Assembly: GCA_025526995.1 (NCBI GenBank)
Contig: JAHLKG010000008.1
Coordinates: forward strand, 1-64,000
Length of the DNA stretch: 64,000 bases
Source of the DNA: Powellomyces hirtus
Lineage: Eukaryota > Chytridiomycota > Chytridiomycetes > Spizellomycetales > Powellomycetaceae
Reading direction: 5' to 3'
How positions within the stretch are numbered: position 1 is the stretch's first letter; the number at the start of each line of letters is the position of its first letter. The position numbers were made by a program, and so were the translations under genes. The notes under the pieces are model-generated. The model was not told the DNA's origin. It made no database searches and saw only the letters and a list, made by a program, of their open reading frames with translations. Of the stretch, positions 1 to 64,000 are shown one piece after another.

Positions 1-327
1 GGCCTCATAGGCGACAACAACGATGACAATGACAGCGAGGGAGATGATGACAATGACGACCATCCCCGCAACGACGACGACGGTGATTGCGGTGACGACA
101 ACGAGTCCGACGACTCTTTGGCCAGAGAAATCGACCGACTGGTTGCGGCCAACCCTGTCCGTATCCCTTCTGAGGTGGTTGAAGCGGCCGCGAAAGCTGC
201 CGAATTGGTACCCGCTGGGATGGAGGCCGCTGCCCCTGGGCCTTCAAAAAGGCCCCGAGTCGCCAAGATGGCCGCGACTGTTTCGAAGAGGCCACAGCGA
301 GAGCGGAGGGCACCCCGCAAATATTAG
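1..327 (+). CDS. C-terminal end of an unidentified acidic/basic protein (5' part outside window)
   Basis: Frame 1 is open from the first base to a TAG at 325-327, giving a 108-residue C-terminal fragment. The first 40 residues are almost entirely Asp, Asn, Gly and Ser. A helical Ala/Val/Glu-rich stretch follows, and the tail is strongly basic and ends in RRAPRKY. GC content is high and drops sharply just after the stop, where the flank becomes AT-rich. An acidic stretch followed by a basic tail is common at the ends of transposon-encoded and chromatin proteins, but no family can be assigned from this fragment. The start lies to the left of the window. It could be a host gene or the end of a mobile element. 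Confidence 0.5.
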   Translation, partial: GLIGDNNDDNDSEGDDDNDDHPRNDDDGDCGDDNESDDSLAREIDRLVAANPVRIPSEVVEAAAKAAELVPAGMEAAAPGPSKRPRVAKMAATVSKRPQRERRAPRKY

Positions 328-2815
328 GGGTCGAGAAGGAAGAAACGAAGCAAAGAAATTTGCAGTTTTTGTTATGCATAGTGGTTTTTTTTGTTGCGGA
401 GGCACACTATCAAATCTGTCCTCCTTGTAAATATGGTTTTGGAAGAAAATATCAACGTTCATTTTTGTACCCTATGTCGAACTTAAAACTGGCGGTTTTA
501 AAATTGATGGTTTTTTGCCCAATGAAATTGTGTCCAAACACAGGTGGTCAAATTCAGAAGGCCACTTTTTGATGGAAAAAGTGGCTTGTCAGATTTGACC
601 AATGCGTTAGGGGGTGCCCGGAGAACTGGAGGTGCATTTTCATACATCACAAGCAGTATTGGATGTGGGACGTATGACAAAGAATTGGAGGTTTCGCTGC
701 GGTGAAGTGTCTGCAAAACAAAAAAAAACATTTCTTCAGCTGCTATCAAATAAAGCTAGATTTTCGAGACTACTGTACCAATCTTCAGCCAAACCACAGC
801 CCGTTGGCAAGTAAAATGCACGTCCCAATTGAGTACAAAATTAAAAATAAACTCTCATTCCAATACACTGAGAAGTAGGATTGTTTTGGGACAATGAGTT
901 CTGTTTTATTTTGTTTTATTTTGACATCACTATTTTACCTGCATATCCCACCATCGTTCCCTCTAATTTAAAATCTAGTTTAAACGGTGCAATCCACAAA
1001 GAAGATTTGTTTGATGATACATACAATGTCTTAAAAAAAATCTATGTTAATTAATTTTAGGCAAAGTATATATCATTCAAAAGTGTTAAATTTATTTAAA
1101 AAATCTGTAAACACAAAAACTTTCTTTTCAAAACACTTAAATGAAATACTGAAAGCTTTTTAAATTATGAAAGTAAATATTACAAAAATTTTGTAAAAAA
1201 AGTTTACAAGAAAAAGTTGCTATATTTACACTATGTAAAAATGTTATTGTTTAACAATAGCAAATTTAAAAATTATTTTCGATTGAGTTTTACAAAGGGC
1301 CATCAGGCACCGCAAAAACGTAACTTTTCAAAAGGTGCAATGAATATTGTCATAAGGTGAATTCTGCAACAGCGTTTGGCAGAGGATGTGAGTCAGACAA
1401 AGGAATCCCTCAATTGCCAACGGCTTGTCACACTCAAAAATTTGTCCCGTAAGACAAACATTGGACTGCAACATGACAGTGGCATATTGCATCCAACGCG
1501 TGCCTGTTCAAATTTTGATCCATGTCTCCACCTCCGGTTTACAATCTTTCTGTAAGTAGGTGAATAGGTCCTTACACTCCTTCAGCACTTTTCGCTCACA
1601 GTCTTCTGCTTTTTCCCAGTCAGCCTTCCAAGAATGCACCTTCTCTTTGCTTTGTTGGTCTTCAACCCTTGCACATTTTTTTTTGAAATGCACAAACACA
1701 GTTTTCGGTACTTGGACGCATCCTCCGTTTCCTCACGTAATGCCTTTCTCATCCCCTTAGGTTTTATGCTTTGGTGGATGGAATCCCAAAGTGTCTCAAA
1801 TATCTCGGCCTCCGCTGTGGGATGAAATGGACCATTTTGCCATTGAGCTAGACTAAAGACAACAAGCACAACAGTTAAGAAAATGTTGTTGGCCATGGCC
1901 ATTAGGCACCGTAAAGACTTAGCAATCCAAAAAGTGCAACGAATGTTGTTAGAAGGTGACCTCTGCAGCATCCGCGCCTTCTTGGAGGCCAAGTGTGCAG
2001 TTGGCTAGCAGCAGTGCATTACACTACTTAGCTGGTCAAGAATTCGCAACTTACAATAAAATCATGACAATCCTGACATCCACAACCTTCTTGTACACTT
2101 TGAAATTCCCATTTTGGGCATCGGGACGGTGATGAAAGCATATGGCAACATTTTGTCTGCTAAAGAGCTATCCTTGTGCATCTGTAATAATTATAAATTG
2201 TAGATCAGAACGTCAGTTCTATGGGATGTGTTTATCTCCTCAGATAAAGGTAGCCCCTGCTAAACGTTTTGAATCAAAAATTCACACAAGCATAAGACCT
2301 CATTGTTGTCAAACCAGTTAAAGTCTTCTAAATCTAATCTCTTGTTGCTTCTTCTTTTGGACCTCCACAGTGTCCAAAGCTGTTCAACAATTTCTTTCTC
2401 TATCGCCACAGTGAGCTCTTGGTTCAGCTCAATAATCCAGCTGTGAATGGGTCTATAACCGCTGAGGTTAGTAATGATTTCTCTAATGCTTGTGACCCAA
2501 TTTACCCATAACTGAATGCACTTCACTTCCGTCAGGTCCTACAGTTCCAGCATGAGCACCAGTTCTTCAAGACTTGCTGAAGACAAATGTGTCAAGCAAC
2601 TGGTCACACAATGCCGTGGAGCGCTGCATTGTCTTCGCTATGTTGTTCTTTGCTTTTTTGCTGAGTGTAGAAGCTGCACGGCTGCTCTGGGGATTCAAGA
2701 AAGAAACACGTCTAATGAAAATGGATCAATATATACATTGCAATGCCTCAGGATGTATTTTATGCCATGCTCATAACTGCTCATTTGATGTGCAGCCTAC
2801 GTACCATAATGAGGT
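328..2815. other. AT-rich region without a convincing gene
   Basis: This 2.5 kb stretch is much richer in A/T than its neighbours, most of all at 950-1300. It holds only short open frames. The two longest on the minus strand (1582-1992 and 2260-2526) encode basic, Lys/Trp-rich helical peptides that resemble pieces of a decayed transposase or structural protein, but no motif can be named and several stops separate them. It is best read as old, degraded repeat DNA into which copia-1 later came to lie. Confidence 0.45.
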
Positions 2816-3056
2816 TGTTGGTCTAAGAGTATCTGAGTAGATAGTTGAGGAAGCTTTAGGGTAGTTGACTGAGCAGAACGACGAAGTAACTTAATCCCGC
2901 TCTATTGGAGAAAAAGAGAAAAGTCCCCACCGATATATTAAGTATGTGAGGAAAAACTACTTATATCGGAGTTGATCACGTGGGTTCACGTGATTGCGTA
3001 ATACGCCCTGCGATGGCGCAGTTGTGACTCGATGACAGAGTCTGTACGTGCTAACA
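2816..3056 (-). repeat. copia-1 3' LTR (left copy), 241 bp
   Basis: It starts TGTTGGTC and ends GTGCTAACA, with TG...CA termini. It differs from the right LTR by about eight substitutions and two single-base indels. A C5 run at 3057-3061 (G5 on the element's strand) is the polypurine tract. The LTR holds two CACGTG hexamers in an inverted arrangement at about 2973-2993. Confidence 0.92.
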
Positions 3057-3172
3057 CCCCCACTCAGACCTGTCAGTCTGGCTGTGAGAGAGTTACTCTA
3101 TCTACTTTTACTACACACTCCCGCGCACACCCCCAAACACCCCCATTTATTACATTGTTAAGAATACGAGGA

Positions 3173-3862
3173 ATGGCTAGTGTACGTCTATGAGATCCGC
3201 GCAAATGAGGCGTAAGCTCTAACTATGTGCCGGTGTAGTTGTCAGGTTCGGGCAAAGCAAAGCAGACGGCAAGAAAGACGGGACCGCCGGTAGCCGCTCC
3301 TGCGACGACCACAGCTCCTGCTGTGCCGTCGTCAGTAGTGCCCTCTGCGCCACAGGGAGGCGCACCCGCTGCGGGGTTGTCCCGAGCGGAGATTCAAACG
3401 ATGTTGGCGGCGCATGCCCGACAGTTCCACCGCAAGGACCGTCAAGGGGTCCTTGAACGTCACATCGAGCAGGCGAAAGACCGGGTGAAGGACCGGGCGA
3501 GGTCTGGTACGCCTCTTGGTCGCGCACGGGCGACCGGGACGCTTGATGGACTGAGGTCCATACTGGAGGACCGGCGGAGCCGGAAGCTGGCGTTTGGGAA
3601 GGGCAAGGATACAGCCCAGGCGAAGAAGAGGACTGTGGACAAGAAGTCTGCAGCGGAGGTGAAGAGGATGTGGGACATTCTGGAGCGGGAGGCTCCATAT
3701 AATGATGAGGAAGAGGAGGAGGAGGAGGGGGCAGCTGAGGAGTTGGAGGGACCATCGGGTTCTTCAAGCCGACGCTCACCCTCAAGCGATGAGGATGATG
3801 GAGGAGGGGCAGGCCCATCCTCCTTGGGGGGCATTGCTTCGGGTTCCACAATTGCGGTGTAG
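3173..3862 (+). CDS. Spliced antisense gene inside copia-1: 208-residue charged protein
   Basis: This gene runs against the retrotransposon, between RNase H and the 3' LTR. The long open frame has no ATG, and a TAG lies directly upstream of its first codon. A GT-AG intron at 3180-3245 (66 bp, donor GTGTAC, branch-like CTAAC, acceptor TCAG) joins a 7-base exon, ATGGCTA at 3173-3179, in frame to 3246-3862. The product is about 208 residues. It has an Ala/Pro/Thr-rich N-terminus, a helical, Arg/Lys-rich middle with many RDR/KDR pairs, and an acidic run of Glu followed by a Ser/Asp/Gly tail. Composition suggests a nuclear nucleic-acid-binding protein. The same exon, intron and length recur in copia-2 (22808-23497). 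The opposite frame is also open here as an extension of pol, but that reading is Pro/Ser/His-rich and looks non-functional. Function unknown. Confidence 0.65.
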
Positions 3863-5906
3863 ATGCCCAGGTAAGCCAGTGTTGTGAGGAATGCTCCTGA
3901 CATTCAGCGAGTAACACTTGGGTTCGGTGTGCTTCCATAGACGCGCCCTCATTGCGTATTCTCTCGTCAAATATATGAGTCCCATTCGTAATCCTCAGGA
4001 CAGTGTCCTTATGTTTCACAGTGGAAAAAGGCTTCGTAAAGATGTCCGCCAGTTGATCATCCGTATTGGTGTCGATGATTTCGATAATTTGCTTTGCGAA
4101 CGAATCGCGTATAGCGTGGTACCGAACGTCAATGTGTTTGGTGCGTTGGTTGATAGCCTTAGACTGAATCAAGGCCCCGGCGCTCTGATTATCAACATGG
4201 AGAGGGACCGGTCGAGATTTGTAATCCAGTTGAGGTCCCAAAACTTGCGCCAAGAGTTGGCGTAGCCATTTGGCTTCGTTGTGGCCGGTACTGGCAGCTA
4301 TATACTCCGCTTCGGTTGTACTTTGGGCGGTGCACTTCTGTTTGCTGCTTTTCCACAGAACAGGAAACCCATTGTAAAGGGCCAAAATACCTGTAGTGGA
4401 CGTCCGGTCAGTGAGTTCTCCTGAATAATCCGCATCCGTGAATACGCGTAGGCCACGCGGATCATTGTGTTCGGATGTGAACTTGAGGGCATAATTGCGG
4501 GTACCCTTCAAATAGCGGAAAATGCGTGTAACATTGTTCCAGTCGGAGTTGGTAGGTGCGGTGACGCGGCGCGCAACGTAACCGACTGCAGTGGCGATAT
4601 CCCATCGCCATGTGATGAAGGCCCAAGTGAGGACCCCCACTGCTTCCTGATACATTTTCAGATTCGTGAATGGGGTCGAATCCTCCGGTTGTTGGTTACG
4701 CGCTGACACGGTGTACGGAGTGGAGACAGGATGGCAGTCGCTCATGCCGAGTTGTTCGAGAGCGTCGTCGATGTACTTGACATTTGAGATTTCGAGGGTA
4801 TGAACAGGAGAATCGAAGTCATATTTGTAGACAAGACCAAGGTGACTGGTTACGCGACCTTGTTCCGTAAACTTAAACTTCGAATGTAGCTCCATTTTGC
4901 TGTTCGCCAGTATCTCCGAATCCTTTGCTGCAATATGCAGATCATCGACAAAGACGAGAATAAGGACCAAGTTGTCGTTCGACGGAGGTGTACGGTCGTC
5001 TGTCGCGTACTTGAAAAAGATACACGGGCATACAGAAACCGCTTCGTAGCCGAGCTTCAACAGTGCAGTCTTCAAAGTCTCATACCAAAGAAGAGGTGAT
5101 TGTTTCAGGCCGTAGAGAGCTTTCAGTAGCTTCAGGACCCATTCGCCTTTGGGGTGATCCGGATCTTCGAATCCCTCAAACTGCTCGATATAGATATCCT
5201 TATCAATATCACTGTTAAGGAAGGCGGTGACAGCGTCCATACTGTGGATGTCCAGCCCGTGCTGAACACAATACGCCAAGAAGAGGCGTAGCGCTGTGAA
5301 TGGTAGCGTAGGTGAGTATGTATCACCAAAATCGCGACCGGGTTGTTGAGAGAAGCCTTGAGCCACTGCTCTGGCTTTGAACTTGTTAAAGGTGCCATCG
5401 GGATTGACCTTCGTTCGAAAGACCCATTTTGTTCCGATCATGCGCTTGTTACGTGGGCGCTTGATGAGCTCCCATGTACCGTTGTCGACTAGGGATTGGT
5501 ACTCAATGCGTGCAGCTTTGAGAAATTCCTCCTTCTGAGGGGTTTTCCTCGCTTTGTTCCATGTCATGGCGTCTTCGTTGATCGTCGCTTGAGTCCGCGC
5601 GCGAGCGGCGTATGCAGCGATGGGGTCATTTCGTCGTGTGCCGACATCGTACGCAGCGACTCGATTCTCCCAGTCACCCAATGCGGCAGTATCGAGTAGT
5701 GAAAGTCGGGACTCCCACGTAGGTTCTTGATATCCCTCCCACTTAACCAAGTACTCTTTCGTGTGCACCTTACTGCGGCGCTCGTCAATAATCGCCTCCA
5801 CGGCGTATTCGACGTCGTCCTCCTGACTCTCCTCATCTAGGAGGTCAAGATGTGCTGGATCCTGCTGATATTTGGGTTCGAGTCCCAAGTCTTCTTTGAA
5901 GATCAC
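3863..5906 (-). pseudogene. copia-1 pol: chromodomain, reverse transcriptase, RNase H
   Basis: This is the C-terminal half of the copia polyprotein, separated from its upstream half by an in-frame TGA at 5910-5912. Within the open frame that starts at 5906, residues about 33-80 form a chromodomain (YLVKWEGY then TWES). The copia reverse transcriptase follows (KWVFRTKVNPDG, AFLNSDI, and the FVDD catalytic box, here FVDDLHIA). It ends in RNase H (FTDADYSG and TTEAEYIA) and the copia tail ADIFTKPF. In copia-2 the stop codon is CGA, so a C-to-T change explains it. The frame stays open to 3219, through the antisense gene. The natural pol end is probably near 3900, where similarity to copia pol ends. 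Confidence 0.88.
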
Positions 5907-5909
5907 GTC

Positions 5910-7703
5910 TCATGACACTTCGACCTTGTCAGTGATAGGATCCCAAATCAGATACCCCTTGGTACCTGAGGGTTGAGCATAGCCTACCAAGTAAGCCTTC
6001 TTTGCTCGATTTCCCATTTTATTGCGTCCTTTGCTTGTTAGAACGGAATACGTCACGCAACCGATACGCCTAAGATGGCCGACATCAGGACGCCGGCCAA
6101 ACAGTATTTCATGTGGCGTCTTCTTGTTGATGCGGTTGTACGTAAGGGAATAGATGTATCCAGCCGATACCAGTAAAGCAGGCCAGAATCTTCGAGGTAG
6201 TTTCGTATCCGCGAAGGTAGCGCGGACCCTGTCCAGCGCCGTGCGATGCCATCGTTCGGCAATCCGGTTTTGCTGACTCGAATAGGCCGCGGACTTTTGA
6301 TGAGTGATACCATTCTTCAATAGGTACTCTAGAACCTCGCCAAAGTATTTGGTGCCTCGATCCGTACGTAGGATCTTGATTTGTCGGTCAGTCTGTTTCT
6401 CAATCCAAGCCTTGTAGATGAGAAACTTGTCGAGTATGACTGCTGAGTCCTTTGAAGGAATAGGGAAAACAGTCACGTATCTGGATGTGTGTTCAATAAC
6501 CTCCAGCGAATAGCGTGATCCTTCGTAACCAGGGAGACGAAATGGTCCCTGTAGGTCTGAATGAATCAGCTCACAGATCTCCCTGGCTTCAGCGTTACCA
6601 AGGGAGAATGGAAGACGAGCGGCTTTTCCTAACACGCAGGCTTCACAATCTTTGAAGTCACTTAGATCCCCCACTACAGACCAACCGTCCGTAACCGATG
6701 CCATCTTCTCCAGGACGTGTTTGCCAACGTGTCCAAGACGAGCATGAGAGAGTGTAGGAGAGACTTCGACAGTGCATGCTTCTGAATCTGACCACAGACT
6801 TTCAGACAGCAGCGTACCTTGCAGGTAATACGCGTTGTTGCGGCGTACGCCTTTGGTGATATCTTTGCCGTCTCGCGTGAAAATGACGTCACCATTTGAC
6901 TTGAAGAGCACGTCAACGCCTTGGTTGTTGCATTTCGCTACCGATACAAGATCTCGTCGTAATCCTGGCACATGCAGGACTCCGCCCAACTCGAGCGGAT
7001 TCGGATAGTCGTTAACTTCGACTTGTACCGTACCTCGAACTGTAGAGGGTAGTGATGTTTTGTCAGCAAGCATAACAGCTCTGACATCACTGTACACGGT
7101 TGAGTGATCCAAGGTCGCTTTGTGAGGTGTCATGTGGTCCGTAGCGCCAGAATCGATGAGGGCTTCATACGGTTGTTCTTGGCGGACCCAGACGTGTAAT
7201 GCTTCCACAGCATTTGTGCTAACAGCACCATCAGACGACTGCTTCGTCTTGTTCTTCTCCATCTCGGATTTGAACTTCTTTAACACTTCACACTCCTGTG
7301 TTCGGTGTTTAGGGTCTCCACAGGCCCAACAACCCGACTTTTGGGTTTGGCCTTTGTTTGATGGAGTAGATTCCTTGTCCTTCTTGCCGTTCGTTGACTT
7401 CTCCCCGTGGGTCTTGCCACCCTTTTGTTTCTTAGAGGCGTCAGTGTGTGCGCCACCTGGTCGCGTATCCGTTGTGGTCCCGCTAGGTTTCTTAGCCATG
7501 TTGGCGGCGATCCTGGATGCAGCGGCCTGTAAACTGCTCAAATCAGTTATGTTTTCTTCATTAGCCTGAACCAAGGCCGCAAGGACTGGTGTTAGCGCGT
7601 TGATGAAGTAATCCTGAAGGACGTAATCCGGTGTTTTCGGCAGAGAAAATGCCAGCATGTTAAACTGAGTAATGTACTCATCCATGCGGCCTTTTGGACG
7701 CAA
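5910..7703 (-). CDS. copia-1 gag C-terminus, protease and integrase
   Basis: Residue numbers are for the 597-residue open frame. A CCHC zinc knuckle lies at 125-138 (CWACG to TQEC) for RNA binding. The aspartic protease motif DSGA is at 184. The integrase HHCC zinc site uses His320, His325, Cys353 and Cys356, and the catalytic triad is Asp383, Asp448 and Glu483, the last two 35 apart as in retroviral integrases. The frame has no ATG at its left boundary and continues upstream from the gag N-terminus through the frame break near 7870. It ends at the TGA at 5910-5912. All integrase and protease catalytic residues are intact in this copy. Confidence 0.88.
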   Translation of the reverse strand: MRPKGRMDEYITQFNMLAFSLPKTPDYVLQDYFINALTPVLAALVQANEENITDLSSLQAAASRIAANMAKKPSGTTTDTRPGGAHTDASKKQKGGKTHGEKSTNGKKDKESTPSNKGQTQKSGCWACGDPKHRTQECEVLKKFKSEMEKNKTKQSSDGAVSTNAVEALHVWVRQEQPYEALIDSGATDHMTPHKATLDHSTVYSDVRAVMLADKTSLPSTVRGTVQVEVNDYPNPLELGGVLHVPGLRRDLVSVAKCNNQGVDVLFKSNGDVIFTRDGKDITKGVRRNNAYYLQGTLLSESLWSDSEACTVEVSPTLSHARLGHVGKHVLEKMASVTDGWSVVGDLSDFKDCEACVLGKAARLPFSLGNAEAREICELIHSDLQGPFRLPGYEGSRYSLEVIEHTSRYVTVFPIPSKDSAVILDKFLIYKAWIEKQTDRQIKILRTDRGTKYFGEVLEYLLKNGITHQKSAAYSSQQNRIAERWHRTALDRVRATFADTKLPRRFWPALLVSAGYIYSLTYNRINKKTPHEILFGRRPDVGHLRRIGCVTYSVLTSKGRNKMGNRAKKAYLVGYAQPSGTKGYLIWDPITDKVEVS

Positions 7704-8746
7704 TTCCCGTAGTTTCTGCAGCGAATCCCTAGTGTGGTTTCGTGGTGCAAACCGCGCCAGAAGGGCGGACCTAAGACCGGTGTTGGTTCTTCCTGAATCA
7801 ACGTCTTCGAAGTCATGCCACGTCGTAATTTCGTTCCTTTTACTTGGGGAGAGTGACTGCCACCAAGTGTATGCCCTGTGAGTTTCGCAGCCACAAAATC
7901 TACGAGAAACTCGGGCGGAACTATTTCGTACTTCACAACTGTCTCAATCTTGTCGATGAACGTTCGAAGTTTGACCATATTGGATTCTCCATTGTAGGAC
8001 CCAATATCTTTCAGTGTTCCATCCACGAAAGCCTTCGCACCTCGACTGTCGACGATTTTAGTCGTCATGCTGTGTATGCTCGATGTCGGTGATGTAGGAT
8101 GGCGTTCGAATGGAGAACGTTGGTATTCCTGTTGAGCTCCAATCTCCTGATTGTACTCTGTCCACGGTGCAGCGAACACGTCGTTGGGAGTGGGTGATGG
8201 TGTGTGTACGCACCGTTGCGCCGTACGTACCTGAGGGTTGACCGGGATGTTCACATCCTGATCCATGCGCCATTTCATTTGGAGCATTTCCGTTAGTTGG
8301 GCTAGAGAATTCTCAAGCCGATCTATCCTATCCACGTCCGCCTCACGCGGGCGGACATGCACGGTGTTCGCTGATTCCCCACTTGGGAATGCCGCTGGAG
8401 TACTGTAGTTGATCGTTCTGTGATCATCTGTACTGCTTGATAGGGGACGGGTATCGACCTTGCCATTGTGTCGGTCGATGTTTCGGGTACGCCCTTCCAA
8501 TGCGTCGTCGCCCTCGTTGGCGTTGACGCTCAAAGGCGTTGGCTCTGCCGGTGTATCGTTACCGGCAGATTTCCCTCCATTGTCTGGTGATGTCCATTCA
8601 CCAGGCACTCGTGCGCTCTTCTTAGCGGCACGTTCTACGGCTCGTTGTAGCGTATTGGACCCTGGGGTCTGCCGACCCGTTAGGCGTCTTAACATACTAC
8701 GAGTGTACCGGGGGCTCGTTCCGTTGCCTACCATTTCAGGGCTCAT
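7592..8746 (-). CDS. copia-1 gag N-terminal part
   Basis: The frame starts at the ATG inside the primer-binding site (8744-8746) and gives a basic, Ser/Thr/Pro-rich capsid N-terminus. Similarity to the copia gag (UBN2-like helical segment) continues in this frame to about 7870. There the sensible reading (WWQSLSPSKRN, then WHDFEDV) moves to the -1 frame, the one used by the following gag-protease-integrase ORF. The remaining codons to 7592 are out-of-frame. Copia-2 has the same break at the equivalent position, so it predates the split of the two copies or is a recoding site. No canonical slippery heptamer is visible. Confidence 0.75.
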   Translation of the reverse strand: MSPEMVGNGTSPRYTRSMLRRLTGRQTPGSNTLQRAVERAAKKSARVPGEWTSPDNGGKSAGNDTPAEPTPLSVNANEGDDALEGRTRNIDRHNGKVDTRPLSSSTDDHRTINYSTPAAFPSGESANTVHVRPREADVDRIDRLENSLAQLTEMLQMKWRMDQDVNIPVNPQVRTAQRCVHTPSPTPNDVFAAPWTEYNQEIGAQQEYQRSPFERHPTSPTSSIHSMTTKIVDSRGAKAFVDGTLKDIGSYNGESNMVKLRTFIDKIETVVKYEIVPPEFLVDFVAAKLTGHTLGGSHSPQVKGTKLRRGMTSKTLIQEEPTPVLGPPFWRGLHHETTLGIRCRNYGNCVQKAAWMSTLLSLTCWHFLCRKHRITSFRITSSTR

Positions 8747-8750
8747 AACC
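8739..8750 (-). promoter_or_regulatory. copia-1 primer-binding site (half initiator tRNA-Met type)
   Basis: On the element's strand the sequence directly inside the 5' LTR is GGTTATGAGCCC. This complements GGGCTCATAACC, the anticodon stem-loop of initiator tRNA-Met, and not a tRNA 3' end. The Drosophila copia and yeast Ty5 elements use this half-tRNA priming. The ATG inside it is also the first codon of gag. Confidence 0.8.
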
Positions 8751-8989
8751 TGTTGGTCTGAGAGTATCTGAGTAGATGATTGAGGAAGCTTTAGGGTAGT
8801 TGACTGAGCAGAACAACAAAGTAACTTAATCCCGCTCTATCGGAGAAAAAGAGAAAAGTCCCACCGATATATTAAGTATGTAAGGAAAACTACTTATATC
8901 GGAGTTGATCACGTGGGTTCACGTGATCGCGTAATACGCCCTGCGATGGCGCAGTTGTGACTCGATGACAGAGTCTGTACGTGCTAACA
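8751..8989 (-). repeat. copia-1 5' LTR (right copy), 239 bp
   Basis: It matches 2816-3056 with TG...CA ends. It lies directly beside the primer-binding site at 8739-8750. The paired CACGTG motif is kept near 8906-8926. On its other side it abuts, at 8990, the interior of an unrelated open reading frame, which it truncates. Confidence 0.92.
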
Positions 8990-9798
8990 AGATCGCTCAA
9001 GGGATACAAGAGTATCTAGCACGGTGCAGGTCGACGAAGAGCGTCCAGAGTATTAAGATGAAGATCCAGGAATGGGAAAAGAAGTTTCGGGAGGCCGAGG
9101 CGTATCTAGCAACGACGGGCAAGGGCTTGACATCGATTGAAGAGAAGATGGGGATATCAGCGATCAAGGAGAAGGTGCTGTCGAAGTTCAAGTACTACAA
9201 GACGTTGGAAGGTTATTTTGGCAACAGGGCAGGGAACCGCCCTCTGTTCCTTAGCCAGGTGGGAGGTGTCGGAGACGAGAGCTTGCAACAGGGCTCGCTT
9301 CTAGCAGACAAGCTCAGTCAGTGATCTGAGAGGGATCGCTCTAGCAGCTCCAACTCCTGCGCGGAGATTCCGGCAGCCCTGAGCGATGAAAGCGAGCCAG
9401 AGGATGTCCTTCCTGTTGACGATGATTTTTCAAGCCGGACACCTCTCGTGACACGGAAGCATAGTCGATCAAGCACAGACGTCGGCCTCTCATCTGCTAG
9501 CAAGCAAAGGGCTGACCTCTCATCTGTCATCGAGGCCAACATGAGTGAGAAGAACGCTCAAAAGGCGGCAAAGGACCGCGCAAAGGCTCAGAAAGATATG
9601 GCAAAGCTGGAACTTCAGAACAAGGAGTTTGAGCTGAGGAAGAGGGAGTTTGAGGCTCGGATGGAATCGGAGAGGCTAGCTAGGCAGGAGGTGGCTGATG
9701 CCCATCAACGTCAAGTTGAGCTGCTGCGCTTGCAGTTGGAGCTCGCTCGTGCCCAGTCTCAGAGATCTTTGGCATCCCAAAACAACGAGGCCATCTAG
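8990..9798 (+). pseudogene. Truncated Myb/SANT-like DNA-binding protein with C-terminal coiled coil
   Basis: The frame is open from the copia LTR boundary. The first 110 residues are helical, with spaced Trp, Phe and Tyr residues (IQEWEKKFREAE, KFKYYKTLEGYF) typical of Myb/trihelix-like proteins and of the second ORF of PIF/Harbinger transposons. An in-frame TGA lies at 9322-9324, and the same frame continues through a Ser-rich linker to a long Glu/Lys/Arg/Gln coiled coil (about residues 180-265) ending at TAG 9796-9798. The N-terminus is missing, cut off by copia-1, and it is not found on the other side of that element. The stop could be a CGA-to-TGA change. The assignment to a family is tentative. 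Confidence 0.5.
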
Positions 9799-9956
9799 TC
9801 TTAGCAAATATATGCCTCCCTGTCTTCATATTCATCCTTCAAATATATTCATCCTTCAAATACAAGTGTGTTGTACCCGGCAGTATATCCATGATCCCCG
9901 AAGATATCGGCAAACGCACGGTGACGGGAAGCAACATTGCTAGCGCAATCCCTCCC

Positions 9957-10820
9957 TCACAGGTAATACATTGCTCGGGGCACCGCGTCAGTCCTCGGCT
10001 GCTCTAGCCTGACCTTTGCGTTAGATCGGGCCTGATAGCGACTCTTAGCGGCTTTGGTCATCTCGAAGATGAGAGATTTGTTGAACTGACATATCAGGGA
10101 GCGCCCGTAGATGTTTTGACACCATCTTTGAGACGGATCGAGGGAATGAAGGAGTAGTGCTTCATCAACCCGGCCGGAGTCTAACACTTCTAGCAACTTA
10201 TCAACGAACTTGGGAATGAGCCAACGCTCCTTTGTGGAGTCGTCGGCGGCTTGATTCTGGGTGACATAGACGGACGGTGGATTTATGTATACTGTGCTGG
10301 CCTTTGTCAGTGCGCAACGAGGATGGGAGACAGTCCACTCTGCTAACCTCAAGGTGTTGATGAATGAGCCGTCCATCTGGAGCCCGTAAGTCATCGATGA
10401 GCGAATGTAACTCTCGGGGTTGGATGCAGCGTCGAGATTCAGGAGGGGAAAGAATCGGTTGACAAGGTTTGCAAGCCATCGCGGCGTGTTGTACTCATTT
10501 TTGTTGGTGCGATCGCCCTCCGCGGTCCGGGACGTGCGGAATCGGTTGCTAGCAGTGGGTGAGGGTGTTGGCAATGCGTCCTCATCTTCAGAGCTGCTGG
10601 ACGGGTTGGCAAGTCGTTTGCGAGGGCGCAAACGAGAAAGGATGGTTTCAGGCTCAGGTGAGTGTGCTGGGGAAGATTCAGCCGCTTCCTCCGTGTCGTC
10701 TAGCAGCCCAGGAATTGTGCCGGATACAACCTCCCCTGCGCCTCCAGATGCTCGCAGACAAGTCTTCCATGCCTCCAGTATGGGAATTCCTCGCTCTTTG
10801 CACTCTTTCGAAAGCGCCAA
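9957..10820 (-). pseudogene. Adenine-specific DNA methyltransferase-like protein, 3' part, split by the gypsy insertion
   Basis: In the 287-codon open frame, residues 110-183 match the pattern of the phage-type DNA N6-adenine methyltransferase (Dam) family: NTPRWL at 111, LDAAS at 129, and the catalytic motif IV as NPPS at 180, where the usual fourth residue is Tyr, Phe or Trp. A Ser/Glu/Asp-rich disordered N-terminal region precedes it. The ORF has no ATG and runs into the gypsy LTR at 10821. Its upstream part lies at 25023 and beyond, in the same frame once one GCCAA copy is removed. That part carries an in-frame TGA at 25043-25045. Such methyltransferase domains are known in DIRS-type and other transposons. 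A transposon gene is as likely as a host gene. Confidence 0.6.
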
Positions 10821-11085
10821 TGTAATAATACTAGGTCCGTTGCCAGAGTCTAGTCTTCTATTCGGGAATTCCCTATCTCTAATTCTACTGTAAGATCTCT
10901 AAGTCTTGAATGCGCCCTCGTCGGAGCATTCCTACTTTTCTTCTAGACCGCGGAGCGGCCCTGGTCACGTGATGGCCATCCCTGAGGTCTAGTACCCTTC
11001 GGGATGCTGACGCTAGCATCCATCTCGCACGGGACCCTTCCCGACGCGTGTCTAGGCTTAGGCTGGTGAGCCACGCCTCATTACA
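10821..11085 (-). repeat. gypsy-1 3' LTR (left copy), 265 bp
   Basis: Its termini are TGTAATAA and TTACA. It differs from the right copy by about four substitutions and lacks a 10-bp duplication (GGCCATCCGT) present there. C6 at 11086-11091 (G6 on the element's strand) is the polypurine tract. It contains TCACGTGA. Confidence 0.93.
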
Positions 11086-11544
11086 CCCCCCTTAGATTCG
11101 CGACTATCTCTTAGGCTCGAATCTCTTCAGCGAGGCGAAGCTTGCCTAAGCCGGGCGGCGGCGGGTTAACGGATGCTGACGTGGTTGTGGGAAGATGAGG
11201 CTGGGGAGGCGGCCCCTGGCGCGGGTCGCGTCGCGGTAGTCTCCGACGGGTAGTCTCTGCCCTTCGTGGTGCGCAAAATCGTCGGAAAGTCTATTTCTCT
11301 CTTTGCAGGGGCCCTAGATGAATCACGAGTAGCTTCCTCCATGCGGATGTCAATAAGTAACATCTGCTGCGCTCCGTAGGGGATGAAACACTAACACCTG
11401 AATTTCCGAGCGTTCCCAAGCAGGTCGAGCCTTTAAAAGGGACAGCCCGTTGAATCTCCCCCCTCTTGCTCTTCTTTCCTTTGTAGCCCGACACACACAC
11501 ATCACACACACACACACATACATACATACATACATACAAACAAC

Positions 11545-12283
11545 ATGGCCGACGTCGCCAACAACTCTCCTCTCCCCTCCAACACCACCACCGCGGGCAA
11601 GCGCCGGCCCACCCAACAACTCGCAAAGGGCGCGACCAAGCGGGCCCAGCCCGCCCGGGTAAGTAGGGGTCGGTGCTTATCCTCGGCTGTGATAACTCGT
11701 CTCATGTTCCCCATCTTCCCTTGTTGTCTCCAGGACCCCTCGGTCCATGAAAAGTCCACCCCCGAGAGGTCGGCCGACTTGTCCGCCTGCTGGAAGTGCC
11801 GCCACTTCCGCAAGAGCAAGATGTTTATGTCTGAATGCCACCATCTGGTGTGCTGGCCCTGCATCGTGGCGGCGGCCGACGACACGGTATGTTCCCCTTC
11901 GCTGAGAGGCGGCCTGATGTCTTCCTAACGGTATAGTTCCCTTGTTCCTTTGCTCTCCAGAACGACGGCCCTCAGGGCCAGTTGACGTGCAGCGCCCCCC
12001 ACTGCGACCGGGTCCTCTTCTTTGCGGCCATCCCCGCCGGGTGCCAGTTCGCTGGCTGCAACCATGTCGGAGCGGACCTCCGCATGTTTCCATGCAACCA
12101 TCTCCACTGCATGGGCCACGTCCGCGCGTAAGTAGTACTCTTCGGCCTGCTGCTGTCTTACCTGACTAACTCAGCTCTCTTCGCAGCGAGATGAACATGG
12201 CAAATTACACCTCCCTCCGGTGCGGGTTGGGCGACCAGTGCCACGGCAACCGGTGCCAATTCTCCTTCACCAAGATTGGTTGA
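11545..12283 (+). CDS. Spliced antisense gene inside gypsy-1: RING-like Cys/His-rich protein, 176 residues
   Basis: There are four exons (11545-11658, 11734-11886, 11961-12127, 12187-12283) with introns of 75, 74 and 59 bp. The donors are GTAAGT, GTATGT and GTAAGT, and the acceptors are pyrimidine-rich CAG. The ATG follows a CA/CATA-rich leader. The joined product is 176 residues: a Ser/Thr/Lys/Arg N-terminus, then a RING-like zinc-binding array (CWKC, 12 residues, CHHLVCWPC, then TCSAPHC), then a second Cys/His cluster (CQFAGCNH, FPCNHLHCMGH) and RCGLGDQCHGNRC. RING domains usually recruit ubiquitin-conjugating enzymes, but the final Cys pair is spaced four apart, not two, so ligase activity is uncertain. 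The gene lies between the 3' LTR and pol, on the opposite strand from the retroelement. It is probably a captured or co-evolved cargo gene. Four clean splice pairs in frame make the model strong. Confidence 0.8.
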
Positions 12284-12529
12284 TTAGTTCTTCCCCCCCC
12301 TCCTTCTTGTACATACTTTCACTTGTTGTCTGTTGCTCCTTCGGGGCCTGGCCTTCGGCCCGTATAATCAAATTCAGTACCACAATCTCATCGCTGTACT
12401 TGCCTTCTCATCGTTGTGCTCCCTTGAGCCTTGTAGCACTTCGTATGCGTCCGCTGTGTCCAATGTCACTCGGCTTCCTCCCGGCTATGGTGCTCATGGT
12501 AGATACCCTGCATCACACTTCCCCGTTGG

Positions 12530-13370
12530 GAAGACCGCCCAGCGGTTCCCCAGCCATCGTCCAACGATGCCGGTATCTCACCTAGTGAGGTCTACTGCCT
12601 CGCAGTCTTCGGCTCATCGCCCAGCGATCCCAGCATCTCACCCAGCGAGATATGCTGCCCAGCAGCCTTCGGCCATCGTCCAACGATGCCGGCATCTCGC
12701 CTCGTGAGGTCTACTGCCTCGCAGTCTTCGGCCATCGTCCAACGATGCCGGCATCTCACCTCGTGAGGTCTACTGCCTCGCAGTCTTCGGCTCATTGCCC
12801 AGTGATCCCGGCATCCCGCCCAGCGAGGTATGTCGCCCAGCGACCTTCGGCCCATCGTCAAACGATGCCGGTATCTTGGCCGAAGCCCTTCTCTTCCCCT
12901 TTGCGTGGGTATGTACTATGGCCATGGTCCCCGCGGGTCTCGAGGTACGCTGCCATGCAAATCTGGTGCCGGTCACCTTGCATCGGCAGCCGGTCGATGC
13001 CCAGCATCACCCTTCTCACCCAGTGAGGTATGCCGCCCAGCGGCCTTCGGCTCATCGTCAAACGATGCCGGTATCTTGGCCGAAGCCCTTCTCTTCCCCT
13101 TCGCATAGGTATGTACCACGGCCATGGTCCCCGCGGGTCTCGAGGTACGCTGCCATGCAAATCTGGTGCCGGTCACCTTGCATCGGCAAGCCGTCGGCTC
13201 ATCGCCCAGCGATCCCGGCATCTCACCCAGTGAGGTATGCTGCCCAGCAGCCTTCGGCCATCGTCCAACGATGCCGGCATCTCGCCCAGCGAGGTATGCT
13301 GCCCAGCAGCCTGCGGCCATTGTCCAACGATGCCGGAATCTCGCACTATAATGTCCTCTACCTCAAGTAG
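12530..13370. repeat. Hairpin-rich tandem repeat in the gypsy 3' region
   Basis: Units of roughly 60 bp repeat through this stretch. Each carries up to three small inverted repeats: ATCGT-cca-ACGAT, CTCgcccagCGAG and CTGcccaGCAG-like stems, separated by TTCGGC. A longer block (about 12880-13000, with CCATGGTCCCCGCGGGTCTC and a CATGCAAATCTGGTGCC stretch) is duplicated at about 13075-13195, so there is a higher-order structure. It lies between the antisense RING-like gene and the pol stop at 13406, inside the element. Short open frames cross it on both strands but look like artefacts of the repeat. Confidence 0.75.
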
Positions 13371-13405
13371 CATCTCTCTTGTTAATTTACGGTACAGCTC
13401 GCTAT

Positions 13406-16400
13406 CTAGGTTCTTTTACCTCGCCTGGCTGCTAGCCTTTGGCCGCGGTCCTCACCGGGGTGCTCCCGGAGCCATTCTTCCAGTGCGGTCGTCCCCTTCA
13501 CGTGTGCATACGGCTCCCACGTGTTCTGGGTGCCGTCGTAACCTGTCCACTTGACTAAGAACTGCTCAGTGTTCCTGTGCCATCTGGCATTTAGGATCTT
13601 GTCCACTTGGTAGGTCTCCTGACCGTCTTCGTCCTTCTCGGGCTCAGGCGGAGCGGTGACCTGTCTGTACGGGGTATCGCCCGGGTCATGGTAACGTCTC
13701 AGAATGCTGACATGAAAGACTGGGTGCAACCCGGTGAACTCCTTGGGTAGTTCGAGCTCGTAGGTGTCAGGATGCGGCCCCTTGCCGCGTACTGGGAATG
13801 GCCCAATCCATTGCTCAGCCAGCTTTTTGTTCCTTGTGGTGACGCTGGTAATCGCGATACCCTCACGATGGAGTAAAACCTTGTCACCCTCTCGGTATGC
13901 TTCCGTGTGCTTCTTGCGGTCGTAGTACTTTGCCTGCTGGTCCTGTGCGTCTCGGAGCCGTTGCTGCACGATGCGACTCACGTCAGCAAATTCCTTAACC
14001 CGTCTCTCCACGGCGGTTCGTGCCGATTGCCTTATCATCTCTCCGGGGTTAGGTGCTACCCATTGGTTCGGTACCCGGGGAACGCGGCCTAGGTCAATCT
14101 CGAAAGGGGATAGTCCCGTCGACATCTGCGGCGTTCGGTTGTAGTTGTACTCGAGTGTGGGGAGTAAACTCTTCCAGTTGGAGCCGGCATAGTCGAGAAA
14201 GGGGCCCATGATTCCCTTGATCGTCTTGATGGCGTTCTCCGCCTTGCCGTCGGTCTCTTGGTGTCGTGCCGACGAGAGTTCTTGCTTGACGTCGAGTGCC
14301 CGCAAAAGGTACCGCCAGAATTCTGATAGCCACTTGGGGTCCCGATCGCTCACGATGGTGTGGGGTAACCCCGTGTGGCGAAATGCCTGTTCCAGAAAGA
14401 GTTGAGCCGTCTCCTGAGCTGTAGCACGTGTGTTAGTAGGTAGGAGTATCACGCGGCATGAAAGGTAGTCGACGATGAGGAGTACGGCGTCTGCCGTCTT
14501 GGTCAGTCTCTCGCCGGTGTGGTGCAGAGGGTTCTTCTTCACGTCGGGCTCTACCCGAGGTTCCCCCCCCTTAGAGCCTGACGTGGGGAAGAATATATCC
14601 ATGCCGATTTGTTGCCAACGGGCGTCGGGGATCGGTAAGCTGCGGAGGAAACCGATCGGCGTGGTTCGCTTGTGACGTTGGCAGGTAGGGCAGGTGCGGA
14701 CATATTGGTACACATCACGCTCCATGTGGGGCCAGTAGTACGACTCCAGAAGTTTGGCGAGCGTCCGTTGGACACCGGAGTGACCACCGTTCGCGAGGGA
14801 GTCGTGATGAATCTGAAGGAGTGGCCCCCTCAAGCTGTCGGGGACGTACCGACGGTCATGGTACATCAAGAATCGGTGCGGAGGGGAGTCCACTGTCCGG
14901 AATCGGCGTGCATGGCCGGATAGGTTCTCTGGGGGACTGTTGATGGTTAGTAAGATGTTTTGGCCGAAATCATCTGATGCGAGCGCTTGGGTCCAGTCCG
15001 CATCGGTCGGCATGTGCTTTGGGACGGGCTTCTCCATCTGCACAATGGTGGTGACCACGTCGATCTTGGCCTGGCAGGTTGCACACTTGGGGGCGTAAGT
15101 CGGGTCGCGACTGAGGAAGTCGGCAATCGAATTCCATGTGCCGGGGAGGTATTCCACTGAGAAATCGAACTGTTGGAGAAACTCGACCCAGCCTGCTTGG
15201 CGACGTGACAGGTGGGGTTGTTCCTGGAGGTAGATCAGGGACTTGTGGTCAACAAACGCGCGGAATGGGCGGCCGATGAGGTAATGGCGGTTGGCGCGTA
15301 TGGACTTGACTAATCCCAGGAGTTCTTGTTCATGCACGGGGTATCGAGTCTCGGCGGGTTGCATCTTGCGGGAGTAGTATGTCACCGGGCGAAGTTGCGG
15401 GAGGTTGGCTAAGCCCGATTTGGTGGTTGGTAGTGGGTGAGGGTAAGGGAAATCCCCTTTGGCCGGCTGCGCCAGCCATCCGCCATAGGCGTAGCCCGAT
15501 GTGTCCGTGAACAAGTAGGTGTCGATCGCCGGGTCGAAGTACGCTAGGGTGGGTGCCGAGGAGCATAATTCCTTTAAGCGATTGAACGCTCGATCTTCCT
15601 CGTCACCCCACTGCCATGGGCGGTTGCCGGATTGCAGATTCGTTAGGGGTAGGGCAATCTGTGCATACTCGGGGATGTATTCCTTGACATAGTTGACGAG
15701 GCCCATGAAGCTAAGGAGCTCCAGGGAGTTGGTCGGGCGAGGTTGTTCCCGGACCGCGGTCACCTTGGAGGCGGCGATACTTAGGCCATCCTTGCCAACT
15801 CGGTGGCTGCAGAACTCGACTTCGTCAACCGCCCATTGACATTTGCTGGGTTTGACATGGAGGCGATGTTCCGTCAAGGTCTTGAGGACCTCGTCGTCGT
15901 GCTGAATGTGCGAACTCATGTCGGTGCTGAATATGAGAATATTGTCGAGGTATGAGATCACGTAGGCGTCGTACTTGTCGCCCAAGAGCTTGTTGGTTAG
16001 TCGCTGGAATGTAGCAGGTGCATTAGTTAAGCCGAAAGGTAGAACATTGTATTCGAAATGTCCAAAACGTGTTCGGAACGCTGTTTTCTCCCTATCTTCC
16101 GGTCGGATCATGATGCAGTGGTACGCGTCGCGGATGTCGATCGCGATGAATACCCGCATGTTGACAAGCCTGTCGCGCAGCTCCGAGAGGTTCGGGAGTG
16201 GCGTGGCATCCTTGTGGGTCATCTTGTTCAGTGCCCGGTAGTCAATGCAGCAGCGTAAGCCGCCGTCCTTCTTTGGGGCAAATAGGACGGGCGCGCCCCA
16301 CGGACTGCGAGAGTGTGAGATCCAACCCTTGTCCATTAAATGCTGCATCTGCTGGCCGAGCTCGTCCAGTTCGTCAGGGCTCAAGTGCCGGAGTGGCTGC

Positions 16401-17344
16401 ATCACAGACTTCAAGCCGGGTTTGAGCCGAATGGTGAAATTGTCCTCGCCTCGGTCCGGAGGCATGCCTGACTGCTCGGTGAATAGCGTCGTAACGTATT
16501 TCTCTAGAGTCAATCGGAGTGGGTGGTCAGCTGCCAGCGCCTCTAGCGGGTCTTCTTGATCTGCCGCCTTGGCTTCAGTGTTGGTGTGGCGTCGTTCCTC
16601 CAAGATTGCCCTTTTCTTGGCGTCGACCAACCGTACAAATTGAGCCTCTGCGAATGGAATCGCATCTACGATGTGTACCTCGAAGACTCCAGTGATCTCG
16701 CCCTTCTTCATCAAACGTTTCCATTGCTTGGCCGTGTAGATTCCCTCTGCATTGAGTGCTGGCTTCGCCGGCTGGAATCTGCGGGGCCGTACCTCTCGTG
16801 GGGAGAGTAGGCGGGCGGCGCACGCGGACGGTGCTTCCCAGTGGCGGTTGGTCGATTTGGCTCGAAGGCTGAGGGTCTGGCCGTCGTGGTAGAACGTCAT
16901 TGTCGGAAAGCCCTCTTGGTTGAAAAGCCCTCGGACGTCCAGCCCCAATATGAATGGCAAGCCCAGTATGGCATTGACCCTGATCGGCGCGACCACGAAC
17001 GGTACGGTATCCTCCCGGTAGGTGATCTTCTCCTTGGTGAACACCGAGAGGTCCCCACAGGTCATCTTTGTTGCCCCGTAGTTTCCCGCTCTGTCGCCCC
17101 ACCGGACCTCCAGCGGAGTTGGAGAGGTGTAGGTCCGGAGGCCGTGTTTGGTGGCCCAAGTGTCGCTGATGATCAGGGTGTTACATCCAGTATCGATTAG
17201 GATGCGGGCAAAGTGCCCTTGTACCTTCCCGTGGACCACAAATGTCTTCCTGTGAATGCGGGGTCCCGGTCTGTCCGTGGGGATCTTGTCTTGCATCCGG
17301 GGTTGGGGTACTGAGATGGTGCAAGCGTTCAGCACCCGGGGCAA
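13406..17344 (-). CDS. gypsy-1 pol: protease, RT, RNase H, integrase, chromodomain
   Basis: The 1,312-codon frame overlaps the end of gag by 16 bases in the -1 frame. The overlap lies at a T5 run followed by GCCCC, so a -1 frameshift is the likely link. Domains in order are: aspartic protease (LIDTGCN, about residue 50); RT (CIDYRALNK, then the catalytic box as YLDNILIFS); RNase H (FTDTSGYA, HEQELL, VDHKSL); integrase HHCC zinc site (HHDSL to CPTCQRHK) with Asp in GMDIFF, Asp in VSDRDPKW and Glu in TDGKAENA; a GPF module; and a C-terminal chromodomain (YQVDKILN, FLVKWTGY, NTWEPY). The second Asp of YxDD is Asn (codon AAT at 15941-15943), which should abolish polymerisation. The rest is intact. 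The chromodomain marks it as a chromovirus. Confidence 0.92.
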   Translation of the reverse strand: MPRVLNACTISVPQPRMQDKIPTDRPGPRIHRKTFVVHGKVQGHFARILIDTGCNTLIISDTWATKHGLRTYTSPTPLEVRWGDRAGNYGATKMTCGDLSVFTKEKITYREDTVPFVVAPIRVNAILGLPFILGLDVRGLFNQEGFPTMTFYHDGQTLSLRAKSTNRHWEAPSACAARLLSPREVRPRRFQPAKPALNAEGIYTAKQWKRLMKKGEITGVFEVHIVDAIPFAEAQFVRLVDAKKRAILEERRHTNTEAKAADQEDPLEALAADHPLRLTLEKYVTTLFTEQSGMPPDRGEDNFTIRLKPGLKSVMQPLRHLSPDELDELGQQMQHLMDKGWISHSRSPWGAPVLFAPKKDGGLRCCIDYRALNKMTHKDATPLPNLSELRDRLVNMRVFIAIDIRDAYHCIMIRPEDREKTAFRTRFGHFEYNVLPFGLTNAPATFQRLTNKLLGDKYDAYVISYLDNILIFSTDMSSHIQHDDEVLKTLTEHRLHVKPSKCQWAVDEVEFCSHRVGKDGLSIAASKVTAVREQPRPTNSLELLSFMGLVNYVKEYIPEYAQIALPLTNLQSGNRPWQWGDEEDRAFNRLKELCSSAPTLAYFDPAIDTYLFTDTSGYAYGGWLAQPAKGDFPYPHPLPTTKSGLANLPQLRPVTYYSRKMQPAETRYPVHEQELLGLVKSIRANRHYLIGRPFRAFVDHKSLIYLQEQPHLSRRQAGWVEFLQQFDFSVEYLPGTWNSIADFLSRDPTYAPKCATCQAKIDVVTTIVQMEKPVPKHMPTDADWTQALASDDFGQNILLTINSPPENLSGHARRFRTVDSPPHRFLMYHDRRYVPDSLRGPLLQIHHDSLANGGHSGVQRTLAKLLESYYWPHMERDVYQYVRTCPTCQRHKRTTPIGFLRSLPIPDARWQQIGMDIFFPTSGSKGGEPRVEPDVKKNPLHHTGERLTKTADAVLLIVDYLSCRVILLPTNTRATAQETAQLFLEQAFRHTGLPHTIVSDRDPKWLSEFWRYLLRALDVKQELSSARHQETDGKAENAIKTIKGIMGPFLDYAGSNWKSLLPTLEYNYNRTPQMSTGLSPFEIDLGRVPRVPNQWVAPNPGEMIRQSARTAVERRVKEFADVSRIVQQRLRDAQDQQAKYYDRKKHTEAYREGDKVLLHREGIAITSVTTRNKKLAEQWIGPFPVRGKGPHPDTYELELPKEFTGLHPVFHVSILRRYHDPGDTPYRQVTAPPEPEKDEDGQETYQVDKILNARWHRNTEQFLVKWTGYDGTQNTWEPYAHVKGTTALEEWLREHPGEDRGQRLAARRGKRT

Positions 17345-17678
17345 AAATCCGAGCTGTTGACTGAGCCCCCGTCGCTGGCCGCCTCGTCTCTGGACCCTTC
17401 GGTGATCTCTACAGGGGCGGCGAACGTCCTAAGCTCACCGGTTTTGCTTTTACTTGCTGGGCACCCACGGGCGTAATGCCCCTTGCCCCCGCAGTTGAAA
17501 CATTCGTTGCGCTCACGGGGTTCGTCGTAGATGGTGCGCTCACGGCGTGAAATCCCTTGGTAGTTGTCCATACCGCGTGTGGGGCGACTTGAGCCATAGG
17601 GGGTGTGGCGTCCCCTTTCTCGTGCTTGATAGTTCCCTCGATGTACCTGAGCCGGCTGGACAGCAGCGTACTGACGTC
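17329..17678 (-). pseudogene. gypsy-1 gag, 3' part (zinc knuckle)
   Basis: This is the downstream half of gag, separated from its start by the copia-2 insertion. It carries a CCHC knuckle (CFNCGGKGHYARGC) in an Arg/Gly-rich basic context. It ends at TGA 17329-17331, overlapping the start of pol in the -1 frame. Removing copia-2 and one ACGTC copy restores frame with 23858-24719. Confidence 0.88.
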
Positions 17679-17917
17679 TGTTAGCACGTACAGACTCTGT
17701 CATTGAGTCATAACTGCGCCATCGCAGGGCGCATCACGCGATCACGTGAACCCACGTGATTAACTCCGATATAAGTAGTTTTCCTTCCATACTTAATATA
17801 TCGGTGGGACTTTTCTCTTTTTCTCCAATAGAGCGGGATTACGTTACTTCGTTGTTCTGCTCAGGCAACTACCCTAAAGCTTCCTCAATCATCTACTCAG
17901 ATACTCTCAGACCAACA
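17679..17917 (+). repeat. copia-2 5' LTR, 239 bp
   Basis: Runs from TGTTAGCACG to GACCAACA. It has the inverted pair of CACGTG motifs. The primer-binding site follows directly. Confidence 0.93.
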
Positions 17918-17929
17918 GGTTATGAGCCC
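17918..17929 (+). promoter_or_regulatory. copia-2 primer-binding site (half initiator tRNA-Met type)
   Basis: GGTTATGAGCCC, identical to copia-1. It complements the anticodon arm of initiator tRNA-Met, and its internal ATG is the gag start codon at 17922-17924. Confidence 0.8.
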
Positions 17930-18959
17930 TGAAATGGTAGGCAACGAAACGAGCCCCCGGTACACTCGTCGTATGTTAAGACGCCTAACGGGTCGGCAGA
18001 CCCCAGGGTCCAATACGCTACAACAAGCCGTAGAACGTGCAGCAAAGAAAAGCGCACGAGTGCCTGGTGAATGGACATCACCAGACAATGGAGGGAAATC
18101 TGCCGGTAACGATACACTGGCAGAGCCAACGCCTTTAAGTGTTGACGCCAACGAGGGCGACGACGCATTGGAAGGGCGTACCCGAAACATCGACCGACGC
18201 GATGGCAAGGTCGATACCCGTCCCCTATCAAGCAGTACAGATGATCACAGAACGATCAACTACAGTACTCCAGCGGCATTCCCAAGTAGGGAATCAGCGA
18301 ACACCGTGCATGTCCGCCCGCGTGAGGCGGACGTGGATAGGATAGATAGGCTGGAGAATTCTCTAGCCCAACTAACGGAAATGCTCCAAATGAAATGGCG
18401 CATGGATCAGGATGTGAACATCCCGATCAACCTTCAGGTACATACGGCGCAACGGCGCGTACGCACACCATCACCCACTCGCAACGACGGGTTCGCTGCA
18501 CCGTGGACAGAGTACAATCAGGAGATTGGAGCTCAACAGGAATACCAACGTTCTCCAATCGAACGCCGCCCTACATCACCGACATCGAGCATACACAGCG
18601 TGACGACTAAAATCGTCGACAGTCGAGGTGCGAAGGCTTTCGTGGATGGAACGCTGAAAGATATTGGGTCCTACAATGGAGAATCCAATATGGTCAAACT
18701 TCGAACGTTCATCGACAAGATTGAGACAGTTGTGAAGTACGAAATAGTTCCGCCCGAGTTTCTCGTAGATTTTGTGGCTGCGAAACTCACAGGGCATACA
18801 CTTGGTGGCAGTCACTCTCCCCAAGTAAAAGGAACGAAATTACGACGTGGCATGACTTCGAAGACGTTGATTCAGGAAGAACCAACACTGGTCTTAGGTC
18901 CGCCCTTCTGGCGCGCTTTGCGCCACGAAACCACACAAGAGATTCGCTGCAGAAACTAA
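17922..18959 (+). CDS. copia-2 gag N-terminal part
   Basis: 345 codons from the ATG inside the primer site to a TAA at 18957-18959. The sequence is close to copia-1 gag, with scattered substitutions. The meaningful reading leaves this frame near 18800 (at the codons for LTGH) for the -1 frame, which encodes WWQSLSPSKRN and runs into the next ORF. The break is at the same place as in copia-1. Confidence 0.75.
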   Translation: MSPEMVGNETSPRYTRRMLRRLTGRQTPGSNTLQQAVERAAKKSARVPGEWTSPDNGGKSAGNDTLAEPTPLSVDANEGDDALEGRTRNIDRRDGKVDTRPLSSSTDDHRTINYSTPAAFPSRESANTVHVRPREADVDRIDRLENSLAQLTEMLQMKWRMDQDVNIPINLQVHTAQRRVRTPSPTRNDGFAAPWTEYNQEIGAQQEYQRSPIERRPTSPTSSIHSVTTKIVDSRGAKAFVDGTLKDIGSYNGESNMVKLRTFIDKIETVVKYEIVPPEFLVDFVAAKLTGHTLGGSHSPQVKGTKLRRGMTSKTLIQEEPTLVLGPPFWRALRHETTQEIRCRN

Positions 18960-18964
18960 GGGAA

Positions 18965-21900
18965 TTGCGTCCAAAAGGCCGCATGGATGAGTACATCACT
19001 CAGTTTAACATGCTGGCATTTTCTCTGCCGAAGACACCGGATTACGTCCTTCAGGATTACTTCATCAACGCGCTAACACCATACCTTTCGGCCTTGGTTC
19101 AGGCTAATGAAGAAAACTCAACTGATTTGAGCAGTTTACAGGCCGCTGCATCCAGGATCGCCGCCAACATGGCTAAGAAACCTAGCGGGACCTCAACGGA
19201 TACGCGACCAGGTGCCGCACACACTGACGCCTCTAAGAAACAAAAGGGTGGCAAGAACCACGGGGAGAAGTCAACGAACAGCAAGAAGGACAAGGAATCT
19301 ACTCCATCAAACAAAGGTCAACAATCACAAAAGTCGGGTTGTTGGGCCTGTGGAGACCCTAAACACCAAACACAGGAGTGCGAAGTGTTAAAGAAGTTCA
19401 AATCCGAGATGGAGAAGAACAAGACGAAGCAGTCGTCTGATGGTGCTGTTAGCACAAATGCTGTGGAAGCATTACACGTCTGGGTCCGCCAAGAACAACC
19501 GTATGAAGCCCTCATCGACTCTGGCGCTACGGATTACATGACACCTCACAAAGCGACCTTGGATCACTCAACCGTGTACAGTGATGTCAGAGCTGTTATG
19601 CTTGCTGACAAAACATCACTACCCTCTACAGTTCGAGGTACGGTACGAGTCGAAGTTAACGACTATCCGAATCCGCTCGAGTTGGGTGGAGTCCTGCATG
19701 TGCCAGGATTACGACGAGATCTCGTATCGGTAGCGAAATGCAACAACCAAGGCGTTGACGTGCTCTTCAAGTCGAATGGTGACGTCATTTTCACGCGAGA
19801 CGGCAAAGATATCACCAAAGGCGTACGCCGCAACAACGCGTATTACCTGCAAGGTACGCTGCTGTCTGAAAGTCTGTGGTCAGATTCAGAAGCATGCACT
19901 GTCGAAGTCTCTCCTACACTCGCTCATGCTCGTCTTGGACACGTTGGCAAACACGTCCTGGAGAAGATGGCATTGGTTACGGACGGTTGGTCTGTAGTGG
20001 GGGATCTAAGTGACTTCAAAGATTGTGAAGCCTGCGTGTTAGGAAAAGCCGCTCGTCTTCCATTCTCCCTTGGTAACGCTGAAGCCAGGGAGATCTGTGA
20101 GCTGATTCATTCAGGCCTACAGGGACCATTTCGTCTCCCTGGTTACAAAGGATCACGCTATTTGCTGGAGTTTATTGAACACACATCCAGATACGTGACT
20201 GTTTTCCCTATTCCTTCAAAGGACTCAGCAGTCATACTCGACAAGTTTCTCATCTACAAGGCTTGGATTGAGAAACAGACTGACCGACAAATCAAGATCC
20301 TACGTACGGATCGAGGCACCAAATACTTTGGCAAGGTTCTAGAGTACCTATTGAAGAATGGTATCACTCATCAAAAGTCCGCGGCCTATTCGAGTCAGCA
20401 AAACCGGATTGCCAAACGATGGCATCGCACGGCGCTGGACAGGGTCCGCGCTACCTTCGCGGATACGAAACTACCTCGAAGATTCTGGCCTGCTTTACTG
20501 GTATCGGCTGGGTACATCTATTCCCTTACGTACAACCGCATCAACAAGAAGACGCCGCATGAAATACTGTTTGGCCGGCGTCCTGATGTCGGCCATCTTA
20601 GGCGTATCGGTTGCGTGACGTATTCCGTTCTAACAAGCAAAGGACGCAATAAAATGGGAAATCGAGCAAAGAAGGCTTACTTGGTAGGCTATGCTCAACC
20701 CTCAGGTACCAAGGGGTATCTGATTTGGGATCCTATCACTGACAAGGTCGAAGTGTCACGAGACGTGATCTTCAAAGAAGACTTGGGACTCGAACCCAAA
20801 TATCAGCAGGATCCAGCACATCTTGACCTCCTAGATGAGGAGAGTCAGGAGGATGACGTCGAATACACCGTGGGGGAGATTATCGACGAGCGCCACAGTA
20901 AGGCGCACACGAAAGAATACTTGGTTAAGTGGGAGGGATATCAAGAACCTACGTGGGAGTCCCGACTCTCATTACTCGATACTATCGCATTGGATGACTG
21001 GGAGAATCGAGTAGCCGCATACGATGTCGCCACACGACGAAATGACCCCATCGCTGCATACGCCGCTCGCGCGCGGACTCAAGCAACGATCAACGAAGAC
21101 GCCATGACATGGAAGCAAGCGATGAAAACCCCTCAGAAGGAGGAATTTCTCAAAGCTGCACGCATTGAGTACCAATCCCTAGTCGACAACGGTACATGGG
21201 AGCTCACCAAGCGCCCACGTAACAAGCGCGTGATCGGAACAACATGGGTCTTTCGAACGAAGGTCAATCCCGATGGCACCTTTAACAAGTTCAAAGCCAG
21301 AGCAGTGGCTCAACGCTTCTCTCAACAACCCGGTCGCGATTTTGGTGATACATACTCACCTACGCTACCATTCACAGCGCTACGCCTCTTCTTGGCGTAT
21401 TGTGTTCAGCACGGGCTGGACATCCACAGTATGGACGCTGTCACCGCCTTCCTTAACAGTGATATTGATAAGGATATCTATATCGAGCAGTTTGAGGGAT
21501 TCGAAGATCCGGATCACCCCAAAGGCGAATGGGTCCTGAAGCTACTGAAAGCTCTCTACGGCCTGAAACAATCACCTCTTCTTTGGTATGAGACCTTGAA
21601 GACTGCACTGTTGAAGCTCGGCTACGAAGCGGTTTCTGTATGCCCGTGTATCTTTTTCAAGTACGCGACAGACGACCGTACACCTCCGTCGAACAACAAC
21701 TTGGTCCTTATTCTCGTATTCGTCGACGATCTGCTCATTGCAGCGAAGGATCCGGAGATTATGGCGACCAGCAAGATGGAGCTACATTCGAAGTTCAAGT
21801 TTACGGAACAAGGTTGCGTAACCAGTCACCTTGGTCTCGTCTACAAATATGACTTTGACTCTGCTGTTCGTACCCTCGAAATCTCAAATGTCAAGTACAT

Positions 21901-21994
21901 CGACGACGCTCTTGCACAATTCGGCATGAGCGACTGCCACCCTGTCTCCACTCCGTACGCCGTGTCAGCGCATAACCAACAACCGGAGGATTGA
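18965..21994 (+). pseudogene. copia-2 gag C-terminus, protease, integrase, chromodomain and RT
   Basis: The 1,009-codon frame contains the CCHC knuckle (CWACG to TQEC), protease DSGA, integrase HHCC site, a chromodomain (YLVKWEGY, TWES) and the RT with FVDDLLIA. Compared with copia-1, the first integrase catalytic Asp is Gly (HSGLQGPF) and the catalytic Glu is Lys (IAKRWHRT), so this integrase should be inactive. The CGA codon at the site of the copia-1 stop is intact here, so integrase, chromodomain and RT are continuous, which confirms their order. The frame ends at TGA 21992-21994, created by loss of one C that copia-1 keeps. Confidence 0.9.
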
Positions 21995-22807
21995 CCCCAT
22001 TCACGAATCTGAAAATGTATCAGGAAGCAGTGGGGGTCCTCACTTGGGCCTCCATCACATGGCGATGGGATATCGCCACTGCAGTCGGTTATGTTGCGCG
22101 ACGCGTGGCAGCACCTACCAACTCCGACTGGAACAATGTTAAGCGCATTTTCCGCTATCTGAAGGGTACTCGCGATTATGCCCTCAAGTTCACATCCGAA
22201 CAAAATGATCCGCGTGGCTTACACGTATTCACGGAAGCGGATTATGCAGGAGAACTGACCGACCGGACGTCCACTACAGGCATTTTGGCCCTTTACAATG
22301 GGTTTCCTGTTCTGTGGAAAAGCAGCAAGCAGAAGTGCACCGCCCAAAGTACGACTGAAGCGGAGTATATAGCTGCCAGTACCGGCCACAACGAAGCCAA
22401 ATGGCTACGCCAACTCTTGGCGGAAGTTTTGGGACCTCAACCGGATTACAAATCTCGACCGGTCCCTCTACATGTCGATAATCAGAGCGCCGGGGCCTTG
22501 ATCCAGTCTAAGGCTATCAACCAACGCACCAAACACATCGACGTTCGGTACCACGCTATACGCAATTCGTTCGCGAAGCAAATTATCGAAATCATTGACA
22601 CCAATACGGACGATCAACTGGCGGACATCTTTACGAAGCCGTTTCCCACTGTGAAACATAAGGACACTGTCCTGAGGATTACGAATGGGACTCATATATT
22701 TGATGAACGCATACGCAATGAGGGCGCGCCTACGGAAGCACACCAAGCTCAAGTGTTACTCGCTGAATGTCAGGAGCATTCCTCACAACACTGGCTTACC
22801 TGGGCAT
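21991..22807 (+). pseudogene. copia-2 pol C-terminus (end of RT, RNase H)
   Basis: Continues pol in the next frame after the one-base deletion. It encodes the RT thumb region (MYQEAVGVLTWA), RNase H (FTEADYAGEL, where copia-1 has FTDADYSGEL; TTEAEYIAAS) and ADIFTKPF. In RNase H the first catalytic Asp position reads Glu. The frame stays open to 23451 across the antisense gene, as in copia-1. I place the functional end near 22750 and treat the rest as overlap. Confidence 0.85.
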
Positions 22808-23497
22808 CTACACCGCAATTGTGGAACCCGAAGCAATGCCCCCCAAGGAGGATGGGCCTGCCCCTCCTCCATCATCCTCATCGCTTGAGGGTGAGCGTCG
22901 GCTTGAAGAACCCGATGGTCCCTCCAACTCCTCAGCTGCCCCCTCCTCCTCCTCCTCTTCCTCATCATTATATGGAGCCTCCCGCTCCAGAATGTCCCAC
23001 ATCCTCTTCACCTCCGCTGCAGACTTCTTGTCCACAGTCCTCTTCTTCACCTGGGCTGTATCCTTGCCCTTCCCAACCGCCAGCTTCCGGCTCCGCCGGT
23101 CCTCCAGTATGGACCTCAGTCCATCAAGCGTCCCGGTCGCCCGTGCGCGACCAAGAGGCGTACCAGACCTTGCCCGGTCCTTCACCCGGTCTTTCGCCTG
23201 CTCGATGTGACGTTCAAGGACCCCTTGACGGTCCTTGCAGTGGAACTGTCGGGCATGCGCCGCCAACATCGTTTGAATCTCCGCTCGGGACAACCCCGCA
23301 GCGGGTGCGCCTCCCTGTGGCGCAGAGGGCACTACTGACGACGGCACAGCAGGAGCTGTGGTCGTCGCAGGAGCGGCTACCGGCGGTCCCGTCTTTCTTG
23401 CCGTCTGCTTTGCTTTGCCCGAACCTGACAACTACACCGGCACATAGTTAGAGCTTACGCCTCATTTGCGCGGATCTCATAGACGTACACTAGCCAT
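22808..23497 (-). CDS. Spliced antisense gene inside copia-2: 208-residue charged protein
   Basis: Second copy of the copia antisense gene. Exon 1 is 23491-23497 (ATGGCTA), the intron is 23425-23490 (66 bp), and exon 2 is 23424-22808. Exon 1, the intron and the 116 bases up to the LTR are identical to copia-1. Exon 2 differs at four positions in 617, giving three amino-acid changes (Arg to Cys, Phe to Val, Ala to Val) and one silent change, with no stop or shift. This holds although the surrounding pol of this copy is broken and its integrase is dead. The protein has a basic helical core and a Glu-rich acidic segment. Confidence 0.65.
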
Positions 23498-23613
23498 TCC
23501 TCGTATTCTTAACAATGTAATAAATGGGGGTGTTTGGGGGTGTGCGCGGGAGTGTGTAGTAAAAGTAGATAGAGTAACTCTCTCACAGCCAGACTGACAG
23601 GTCTGAGTGGGGG

Positions 23614-23852
23614 TGTTAGCACGTACAGACTCTGTCATCGAGTCATAACTGCACCATCGCAGGGCGCATCACGCGATCACGTGAACCCACGTGATCAACT
23701 CCGATATAAGTAGTTTTCCTTCCATACTTAATATATCGGTGGGACTTTTCTCTTTTTCTCCAATAGAGCGGGATTAAGTTACTTCGTTGTTCTGCTCAGT
23801 CAACTACCCTAAAGCTTCCTCAATCATCTACTCAGATACTCTCAGACCAACG
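23614..23852 (+). repeat. copia-2 3' LTR, 239 bp
   Basis: Preceded by the polypurine tract GAGTGGGGG at 23605-23613. It ends GACCAAC plus G, then ACGTC, the second target-duplication copy. Confidence 0.93.
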
Positions 23853-24719
23853 ACGTCTCCTTCCGTCGGGGGTTACCTGCGCGACATCGTCCGCATAGCC
23901 TCGAATCCTGTAGCATAGTAGAGCTTTGTTCTGTAGCTCGGTGATCGGGATCTCGACGCCATTATTCCTCATGATTGCGGCATAGCAGTGGTCCCGAATG
24001 CGCTGGCCGACATGGTTGGTCAAGAATCCCGTCAAGAAATATTCACGCTCTTGCCTTGGGGTAAGCCGCTCCTTGTCGTCGAGCGTCGCGATCTGGGCCC
24101 GAAGGGTATTGAACTTGGCGATATACTCTGATATACTATTAGTGAAAACCAGCCGCTTCATCTTTGCTTCTGTGGTGTTTTGTAAGTTGGCGGGGTAGAA
24201 GCGGATGCGGAGGATCCTTGTGAATTCTTCCAATGTCGTGGGCTGGTCGCCGGCATCTCTGAGCATTTGCCACCATTTGTCGGCGGTTTCCTTGAGGTAC
24301 TCCGAGATGTGGTCGACGTCCCGGTGATCCGTCCTGAAGTCGGTTGCCTCAAGGTAGCGCGTGTGGACCTTCAAGAACTCATCGACCTTCGACACCATTT
24401 CTTCACTGTTCCCTTTTCCGTCGAAGTGTGTCAGCTGCTTGCGAAGGTTCTCGCGGCGTTCCTTCTCGGCTTGCATTCGTGCGCGGTTTTCTTCCGCCAG
24501 GATGATGTCGACGTGCGGTGTTGCAACCGCTGGTTGGACTGGAGTCAGAATCCTTGAGAGAAGGGCTTCGAAGCGGGCCTCTCCCATTGCGATCTGTTCC
24601 TGCAGTAGGCATTGGGTCTCCGCCAATTGTGCAGCTAACATTGCGACGGGGTTGTCGGTCGGTGTGTTGACTTCGGGTTCTCCTACTGCCATTGGGCTGT
24701 TCCTGGTGCTACGTGCCAT
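23853..24719 (-). pseudogene. gypsy-1 gag, 5' part (capsid)
   Basis: Starting at ATG 24717-24719, this encodes about 288 residues. They include an N-terminal coiled segment (AQLAETQCLLQEQI), an Arg/Glu-rich linker, and the retrotransposon gag capsid domain (KWWQMLRD, LEEFTRILRIRFYP, EYIAKFNTLRAQI, EREYFLTGF). Its frame runs into copia-2 at the ACGTC duplication (23853-23857), after which it would read nonsense from the LTR. A decayed copy of the same gag segment is found at 36110-36355. Confidence 0.88.
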
Positions 24720-24732
24720 TGTTGTCGTCTAC

Positions 24733-24747
24733 GGGGTGGTGCTACCA
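24733..24747 (-). promoter_or_regulatory. gypsy-1 primer-binding site
   Basis: On the element's strand TGGTAGCACCACCCC follows the LTR without a gap. It begins with TGG, the complement of a tRNA CCA end, so priming from a full tRNA 3' end is expected. The tRNA species was not identified. gag starts 14 bases further on. Confidence 0.65.
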
Positions 24748-25022
24748 TGTAATAATACTAGGTCCGTTGCCATAGTCTAGTCTTCTATTCGGGAATTCCC
24801 TATCTCTAATTCTACTGTAAGATCTCTAAGTCTTGAATGCGCCCTCGTCGGAGCATTCCTACTTTTCTTCTAGGCCGCGAAGCGGCCCTGGTCACGTGAT
24901 GGCCATCCGTGGCCATCCCTGAGGTCTAGTACCCTTCGGGATGCTGACGCTAGCATCCATCTCGCGCGGGACCCTTCCCGACGCGTGTCTAGGCTTAGGC
25001 TGGTGAGCCACGCCTCATTACA
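24748..25022 (-). repeat. gypsy-1 5' LTR (right copy), 275 bp
   Basis: It matches 10821-11085, with an extra 10-bp tandem duplication next to the TCACGTGA motif. It is followed on the right by the GCCAA target duplication. Confidence 0.93.
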
Positions 25023-25330
25023 GCCAAACAATTCCGCAAACCTCAGGGCCACTCTGCCTCGGGCAGTTCGGATCGCAAAGCCTCAAAAACATCTCCAGCT
25101 GTGGCCAGGCTGTACAGGGTCGAGCCTGTACGACTCCAGCGCTGCCTGGCATACGCTGCTAGGCTGGGCTATAGAGGTTTCCAAAGCCGGAGTCAGACAA
25201 TCGAAGTGACGGTGCAGACGGTTCTGACCCAAGCTTCGTGATTTGGTTGTTCCTCGGCCAGAAAGGCTGGGTCAATCTCGTCCTCGGCTCGCTCGAGACT
25301 GGATATCGTATTTGACAAGTTCAGCATAGC
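25023..25330 (-). pseudogene. 5' part of the split adenine-methyltransferase-like gene
   Basis: This is the other side of the gypsy insertion. The frame entering the element (residues ...EALRSELPEAEWP, stop, GLRNC...) joins that at 10820 without a shift after removal of the GCCAA duplication. It is interrupted by the TGA at 25043-25045. An earlier candidate exon on the same strand begins with ATG at about 25325-25327 (MLNLSNTISSLERAEDEIDP...). One intron, or a decayed join, must lie between about 25195 and 25150. The exact exon ends could not be fixed. Confidence 0.45.
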
Positions 25331-25494
25331 CGGCGTCTGTTGTTGTGAGTGACATCGCAAGAAGTGGGGGGACGTCACAACTTGGACAGGCGCACGCTGA
25401 GTCACTCTCCAGTTGCGTGCTGAGTGCTGAGTCACTCACTGTCGAAATTCCAGCGCTTGAAATTTGAACTATCGCAAAAGCCTGCTGTTTCACT

Positions 25495-25783
25495 CTCTCT
25501 CTCTCTCACACACTCCCTCGATCACTCTCACTCACTCACTCACTCAATCAATCAATCACTCACTCACTCACTCACTCAATCAATCAGTCACTCACTCACT
25601 CACTCACTCACTCACTCACTCACTCACTCACTCACTCACTCACTCATTCACTCACTCATTCAATCGCTCATTCAATCGCTCACTCAATCGCTGTCTCACT
25701 CACTCACTCACTCACTTACTCACTCACTCATTCAATCACTCATTCAATCACTCACTCAATCACTCATTCAATCACTCACTCAC
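25495..25783. repeat. (TCAC)n / TCAATCAC microsatellite
   Basis: A 290-base tract built from TCAC, TCAT and TCAATCAC units, preceded by a CT run. It ends two bases before the ATG at 25785. Because 12 bases are four codons, it leaves Leu-Thr-His-Ser and Ile-Gln-Ser frames open, but these are low-complexity artefacts. It may act as the leader of the gene that follows. Confidence 0.85.
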
Positions 25784-25784
25784 A

Positions 25785-26544
25785 ATGCTAGCTGCCGGTG
25801 CTCCCCCCCCTCCGCCCGACAACAACAACAACCAGCCAGAGCGCTCCTCCTCTCCTTTGCCCCCCCTTTCGCCCACCCGAGTCTCACCCGCCCCCACTGA
25901 ACCCCGCACATTCTGCGAGAGATGTGGGAAAGTCTGGGACGGAAAGTACTGGCGGTGGGGCAACCTAGGGTATGGGTTCCGGTGCAGAGGATGTGGGGTG
26001 AGGTGGCAGAAGCAGGACCTTTCGAAGAGGAAGGCTGGGGGGGGGCGGCGGGCCAAAGCCCGCCAAGGTGAGTGCGCCGAGGAAGTACAAGCAGCAAGTT
26101 AAGGCTGCCTCTCCTGTCCTCCTCGCATTGCAGGAGGACCCCTTGTCCAACCTGCGCATGCTAGCTAGCGTGGCCAGCCTGCTGCCTTTGCTGCCTGTCG
26201 ATGAAGACGAGGGGACCGACCTGCACGCAGCGCTAGCGCTGCGTGATTTTGTGAGGGAACACCAGGCCCCGCCGTCCGTCTTCGCTGCCGCAGCTGCACA
26301 CCTTCAGGGTGTGCGAGATGTGATCAGGAAGGAGAAGGATGAGGACGAGTACGAAGACGTTCCCTCCGATGAGGAGGAGGAAGAGGAGGAGGAGAGTGAG
26401 GGTGAGGGAGAGGAGCTGTTCGGGGAGGACGAAGAGCTCCCGTCAGAGGAAGAGCTCCCCACCCCCTTTGACCTGGAGTTCTTGGACGGCAGGGCAGAGG
26501 ATGACGATGAGAATGAGGACGAGAATGAGGATGAGGACGAGTAG
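25785..26544 (+). CDS. Small zinc-ribbon-like protein with acidic C-terminus (probable two-exon gene)
   Basis: ATG 25785 opens a frame with a Pro/Asn-rich N-terminus and a zinc-ribbon-like pair (CERCGKVW, then FRCRGCGVRW), followed by a basic stretch. At 26068 there is a strong donor (AAGGTGAGT). A second frame to 26544 encodes a helical segment (LASVASLLPLLPVDEDEG) and a very acidic Glu/Asp tail. An intron from 26068 to the AG just before CTAGCGTGG (about 26163) keeps frame, but another acceptor or a frame break cannot be excluded. The gene is convergent with the PIF/Harbinger transposase (stops 26544 and 26717), as expected for the two genes of such an element, although the partner is usually Myb-like. 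Role unknown. Confidence 0.5.
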
Positions 26545-26660
26545 CAACAACAGCAGTAGCAACAACAGCAGAAGCAACAGAAGCAGTAGCAAAAACAGCA
26601 GTAGCAAAAGAAGCAGCAAAAGAAGCAGTAGCAGCAGCAACGCTAGCAATACCAGCGAGC
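26545..26660. repeat. CAG/CAA-rich trinucleotide tract
   Basis: Imperfect AGC/AAC/AAG repeats directly after the acidic ORF, between the two convergent genes. No reading-frame function is evident. Confidence 0.7.
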
Positions 26661-26716
26661 TGGGAGGGGGGATGGATTGCATATAAGGCATATCTGTATC
26701 TGAACTTGCAAACAAA

Positions 26717-28000
26717 TCACATTATTATTGCCATCCCCAAAGCCGCTTCTTCCTCATCTAACTTCCTCAGCACATAATCTCTAATCTGCTGCCGCTTCTC
26801 GCTAGCCCCTGCTGATGCTGCTAACCCTCTGCCCTCTGCATCACCATCTTCGACGGCTGCCACACTCCATGATTCGTCCCATCCATCCTCTAGCAACATG
26901 TTGTGCAGCATGCAGCATGCCTCAAACCATGCTGTGGCCCGCATTACTGATCTTTCCTCCCCAACTTGCACTCGGAGCTTAGGCAAGCTAGGAAATCGGC
27001 CCTTCAGCATGCCAATGCAGTGCTCATTGCATATCCGGAGCTTGGCAATCCGATAGTTGAAGCGAGCATTCAACGGATGTGCTGCCAGGGGTTGTTTGTA
27101 GCTAGTTACGACGTTTTGACCATTTGCGTAAGCACTATTGCCGATGATGTACTCTCCCTGAGCAAAGTACCGACCAGGGTTAGTGCCTAGATCAGTGCTG
27201 CCCATGACACGGCTGTCATGTGCACTCCCGCAAAACCCAAAGGATGTGTAGCGGATCCTCTTCTGGTCGTCGTTGACAATCATGGCATTGAACGAGTAGG
27301 TTTTCTTCCTGTTGAAGTAGTCCTCTCCCGACTTTGAGGACTTCTGATAGAGTTTGATATGTGTCCCGTCTACAAAGCCAACACAGGAAGGGAAGTAACT
27401 AGCAACCTCGATCCTTGAGGCAATGGCTATGCGCTCTGCGGGTGAAGGCCAGCAGATCAACTTGCTCTTATGCTGCAAAAGAGCCACAATGACGAGGAGA
27501 GTGTAGTCTTGGACGCTGCCTTCCGATATTCCCCAGCATCTAGCCATCTTCCCAACGTGCGCACCAGTGCCTGACCGCCCAAATCGCGACAAGGTGACGA
27601 TGAGTTGCAACGAAACGGGTTCCTGAGGGCAACGGGAGTTGTTGTGAAAGATGGGGTCGTCGGCCAACAGAGGTGGTAGCGTCTCAAAGGCCGGTCTTGA
27701 CATGCGGACCTCGTTCCGCCACCGCTTCTTGTCAACATGGAAGAGCAGCTCAAGGTATGACTCTTGCTTCGGCACGGTATCTCTGGGGGCCAAGTAGCGT
27801 TGTGAAGCAATGAGAGCGTATGCATTCTCGAGCTCGTCACTGCTGCTGCTGCTGCTGGTGCTGGTGTCGCTGATGCTAGCATCGTCACTGCTGCTAGTAT
27901 CATCGTCCGAGTCGCTGCAGAGGAGGTCACAGATGATGTGGCCGACGAGAAGAACTTTCAGTTGCTGTAGGACTTGCTTTCGCTTGCTAAGTGTGGGCAT
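26717..28000 (-). CDS. PIF/Harbinger (HARBI1-like) DDE transposase, one catalytic residue altered
   Basis: Single exon, 427 residues from ATG 27998-28000. A Ser/Asp-rich N-terminus precedes a helix-turn-helix-like region (IVTLSRFGRSGT, WGISEGSVQDY). The DDE_Tnp_4-type nuclease has Asp211 in GFVDGTHIKLYQ, HDSRV at 261, the second site as IIGNSAY at 286-292, and Glu326 in NEHCIGMLKGRF. The family normally has Asp where Asn288 stands, so cleavage activity is doubtful. The frame is otherwise intact, which fits either recent inactivation or domestication. It lies convergent to the zinc-ribbon gene. Terminal inverted repeats were not found by eye. Confidence 0.85.
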   Translation of the reverse strand: MPTLSKRKQVLQQLKVLLVGHIICDLLCSDSDDDTSSSDDASISDTSTSSSSSSDELENAYALIASQRYLAPRDTVPKQESYLELLFHVDKKRWRNEVRMSRPAFETLPPLLADDPIFHNNSRCPQEPVSLQLIVTLSRFGRSGTGAHVGKMARCWGISEGSVQDYTLLVIVALLQHKSKLICWPSPAERIAIASRIEVASYFPSCVGFVDGTHIKLYQKSSKSGEDYFNRKKTYSFNAMIVNDDQKRIRYTSFGFCGSAHDSRVMGSTDLGTNPGRYFAQGEYIIGNSAYANGQNVVTSYKQPLAAHPLNARFNYRIAKLRICNEHCIGMLKGRFPSLPKLRVQVGEERSVMRATAWFEACCMLHNMLLEDGWDESWSVAAVEDGDAEGRGLAASAGASEKRQQIRDYVLRKLDEEEAALGMAIIM

Positions 28001-28579
28001 GGAGTCGGTGCGGACAGAAGGAAGGTCAACGAGAGGAAGGGATGCCGTAAGATGCTTATCAACGTGGCAACAGGGTTGCTAGCATGCGTTTCGACGTTGA
28101 AATGGAGCAAAAAGCACCTCTGGAGTCGCAGGTTGCAAACGATGAATTGAGACACTGAAAGATGCCCGATTTTGCGGGAGCCTATCAGAGCTCTCCGATG
28201 TAGCTACAAATACCCTCTACCCGGTATTCGTCAATTCATCGGCGACGAAAAATCCTTTCGTTTGTGGGGAAAAAATCGCGTTTCATCTTATATTTGAAAC
28301 TCCCTATTGGCTGGTTATGGCTCGATGGTCACAAATGGGCGACGCGTCTCCCGCTGGCAGGGCGATGAATTACGCGTCTACTGGCCTCAGGCGTAAAGCA
28401 TAAATAGCCTGGCAAACCCTCATACCTCCTCCATCTGCAGCTCATCGTCGTGTTCCTGAAGGTATCCCGTCTGCATTCCGTTCCGCCTACTCTCAAGTGC
28501 ACGCTATCTCATTCTCTGCTTCTTATTGTCAAGTCGTCCGTCGTTCTCATCACTTCGATGAACAGCTACGCAAGGGCTG
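28001..28579. other. Upstream region of the transposase; no gene seen
   Basis: It contains a T-rich/A-rich stretch near 28240-28300 and no long frame. It should hold the transposase promoter, but no clear TATA box was assigned. Confidence 0.4.
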
Positions 28580-29640
28580 CAGGAGCAATTCACTCTGCCG
28601 AGGTCCGGGACATCGCTCCGGCCAACCGGGGTGGTTGTCTCCTCAGGAGCATTTCACTCTGCCGAGGTCCGGGACATCGTTCCGGCCAACCGGGGTGGTT
28701 GCCTCCTCAGCCCTCGTCGCTGCATTCCCTCATCGTGTTCTCTTCAGGTAACACTTGTGCATTCCGTTCCGTCTACCCACAAGTGCACGTCATCTCAGAA
28801 CTCACCATGTTTCTCTGTTCTTTATTGTCGGTCGCATGTTGTCTCATCACTCACCAAGCACACTCGAGCAACAGCTACCCGAGGGCGTGAAGGCAGTCAA
28901 CCAGTTCGGAACAGTTCACCCTGCGAGGTTTCCGGGACAATTTCCGGCCAACCGGGGCGGATTTAGGTTCACCCTGCGAGGTTTCCGGGACAATGTTCCG
29001 GCCAACCAGGGCGGATTCGGCTTCCGGGCTGATGTATTGCTGCCTTCATGTGGAAACATTGGCTGGTTGAAAACGGTCTTCCTTTTCGGATGCCGGCTAG
29101 AATCGCTCACCTTTGGAGAGGTCCGGGACAATGTTCCGGCAGCCAACCGGGGTGGGTTTGACACTTGCTAGAACAGTTCACCCTGCGAGGTTTCCGGGAC
29201 AATGTTCCGGCCAATTGGGGTGGACTTGACTAGCGGGTCTCGCTGGTTCCGGTAGATCCTGGCCATGTTTTCGCCTGCGGTGCGCTGTTGTGGACTTCTG
29301 CTTCCGGGCTGATGTATTGCTGCCTTCATGTGGAAACATTGGCTGGTTGAAAACGGTCTTCCTTTTCGGATGCCGGCAAGAACCGCTCACCTTGCCGAGG
29401 TCCGGGACAATGTTCCGGCCAACCGGGGTGGGTTTGACACTTGCTAGAAAAGTTCACCCTGCCGAGGTCCGGGACAATATTCCGGCCAACCGGGGTGGTT
29501 GCCTCCTCAGGAGCAATTCACTCTGCCGAGGTCCGGGACAATGTTCCGGCCAACCGGGGTGGATTTGACCAGCGGGTCTCGCTCGTTCCGGTAGATCCTG
29601 GCCATGTTTTCGCCTGCGGTGCGCTGTTGTGGACTTTTAA
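28580..29640. repeat. Minisatellite: GAGGTCCGGGACAATGTTCC units
   Basis: About nine copies of a 45-60 bp unit (CTGCCGAGGTCCGGGACA, then GTTCCGGCCAACCGGGGTGG) occur at about 28600, 28660, 28925, 28985, 29115, 29185, 29395, 29460 and 29525. Each has a GTCCGGGACA..TGTTCCGGCC near-palindrome. Two longer spacers are duplicated: one with GATGTATTGCTGCCTTCATG (about 29030 and 29310) and one with GATCCTGGCCATGTTTTCGC (about 29255 and 29595). Higher-order unit growth is therefore visible. No coding function is apparent. Confidence 0.8.
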
Positions 29641-30754
29641 GGTATCCTCTCTGATTTGAGGTGTTCCTTTCTCCATTCACGTTGCGTTTGGTTCTTTTTC
29701 CTGTATAGTGACCGCCAATCTATGCTCCGCCGACTCTACGGCATGACACTGGTTCCGGTAAAGTCAATCATCGGACTTGGCAACATGACATTGGATCATG
29801 GACGAAGGACATTTGATCAAGGTACGCAATGCACTCTAGAGATTCTTCGTTCTTGTATGGTTTTGATCTCCGCCTAATGCTGATAGACTCGCGACAGGGA
29901 TTTCCTCGTTTCTGCCAAGCCATACATTTCACTGGGCATATGATCTGAGGTTGAGGCCCGAAGACATTTGACCAAGGTAAATAACGGACTTCAGCAGTAT
30001 CTCTTGATGTTTCTAATCGATGTGTTGCCTTATCATAGAGGTACCCTCCCAAATGACTGCACCTCACAATCTCGACTTGTGATTTTGGCCTACACACAAT
30101 ATATATTTTAAATCTGATTGTGCCTTCGTCTTCCTTTGACTTAAACTTAATAAAAAGATCTCTGTTTCTCTGTTCCTTAGTGCTATTGTCAGTCGCATGT
30201 CGCCTCAAGTCGCCTGTCATCTGTCTCAACACTCACCTAGCACTTTCGAGCAACAGCTACCCAAAAGTGTGAAGGCGGTCAACCACATCGTTGGCCACTT
30301 TGAAGCCGTCTGTAACACTACTGCCCGCATGCGGTGCCAGCGTCCGCATGCCCGCATGCCCACATGCCGTGCCAGCGCATGCGGACAGCCCGAACTATAA
30401 TTCATCGTTCGCTGCCTACCTGATGCTGTGCAGGGGCCGCGTGGCAAGCGCAACCAAAATTTCATGGATGTGGTGAGAATTCCGCTGTTGAGGTTGCGTC
30501 TCTATCATTGGCAACAGTGTACAAGAGGTTCTCGGATTCTCATCGTATTTCAAGTCTTCAGCATGCTTATTGATGTGTCAAGGAAAAAGGTCTACGCCGT
30601 ACCACCAACGTATCCAGACCCGGAAACGCTAGATGATGTTCGCGAATACATGGCGAAAATAAGCGAGATACTGCACAATAATAGCTTTCAACCCTGCACC
30701 GGCGAGTTCAACCACACCCAAATTGCTGAACCTGTCACAGTCTAAAACATAACC
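29641..30754. other. No confident gene
   Basis: Short frames only. A small palindromic GC-rich patch (about 30330-30375, repeated CGCATGCCC/GTGCCAGCG) lies in the middle. The frame 30428-30745 ends with a helical stretch (DPETLDDVREYMAKISEIL) just before the GrpB relic, and may be a remnant of an adjoining exon. Confidence 0.4.
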
Positions 30755-31218
30755 GGTCGTACTGCGAGCATTTTCTACATGAAAAGGCTTTACTACTGGA
30801 TTCGCTGGCTACAAGCCATTGCTCTGAAATTGAGCATATCGGTTCAACAGCAGTTCCTGGTCTTGTTGCCAAACCTATCGTGGAGGATATGGAAACCACC
30901 TTTTGCAACGAAACGGACTTTCAGATGAACTCTTCCATGCGCGAACCTGTGCTGGATATGAATACATGGGTGAAGCTCCTGGGATGGGGGGCCGGCATTA
31001 TCTCAGAAAAGAGGGCAAGATGTCATTGACTACAACGCGCGTTCCATGTGGAATAGCAACCTTGCATTTCGTGATTATCTGAAAACCAATGCTGATGCAG
31101 CTCGAATCTGAGCTGAAACGAAAACTACCGCAATCACCGATGGGAAACACGAACTGCACGCGTACTCAGATGCAAATGTGAAGACGATCTCGAAATTAAC
31201 GAAGGAAGCGAACCATTG
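30755..31218 (+). pseudogene. GrpB/UPF0157-family pseudogene
   Basis: One frame encodes YCEHFLHEKALLLDSL, then IEHIGSTAVPGLVAKPIVED, the hallmark of the GrpB (UPF0157) nucleotidyltransferase-fold family. It ends in a TGA near 31029. The neighbouring frame carries on with the family's C-terminal pattern (NLAFRDYLKTNADAAR, then AYSDANVKTISKLTKEANH). So there is one frameshift near 31020-31030 and a further in-frame TGA after DAARI. The middle of the domain is shortened. No ATG is needed to explain it as a dead copy. The family is widespread in bacteria and scattered in fungi, so transfer is possible but not shown. Confidence 0.8.
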
Positions 31219-31332
31219 ACAAAGCCGGTGAGGCGGACTCAAAATTCGACAGTTTCTTTTTTGCGCAAGAGCGGTGTCGTTGCGCGGAACGTCTTGCAAA
31301 GGGCCATTACAATACGTGTGGTAGAACGCTCA

Positions 31333-32011
31333 TTATGGCGGGGAAGAACGATATAAAGGTAGCGGGGGTACATTTGTTGGTCCTGCTGCCGGGTACGTTC
31401 TCGCGGTCTCTTTATTGCGCTTGCGGCCCCGCGCAAGCGCCAACAGCAGGCACGCCCCCGACGCGAGGGCCGTGAAACCCACGACGGAACCAGCGACCAC
31501 CGCCGCCGTGGTCGCGGCTCTCGAGATCCCGGTCCCCTGCAGCGGCACGCTGGTGCCCGTGGGCTCGGTCGTGGACAAGTTCGACTTCGCGGTTGCAATT
31601 TTCGTGCTGCTCGAGGATGCGAGCGTGCTTGAGCTCGTGCTGTTTGCTGTGGACTGGACGCTCGTGCTCGAGCTGGTCGACGAAGCACAACTCGACATGG
31701 AAGAGGTGGACATAACCGTGCTACTGGTGCTCGTCGAAAATGTACTGGAAATCGAGAATGTAGAGCTGGTGGTTGTCGCGCTGCTGCGAGTATTCGATAA
31801 CGAAGAGCTAATTGGAACCGGGACTGAGCCGCTGCTGCTCGTGTCCGAGGCCCAAGAAATGGTCAAAGCCGGAACAAAGCTGCTGCTACTGGTGGTAGAG
31901 CCCAATGAGCCGATCGAGGTTGGGACTGCGCTGCTGCTGGGGATCGCTGAGAAAGAGTCGGTCGTGCTGCTACTCGTGGTCGAGGACAAAAAGTCGGTTG
32001 AGGTCAGGACC

Positions 32012-32051
<40 letters not shown>

Positions 32052-35000
32052 TGAACAAAGAGTCGGCCGAGGTCGGGACCGCGCTATCGGTGCTGCTGGT
32101 CAAAGATAAAGAGTCGGTCGTGCTGCTATTCATGTTCGAGGACAACAAGTCGGTCGAGGTCAAGACCTCGCTGCTGCTGCTACTGCTGCTGGTCGTGAAC
32201 AAAGAGTCTGTCAAGATCGGGTCCGCGCTAACGGTGGTGCTGGTCGGGGACAAGGTGTTGGTTGTGCTGCTACTTGTGATCGAGGACGAAGGGTCAGTTG
32301 AACTCGGGACCTCGCTGCTGCTGCTGGTGGTGGTCGGGGACAAAGAGTCTGCCGAGGTCAGGACAGCGCTGCTATCGGTGCTGCTGGTCGGGGACAAAGA
32401 GTCGATTGTGCTGGTACTAGTGACCGAGGACGAAGGGTCGGTCGAACTCGAGACCTCGTTGCTGCTGGTGGTGGTCAGGGCCGAAGAGTCGGTTGTACTT
32501 GTGATGGAGGACGAAGGGTCAGTTGAACTCGGGACCTCGCTGCTGCTGCTGGTGGTGGTCGGGGACAAAGAGTCTGCCGAGGTCAGGACAGCGCTGCTAT
32601 CGGTGCTGCTGGTCGGGGACAAGGAGTCGATTGTGCTGCTACTAGTGACCGAGGACGAAGGGTCGGTCGAACTCGAGATCTCGCTGCTGCTGGTCGTGGT
32701 CAGGGACGAAGAGTCGGTTGTACTTGTGATCGAGGACGAAGGGTCAGTTGAACTCGGGACCTCGCTGCTGCTGGTGGTGGTCGGGGACGAAGAGGCTGTC
32801 GAGGTCGGGACAGCGCTGCTATCGGTGCTGCTGGTCGGGGACAAAGAGTCGATTGTACTGCTACTAGTGACCGAGGACGAAGGGTCGGTCGATCTCGAGA
32901 CCTCGTTGCTGCTGGTGGTGGTCAGGGACGAAGAGTCGGTTGTACTTGTGATCGAGGACGAAGGGTCGGTCGAACTCGAGACCTCGCTGCTGCTGGTGGT
33001 GGTCGGGGACGAAGAGTCGGTTGTACTTGTGATCGAGGACGAAGGGTCGGTCGAACTCGGGACCTCGCTGCTGCTGGTGGTGGTGGCGGACAAAGAGTCG
33101 GTTGTGCTGCTACTCGTGATCGAGGACCAAGGGTCAGTCGAACTCGGGACCTCGCTGCTGCTGGTGGTGGTCGGGGAGAAGGAGTCTGTTGTGCTGCTAC
33201 TCGTAATCGAGGACCACGAGTCGGTGGAACTCGGGATCTCACTGCTGCTGGTGGTGGTCGGGGACACAGAGTTGGTTGTGCTGCTACTCGTGATCGAGGA
33301 CGAAAGGTCAGTCGAACTTGAGACCTCGCTGCTGCTGGTTGTGATCGGGGACACAGAGTTGGTTGTGCTGCTACTCGTGATCGAGGACGAAAGGTCAGTC
33401 GAACTTGGGACCTCGCTGCTGCTGGTTGTGATCGGGTACCAAGAGACTGTCGAAACCGAGCTACTGATGATGATGATGGAGGACGATGAGCTTGTCGTTA
33501 CCGGGGTGGAGGAGATGCTGCTCGTAGTACTGTTCGAATCCCGCTTGCAAACATTATTCGAGTCCATCAATTCGATCGCACCAATGACGGTCGCGGTTGA
33601 ATCGACGAGCAGCGAACCGCTGGAGTCCTGAGCGGTGGTGTTCCTGAGACACGCTGCAGGGCCACAGGGCGCAGTGTTCCACTTGATGGTGCTGTAATCA
33701 ACGGCATACGAGTCAGAGGTGCTATCAATACCGCCACCGCAGATCACGGCGGTGTTGTTGCGAACGACAGCCGACGAAGCCAGACGAACGTTGGCGCCCG
33801 GGCCGTTGAGAGCGATACCGCCACCGAAAGTGTTTGCGACCGAGAGGCTAATTGTGGAATTGCCGCGGATCGTAGCATTCCCGCGGGCCACATTGTATAT
33901 ACCGCCGCCCGACGCTGTAGCGTAGCAGCTCACCAAGCCACAGTTATCTGCGACTTCAACGATAGACGCCGACTTTATGCAGAGGGGCACAGGATAGACA
34001 ATGCAAATTTGAGTATCCGCTAGTGCACGATTGCCCGTCCAAACGTTCTGAACACTCACGTTGTAAATGCACCCGCCGTTCCTACGTGCATATCCTGTCA
34101 TAATGGAAACTCCATAACACCCAAAGGAACTCGGATTCTGCACCGTGGAGCCCGTCGCGACGCGCACTACGCCGCCGTCCAAGCCGCTGATGGCCCCGGT
34201 AATGGTCGTATTGGTCATAGTGAACTTGGCGCCAGTCTCAATGTCCACGACACCGCCTCCGTTTGGACCAGACTGGGACGTAGACGTGGCGTTCTGGATG
34301 GTCACGTTGACGAGAGAAATTGTTGCGAGCCTCGCAACGTAGAACGCACCGCCAACGCCGGCCGAGACGTTTGTAATCGTGCTGTTTTGGAAAAGGACCA
34401 CAGCTGTCGCTTGGTTAGCAATGTTGTCACCGGTAACCTGTCGGATTGAGGTAGGCTGAGTAAGAGCGGTTGAGGAAAAGTAAAGGACATTTGTCCGACT
34501 TACCCCCGCTACAGCACCAGAGACGGCAGTAAGATAAGAGAAGAGACAGTTGGTAAAAGCGACGTTTCCACCATTTCCAGACTTCAGCAGTCAAAGGAAC
34601 GGAGACGAGACTGAGAGATGTGACTCTGTCCTGTATTCGCATCATCAAAACTTACGTAGGCACTACCAGACCCCGTAATGGTTACGTTCGTTACAGTGAT
34701 ATCGTTCGCGGTCACGCTGGAGTTGTAGCCGGTGGTGAAAATCTGACCGCTAATGCCGGACGAATCGCGGAACACCACTGAAGTGTACGGAGGAAAAGAA
34801 AAAATACTCCAGGATTGGCGACAATAGTCAGATTTTGCTGCAAATGGTCACAAGCCCCTACCACCGCTTAGATAGGCAGCTGTGCCTACGGTCGTTGCAG
34901 GGTCTGAGACGACATACACGCAGCCTCCTTTTAAGCCGGCGCTGACGCCAATGCAAGATCCGTTCGTCCAATTGAAGATAGGTCCCTTTTGCTGCAAAGT

Positions 35001-35909
35001 AATACGACAGAGGCGACATGTTGGAGTTTAAGGAACCTGCAGCCATTCAAGTCCCAAGGCTTACAACGTACCACTACGACGGCGCCGCCGTACTGCGACG
35101 CGAGTGCGGTACGACCATTTCCGTAAAAGTTGCACCCGGTGCATGTGAAGGGGATGCTAGGCACGTTCGGAGTGTACATGTAGATCGAGCCACCGGATGG
35201 AGCGGTGTTCATCGAGAAGGACACATTCGTGGCCGTTCCCGGCGCGTCGCGCAGATACAGAGCCCCCCCCCGAGTTGCCGACGCTGTTGTTTGCGAACGT
35301 GGTGTCGACAATCGCGATGGTAGACGTTTCCATGTAGATCGCTCCGCCATACGTGGTATCGATCGAGCCGCTCACGCCTTCATTGGACGTGAAGTTGCAG
35401 TTGGTCAGTGAGACGACCGCTCCCGCTCGCGCCGCAATCGCACTGCCAATGAGCGCCTTGTTGGAAAGGAATGTAGAGTTGGTGGCCGTGAACCGCCCCG
35501 CGTTGATGTAGAACGCTCCACCAAAGTTGGAAGCGGACGTGCCGGTCGTATAGAGGCTCTGGAAGATGCTGTTGGTAGCCACAACGCTTGCACCCCCGTA
35601 AACATAGATGTTGGCGTTCGTCGTGCGGGGTGTGACGACTCCCGTACCGTCTACAGTTACATTAAGGAACGTTATGGTAGTCCCGGCTGGAGCGGACACG
35701 ATGAGTTGGGGACACCCGCGGAAGCTGCAGTTCGTGTAGTTGGTGCTGCTCGATATAGTGACTGCGGTGGAGCTGGTGCAAACATACGTATAGCCGGGGG
35801 TGCACGTCCCGCTGGGCCAGGTAACTCCTTGCGCCTGCACGCTCGAGACGGTGCAAGCGGCCGCAAAGGTCCCAATGACCGCGAACCGTAGCCTGCTACG
35901 GCCCGTCAT
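31333..35909 (-). CDS. Large cell-surface protein: PMP-type beta-helix domain, Ser/Thr stalk, TM anchor
   Basis: Five exons: 35909-35072, 34991-34862, 34777-34656, 34581-34504 and 34437-31333, giving about 1,423 residues. A signal peptide (MTGRSRLRFAVIGTFAAACTVSSVQA) is followed by many beta-helix repeats with the GGAIY/GGAFY and FxxN signatures of chlamydial polymorphic membrane protein repeats. Next come more than 500 residues of Ser/Thr-rich repeats (SSSEVPSSTDPSSSITS), probably O-glycosylated. A C-terminal TM helix (TAAVVAGSVVGFTALASGA) and a short basic, Pro-rich cytoplasmic tail end the protein. An adhesin or environmental-contact role is inferred. A run of nine G in exon 1 (35263-35271) shifts frame. 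With eight, all exons join, so sequencing error or true slippage is likely. The last acceptor pairs are good, and the exon 4 acceptor (GAAG) is the least certain. Confidence 0.82.
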
Positions 35910-36109
35910 GGAGACTGCTAGTTTCTGTGAGGTATTCCCCGTGCAAGAAAGCTTAACTCGGTCTGGCGCCATGCCGATGAAGCTGATATGTAAGTACGCG
36001 CTCATGTTTTCGATAGCTAGTTAGCTTAGTCATCGTCCATTAGTCCTTAGCGTGGATGGGTAATCGACCTGTCGGGTATCAAACGGTCCCGTCTCGCCCA
36101 TTCTCGCGA

Positions 36110-36355
36110 ATGGAACAGCGAAAGTCAATCGGCGGAAGAGACCCGCGCACGAACGCAGGCAGAAAGGAGCACCGCGATAACTTACGCAAGCAGCTGAAGC
36201 CTTTCGAGGGTAATGGAAGCAGCGAAGAAACGATGTTCAAAGTAGACGAGTTTCTGAAGGTCCACATGCGCTACCTCGAGGCAACCGACTTCAGGATATC
36301 TCGGCATATCTCCAGGACACCGCCGGCGAGCGGCGGCAGGCGCTCAAAGGCATGA
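36110..36355 (+). pseudogene. Relic of gypsy gag
   Basis: This frame matches gypsy-1 gag over about 80 residues (HRDNLRKQLKPFEGNGSSEE, then KVDEFLKVHMRYLEATDF), followed by a shift into DISAYLQDTAGE. It is on the plus strand, opposite to gypsy-1. It is an old, 5'- and 3'-truncated copy. Confidence 0.82.
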
Positions 36356-36734
36356 GCTATTGGAGATATCGGCGTTTACCAGTATTTTATCGGCAAATGC
36401 AAAAAATGGTCGAAGTTCAAACAGACTGCTTGTGTCGCCTTCGTTTGGGGTTACAGAGCTCTTCTGTGAATGCAGATGACGATGTAAAGTTGTTAAATGC
36501 AAGGAGATGTATGTATGTGAATGTATTTCAATGCCTTAAAGGTCTTAAACAGGTGATCTAGTCCAGCTCGGTAGACGCTGGCGATATCGGTATGTCGGTC
36601 ACGCGTTACAGCGTGAGGACCTAATGTTGAGTACACAATCCTCAACATTCCAATAAAAGGTACCCAAAAAAACAGTAGATGCATCAAAATATATGATAGT
36701 AAACTGTCTTTGTAAATTTTAACATATTTGTGAG
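36356..36734. other. No gene seen between gag relic and LTR relic
   Basis: Short frames only. This is probably the decayed internal part of the gypsy relic or unrelated filler. Confidence 0.4.
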
Positions 36735-36960
36735 AGCATCAAAAGCTGAGGCGCGCACGCGTCAGAGAGAGGCCCGCGCGTGTTAGAGGCTAACGTAAGC
36801 ACCCCGAAGGGTACTAGACCGCTGTCGCTGTCAGTATGCTTTCTCGCTTCGCAAGCAACCCCTCTTCGCCTGCGCGCGCGGTGTAATATTCATGAGCGTG
36901 AAGGAGTCTATCTAGAGATTAGTATGCCGTCCCAGTCTTTCCCACCTTTCCCTTACTTTT
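36735..36960 (+). repeat. Degraded gypsy LTR remnant
   Basis: CCCGAAGGGTACTAGACC at about 36800-36820 is identical to the gypsy-1 LTR read in element sense. Weaker matches flank it (ACGCGTC, CCCGCGCG, GAGGCTAACGTAAGCA against ATGCTAGCGTCAGCA). The orientation agrees with the gag relic upstream, so both may derive from one old element. Confidence 0.6.
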
Positions 36961-36969
36961 ACCTCTACT

Positions 36970-39207
36970 CTACTCTACTCTATGGAATAAACCCTGCACA
37001 ACACCACGATACGACGGCTCATATTCCCTCAGCTCTACTTCCTCCGTGTCCTTATTCAAAAACGTACTACCCTGGACAAATACGGGACACCCACGTTTCG
37101 AGAGATTCATAGCAACAATCTTTCTCACGCCCTCCAGATCCTCCGGAAGTGTCGCAAGCCGATGAAACTCCGTGGTACCGATGGCATTGACATCCCCAGT
37201 AGCTCTTGAAACCTGCATCTTCAACAACAGATCTCTAGCAGCATCACAAGCTTTTGTGTTGAGGAGGTTGCGATTGAAGCGGAGAGAAACCTGAGCGGCA
37301 TTGTTCGGTTCCACTTTCACGCTGGCAAAGCCACACTCCATCATTGCGCGAAGAATGACAAATCGAGCCATGCCATGCGCCTGGTGTATTTTCTTGGCCT
37401 TGACATCGTAGGATCCCACCGCGATGAGGCCCTGGAGGCACATTGAGCCGTAAACGATGTATTTGGCATCTTCTGCGGCATCGGTCCCCTTTTCGAAGCC
37501 AAAGACGCTGAGAGCGGAGGGATGGTGCGAGAGAACAAGGGTTCCGAGTTCTGCACGACACTCCTCGTACGAGGATGCAAAACTGCCGAATACGTTGGCG
37601 AAGGACTGACCCGGCTTGTACCAAGACTGAATCAGCTTTCCGGTCAGTGGGTCGCGCGTGGTATCGCGGTCGAAATTCAACAGTCCGGACTCATCTTCCG
37701 AGAAATCTTTGCCCGCTCCGTGGCCCAGCAATTCGTGAAGTCCAATGATGAAGCTAAGCACCGGTGTCCCATGTTTGGCAAGGAGAGCGTGATCGCTGTC
37801 TGAAAGATAAAAGTTCTGTTTGGATCTCGCTGAGTACGCGATGTTGGAGAATTCAAATTGTTTCATTCCGCAAATGTTGCCCTTCTCATCCACGGCCTCA
37901 AGCGCAATCCCGGACATGAACCCACGAGTCGTGAGTAATTCAATTGCTTTAAACGCAGGTGGCTCGAACTCGCTGTGATATTCCTCGGGGTATGGCATCA
38001 TACGTAGGATCTCCCGCGCCGCATGTACTAGCTTGCAATATTTGACGCTTTGGTCCGTGTCCGCTGCGCCAACAAAGCCGTCGAAAATTCCTCTGCTTCC
38101 ATCCGGATCACCATATCCCCAACCATAACCCATGTTCATTTCAATGACTGCATCCTTGTCGAGCACAAAGAGCCGTGCAACTTCTCGCAAACTTTCGCAA
38201 CTGCCATTGGTGAAATGATTGATGTACATATGAAGCAACTGAATTTGGAGCGGGTATTGGGCAAATGGGATAGCTGCCTTGAGTTGATCCACGACTCGGA
38301 CCAGATCTTCGGAGTCAGCACCATAAGACACGACAATTTTGTTGCCTTCGAACTCGTGAAGCTCGTTTGCACTAGCTTCAATGCAGGCAACCCTGATCTC
38401 CAGATGTCCGTCATCATGCTTGACAAGGTACGTGTTGCCTAGAGCATCGGCAGGTCGGCCCAAGTCCTGCCAAAACCGCTTGACCAATTCAGCGTCTTTC
38501 TCGGTGACCAGACCTTCATACAAGTCGCAATGGCCCTCCTCGCCGGGAAAACCGGTTCGGTTCTTTGACTCGGGTTTCACGGCAAACAGATACGAAGACA
38601 CGCGGTCGAAGAGCTCCATGGCTTCCGTGACGTGATGGGACGCAGCCACGATGCGAGCAAACTGATTCGGGGTGAGTCGAGGAACGTTTTTGGTTTTGGT
38701 CCAGAAGGCAAAGAGACTTCGATTGCTGATGGTAAAGGTGACAAAGCTGTGGGCAGTGGTTCCGACCGATGAAAGTTTTAGAGCGCGCCGAGTCAACACA
38801 TGGCGATAGCGCACGTCCTCATACCTGGTAAAATGCTCCCACTCCTCGTCAGATACTCCGGAGCGTCGTTTGATCCCCTCAAAGTCAGGACTCGTTTCAC
38901 CAGGTGCGGGACCGAAGATTGTCAAGATCAGCTCTTCAACGAGAGGATATTCCCTGCACATTTGTCGGGCAGATATCCGGAGGCCATAGTGAAGGGCCTT
39001 GGACAGGTGATGAATATATCTCTTTTCTTTTCGAGATAAGCGAGAAAAGCTTTCGGCAAAAGCCAACCTATTCACGAGGAGGTTCTTGGGCACGAGGAAT
39101 GGCTCAAGGTCCTGAGACGAAAGTCCGTGGAAGTTTTGGAGGAGGTCCGTTTGAGAGGAGGAGGAGGAAGCTCCGCATGCGTCATCATCGTAGTTGGGAC
39201 GGCCCAT
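36970..39207 (-). CDS. DPP3: Dipeptidyl peptidase III (M49 metallopeptidase)
   Basis: Single exon, 745 residues from ATG 39205-39207. An in-frame GTG nine codons upstream is not a likely start. DPP III removes dipeptides from the N-termini of peptides in the cytosol and acts late in protein turnover. The two zinc motifs of the M49 family are present: HELLGH at 491-496 and EECRAE at 548-553. GYGWGYGDPDGSRGIFDGFV and FPGEEGHCDLYEGLV are further conserved stretches. There is no signal peptide. The N-terminal 25 residues are Ser-rich. Length agrees with other fungal and animal enzymes (about 700-740), so the gene is complete. It is the most securely identified host gene in this part of the window. 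Confidence 0.96.
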   Translation of the reverse strand: MGRPNYDDDACGASSSSSQTDLLQNFHGLSSQDLEPFLVPKNLLVNRLAFAESFSRLSRKEKRYIHHLSKALHYGLRISARQMCREYPLVEELILTIFGPAPGETSPDFEGIKRRSGVSDEEWEHFTRYEDVRYRHVLTRRALKLSSVGTTAHSFVTFTISNRSLFAFWTKTKNVPRLTPNQFARIVAASHHVTEAMELFDRVSSYLFAVKPESKNRTGFPGEEGHCDLYEGLVTEKDAELVKRFWQDLGRPADALGNTYLVKHDDGHLEIRVACIEASANELHEFEGNKIVVSYGADSEDLVRVVDQLKAAIPFAQYPLQIQLLHMYINHFTNGSCESLREVARLFVLDKDAVIEMNMGYGWGYGDPDGSRGIFDGFVGAADTDQSVKYCKLVHAAREILRMMPYPEEYHSEFEPPAFKAIELLTTRGFMSGIALEAVDEKGNICGMKQFEFSNIAYSARSKQNFYLSDSDHALLAKHGTPVLSFIIGLHELLGHGAGKDFSEDESGLLNFDRDTTRDPLTGKLIQSWYKPGQSFANVFGSFASSYEECRAELGTLVLSHHPSALSVFGFEKGTDAAEDAKYIVYGSMCLQGLIAVGSYDVKAKKIHQAHGMARFVILRAMMECGFASVKVEPNNAAQVSLRFNRNLLNTKACDAARDLLLKMQVSRATGDVNAIGTTEFHRLATLPEDLEGVRKIVAMNLSKRGCPVFVQGSTFLNKDTEEVELREYEPSYRGVVQGLFHRVE

Positions 39208-39745
39208 CACTTTCTCTCTCTTTCTCTCTGTCACGTTCTCGCTCTCTTTGTACTATGCAGTAAAACCATTGTTTCTGACGTACGAGAGAGTTGAGCGAGT
39301 TGCCGAGGTGGTTACAGTAGTAGTGTCAGTTGGGCGCGCTCCAACTAGCATAAGGATAGGCGCTTTTGCTTAAACTCTCCTTGTCTAAGCGATTCGTCTG
39401 CAATGAAGGAAATTGCATTGTTTTTAGATCGTCATCGTCAAAACTCTCGTTATGAGGGGTATCCGCAATGTTTCTCGGAGGCGACGGCAGACCGCCACTG
39501 TTCTCAGGACTTTTGAAACCGTGACCACAACTGAAGCTGGGAGGCGACAGGGTGGACGAGAGACGGGAAGTCAGGATCCGTTGTTGATTTTACAAGTTCT
39601 TCTTCTACCACTATATTGCTTAAATGTTTGCCAAAATTGAAAGCCGTTGTAGGTTTGGTCTCCCTTCATGTTTGACACGTGCAGCCTATTCAGCCATCCT
39701 TCTTGCCGCTGGTCCAGCACAATACCCAGGCTTTACTGTCAATTG
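39208..39745. other. Intergenic region between two minus-strand genes
   Basis: It holds CT-rich sequence just upstream of DPP III (TTTCTCTCTCTTTCTCTCTG) that likely belongs to its promoter or leader. No gene is seen. Confidence 0.5.
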
Positions 39746-41526
39746 TTAACTAGGGACCGATGCTTTGGTGTCAATCGACATGGAGGCGAATTTGGGGTCA
39801 TTCTGGACTTGTGATCTCACAGGAAGCATCTTCCTGTTGTTCGAAACCGCACCGGCAAACGTGACCACCATGGTGTGGAAGGCGCGCTGGACCCTATATC
39901 TGTATGTTTTGAACAAGCATTAGCGAACCCATGACAGCACATATTTCGGGACGCGCGGGGGGGAATACTTACAACTCAGCAAATCTGCTGAGGGAAGGTC
40001 TCCGAATCCTTCCTTCATCATCTCGCCCCAGGACTTCCTGGAACTTGAACTGGGAGAGCAGCACAATGTCGGCGGTTATCCTGTTCATCGATCTGCTTAA
40101 CAGGTAGGCGAACACAACGGCAAGGGCGCATCCGACGCATATCATGCTGATGACGGCGCACAGGACGGTGCGGTTGCTCTTGTACAGATTGGCAAGGATC
40201 GCGTCCTGCGACACAAACTGCACAATAATCCAGTCGATATTCAGGTGCTTTATGCGGGAGAGACGGAGGTTGAACTTTGTGCGATCCGCGGACGCCGAGT
40301 ACGGTTTCCCGGCGGCGTCGGCAAAGTAAGCGGCGAGGGAGCCACCGTAGTTTGGAAGCACCGCGGAGGTGTAGAAACTGCCGAGCAGGGCATGCGATTT
40401 GGCGAGCTCGGATAGCACCGCGGCGCGGAGCGGGTCCCCGGCGGCGTTGCGGATGTAGGTATCAAGGTTTCTGTCGGAGGAACCGATGCATACCTCGCCA
40501 TTGGGCCCGATCTCAAACGCGAAGAGGTGGGATGGGTAAATTAGTGCGTCGGTCTGGGAACGGAGGAGAGTCGTTAAAAAACCTAGCGTCATGTCGGTGG
40601 AGGCTACGCCGAGGTAGCTATTGGAGCTGTCGTAGATTCCCGTGCTGAACGTTTGCCAACCGACGCCCTCCCAAATGTATGAGGGCGTCCACGCCTGCGA
40701 CGTGGGGTCGGCAGGGTTCACAATCTGTCATTCCGCATTTGTCAGACTAGCGATCCTCTTGTCTGCGGTTAACGTTCAACAAGGGAATTACATACCGTGA
40801 CCCATTCTCCGAGCGATTGGTCTGTAGAGTTTGACGAATCGGTATGATCGATGACAGTCCCATTGGAATCCACGTCGTAGGCATCGTATTGCATTCCCAC
40901 TTGCGTCCATTGAGTATACTTTCTCCTGCCGCTAGCATCCTTCCACGCATAGTAACCCCACAACTGGCCGAACGGCATCAATGTGAACGTCTGGGTTACG
41001 AACACGTCCTGGAAAGGAACCAAAACATCCAGAAGACGGCGTGATGCGGCAGGCCTGTCTGAGACGGAGTAAGCCCCTCTAGCCCATTGCCGTTTGGCAG
41101 ACTGGGTAGTGCGTTCGGCAGTTTGAACATGGTAGAGGACATCCGCGGTCACGAGGTTGAGAATACGATCCTGCATGTCAGTGGCAAGGTTGATGGCGGA
41201 GGTCTACGCGTCGAACCCTCGACATTGTCAGTTGACGGGGCTCGAATGTTATGAAATGGAGTAAGACCCCTTCTTCTTACCGTCGCGGCTTTCTCCGTCA
41301 ATGACCACGCCAACACGGACACAACAACCAGAATGCTGGAAGAAAATAAGACCAGGACAAAACCAATCGAGGGGCGACCCTTGAAAAGAAGTTTGGCCCA
41401 TCGGCGCCAACTCATGTGTGCTGCAACCTCGCCAGTCTCCCCGTTATGGCTGACGATGGACGACGTAGTTGGCATGGACATGTGCGACTGCTTGCGGCCG
41501 AGCGACAGCGACGCTGCTTGTATCAT
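39746..41526 (-). CDS. Two-TM sensor-like protein with extracellular (Cache-like) domain
   Basis: Four exons: 41526-41281, 41203-40796, 40724-39973 and 39893-39746, with introns of 77, 71 and 79 bp. The product is 517 residues. A cytoplasmic N-terminus is followed by TM1 (SIGFVLVLFSSSILVVVSVLAW) and about 330 extracellular residues with the layout of a double Cache-type ligand domain (Tyr/Trp-rich, FEIGPNGEVCIGS, DWIIVQFVSQD). Then come TM2 (VLCAVISMICVGCALAVVFAYLL) and a short HAMP-like or juxtamembrane helix (SRFAELVQRAFHTMVVTFAGAV). The arrangement matches the N-terminal half of chytrid-type receptor adenylate cyclases and hybrid histidine kinases, but the ORF stops about 80 residues after TM2 with no cyclase or kinase domain. 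It may be truncated or a receptor without effector. The family name is inferred from layout. Confidence 0.72.
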
Positions 41527-42714
41527 GATGGTAACGCGGTGAGCGAATGACCGGGGCGACAGAACGAAGGAACAAGAGAAGACAGAGACAGAGATAGCTG
41601 GTGAGAGAGAGAGATGGACAAGCAACCGGCTGATAAACTTTTTCGATCGGGTATGTATGTAGTGAAAGTGGGGGTGTCAAAGCCGGCTGATTTTTATGTA
41701 GGAATCATAAAGGCTGCCGTTTTCAATGAAGCATGACCAATATAAAGTTTTTTTCCGCCCACGCGAGCAATGAGCCAGATAAATATATTTAGACTATTTT
41801 ACAATTCGGCGGCTCCCAGACAAACCCATGCTCACTTTCTCAAAAGCCTCCTTGGCTGACAGATAAGTGGGCGGGAGCGGATTGCGTAAAAATGTGGTAA
41901 TGTAGCCGCGCGCCTCTCCGTCCTCCGGGGGCTTGCAAGACACCCGCAACACAGGCAGACAATCACACGTTCACGTCATTCGACTCGCCCCGCCCCCCCC
42001 CCCCCCCCCCCCCCGTCCCCCTTGAAGTTAATCAGACATTACGTTGCAATCCGAAAATCACTTGTTCCGCGCGAGCACCGGTGAATGTATTGTTATTGTT
42101 ATTGTTATTATCAATGGAGATAACCTTGAATTCAGAGAAGAAATGAGCGGAAGCCGCAGAGAGCTGTTGAGGAGGGCGGAGCGTGTCTCACGTAAGCATG
42201 TGGCTTGTCGCTCGGAATAGAAATAGAGCGCGTCCTTATTGCGCTTATCTGCACTGGGGCAGGAAAACGTGAGCATGGAAGCGAACGCAACTTTTGACGA
42301 CCGAGACGATCCCCTTTCTTAGACATGACCTTGTTTGCAACTTGACGATCATGCGTTTGTCGGCAACGACATTGTATTGCATTTTGCCTTCAGAGGTCAA
42401 AGGACAATATGCAGATGATTTGGATTGCTGCTCTCGTCCGGCAAGCTATCGCGGGAAATGTTGGGGAATGGATGTTGCAATGGCAAAAAGTGGAAATGGC
42501 GGTCACGGCCGCCGTTGTCACTGCACTCTGTTTTATGCTATCTTGCTGTGAATACAGCATGAGTCTTATCTTCCCTCTCCGTCAGTGGCAATCTCTGAGA
42601 TTGGCCTTGCTCCGATCGCTGACGGAGTGGACGTGGGAGCCAAATCAGCACGCCGGAATCACTACATTCCAACAGGCAGTTGGGGCTCTGCTTGTACCCC
42701 AGCGACTTCTTCGA
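41527..42714. other. Intergenic region with a 22-base C homopolymer
   Basis: A run of 22 C lies at 41993-42014, in a GC-rich patch. Elsewhere only short frames are seen, the longest at 42409-42723 (+), a helical peptide without a recognisable family. It probably holds the promoter of the sensor gene on its left side. Confidence 0.5.
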
Positions 42715-43930
42715 TCAAGATGATGTCATGATGCCCTTGGCAATGTTGAGAGCGACGGGGATGGTGCCGCGAGGAAGCGAGGATGCGGATACTGCGAGAG
42801 TTGCCTCCATCATCCGAGAGAAACATTGTAACAAATATGGAGCCCCCAACTCCCCGTCATCACTTGGCTCCGAAACAACTGCTAGAGGCCTCCATTGGCG
42901 GCTTGTCTGCCGCCTCTGACTAACTATAGACATTTCTTGCGGGGTCAATGCGGAGTCTAGATGCCAATTGCTGAGCGATTGGAAAATGATGAGGGGCAAT
43001 GGGTACTGGGTGCGTTGCAGATTGCGGAAATACATGAGAAATAGGGGTACGTCGGCGGCGGGCAAACGGGATAGGATGATCCTCGCATCGAAGGCACTTG
43101 ATGGTTCAGAAAGTACTATCGTTCCGTTGACAACTGCATTGAGCAAGCACGGGCTCCAAGGTTTGTACAGGCCGATGTCGCCAACCGGAGTCCAAACGTC
43201 CTGCCATCGGAGCTGAAATCCACGATTTTGGATAGCTGTAAGGAAATCGAGGACGTCTTCGGGCTGTGTGCACGCATTAGTAATCGAAGGTAACGAGACG
43301 TACATAAGCGCAGGGGATAAACACAGTGTAAAGGGGGGGTGCGTAGGAGGTCGACTTTGACGTGGCCCTGACGGACGCGTTCCGTGAACTCCGAGAGCGT
43401 TCCTCCGGTGCGACGGCTTTCCAGACTGTTCAGATGAGCGACAATGGGATGCTCAACGTCGCGTACGATCTCGGGAACAAACGTGAAGATCAGCATGGCG
43501 TCCATGTCGTTGGAAATCGTTCTGAAGCGCCGTCGGATAAGTGCCTCCAAAACCTCGCGACTCGCAGGGGCCGATTACTTTCTTGAAGAAAGTGCCCGAC
43601 GACACGTGGAAGGTGAGCTCAAAAAGATCCCGCATTTTGCAGCAGGTGGGAGGAGGTCCCTGTCCTTCCAATATTCGGTGTAACGGGGTTCCAAGGAGGC
43701 TGGCGGCCCTTTCCCCTTGCGAGTAAGATACTCGTCGCACCGCAGGGCATCGTGCACTATTGAGGAAATAAGTTGGAGTTTCCCAATGGGATTCTCGTGA
43801 AAATAACACGGGCACGGTGTGGCGAGGAGATGATCGAGAATGCAGGAAAGAATGAGGGGATTGACTTACGTCGATAAACCGGGCGTTTTTTTTGCTCCAA
43901 CAGGTTCATTAAGAACGTCGGCATGTCTCA
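42715..43930 (-). pseudogene. Unrecognised protein gene with several frame breaks
   Basis: Sensible protein sequence appears in successive frames: an exon-like start at about 43924 (MPTFLMNLLEQKKRPVYR, then donor GTAAGT); a segment with HDALRCDEYLTRKGKGPPAS and KDRDLLPPAAK; MRDLFELTFHVSSGTFFKKV; EVLEALIRRRFRTIS to VKVDLLRTP; and finally YVSLPSITNACTQPEDVL to the stop at 42715. The join at 43333-43339 needs eight C on the minus strand where seven are present. Others need one-base changes near 43630 and 43555. Either homopolymer sequencing errors or real decay could explain this. The content is a mixed helical domain without a motif I can name. Confidence 0.45.
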
Positions 43931-43972
43931 CGGTGCCATGGCTTGGTTGTATCACCGAATGACGTCCTTCCA

Positions 43973-45250
43973 ATGACTGTAAAGAAGGCCAAAAAAGGGC
44001 ATCGAGCGATGGGAAAAGAGTATGATTTCACCAACGAGACGCGAGACGATAGATGCTTGGAACTGATTCCCATTTTGACTATCCCACCGGGCGCTATCTC
44101 TGAATTAGTCAGGACCTTCGTTCGTCATCTCAACCTGCTGGCTGACCTTGACGATGAGAAGCTCCAGACGGAGAACGAACGGAAAGTACTTGGGAAACGA
44201 TTGGACCTAGTTGGGCCACTCGGGGAACTGCTATCGTTGGTCCTACGGCACAACCTCGGTAAAGTGCACGACTACTTCGTCTTCGCGTCAGAGTACCTTC
44301 TCTCAAAGGCGAAAGCTAGCATTGGCATCTACGACACAGAGGCAGGACGGAAAGTCTGGCGGGCCATCGTCGACGCTGGATGTGTGGACCTCTCGACCAG
44401 TGAAGGAGAACAATTACTTTGCTCTGCAATCACGGCTGATCAGCAGGAGGTTGTTGAGGAGCTCCCCAAAGAACTGCGCAGTGGGGGAAAAGACTCTTGA
44501 GGTGGCAGTTAGCGATGACATCCGTATCGATCGGTTGCGCCGGTTGGCTTCCGATCATTGACTCTGGCAAGTTGGCTGGAATGATGCGCTGATTACATTG
44601 GCTGAGCGCAAAGATCTCTGGTTTCCTGTAGCAGGCAGAGACGCCTTAGAGATCTTGCTTGACAAACCTGAGATGGATCGGCCTCCAGGGATGGTCCTGC
44701 ACCATCTTTGCCTGTTTGCATCTCGAGATCCGCAAGGAATGGTCGCTGAGATGGTCAGAAGTTCTTTTGAGTATGTTGGGCGGGAGTGCCTGGATGCATC
44801 GGTAAAGGAAATGATTGCTTTGTCGAAAGACTCATATTATTCGCAATTTCAAATAGAGGCCGCCGAGGTTGTTACGTATCTGCGGAACACTCACGGCAAA
44901 TTGCCTGTTGATGCCGATGTGATCATGTCGACGTTCGATCGTGGTTCGGGTATTACCTCGGGTCGCATGCGCCGCCTCGCGTTCTTGTATGGGGATGAAA
45001 CAGGATGGAGCGCAGGGCGGAGGATCTGCTAATGAAAGTCCTGATGTGGCTGTCGCCGCCTGGGCGGGCGGATACGTCCAAAGCATACGACAATCGTGTG
45101 AAGATGCAGCGAATCATTCTGGAAAGCCAAAAATATTTATACGGGACGCACCGGGCTCGGACGAGGAGAAGAAAAGTGTTCGACGTGATCCTTCGTTTCC
45201 TCCCACCGGATAAGCGAATTTACGCAGTTATTTTATGCTGCAATTCTTGC
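43973..45250 (+). pseudogene. Helical-repeat-like gene broken by frame changes
   Basis: From ATG 43973 the frame encodes 175 residues rich in helices (GAISELVRTFVRHLNLLADL, LGELLSLVLRHNLGKVHDYF). It ends at TGA 44498-44500 just after a G5A4 run. The -1 frame continues (EKTLEVAVSDDIRIDRLRRL), with a TGA at 44559-44561, then LALITLAERKDLW-type sequence to 45030 (DALEILLDKPEMDRPPGMVL). A third frame follows from 45005 (MKVLMWLSPPGRADT). The pattern suggests an alpha-helical repeat protein. It may belong with the FG-repeat segment downstream. Whether the breaks are introns, errors or decay cannot be settled by eye. Confidence 0.4.
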
Positions 45251-45465
45251 GACGTCACAGTAGGATGGTTGTCTGAGAGGTGTAAGACAAACAGGAGACG
45301 GGCGGTGGGATGTTCTTCGTCACTGATGACGAGCCGGAGTCGTTGCTGTTTGAGACACTTTTGTACCAGGCGCTCACCTCTGGAATGGCAATCTACAGTT
45401 TTGTCACGGCACGGCTTACCGGAAGAGCGGGGATGGCAATCGATGACGTTGTTCTCGTTTTGTAG

Positions 45466-46100
45466 ATGTTTCGCATGGGACATGGACAGCAGGTCACCGG
45501 AGCGTTTGAAGAAGCCATGAAGTCATCTGCGGAGGGTCTAGTCAACTTCTTTAAGGAGAAAAGCTTCAGCATATGGCTCAACTTGGATTACAAAGACATG
45601 CAGATGGATGGAATAATCAGCGTGTTTAAGATTGGAAATGAAGCCTTCCATCACGGTTGAGCTAGCGTCAAGGGTAGGTGTTCATTACTCATTCATTCTG
45701 TTGGGGATCTCTCTCTGGTGTGTTGACTGACACCGTTTCCTCAGCTTACGCTGACTGCATCGACAAAGAGCGAAAAGAGACAATTGAGAGAAAAAGTGCG
45801 AGGCAGAACCTGCGTGCCTCAGACGAGAAGAGGAGTACAGAGAGAAGTACAGATGGCTGCATGAGGGAAGTAGTCGCGAGAGAGGAATACACTCGGCAAC
45901 AAGAGGAAAATCGTCGCCTAGATGAGATGTGGCAGGAAAAGCGTCGTCAAAAAGAACAGAGGCTCAACGCAAAGGTCTACGCCAGTTGTTACGCCGCCGT
46001 CGTTCGATTTCAAATTCATGAATCCGTTCACGCTTGCGGAACTGCGTCTCCCACAGCTCCGTCGCACCTCGCAACAACTTCCTCATTTACTACTGTTTAA
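45466..46100 (+). CDS. Exon-like pieces with coiled coil, upstream of FG repeats
   Basis: A TTTGTAG acceptor precedes ATG 45466, which opens a 64-codon frame (AFEEAMKSSAEGLVNFFKEK). A donor-like GTAGGT near 45674 and the acceptor TTTCCTCAG at 45744 suggest an intron. The next segment encodes a Glu/Arg/Lys coiled coil (REVVAREEYTRQQEENRRLD) in one frame to 46100. These pieces sit directly before the FG-repeat segment and may be one gene with it. Confidence 0.4.
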
Positions 46101-46103
46101 GCA

Positions 46104-46954
46104 ACAGCCTCGAATAGCGCTGCGTCTACTGCGGCCCCACCGACCTTCTCCTCCGTCAGCACCGCCAACAGCTCCGCTCGGCTGTCTAGCCCCATAAAAC
46201 CGGTCAAGGTCCGGTCTGGCCTCACATCCGATGCGGCATTAACTATTCCTATTCAATCACCAGCAAATCCCTCCAGCTCTACGACTGTGCTGTCCGCCTT
46301 CATTTTTGGCGGTGCTGCAGACAGCACACCGCCGTTCTCCGGAGTTAGAAGCTCTTTGCAGTTCGGGGTGGCTCCTGCATTCGGGTCGACATCATCTATG
46401 CCTGCTCCCTTAGCGAGGAACAGGGGCGCATCTGCTGCCACGCCACCAGTCTTCTCCTTTGGTGGCCCCGGTACTAGCACTTCATCATTGTTCAATGCCA
46501 CCACCCATTTTCAGTTCGGGGTGACTTCCGAAGGTGGGCTGCATTATCTAGTCAGACTCAATCAGCAGCGAGCAGCTCCGGATCTTTGACTGTGCCGCGC
46601 GCCTTCTCTTTCGGCACCGCAAATAGCACGGCGCCGTTTCTCGGGCCTGCAACGCCCTTCCACTATGCAGCTGCGACTTACAACACTGAGCCTGCATCTG
46701 TCTTATTTCTCCAATCAGCAGCAAGCAGCTCTGCATCTACGGGTGGCTCGCATGTCAACTCCATTCGCGGCGACTGGGGTAGCCCTCAGCTAGCGTCCGA
46801 GGCCAATCCAAAAGGGGGAAAGGCTGACAATCAAACTCGACTTGTTCCTAGGGCGGGTTGGTATATCAGCAATGGATCATATTTACCATGGCAAGCCGCA
46901 AATTGCATAGAAGAACGTATGCCATGGGCATACACGGGCTGTCAGCCAACTTAA
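46104..46954 (+). CDS. FG-repeat (nucleoporin-like) segment, with one frame break
   Basis: The frame ending at 46589 encodes Ser/Thr/Pro/Ala-rich sequence with spaced phenylalanine-glycine motifs (FIFGG, LQFGV, VFSFGG, FQFGV). After a one-base shift near 46540, the next frame continues with AFSFGTANSTAPFLG up to 46954. FG repeats of the FxFG type line the nuclear pore and bind transport receptors. The short number of repeats and the frame break make this either a divergent nucleoporin or a decayed copy. The upstream coiled-coil piece fits the usual order of neither end reliably. Confidence 0.45.
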
Positions 46955-48063
46955 ATAGACAGCTCTCATTAACCTCCCATCAGATTGAACAACACCTAGA
47001 CCTTGCAGACATGTCGCGGTTTGTCTCCTATCGAAAGAAAAGAGATGTAGCAGTTAACGACCTGTCCGAATTTTAAGAGTGCTTGGGGATAGGGTTAATG
47101 GTTCCAAACTTGAATAGGATTTTTCAGCAGTGGACAACGCTGCGTCCGAGTTGTGTAGCAGAGTAAGAGGTCTCGATGACCGCTTCTCATCATTCACCAT
47201 AGTCCCAGTCAGAGGACGGCTTGACCCAGGAGCTTCCATAGCTTCTCATGCTCGTTCTGCCTGGTCACAGTAACGGGATTGGTTATCGATGATCTATTTG
47301 TCGAACAGAGCTCTCACGCAGCTGAAGTGCGACAGTGGGAGACGTGGGACGGTCACTTGAAGGACGCTCCGTTGCTCTCTCCCTCCATGCAAAGAACAAG
47401 GGTCACTTGCGCAACTAAGTTGGCATGAGCTGTAATAAATGGCAGGACGAAGAATGCAGTGCGTGGTAAGGAGTGTCATGCACAATACAGTACAGGACGT
47501 AAACAGTGCTCTAGTCAACAAATGCAGCTACTAGTATGTCAGCTGGAGCTGCCATTCTGCCAACCAAGTCTCGTCCCACTCGTCGTCCAACCCAACCTCA
47601 TTTCTCGCTGTTTTATGATTGCCCTTCTGATTTAGGGACGCTTCGTTTTTTACAAGGCGGTTGGAGAAGATAAGAAAAAGGGTGCAATATCCCCAGCGCA
47701 TCATTAGCATGATGCCCACTCCTCTATACCGTATGAGTACATGTTAGCCAACAACGACTTTGTCTGTAACTCCGCATAATCTAAAATCCCGCACCGTAAG
47801 AAGCGTGACACTACCGCCTGTCCCGTGCGTCTGTGGGATTGGTTATTGGGTGATACATGTACAAGGTGCGTGATGTGATGTATTGTTATCATTATTCCGA
47901 GCACCTACTTTACTGTACCACATATCATACGGCAGTGCTGCATAATTATCAGGCTGCTGCCATGTGAGAACCGACTAAAAGGCCGATAGCCAACGCAGCC
48001 CCTGCCTTCCCGGTATTCACTCATAACAGCTTTTCCTGTCATTCTCACGTTTCTCACAACACG
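46955..48063. other. Intergenic region, no gene seen
   Basis: Only short frames occur on both strands. The right end contains the nitronate monooxygenase promoter and a pyrimidine-rich leader just before ATG 48064. Confidence 0.5.
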
Positions 48064-49360
48064 ATGCCTGACCTGCTCGCCACACCTATCACAAAGCTTT
48101 TTGGCATCCAGCACCCCATCCTCCTGGCGGGCATGAATGTTGCTGCTGGGCCTGAACTCGCTGCCGCTGTTTCCAACGCTGGAGGACTGGGCGTCATTGG
48201 CGGTGTCGGATATACCCCTGACTTTTTGAGACAGCAAATCAAGAATTTAAAGGTAACCAAACCCACCGTCTATTTTCCATGTACGCCAAGTGATTGTTGG
48301 CACGCGTTTGATGATTCGTTCTTACCCAGTCGTACTTGAAATCTCCCAACTTGCCATTCGGCATCGACCTGCTCTTACCTCAAGTCGGAGGAAGCGCTCG
48401 TAAAACAAACTATGACTACACTGAGGGTCATCTCCCTGAGCTTATCGACATTATCTGCGAGTCTGGCGCCAAGCTCTTTGTTTCCGCCATTGGTGTGCCA
48501 CCACGATGGGCCGTCGACAAGCTGCACAAGGCAAGGATTCCCGTGATGAACATGGTTGGCGCGCCAAAGCACGTCGAGAAAGCCATCGCCGCGGGCGTTG
48601 ACATTATCTGCGCTCAGGGTATGTAAACTGGTTACCTTTTGCGGGCGCAAGGATACGCATGTGTTGATATTTGGACATCCTATCCATCAAATGAAGGTGG
48701 CGAAGGTGGTGGCCACACAGGTAAGCACTGCTGTATGGCGAATACACATAGAAAATGATGCTGACAACTCCCCCATTAGGTGACGTTCCCACTAGTATTC
48801 TCATCCCAAAGGTGGTCGATATCTGCCGCAACCACAAATCGCCTTTGACTGGCGGTCCAATCTCTGTTGTGGCCGCGGGCGGCATCTACGACGGTCGTGG
48901 CTTGGCCATGTCACTCTGCATGGGAGCAGATGCCGTCTGGGTTGGAACCCGATTCGTGTGCGCAAAAGAAGCCGGGGCGCCTCCCCGACACCAGCAAGCC
49001 ATCATCAATGCTGGCTACCATGACACCATCCGTACCGTTATCTACACTGGCCGACCCATGCGCGTTCTCAAGAACGAGTACATCATGGAATGGGAGGAGA
49101 CAAAGCAGGATGAAATTCGCGAGCTCACATCCAAAGGCGTTGTTCCGGCTATACATGATATGGAAGAACGAAGCAAAAAGGGTGGCGATGACGCTGATCC
49201 GTCTCTGATGATCAAGTATCGACCGCTGTTGATGGGACAAGTAGCTGGCGCCATTATGGACATCAAGCCTGCGAAAGAGATTGTCGATGAAATGGTGACT
49301 GACGCGGTCAAAGTACTGAAGGGGGCCAATGGATTGATTCAATCTGGTTCCAGATTGTGA
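48064..49360 (+). CDS. Nitronate monooxygenase (2-nitropropane dioxygenase family)
   Basis: Four exons: 48064-48252, 48330-48618, 48697-48720 and 48780-49360, with introns of 77, 78 and 59 bp. The third exon is only 24 bases. The product is 360 residues. These FMN-dependent TIM-barrel enzymes oxidise alkyl nitronates such as propionate 3-nitronate to carbonyl compounds and nitrite. Visible motifs are PILLAGMNVAAGPELAAAVS at the N-terminus, AGGLGVIGG, the catalytic-His loop GEGGGHTGDVP assembled across the micro-exon, and the FMN phosphate site VVAAGGIYDGRGLA to MGADAVWVGTRF. All exons join in frame and the length is normal for fungal members. The protein has no signal peptide, so it is probably cytosolic or organellar. 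Confidence 0.94.
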
Positions 49361-49871
49361 TAGCTAGTGGCATGTCTGTAGTTGCTATGATCATAGCGTA
49401 TCCCGCCCTCGGGTCTGTTTCCGGATAACAAATGGGTTCCTTTGTCTTTCAACCAGTGTGATGCTGCGATTCCTTGTGTGCAGATGCTGAACGCTTGTCG
49501 GAGCGCCCTCCATTACCATACCTGTGATGATAATCCCACGTGTTTCGCGAGTTACTGAACATGACGTTCCAAGGCGCGTGCCGGACGCATGTGACGGTTC
49601 TGCAAGCCTTTGGTGCGGGAGAGGCCCCGCCTCCACTGCAGGAGGTGCGGTTGTCGCATCAAGGTATGATTGCGCATGGGCTTTTTGTACCGTAAAAACT
49701 ACGGGTAGTGTTCTCAAAAGAATTTTTGATGAGTGCACGACAAGACAGTCTGCCCGACGCGCGACGCGAACAACACACCGAACTCATTCATACTCCCAAG
49801 TGGTGAATGGACGTGCTGCACTGTACATAGATTGTAATCTCCAATTATATATATTTTATATTCAGTGCTCA
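49361..49871. other. Intergenic region
   Basis: An open frame crosses much of it in phase with the next gene, but it has no coding character. It ends in an AT-rich stretch (TATATATATTTTATATTC) just before ATG 49872 that could serve as the core promoter. Confidence 0.5.
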
Positions 49872-52496
49872 ATGGCTGCTATGGCCGGCAATGGAGGGGC
49901 GGGTACCATCGATGTCACAGCCGTTTCTTTGCGCTCCGCTGCTCTCACCCTGCTGAGCGCTCTCGAAAACCTCATGCTCATTGACGAACGAGGTCAATCA
50001 AAAGCATCCGCCTCGGGTCCTGCCAATGCGACAAAGGCATTGTCTGCTGCTGCCGCTGCCGGCGGAAACGGGTCGCAGAACGGGGGTGACACTGGAGGAG
50101 TAGCAATGAAGCGAAGAGGGTCGGAGCGAAATGTCTTTCCGACGCCGATATTGACGGCAACAGACATGGATATCGACGGCGACCATTACAATCATAACCA
50201 CCAATTACAATCAAACGGGCAAAAGCCTTTTGCTCTTCTGACGCTCGACGACGCCATCTCCCCGCTGAAGCGTAAACGCGCCGCATCCGCCCTTTCCATG
50301 CCGAATGCCAAAGCCCACCGTCTCTCCGCAGCCCTCTCTTCCCGTCTGCAACGAAGCCTCAAAGTAGCCGACCAACACCATTCCTCAAATGCAACGATTG
50401 ACAATACTTGTGAACCATCCCCCGACGTCGATCTACGCGACGGCCAATCCCAACACGTCCGTAACGCTTGGTCGGAGTTTGGCGGCCGCCGTCTGTCGCG
50501 ACTGCCCAAAAGCGAGAGTTGCTGCTCCCTATCCGACGAGCTGCTCAACAACAGTTCAACCGCCGGAACAGGTGCTTCTTCTTCATATCGTGGTGATCTG
50601 TATGGCAGCAGCAGCATCTACGCGTCGTCATCCCCGTCTCCATCAGTAATGAGCTCGCGCGAAGTCTCTCGCGCACCCAGCTCCAGCGAGCTTCTCGACC
50701 GCTCGTCGATATCTTCCTGGATTGAATCTCAAGCGTTTCATTCGGGAGAACCATTGAGCAAGGTGCAGGCGAATTGGGAGGAAAAGAGGCGGGAATTTGA
50801 ATGCAATCTCACGTTATTGGCGAACGGCGTGCCGAGCGACTCGTATCAGGACCTGAAATCGATTACTGAAAACATTGTTGATGCGGCAAAATGGTTATCG
50901 GCAGGGAATCTGGATGAGCTAGGGGTGAGCAGGAGATACCACTTATCAGGTACCTTTTGTGAGAAATGCTGATCCCTCCATTATCTCATCGCAGGAGCTC
51001 GTTCCGTTGTGGAAGGCGACCGAACCCAATATTGACAATCTTATACGATACATACGGGTAAGCAAGATGGAAAATGATGTGTCTCCGTTCTTTTTCGCGT
51101 TTGGCGTCGTCAACAGCTGATCTCGTTTTCCGGTCTGTTTTCGCAATCAGATTGTAGAAGATATGAAATCCACCGCGGCCATGAGCTTCCACCTCTCCGG
51201 TGCGCTGGACGCTGATCTCAAGCGCATGAAAGAATGCCTGGACCAAAAAAAGGCGCTATGGGGAACCGTCCTGGTCGACGGTGCATTAACGTGGCAAACG
51301 TTGGGATTCCCGGTTGACGAATTGCAGCATCTCCTCAATGCCGCTGCCGGGTGGGTATATGGTTTGCCATGGAGTCTTTTGGTGCAACTCGATGCGGAAT
51401 TCCATAAATTCGACGCGAGGGGACACGTGCCGTCAAGCGACCCGGAGACCCATGTCGTGAGTGCCAGATAACATTAAGATCTCTTTTTGTCAGTGTTGCT
51501 AAAATCGCATCTCTCCCACCCTCAATCCTATTGCCAGCTGATGGAACGTATTTTCAATGGCCTCGTCTTTGCCCAAGAATGTGCCGAATTCGTCGGAAAA
51601 TCTTTCCAACAGCGCGTGCAATACGGTGCCTACGGTCTCACCGCCGCCTTCTTCATTTTTACGCTCACACTCTTCGAAACCCTTTCCGGCACCCGCACCC
51701 CCCACACGCCCAACCCATCGTCTTGTTCATCCTCATACCCATCCTCCTCCGCATCTGGGAAAGCTCGATCAACCGAAGTTCGCGCCATGCAGCTGTTTGG
51801 CAATTTAGTTAAATTGCTGGAAGCCCTGAGAAGCATGAAAGGTGCCGCGTCAGACGACCACCTTGATGGCACTTCTGCCACGGGAACCACAAGAAAACAC
51901 CACTCGAGGCACGATCACCGCCCGACCGCGGCCCGATACAGGCACAATGCAAACAACACTCGACTTCACAGCCCGCTCACACCAGACTTTCCGGACGCTC
52001 CAGCCTTTCCCTTACCCTCTTCATTACACCCCAGTCCACACACCCCCTCCTCCACGGCTACCACCGCGGCACCGCCAGCGTACCATGCGGGACAACTCGA
52101 AGCCCTTGACAAATTTTCCCGCGTCGTCGTCGAAGCGGGATTGCAGATCTGCGAGTACGTGGCTGCCAGGTTACCTAAAACAAACGTGGGGGGTGGGGTG
52201 GCATCGGCCGAATCTGGGGATGGGATGGCTCCAACCGTGACGATGCCGTCGGGAAAACATGTGCTGGTGCTTCTGCTGGCGGTTAGATATGTCCAGGCGG
52301 CGGTGGAACTTGCCGGTGTGCAGCACGGTGATCGGATACGTCTGCAGGTGAGCATCAGTGGACGTCCCACTCTTCCACGCCCTCCGACTATGGAGTATTT
52401 GCATATTGTTCGTTTTTGTGAAAGCGACTGATTCCATATCTTTTCACTCTTTTCCAGCGCCTGATTGATACACTGCCACCTGGAAGTCTTACATAA
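49872..52496 (+). CDS. Unrecognised 756-residue protein with nuclear-localisation-like signal
   Basis: Five exons: 49872-50924, 50995-51057, 51151-51456, 51538-52347 and 52458-52496, all in phase 0, with introns of 70, 93, 81 and 110 bp and good GT-AG sites. A short N-terminal helix (SLRSAALTLLSALENLMLID) is followed by about 300 Ser/Asn/Ala-rich disordered residues with a basic cluster (SPLKRKRAAS). Next comes a helical domain (WEEKRREFECNLTLLANGV, NIVDAAKWLSAG, HLSGALDADLKRMKECLD). The C-terminal third has helices with a hydrophobic stretch (GLTAAFFIFTLTLFETL), a low-complexity Ser/Pro/His linker and a final helix (GKHVLVLLLAVRYVQAAVEL). A fungal nuclear regulator is suggested by the layout, but no domain is recognised. 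Confidence 0.8.
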
Positions 52497-52820
52497 AAAT
52501 ATATACCGGCTTACATATGCACAGCACAAAAAATGAATGCCGCCCCTCTTGATGCTCAATTTCCTTTTCTCAACTATTAATATCATCATCATTGCCAATG
52601 ACGCTCCATGTGGGATAACATTGGAGTATATTTGTCGACAAGTTAGTGATTGGAAGGCAGGGGGGGCGGGAAGGTTGTAGAAAACTGGCACAAGTGAACG
52701 CCCGAGGGCACAAGAACGGTAATAGCGGGACGGTAACAGAGTACCAGTGAGGGTTATTTCGATAACTCCGTCAGGATGGTGGTGCGCGTTTGGGTGTGAT
52801 GATGTGTGTACTAGCGAACG
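52497..52820. other. Convergent 3' region
   Basis: The 3' flanks of the 756-residue gene and of E2 W meet here. An AT-rich patch at 52495-52600 is a likely poly(A) zone. No gene is seen. Confidence 0.5.
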
Positions 52821-53752
<932 letters not shown>

Positions 53753-54054
53753 TATGCGAGAAGGGTCCGTCCAGCGGGCTGTGCAGCTGGAACGTAGAAG
53801 AAGTGATGGTGCAACAAACGCGCGGTAAATACTAGACCCACTACACAAGCTAGTACGGTAAGATAGTGATATCAGGCAGGATAATGCATACCTCTTTGCG
53901 CCTGTGAGAAGAAGTGGGGCGATGGGAGGGAATTTGGGGGCGGGGATGCGAGGACGACCTCCGACAAACGCGCTGATGGCCTGAAGGCTGAACGATAAAG
54001 AGACACAGACTCGTTGTTGACTCATTGACTACTTTAGTCGCCATCTCACAAACA
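53753..54054. promoter_or_regulatory. Shared divergent promoter region
   Basis: 302 bp lie between the E2 W start (minus) and the next gene (plus). No open frame of note is present. It must contain both promoters unless leaders extend beyond it. No specific factor site was assigned. Confidence 0.5.
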
Positions 54055-55095
54055 ATGTTTAGCCAACTCGCCAAGCTCTTTGCCGGCTCGGCTCCTCAAG
54101 CTGCCTCCAAGCGCATTCTCCCCTCCGCCAACTTTTACGATTCTATCGCCCGCGCAAACGCTGAATGGCTCCACCACTGTCTGCATAAACCCGTCGTCTG
54201 CCGAGGACAAAAGATCCACCTGCTGGGCATATCCCCCGTCAACGTCCCCACAACCACTACCCTCCGCACCAGCCTCGCACCCAAGCTTCAACAACAGGGC
54301 CACCCGTTTGGGTGGATATGTGTGGACGAAGCAGAGAAAGACGCGACATGGCTTAACCGATACGCAACGGTCATGAAGCGGTGCCCGGTCAGTGGAGAGG
54401 TGAATATTGGAGATGAGGCCCATGAAGATGTGGAACAGCTTCTGGAGGGGGTGAGGACATGGTCAGAACGGATACGGCATGAACTGCTAGATGAAGGAAC
54501 GCCAGAGGAATGGGTGGAAGCCTTGGTTACCACGGGCCTGCGACCGGGCTGGGATGTGATTGAAGCTGTGGAACTAGCGCAAGAGCAGAATGTGCCTGTT
54601 GAGTTTATAGGAATGGGATCGGCCGAGGAACGGCAGCGGATTGAAATGCATCTTGCGCAGAACACGCCTTCCGACGGCGCAGCGAGTAGCGTCGGTTCTG
54701 GTCGTCTTGAAGACGGCTTGCGCGGCCTCTTCGAGTCTGTTGGCGTCTCCCCCGTCGACCTCCGCGAAATCCGCTCTTCGGGGCTCTCACCCTTCATCGA
54801 ATCCCACCTCCAAAACCTCGTTCTTGGCCCCAACGAGCTCGCGCGCTACAACGACCTCCTTGCGCATCATCTCACCACCATCACCACCGTCCCCACATCC
54901 CGCGGGTCACGCGAACGGTACCGCATGGCGGAAGCTCGTAAACTCGTTCGCTGTGAGCGACTCGTTGAGCGGTTGGAGGACGTTTGCGAGGAGTTCCAGG
55001 ATGGACGAGCACAGGGACGAGATGAGGTTGTCTTGGCTGTCATTGATAGAAATAGCGTGAAAGGCGTCACGGAAATGATTAAGCAGTTAGAGTAG
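54055..55095 (+). CDS. 346-residue protein, possible divergent TraB-like protein, probably mitochondrial
   Basis: Single exon from ATG 54055. The N-terminus (MFSQLAKLFAGSAPQAASKR) is positively charged and amphipathic, as in mitochondrial presequences. Then come KIHLLGISPVNVPTTT, a helical centre (EEWVEALVTTGLRPGWDVIE), and a C-terminal VVLAVIDRNSVKGVTEMI. The early hydrophobic strand followed by a late strand plus KG-like loop resembles the TraB/TIKI layout, but the usual histidine/glutamate motifs are not evident. I treat this as a weak hint only. The frame is intact and codon use agrees with the neighbouring host genes. Confidence 0.7.
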   Translation: MFSQLAKLFAGSAPQAASKRILPSANFYDSIARANAEWLHHCLHKPVVCRGQKIHLLGISPVNVPTTTTLRTSLAPKLQQQGHPFGWICVDEAEKDATWLNRYATVMKRCPVSGEVNIGDEAHEDVEQLLEGVRTWSERIRHELLDEGTPEEWVEALVTTGLRPGWDVIEAVELAQEQNVPVEFIGMGSAEERQRIEMHLAQNTPSDGAASSVGSGRLEDGLRGLFESVGVSPVDLREIRSSGLSPFIESHLQNLVLGPNELARYNDLLAHHLTTITTVPTSRGSRERYRMAEARKLVRCERLVERLEDVCEEFQDGRAQGRDEVVLAVIDRNSVKGVTEMIKQLE

Positions 55096-55846
55096 GTTGT
55101 CTGAAGTCGCAATGTGTATGGATGGAAACAATAGGCTCGGGAAAATATTACTAGACAGCAGTACACATGCAATACATAAGGTTCTGCGGAGTCCGGTAAC
55201 GGGAGCAATGCAGCGTTATTTCAAGTAGTGAATGGTAAGAAATGAGGTGGCTGACTTCTTCCAATTCCTCAATCACCACATCGGCCGTCGTTCCATGCCT
55301 CCCACCTCCATTGGCATGACCCAGAAGCGAAACACACAGGTCTGCTACAAATCGTCTCCAAAGGAAAATAAAAACGTCGTATGTGTAAATGTATGCATGA
55401 GCCGAGCCACAAAAGCACACACGCCACACGCGACGGGCAAACGCGACCTTGTGGATCTGCGGTGAGTCCATGTGGGATGCGTGGATGTACAATTGTATGG
55501 ATACATGGTATGTGCACACTATGGTATGATACCACCACTACTCTAGTATAGTTACGGTGGTTTTGTCCCTCAGAAGTGCGGGGTATATTACCTCCGTCCT
55601 TCCCACATGCCTGTCGTCGTACGCCCCCACAACTACCGCTTGATCACTGCATGCAAGCACTGACATTCCACTGCAGGCGCGCACTGCAGGCACGATGGTT
55701 TTTTGTACATAAACGGCGCGGAAACTTACGGAGGCATCATCATAATGCAAGCGGATTTCATATAAAGACCCACACAGGATGAACAGAAGGCCTTCGTTAT
55801 CAACAGGTCCGATCGAGAAACCCACCCGAGAACGACGACGAAAAAC
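55096..55846. other. Intergenic region
   Basis: Short frames only, on both strands. The right end holds the promoter and a purine-rich leader of the beta-propeller gene. Confidence 0.5.
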
Positions 55847-57079
55847 ATGATTTCGACACGTCTCGTTGCATGTACATTCCTGCTTTTGGGCAGCACTCTT
55901 CTGGCTGCAGCGGCACCCGTCATCCCAGAGATGCAACAGGTGCTCTTTGTGGGCAACAATTGGGAAGGCACCGCTGACGTGATGAAGGCATCGGGCGACT
56001 ACGCGAAACTCGGACGCATCAACGTCGTGCCTGATAAGGAGGAACGCCTCAAGGAGATCAAGTCGAACCCAGTCAGATGGATCGCTTTCACCATCATCCG
56101 CAACGGGCCCGGCGAAGGCAACGATCAAATGGTCGACGACATGTATGCAACACCCGACGGATCTGCTCTCGTTGCATCCCGCCCGAGCTTTGCCGACGTC
56201 GTCTCCATCGACATCACCACCGGAAAAGTTAACTGGCGCTTCCCAGTGTCGGGGTTCCGCTCAGACCATATGGCTGTCTCACCTGACGGCACCCGAGTTG
56301 CTGTTTCCGCGTCCCTCTCCAACACCGTGCATGTTCTCGACATCATGACCGGTAAAGAGTTGGGCAACTTCAAAACTGGCGACAAGCCGCACGAGAACTT
56401 TTTCACCGAGGATGGCAGGTACATTTGGAACATGGCCATCGGCAATGTCGAAACTGCGCTCGATGACGGTTTCTGGGACTTTACCAAAGGTGACCGCAAA
56501 ATCACCATTGCCGACACCACAACCTTCGAGGTCGTCAAAACCATCGACATGCGAGACCGTCTTAACGCCTTTGGAGAGCAAGGCAAAGCCCTGTCGGACG
56601 CTGTCCGCCCGGCCGCCTTCTCCCCTGATTTCAAAACTCTCTACTTCCAAGTTTCCTTCTTCAACGGCGTCATCGAGTACGATGTCGCATCGGACAAAGT
56701 CACACGTATTGCTACCCTCCCCGCCGATCCGACCCTCACGCCGGACCGCACCAAATGGCTTCTCGACTCTCGCCACCACGGGCTCTCGATGAGTCCCACG
56801 GGCGACAAACTTTGCGTCGCAGGCACGATGGACAGCTACGCCACAATTGTAGACACCAAGACGCTGGTGCCCAAGGAGCTCGTGAAAGCCAACAAGCCGT
56901 ACTGGGCAACTGTCAGTGGCGATGGCAAGCACTGTGTCATTTCCGAAGCGGGCGCGGATCAAATCACGGCAATTGATTTTGAGACGGGAGCCAAGGTTGT
57001 GTCGGTGCCGGTTGGACTCCACCCGCAGCGTGTGCGGATCGCGAACGTTCCTGTCGGGTGGACTGCGCCAGCAGTTTAG
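55847..57079 (+). CDS. Secreted YVTN/YncE-type beta-propeller protein
   Basis: Single exon, 410 residues. A signal peptide (MISTRLVACTFLLLGSTLLAAAA) is followed by repeated propeller strands with the D-x-x-T-G and SPDG signatures: IDITTGKVNWRFPVSG, MAVSPDGTRVAVSAS, VLDIMTGKELGNFKTG, FSPDFKTLYFQV, MSPTGDKLCVAGTM, ATVSGDGKHCVISEAGAD and IDFETGAKVVSVPVG. Such seven-bladed propellers bind ligands or partner proteins. Enzymatic activity is not implied. The lack of introns, among intron-rich neighbours, and the bacterial-style repeats make horizontal origin possible. The length is typical and the gene looks complete. Confidence 0.87.
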   Translation: MISTRLVACTFLLLGSTLLAAAAPVIPEMQQVLFVGNNWEGTADVMKASGDYAKLGRINVVPDKEERLKEIKSNPVRWIAFTIIRNGPGEGNDQMVDDMYATPDGSALVASRPSFADVVSIDITTGKVNWRFPVSGFRSDHMAVSPDGTRVAVSASLSNTVHVLDIMTGKELGNFKTGDKPHENFFTEDGRYIWNMAIGNVETALDDGFWDFTKGDRKITIADTTTFEVVKTIDMRDRLNAFGEQGKALSDAVRPAAFSPDFKTLYFQVSFFNGVIEYDVASDKVTRIATLPADPTLTPDRTKWLLDSRHHGLSMSPTGDKLCVAGTMDSYATIVDTKTLVPKELVKANKPYWATVSGDGKHCVISEAGADQITAIDFETGAKVVSVPVGLHPQRVRIANVPVGWTAPAV

Positions 57080-59193
57080 CTTGTAAATTTGATATAGCTT
57101 AGGGTAGGGTCTTTTCTAGGAGCGCTAGCCGCACTATATAGATTCAGGTAGAAAGATTTGTAATACACCGGCGAGATTTAGAGCTTACTTTCGTAAGAAA
57201 AAAGAATAGTCAAGTGATCGCCATGCAGATCGAATCAAGACGCTGCACAGATGGCAAGGAGCGACCAACTCACCATTTGCATAGAAAAGTGGACAGAATG
57301 AGACCGAAGTAGTTCTGCGCTGAAGAAGAGCAATCAGCTATCGTCGCGAAAGCAAATCATCTATGTGGGACTTGTCCGCTTTCGCGTGTTGAGATCTCAG
57401 GCTCAGCTAGTGAATGCGGGAATTAGAAAGCTGGATGAACCGCCAAGCTCTAGGCAGCATCAAACGCCTCGTAAGGACCTCTAGGGAAAAGACTCAAGTT
57501 GGCATTTCGCCCTGGCAGTTGGGATAGACCCCATAGCGACGACCACAACCGCCTGTCAGTGCTTTGCATCTCCGTGGAGAGCTCGCACGGCATAAGTCTA
57601 TCCGAACCAGGCGCAGTGAACGGCCGCAAATAAAGGCACGTAAATGCGTGGGATGTGAAAAGCCAAGGTCCATAGCAAACATACGCTTTGACCCCATTCG
57701 TTAAGGTAGCTGGACGCTGTGCTATTCATAATATAGAATAACACTAAGTCAAGCCTGTTTCGCCTGCTCCAATTACGACAGTTCTTCCCAGTTATCGAAC
57801 CATAGCTATCGTTCTTGCTCTTTCAATTTGATGATTTTGTCACCCTAAGCGCGGCTTTTGCCCTTGAGCTTGATTCCTTTACATAGCACATGTCAGCGGT
57901 ATTGCAATGGATGTCTCTATAATACACTAATGCAGAAGGGGCTGGCATCCGATACAAACTTCTTGGGCTAAAGCCGTTGCTAGGTGTCACTTGTCATGTG
58001 CTGCAGCGATCTCCGCGAAGGAGCGAGCTTATTTGCCAGTCACGAGTAAGTGGAAGGGGTGGAAAGAAGAAAGAATGAGTTCACGGAACAAAGTAAGGAC
58101 CAGGGAAGTGTGCTCCGTCTTGTGGCGTTACATATATCGAGCTGTCAAAGTGATTGGCCTTCTCAAGACTCAGCGACAGGTCTCACGAGAGCTGCGGTCG
58201 CCAGAGATGTTACAGTCGGGTTGCTCTGTGAGGTTGAGTATTACGGACTAAATCTCACAGCCGTCAATTTGCTCTGCCACCTACGCGACTTTGTATAATG
58301 CGCTGCGGCAATTGGACCGTTGAAGGTGGTACTTTCCATTCCATGCTTCCTACTCAGGCCCTAAAGTTGTACAAATGCATGAGCAACCCCCTTCCCTCCG
58401 CCCGCGTGGAAACACTCGGCCAAAAATGCTTTCATGGCGTAGCAATCATTCTTCTGAGCAGTCAGTCACTTTGGCTATTCCTTTCCCGCGTTGTCAACTC
58501 CGCATCTTGAAGAGAGCCCCCTCACTTTCCTGAATTAAGCACCATGTGGAGAGGACCGTGCAACCGCTTGTTGTCGGAGCGATGACCCAAGACCCCGCAA
58601 ATGGTGCATATCCTCTTCTTATAGGGTCGCTTTCTTGGTAGGTTTGCTTTGTTTGCGGTGCATTGTTTATTGACGGGTCTGAGATCGACCTTGGCAACGA
58701 TTGGGTTGCCTTTGGCACTTATGCAGATCAATTAGCAAAACATTATTGCGATGCTGATGTGCACATGATTACCAACCCAGTGCTGCTGTTGTGGTCGAAG
58801 TTCACTGCAACGATAACACTCGGGTTGTCATGCTCAGCAAGGCGGTTTTGTTTAGCGGTTTGGCGGGGTCCTTCGGCGCGTGATAGTGGAAATGATTCGT
58901 CGGCAGTCCTACAGATCAGTCAGAAGAATATTATCCCGCTGCAGATGCCCGCCTACGAACCCGTTGTTGGTGTCGTCGACGTCCATTGTGTCAGTAGCAC
59001 TCGGATTTTCTTGCCTTGCAATGCTGCCGTCATTGGTGGTTTGAAAGGGTCTGATGGGGCCTTTTTCCGCATTCTCAACGGATGGGCCAGGATTTATACG
59101 TTGGTGCCGCTGAGATTCTGCATTCTCGACGGGTGGATGACCAGTGCTCGGCTGACGCTGCCGAGACTCGTGATCGGATCCTCTAACAAATAA
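57080..59193. other. Long gene-poor region with a zinc-knuckle relic
   Basis: No sizeable gene is visible over 2.1 kb. On the minus strand a frame at 58522-58731 encodes a Lys/Arg-rich stretch with CTICGVLGHRSDNKR, which resembles the CCHC knuckle of MULE or other transposon proteins but lacks the final Cys in frame. A neighbouring frame at 58760-59190 is full of stops. It looks like a decayed transposon gene, with low confidence. Confidence 0.4.
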
Positions 59194-60384
59194 TTAGCTA
59201 AAGCTTGACATGTGTAGTAATGAGCAAAAAACAAACCGGTCATCGGGGTTCTCGTCATCGTCATCGTCTATCACGACAATGCTGCTGGCACAACTGGAGC
59301 CCTTCTGCTTTCGAAGTGTCTTCAAATGCTTGATATCCTCTTGATATTCCTTGTTCACCGCCATGAGTGCATCGTTCTGCTGAGAAAGCGCCTCTAGCTT
59401 GGTCTCTTGTTCTATGCAAGTATGTCTGAGATGGTTGATCTGCTCTTGATATTTGCTCTTCACCGCCACGAGTCCATCGTTTTCCTTAAACAGCGCCTCC
59501 AATTGTGTCACGGCGTTTTTGAGCTTGGTCTCGTGTTCTGTGCAAGTAGACTCGAGTTGATTGATCTGCTCTTGATATACTTTTTTCACTGCCGCAAGGA
59601 GATTGTTTTGCTGCTGTAGTTGCGTCTCGACCTCCCAAAGTTTGGTCTCTTGTTCGGTGCAAGTTGCCAGGAGTTCTTTGATCTGCTCTTGAGTTTCGTT
59701 ATCCACAGCGTCGAGCGAACAGTTTTGCTGAGAAAGTGTCTCCAATCGCGTCTCGGCCTTCCCAAGCTTGGTCTCGTATTCCTTGTTCACCGCTACGAGC
59801 GCCTTGTTTTGCTGAGAAAGCGCCTCCAAATGCATCTTGCCGTCTGTGAGCTTGGTCTCGTGTGCGGTGCAAGTAGATTGGAGCTGTTTGATCTGCTCTC
59901 GATATTCGTTGTTCGCTGCCGCGAGCGAATAGTTGTGCTGAGAAAGCGTGTCTGACTGTCTGTCGGCGTCTTCGAGCTTGGTTTTCTGTTCGGTGCAAGT
60001 ACACAGGAGTTGTACGAGTTGCTCTTGATATTCCTTGTTCATCGCTTCAAACTCCCCAACCGAGGCCTCGTGTTCAGTGCACGTATATTGGAGCTCTTTG
60101 ATCTGCTCTTCACACACTTTGTTCGCAGCCACCAGCATCTTGTTTTGCTGGGTAAGTTCCCCAAGCGTAGTTCTAGTATTTATCATCGTTATCTGATGCT
60201 CGTTGGAGATAGATTGAAGGTGATTGATCAGTCCTTTGTGCTTGTGCAATTCGACTTCGAGTTCCAGGTTTTGTTTCTGCAGATCGGCGAGGGCTTTCTC
60301 CTGACTGTTAATGAGGAGCTCATAGTTGTGAACGGCGGCACTTGCTGCCTTTCGCAGAGTTTCTTGGATTGTAGTTCGTTGCAT
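59194..60384 (-). CDS. Repetitive coiled-coil protein with C-terminal SUMO-interaction-like motif
   Basis: Single exon, 396 residues from the ATG at 60382-60384. After a short N-terminal helix, the whole protein is a coiled coil made of about eight units of roughly 42 residues (EYQEQIKQLQSTCTEHETKL, then EALSQQNxxLVAVNK). Each unit keeps a Cys in the middle. The C-terminus has SSIVVIDDDDDENPDD, a hydrophobic VVI core followed by acidic residues, as in SUMO-interaction motifs. A short hydrophobic tail follows and could be non-native if an unseen intron exists. A scaffold role in nuclear SUMO bodies is a guess. The repeats are recent by sequence likeness. Confidence 0.78.
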   Translation of the reverse strand: MQRTTIQETLRKAASAAVHNYELLINSQEKALADLQKQNLELEVELHKHKGLINHLQSISNEHQITMINTRTTLGELTQQNKMLVAANKVCEEQIKELQYTCTEHEASVGEFEAMNKEYQEQLVQLLCTCTEQKTKLEDADRQSDTLSQHNYSLAAANNEYREQIKQLQSTCTAHETKLTDGKMHLEALSQQNKALVAVNKEYETKLGKAETRLETLSQQNCSLDAVDNETQEQIKELLATCTEQETKLWEVETQLQQQNNLLAAVKKVYQEQINQLESTCTEHETKLKNAVTQLEALFKENDGLVAVKSKYQEQINHLRHTCIEQETKLEALSQQNDALMAVNKEYQEDIKHLKTLRKQKGSSCASSIVVIDDDDDENPDDRFVFCSLLHMSSFS

Positions 60385-62039
60385 AGTGCCGTCTGCAATG
60401 ATTAATATGAAGCTAAGGTGCGGTAAAATGTTACCATGCCCGATGCTCCAAGGGCAGAAGTGGGGAGATATACGGCCGGGAAGTAGGGTACGAAGTTAGG
60501 CTCTCTTAGATTTGAGCACGTTTCTGTTTCAGGGATCGTGAGACAGCGCGACTGACAGTATGTGACAGTAACATTGTCGCCCTAAATAACTGCATAGCAG
60601 CAACATTGCACACCTTCCCTTCCCCTTCTTTCTTCTGGCTCCCTATTTGTTTCTAACTCCAACAGGGAATCTGAGACAACAAACGCGCATCACCCATGAT
60701 GAGCTGGTTCTGCTACACGGGTTCTTACAACTTTGTCAGTCAACGGCCACGCTGATATGGAAGGACAGACTTAGGGCAAAAAAGAACTTGCAGCTGCGGC
60801 CGGGTGCCGAGTTGCTTGTGTGCTAATGAGAATGCCATCCATTCTGAGACGAGTCAACGACAAGCGGCAGAGTCAAAAAGAGCGCTTCGCGAAAGTGTCG
60901 GATCGGCAAACGAATATATGACACACGCGTCGGTCACGTGAGGATCTGCGCCACACATAGCTCGGTGATCTTCCCTCCATTTCTTTTTTTGCTCACTCTG
61001 TGAGAGTTCTTCAGAAAACGAGCCGTCAAATGTCATTAGTGCTTCATATACTTATATTACAAAGCCTGGTTACGGCGATGGCTTCCTCGTCATTGCTGGA
61101 ATTGTATACTCGGTGTCCCCAAGTTCAGAGGCGCATGGGGTTGTAGCACGGATTGGTTTAACAAAATGGCAACCTCGGTCAGAGTGCCCTTTACTCAAAT
61201 AAAGGATAAAATTCAATATATATACGTCATTGACCAGCGCACATTCTGGAAAGTAAACTGTCAATCACAGGGGAACAGTCCGCACGCCTTTGACAAAAGT
61301 GCTGCGCCCCCGCTTCTACCGTATGGAGACTGTGGAGTAAGAAAGAGTCTCCATTAATGCTGGAGAGCATCGTACTTTGGCGACAAGTCGGTATCTGACT
61401 GGAGGGCTTGTCTTAGACTAACCGTACGATCTGTCGCATGTGGAACCTCGCGCTTCGACTATTTCGTGCTCGGAAAATGGAAGTGGCATTTTAGGAAAAC
61501 ATCGGGTCTATGCCATCCCGGCATATCTGCAAACAGCAGCTCTCGACAGTAATGTCACAATGGCCGCCAGGTTCTCACAGAGATCTCTCGACTAATAACA
61601 TGGCATACTGCGGTAAAGACAGTGAGCGATTCAAGGTCGGGGCTTCCCGCTTCATGGGATTGATACCGCCAGCGCACGAGAGTTTATGTGCGTGGAACGG
61701 TTTTTGAGACAGTTTTATTTTGTTTCTGGCAACACACATCTTTGTTTACAGACTATGCGAGATTTGTATATATCTCTCTGAGAGCGAAAATAGAAAGAAT
61801 GACGGGTTTCGGGCCATTGTAGCGGCCCCTTTTGGAATATGTCAATGTAATCTCTTTGGCAGTGTGAACTCTGACCCTGTCGAAAACGCGGTTTCAGTTC
61901 CACTTTCGACAGCTCGTGTCTTGCCCTATATATTGGGTAGCTTAGAATTTTCCCGCCGTCGTTCAAGTTTTACGTTAAGGTCCCCACAAATCCTGTCTAC
62001 CCATCGAATTCTTTACTTTGAGACTCCAAAAACCACAAG
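60385..62039. other. Intergenic region, no confident gene
   Basis: Only short frames are present (about 60-80 codons), without domain features. AT-rich patches near 61050-61220 and a TATATA run near 61770 are seen. The right end is the promoter of the gene at 62040. Confidence 0.45.
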
Positions 62040-63456
62040 ATGTCTTCTTCTCAGTCTCCCAATCTACCGGCAGTTGATAAACAGCTCCGAGATGCTTTGT
62101 ATGCCAAGGTCCAGGTCTTAGAAGGACAAGCGAGAACGGATCAACAGCGCTTGGCCGAGCTTGAACAGAGCCGTGTCGGGGCCGAACAACGCTACGTCCA
62201 GAATGAACAACGCTTGAACCATGTCGAGACAGAGAACACTACGCTCAAAGAGCGTCTGTCTCAGGCTGAACAGCGCCTCGTCCAAATCGAAGGAGAGAAC
62301 ACTGCGCTTAAAGAGCGTTTGGCTCAAGCTGAACAGCGCTCGGCCCAAATCGAAGCAGAGAACACTGAGCTCAAGAAGCGTGTGCAGCAGCGGGTTGTCG
62401 TCCTGACCCGAGACTCTACGGGACAGACTCCAAAGCCATTCGCTCCTGCACTATCATCCAGAAATTCTGAGCAAGACCTGTCAGACACGGACTTGAAGTC
62501 TACGACATCTTATGCAACCGCGGAGGCTACGAGTTCCGCTGTGAGCGAATTCTCACCAACCGCTATGCCCTCACAGATGACAGGTATGTTGAATGACATA
62601 TGATACACTATCAAAACCGCATCAGACCCATTAATCATTGGTGCCTATCATCGCCGTTGCAGAACAAATGTATCGTCTCTCGCTCGAACCTCAACAGCAC
62701 AAGAATGAAAGCTTCGGCTCGCCCACTGCCTCGCCTGAGCATTCAAAGCGCCAAGTTTCGCCTGAAGTGAAAGGATGGTGGCAGTCAGCACCAGACGATC
62801 GGTTGACGACGCTCATCGGGGAGGCTGTCGGAAAGTCGGAATCTGGGCTCCGAGCGCTCATCGCTGAGAATTTGAAGAATCTCGGTGAGGCTGAGCTCAA
62901 GGAGCTCATTGTCTTTCATCTTGGGCTCAGGAGCGAGACAGAAATCGGGAAGGAACTCCAGCTGGCACGAAAAAAGGCAAACGACCCGAGGGAGTGGTGC
63001 CAAGCGATGGGAAAAGTCTTGCTCGATGAGACGTTTAGCGGGGCACAAGTCGGATCTTACATTGCTCTCGGCATCTTGTGCGAACATAAGAAGTTTACCG
63101 CACACTTGCTCCTTCAGCCGAACCCAGCGGAGCACAAAATGAGATACTTGAGGATCATGGGTCCTACCAAAGTCGATCTCAAAAATCTACCCGAAATCAC
63201 CGTCAGCGACTTCGAGAAGATAGTAAAATGGAGGCCAGGCAACAATCTCATCCTGCGTCTCGAAGATGGCTATTTCCGCTGCTTTCAGATGGGAACCAAC
63301 GAAGAAACTTGGTCCATGTTTGAGCCGCGTTTTGGTCCCGAGTGGATCAGGGAGGCTTTGAGATTGGCGGGTGCAAAGAGGCCGGATGCCTCGGATTCGA
63401 ACGGAGTCAGACCCAAGAGGCGATGCACGCAGGGCGGCAAAGCCTATACTAGGTAG
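62040..63456 (+). CDS. Coiled-coil protein of 445 residues, unknown function
   Basis: Two exons, 62040-62583 and 62663-63456, with an intron of 79 bp (GTATGT to GCAG). The N-terminal third is a coiled coil with four or so near-repeats of about 19 residues (ENTALKERLAQAEQRSAQIE). A Ser/Thr-rich linker follows (EQDLSDTDLKSTTSYATAEA). The C-terminal half is helical and globular in appearance (DRLTTLIGEAVGKSESGLRA, REWCQAMGKVLLDETFSGAQ, SYIALGILCEHKKFTAHLLL), ending in a basic tail (VRPKRRCTQGGK) that could direct it to the nucleus. I do not recognise the C-terminal domain. The frame and splice join are clean. Confidence 0.85.
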
Positions 63457-63629
63457 ATGGTTGTGATTTTGTTTCGTGTTGGGATGGGAAAGTTTTGAAG
63501 AATGTTTGGGAAATGGTGTTGCAACGTCTTTTTTTTTGGTACTTCAGTGAATCCTTATCATCTTGTGATTTGTCCCGGAATCACTGCGTCCCAAACGTAG
63601 TTCGTATTACTGTGTAGTTTAAGTAGTTA

Positions 63630-64000
63630 GTGGCAATGTTGCTTCCACGATGTATCCACGATAGCACCTTTTTGAAAGGTAGTTTGAAAATGATGCAGGC
63701 GTTCAAGGCGTTTGGAAGCCCACCCCATCCCAGACTCATCTTCGCGGAAAAGCGCCAAGATGATTACCCCTCGTCTTTGAAGTTCTCTGCGGCCTACAAG
63801 GCGTTGGGCGTCCAGTTACGTTCTATCACTTCCCCACCGGAGCTCCAGTACATGTGTGACTAGCAAGCGGCGTACTCCACGCTGCGGGAACATTACATCA
63901 AGAATGGTTGTGTCATTCCTAAACGGGGCGAGAAGATGAGCCTTCTTCCACACCACGTGTGCGGCAGAGTGATGGAGCAACAGCCAGAGAGAGGCGAAGA
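63630..64000 (+). pseudogene. HMG-box-like relic, running off the window
   Basis: The frame from 63630 encodes FGSPPHPRLIFAEKRQDDYP, KFSAAYKALGVQLRSIT and SPPELQYMCD, matching the spacing of an HMG box (Pro-rich strand, helix 1, Trp-site region, helix 2). An in-frame TAG at 63861-63863 is followed in the same frame by QAAYSTLREHYIKNG, as for helix 3. The usual Trp is missing (QLRS). It looks like a decayed box. It could also be an intact gene with an intron around the stop. The 3' end lies outside the window. Confidence 0.5.

What the first reader, a model, noticed from the sequence alone, without database searches (positions are those of the whole stretch)
3173..3862. A spliced antisense gene carried inside a Ty1/copia element, in two copies
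Both copia copies hold, between pol and the 3' LTR, a complete gene on the opposite strand: ATG exon of 7 bases, 66-bp intron with donor, CTAAC branch and acceptor, and a 205-codon second exon. The intron is required, because the long frame has no ATG and a stop lies just upstream. Antisense ORFs are known in a few plant LTR elements, but a spliced one of this kind in a fungal-type copia is, as far as I can tell, undescribed. It could encode a regulator or a copy-number control protein.
Basis: partly seen in the sequence, partly recalled or inferred. Interest (0 to 1): 0.86.

Follow-up and report, generated by a model that had tools for sequence, protein, structure and literature searches.

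The report
Spliced antisense gene in fungal retrotransposon
A jumping element in a fungus, probably a chytrid, carries on the opposite strand to its own genes a small two-exon gene of unknown function that selection has kept in many copies, much as the human retrovirus HTLV-1 carries a hidden gene on its back strand.

Summary
Aligning 80 copies (the 70 best of 127 genome matches plus 10 diverged ones) moves the splice sites: exon 1 is 9 nt (3173-3181), the intron 57 nt (3182-3238), exon 2 is 3239-3862. Exon 2 length is divisible by three in 77 of 80; intron lengths shift by 1-4 nt. The antisense frame is constrained (omega 0.55-0.58, internal branches 0.46; pol control 0.39/0.23), the overlapping pol frame is not (1.33-1.35). 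Of 85 pol matches scored, 77 have it in place. So it is a protein gene of the element, not a shadow ORF. Pol's reading frame runs through it. No domain and only two relatives were found. Best reading: an accessory, probably nuclear protein that helps the element, HBZ-like in layout only. Boldest: its N-terminus carries KQTARKT, a histone H3K9-like motif, in an element whose Pol has a chromodomain. Transcription is untested.

The parts
3173..3181 (+). exon 1 of the antisense gene, 9 nt (ATG GCT AGT here; ATGGCTAGG, M-A-R, is the commonest form)
   Evidence: ATG in 80 of 80 aligned copies; ATGGCTAGG in 54 of 80
3182..3238 (+). intron, 57 nt; donor GTACGT, branch-like CTAAC 3219-3223, acceptor TAG
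   Evidence: donor GTRNGT 77 and GT 79 of 80, CTAAC or CTAAT 79 of 80, AG 80 of 80; lengths 57/58/56/61 nt in 60/17/2/1 copies
3239..3862 (+). exon 2, 207 codons and TAG stop
   Evidence: length divisible by 3 in 77 of 80, full-length open frame in 62 of 80, omega 0.55-0.58
3219..5906 (-). 3' part of the pol reading frame (chromodomain, RT, RNase H region), running without a stop through the antisense exon
   Evidence: Pfam RVT_2 and Chromo; no residue constraint on this frame inside 3242-3859
5910..7703 (-). ORF with the protease-region, gag_pre-integrase and integrase matches
   Evidence: Pfam Pol_BBD, gag_pre-integrs, rve, SH3_retrovirus
7592..8746 (-). first ORF of the element, gag by position, no Pfam match
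2816..3056 (-). 3' LTR of element 1
8751..8989 (-). 5' LTR of element 1
   Evidence: 96% to the 3' LTR
22808..23431 (-). exon 2 of the antisense gene in element 2
   Evidence: 99% protein identity; locus L010
23432..23488 (-). intron in element 2
   Evidence: L010, same signals as element 1
23489..23497 (-). exon 1 in element 2
   Evidence: L010
17679..17917 (+). 5' LTR of element 2
23614..23852 (+). 3' LTR of element 2
   Evidence: 98% to the 5' LTR

Best explanation
A two-exon accessory gene on the antisense strand of one Ty1/copia family in a fungal, probably chytrid, genome. Shown here: the start codon, splice signals and protein frame are kept across the copies examined, the frame is under purifying selection, and the gene sits at the same place in nearly every scored copy that has pol. 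Inferred: it is transcribed from a promoter in or just inside the 3' LTR, back over pol; its small intron can be removed from that antisense RNA only, so retrotransposition through the sense RNA cannot erase it; the product, a basic protein of about 210 residues (pI 9.7 in copy L011) with a Pro/Ala/Thr-rich N-terminus, a basic helical-looking centre and an acidic, Ser-rich tail, works in the nucleus on nucleic acid or chromatin in favour of the element (expression, integration or escape from silencing).
For: Gene anatomy in 80 aligned copies: ATG 80, donor GTRNGT 77, branch CTAAY 79, AG 80. Exon 2 lengths divisible by three in 77 of 80; the 20 intron length changes are all of 1 or 4 nt. Codon test with kind of change and CpG context kept: N 460, S 424 against 577 and 298 expected, omega 0.56; internal branches 0.46 with 1 stop gained against 5.8 expected. 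Four other frames of the same DNA 1.35-1.47; the fifth, a minus frame that shares wobble positions, 0.61, has two or three stops inside exon 2 in most copies and no constraint at 3866-3920 (0.98). Pol control 3993-4676: 0.39, internal 0.23. 77 of 85 pol matches have the gene 3' of pol on the opposite strand, 64 at exactly 131 nt; 3 of the other 8 have a match nearby on the same strand. The 70 loci fetched with flanks all align to the element on both sides of the gene. Two other copia families of the genome end pol directly after RNase H, with no antisense ORF over 97 codons downstream in the stretch fetched. The exon occurs in a Powellomyces hirtus protein model (87%, up to 90%).
Against: No transcript was seen; there are no RNA data here. 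No domain or structural match. Selection is weaker than on pol, and near neutral for residues in the acidic tail (3661-3859: 0.89). The wobble-sharing minus frame (0.61, internal 0.52) is not far behind the antisense frame by omega alone. The intron changes less per site (1.04) than exon 2 (1.45), which splicing alone does not explain. The pol frame is open over exon 2 in 64 of 80 copies, whereas synonymous reshuffling of the window copy leaves it open in 134 of 5000 trials and shuffling codon order in 5 of 5000, so a translated pol tail cannot be dismissed. Nuclear action is inferred from composition only.
Confidence: 0.62

Rival explanations
1. Shadow ORF: a long frame that is open by base composition opposite a coding pol, with no protein made.
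For: The pol frame on the other strand is open too; long overlapping ORFs on both strands are common in this window.
Against: The constraint lies on the antisense frame (0.55-0.58), not on pol's (1.33-1.35); codon-multiple lengths in 77 of 80 and kept splice signals.
Confidence: 0.04
2. Regulatory antisense RNA (copy-number control or siRNA source), the protein being incidental; the reader's 'copy-number control' in its RNA form.
For: Antisense transcripts that may limit elements are discussed in PMC7264820 (parts 1-2 of 3 read); the intron is well conserved.
Against: Third-position excess and codon-multiple lengths point to a translated product. A trans-acting self-inhibitor gives no advantage to the copy that encodes it (reasoning), yet constraint is seen on internal branches.
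Confidence: 0.13
3. A captured host gene or gene piece carried by the element.
For: A spliced gene with its own start inside an element is what capture of a gene in reverse would look like.
Against: No homologue outside the element was found: all 70 loci fetched with flanks are element copies (the other matches were not all checked), and word-based searches of 5.8 billion proteins gave two relatives (8000 candidates scored). Exon 1 is not from an H3 gene: in two of the three canonical host H3 loci the match runs from residue 1 to 38 or 41 in one exon.
Confidence: 0.07
4. Pol is the coding strand here too: a C-terminal tail of Pol is the functional product and the antisense frame its shadow.
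For: Pol frame open over exon 2 in 64 of 80 copies, which reshuffling seldom gives; open frames up to 1874 aa at other copies.
Against: No residue constraint on that frame in 3242-3859 (omega 1.35, internal 1.47) or in 3866-3920 (1.12), against 0.48 at 3906-3989 and 0.39 at 3993-4676.
Confidence: 0.05

Closest known systems
Antisense additional ORFs between pol and 3' LTR (aORF-3R) of plant elements: Grande gene23, RIRE2, Retand (TRP28), PvRetro13
   Same: Antisense, next to the 3' LTR, in most copies of a family, no clear similarity to other proteins, some nuclear (PMC7264820, parts 1-2 of 3 read; PMC11963269, passages)
   Different: Retand is a gypsy lineage (PMC11963269); the others I recall as gypsy too. 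Here a Ty1/copia element of a fungus, a short region, a tiny first exon with an intron, and overlap with the pol frame. No TRP28 match.
brtn of the Boty elements of Botrytis cinerea
   Same: Fungal LTR element with an additional antisense gene (named in PMC7264820; title in the reference list of PMC8365987, where it is assigned to BcGypsy1)
   Different: Gypsy, not copia; the original paper was not read, so sequence and exon structure were not compared.
HBZ of HTLV-1
   Same: Spliced antisense gene at the 3' end of a retroelement with a very short first coding exon (four residues in the SP1 form, PMC1459196 passages); about 206 residues (recalled)
   Different: HBZ exon 1 lies in the LTR and its intron is 1.4 kb (PMC1459196 passages); here exon 1 starts 117 nt inside the LTR edge and the intron is 57 nt; no bZIP match.
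CoDi-A copia elements of diatoms
   Same: Ty1/copia with a chromodomain at the C-terminus of integrase (PMC2774666 passages)
   Different: Host; no antisense gene mentioned in the passages seen; no phylogeny was made.

Membership tests
Ty1/copia LTR retrotransposon | integrase before reverse transcriptase in pol, copia-type RVT_2, LTRs | tested here: met
   rve in 5910-7703 upstream of RVT_2 in 3219-5906 on the - strand (the rve score is just under its Pfam cut-off, 31.5 against 32.6); LTR pairs
antisense aORF-3R | antisense ORF next to the 3' LTR | tested here: met
   but it overlaps an unconstrained extension of the pol frame
antisense aORF-3R | present in most copies of the family with conservation like other element proteins | tested here: met
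   77 of 85 scored pol matches; internal omega 0.46 against 0.23 for pol, so weaker
antisense aORF-3R | antisense transcript | not testable with these tools
   no RNA data
Retand TRP28 proteins | Transposase_28 domain PF04195 | tested here: not met
   no such match for P0002 at E up to 1
HBZ-like antisense retroviral proteins | bZIP domain | tested here: not met
   Pfam search of P0002: best match E 0.058 to an unrelated family, below cut-off
HBZ-like antisense retroviral proteins | spliced antisense mRNA starting in the 3' LTR | not testable with these tools
   splice signals kept; start site unknown
CoDi-A copia elements | chromodomain at the integrase C-terminus | tested here: met
   PF00385 at residues 34-73 of P0001, above cut-off; HP1 chain 1kna E 4.4e-6
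CoDi-A copia elements | falls in the CoDi-A clade | not tested
   no tree was built
histone H3 mimic | H3K9-like linear motif in the N-terminal tail, kept by selection | tested here: inconclusive
   KQTARKT in 64, ARKT in 73, neither in 7 of 80; N 15, S 47 in codons 9-17; methylation or binding untested

The most novel reading that the evidence does not exclude
The antisense protein is a histone H3 tail mimic that partners the element's own chromodomain. Its N-terminus (MARLSGSGKAKQTARKTGPPVTAP in 44 of 80 copies) holds KQTARK, identical to H3 residues 4-9, and 9 further copies that lack KQTARKT keep ARKT. If the host H3K9 methyltransferase methylates it, the protein could dock on the Pol chromodomain (steering or releasing the integrase) or titrate the host's HP1-like readers away from the element: an anti-silencing factor hidden on the back strand.
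Probability: 0.12. Interest if true: 0.88.

Novelty: new variant of a known kind. Interest (0 to 1): 0.64.

Why it matters
Antisense accessory genes of LTR elements have no settled function (PMC7264820). Here is one in a compact element, with 103 near full-length matches in a 29 Mb genome, measurable purifying selection on the frame as a whole, and an intron that only antisense transcription can remove, so its expression is easy to prove from spliced reads. It suggests that a spliced antisense gene, a layout known from deltaretroviruses, arose also in a copia element of a fungus, and it offers a testable motif (H3K9-like) beside a chromodomain polymerase.

Tried and rejected
Shadow of pol: rejected by frame-specific omega. 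Minus-strand ORF P0003 (3460-3903) as the true gene: its frame shares wobble positions with the antisense frame and scores 0.61 (internal 0.52), but it has two or three stops inside exon 2 in most copies, the segment outside P0003 (3242-3450) is as constrained on the + frame (0.55; 0.64 for the P0003 frame there), and its own start region 3866-3920 is not constrained (0.98). Origin of exon 1 from a host H3 gene: rejected. Relatives by profile: none beyond the two proteins already found. Pfam and PDB: nothing meaningful for the antisense protein. The last protein search, with Pol residues 1-500, gave 742 proteins, 120 listed, the best at 45-50% identity; three of the 120 listed carry PF00385. 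Their DNA could not be read, so whether they have an antisense gene is unknown. Other copia families: the RVT_2 scan scored 150 of 630 candidates and I read the 3' ends of only two families, so the rest of the genome's copia elements are unexamined. Host identity: P0005 (Powellomyces hirtus) matches this genome only in its retrotransposon part, so the genome is not shown to be that species; 'chytrid' rests on that one kinship.

Sample bias: the 80 copies are the 70 best-scoring of 127 matches plus 10 picked for divergence; L079 and L080 (frame broken) were dropped from the tree, and 5 identical copies were collapsed (73 distinct). The 62 of 80 intact count is therefore biased; by hand count, 77 of the 103 matches longer than 580 nt show no stop inside. 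One of the 77 copies with a length divisible by three (L080) is nevertheless frame-broken inside. Parsimony was used on a tree that may hold gene conversion; z-values are not probabilities. The pol control used 65 copies, 62 distinct.

Full report
What is there. The window lies in a 29.3 Mb genome (G000, contig C8). Two copies of one Ty1/copia family occupy 2816-8989 (- strand) and 17679-23852 (+ strand), with LTRs of about 240 nt. Pol has integrase before RVT_2 and a chromodomain between them. In both window copies gag-pol is split over three ORFs, while other copies in the genome have open frames up to 1874 aa at this place. The only named relative is a protein model from the chytrid Powellomyces hirtus; the non-element part of that protein is not found in this genome, so the host is called only a probable chytrid.

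Copies. A protein search of the whole genome gives 127 matches, some of them pieces of one copy; 103 are longer than 580 nt. I fetched and aligned 80 copies: the 70 best matches and 10 chosen for divergence. Of 85 pol matches (85 of 740 candidates were scored), 77 have the antisense gene on their 3' side on the opposite strand, 64 of them at exactly 131 nt; of the other 8, 3 have a match nearby on the same strand. The 70 loci fetched with flanks align to the element on both sides of the gene. Two other copia families of the genome end pol directly after RNase H, with no antisense ORF over 97 codons in the downstream stretch fetched; further families were not read.

Gene anatomy. In 80 copies: ATG 80; donor GTACGT 72, GTRNGT 77, GT 79; CTAAC or CTAAT 79; acceptor AG 80, GTAG in 77. 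With the corrected sites exon 1 is ATG GCT AGG (M-A-R) in 54 copies and AGT-ended in the two of the window; the intron is 57 nt; exon 2 continues in phase 0. Intron lengths are 57, 58, 56 and 61 in 60, 17, 2 and 1 copies; exon 2 lengths are multiples of three in 77 of 80. Read without splicing, the frame stops at the seventh codon in 78 of 80.

Selection. Changes were placed by parsimony on a tree of 73 distinct copies and compared with random placement of the same kinds of change at sites of the same base and CpG context. Antisense frame: N 460, S 424, expected 577 and 298; none of 200 random placements reached 424 (maximum 335). Internal branches 0.46, terminal 0.61. In the same DNA the pol frame gives 1.35, three other frames 1.39, 1.35 and 1.47, and the wobble-sharing minus frame 0.61. 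The same method on pol's 3993-4676 gives 0.39, internal 0.23, and 1.9 for the wrong frames tried there, so the method finds coding frames and the antisense gene is under real but weaker constraint. At 3866-3920 no frame is constrained (0.95-1.13). The acidic tail (3661-3859) is near neutral for residues (0.89) but gained 4 stops against 11.8 expected.

Overlap with pol. The pol frame runs on through exon 2 to a TAG at 3221-3219, within the complement of the intron's branch sequence. It is open over exon 2 in 64 of 80 copies. Residue constraint on pol is seen at 3906-3989 (0.48) and not at 3866-3920 (1.12), so it fades out in that stretch. Permuting synonymous codons of the window copy leaves this frame open in 134 of 5000 trials, shuffling codon order in 5 of 5000: its openness is unusual and unexplained.

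The protein. 210 residues, pI 9.7 in copy L011; residues 1-50 hold no acidic residue there, the centre is basic, 161-210 has 13 acidic and 2 basic residues. No Pfam match above cut-off, one PDB match at E 0.4, two relatives by word-based searches of 5.8 billion proteins.

How it may work. An intron on the strand opposite to the genomic RNA cannot be lost by retrotransposition, so the gene would be expressed from integrated copies by antisense transcription, most simply from a promoter in or beside the 3' LTR (inferred). Constraint on internal branches means that lineages which kept the protein left more copies, which fits a helper better than a brake (inferred). Composition suggests a nuclear or nucleic-acid partner (inferred).

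Histone-like motif. The N-terminus carries KQTARKT in 64 of 80 copies, ARKT in 73, neither in 7; codons 9-17 have 15 replacement and 47 silent changes. A six-residue word of H3 1-40 turns up in 67 of 20000 shuffles of the protein and in 256 of 100000 shuffles of residues 1-50, a five-residue word in 707 of 20000, before allowing for the many other motifs one might have noticed. The Pol chromodomain resembles those of HP1 (1kna E 4.4e-6), CDY proteins (best, 9e-7), Polycomb and others, so its target is not settled; Y, W and Y stand at what I recall as the methyl-lysine cage. The host has one Pre-SET match over cut-off, a mark of H3K9 methyltransferases (recalled). ARKS as a target motif and H3K9 mimicry are described in PMC10611923 (passages seen). 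Two paper searches on mimics and transposons listed no such protein of an element by title or abstract. This is a lead, not a result.

Known or new. Antisense additional genes next to the 3' LTR are known in plants and in the fungal element Boty (PMC7264820, parts 1-2 of 3; PMC8365987, passages), and a spliced antisense gene with a tiny first exon is known in HTLV-1 (PMC1459196, passages). My full-text searches of open papers listed no paper whose title or shown abstract reports a spliced antisense gene in a copia or fungal element; I read only the papers named here, and most subscription papers are not held. A chromodomain in copia was reported in 2009 for diatom CoDi-A elements and for no others (PMC2774666, passages); the fungal survey PMC3248453 (passages) speaks of chromodomains in gypsy. 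Verdict: new variant of a known kind.

Noticed in passing
5607-5834 (-), and about 20837 onward (+) in element 2: Chromodomain at the integrase/RT junction of a Ty1/copia Pol; PMC2774666 (2009, passages) knew this only in diatom CoDi-A elements. Three of 120 listed Pol relatives also bear PF00385.
   Followed up: partly
8739-8750 (-), just inside the 5' LTR: The putative primer binding site reads GGTTATGAGCCC, which I recall as the complement of the anticodon stem-loop of a methionine tRNA, as in the half-tRNA priming of Drosophila copia.
   Followed up: no
2811-2815 / 8990-8994 and 17674-17678 / 23853-23857: Element 2 is flanked by the direct repeat ACGTC; element 1 shows no target duplication, as after recombination between copies.
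   Followed up: no
P0005 (Powellomyces hirtus protein model): A public gene model joins a DNA polymerase piece (PF03175) to this antisense exon at its acceptor, perhaps an element inserted in or next to that gene.
   Followed up: partly
G000, e.g. L089: Another copia family has dozens of matches with the same score and open frames of 1361-1368 aa, which looks like a recent burst.
   Followed up: no
31333-34401 (-) / 31415-33631 (+): Long ORFs on both strands over repeats spaced 81, 87 and 144 nt.
   Followed up: no
25460-25830: Dense tandem array with 8 and 12-nt spacing.
   Followed up: no
3182-3238 across 73 distinct copies: The intron changes less per site (1.04) than exon 2 (1.45) or the flanks (1.92, 2.13); unexplained.
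   Followed up: no
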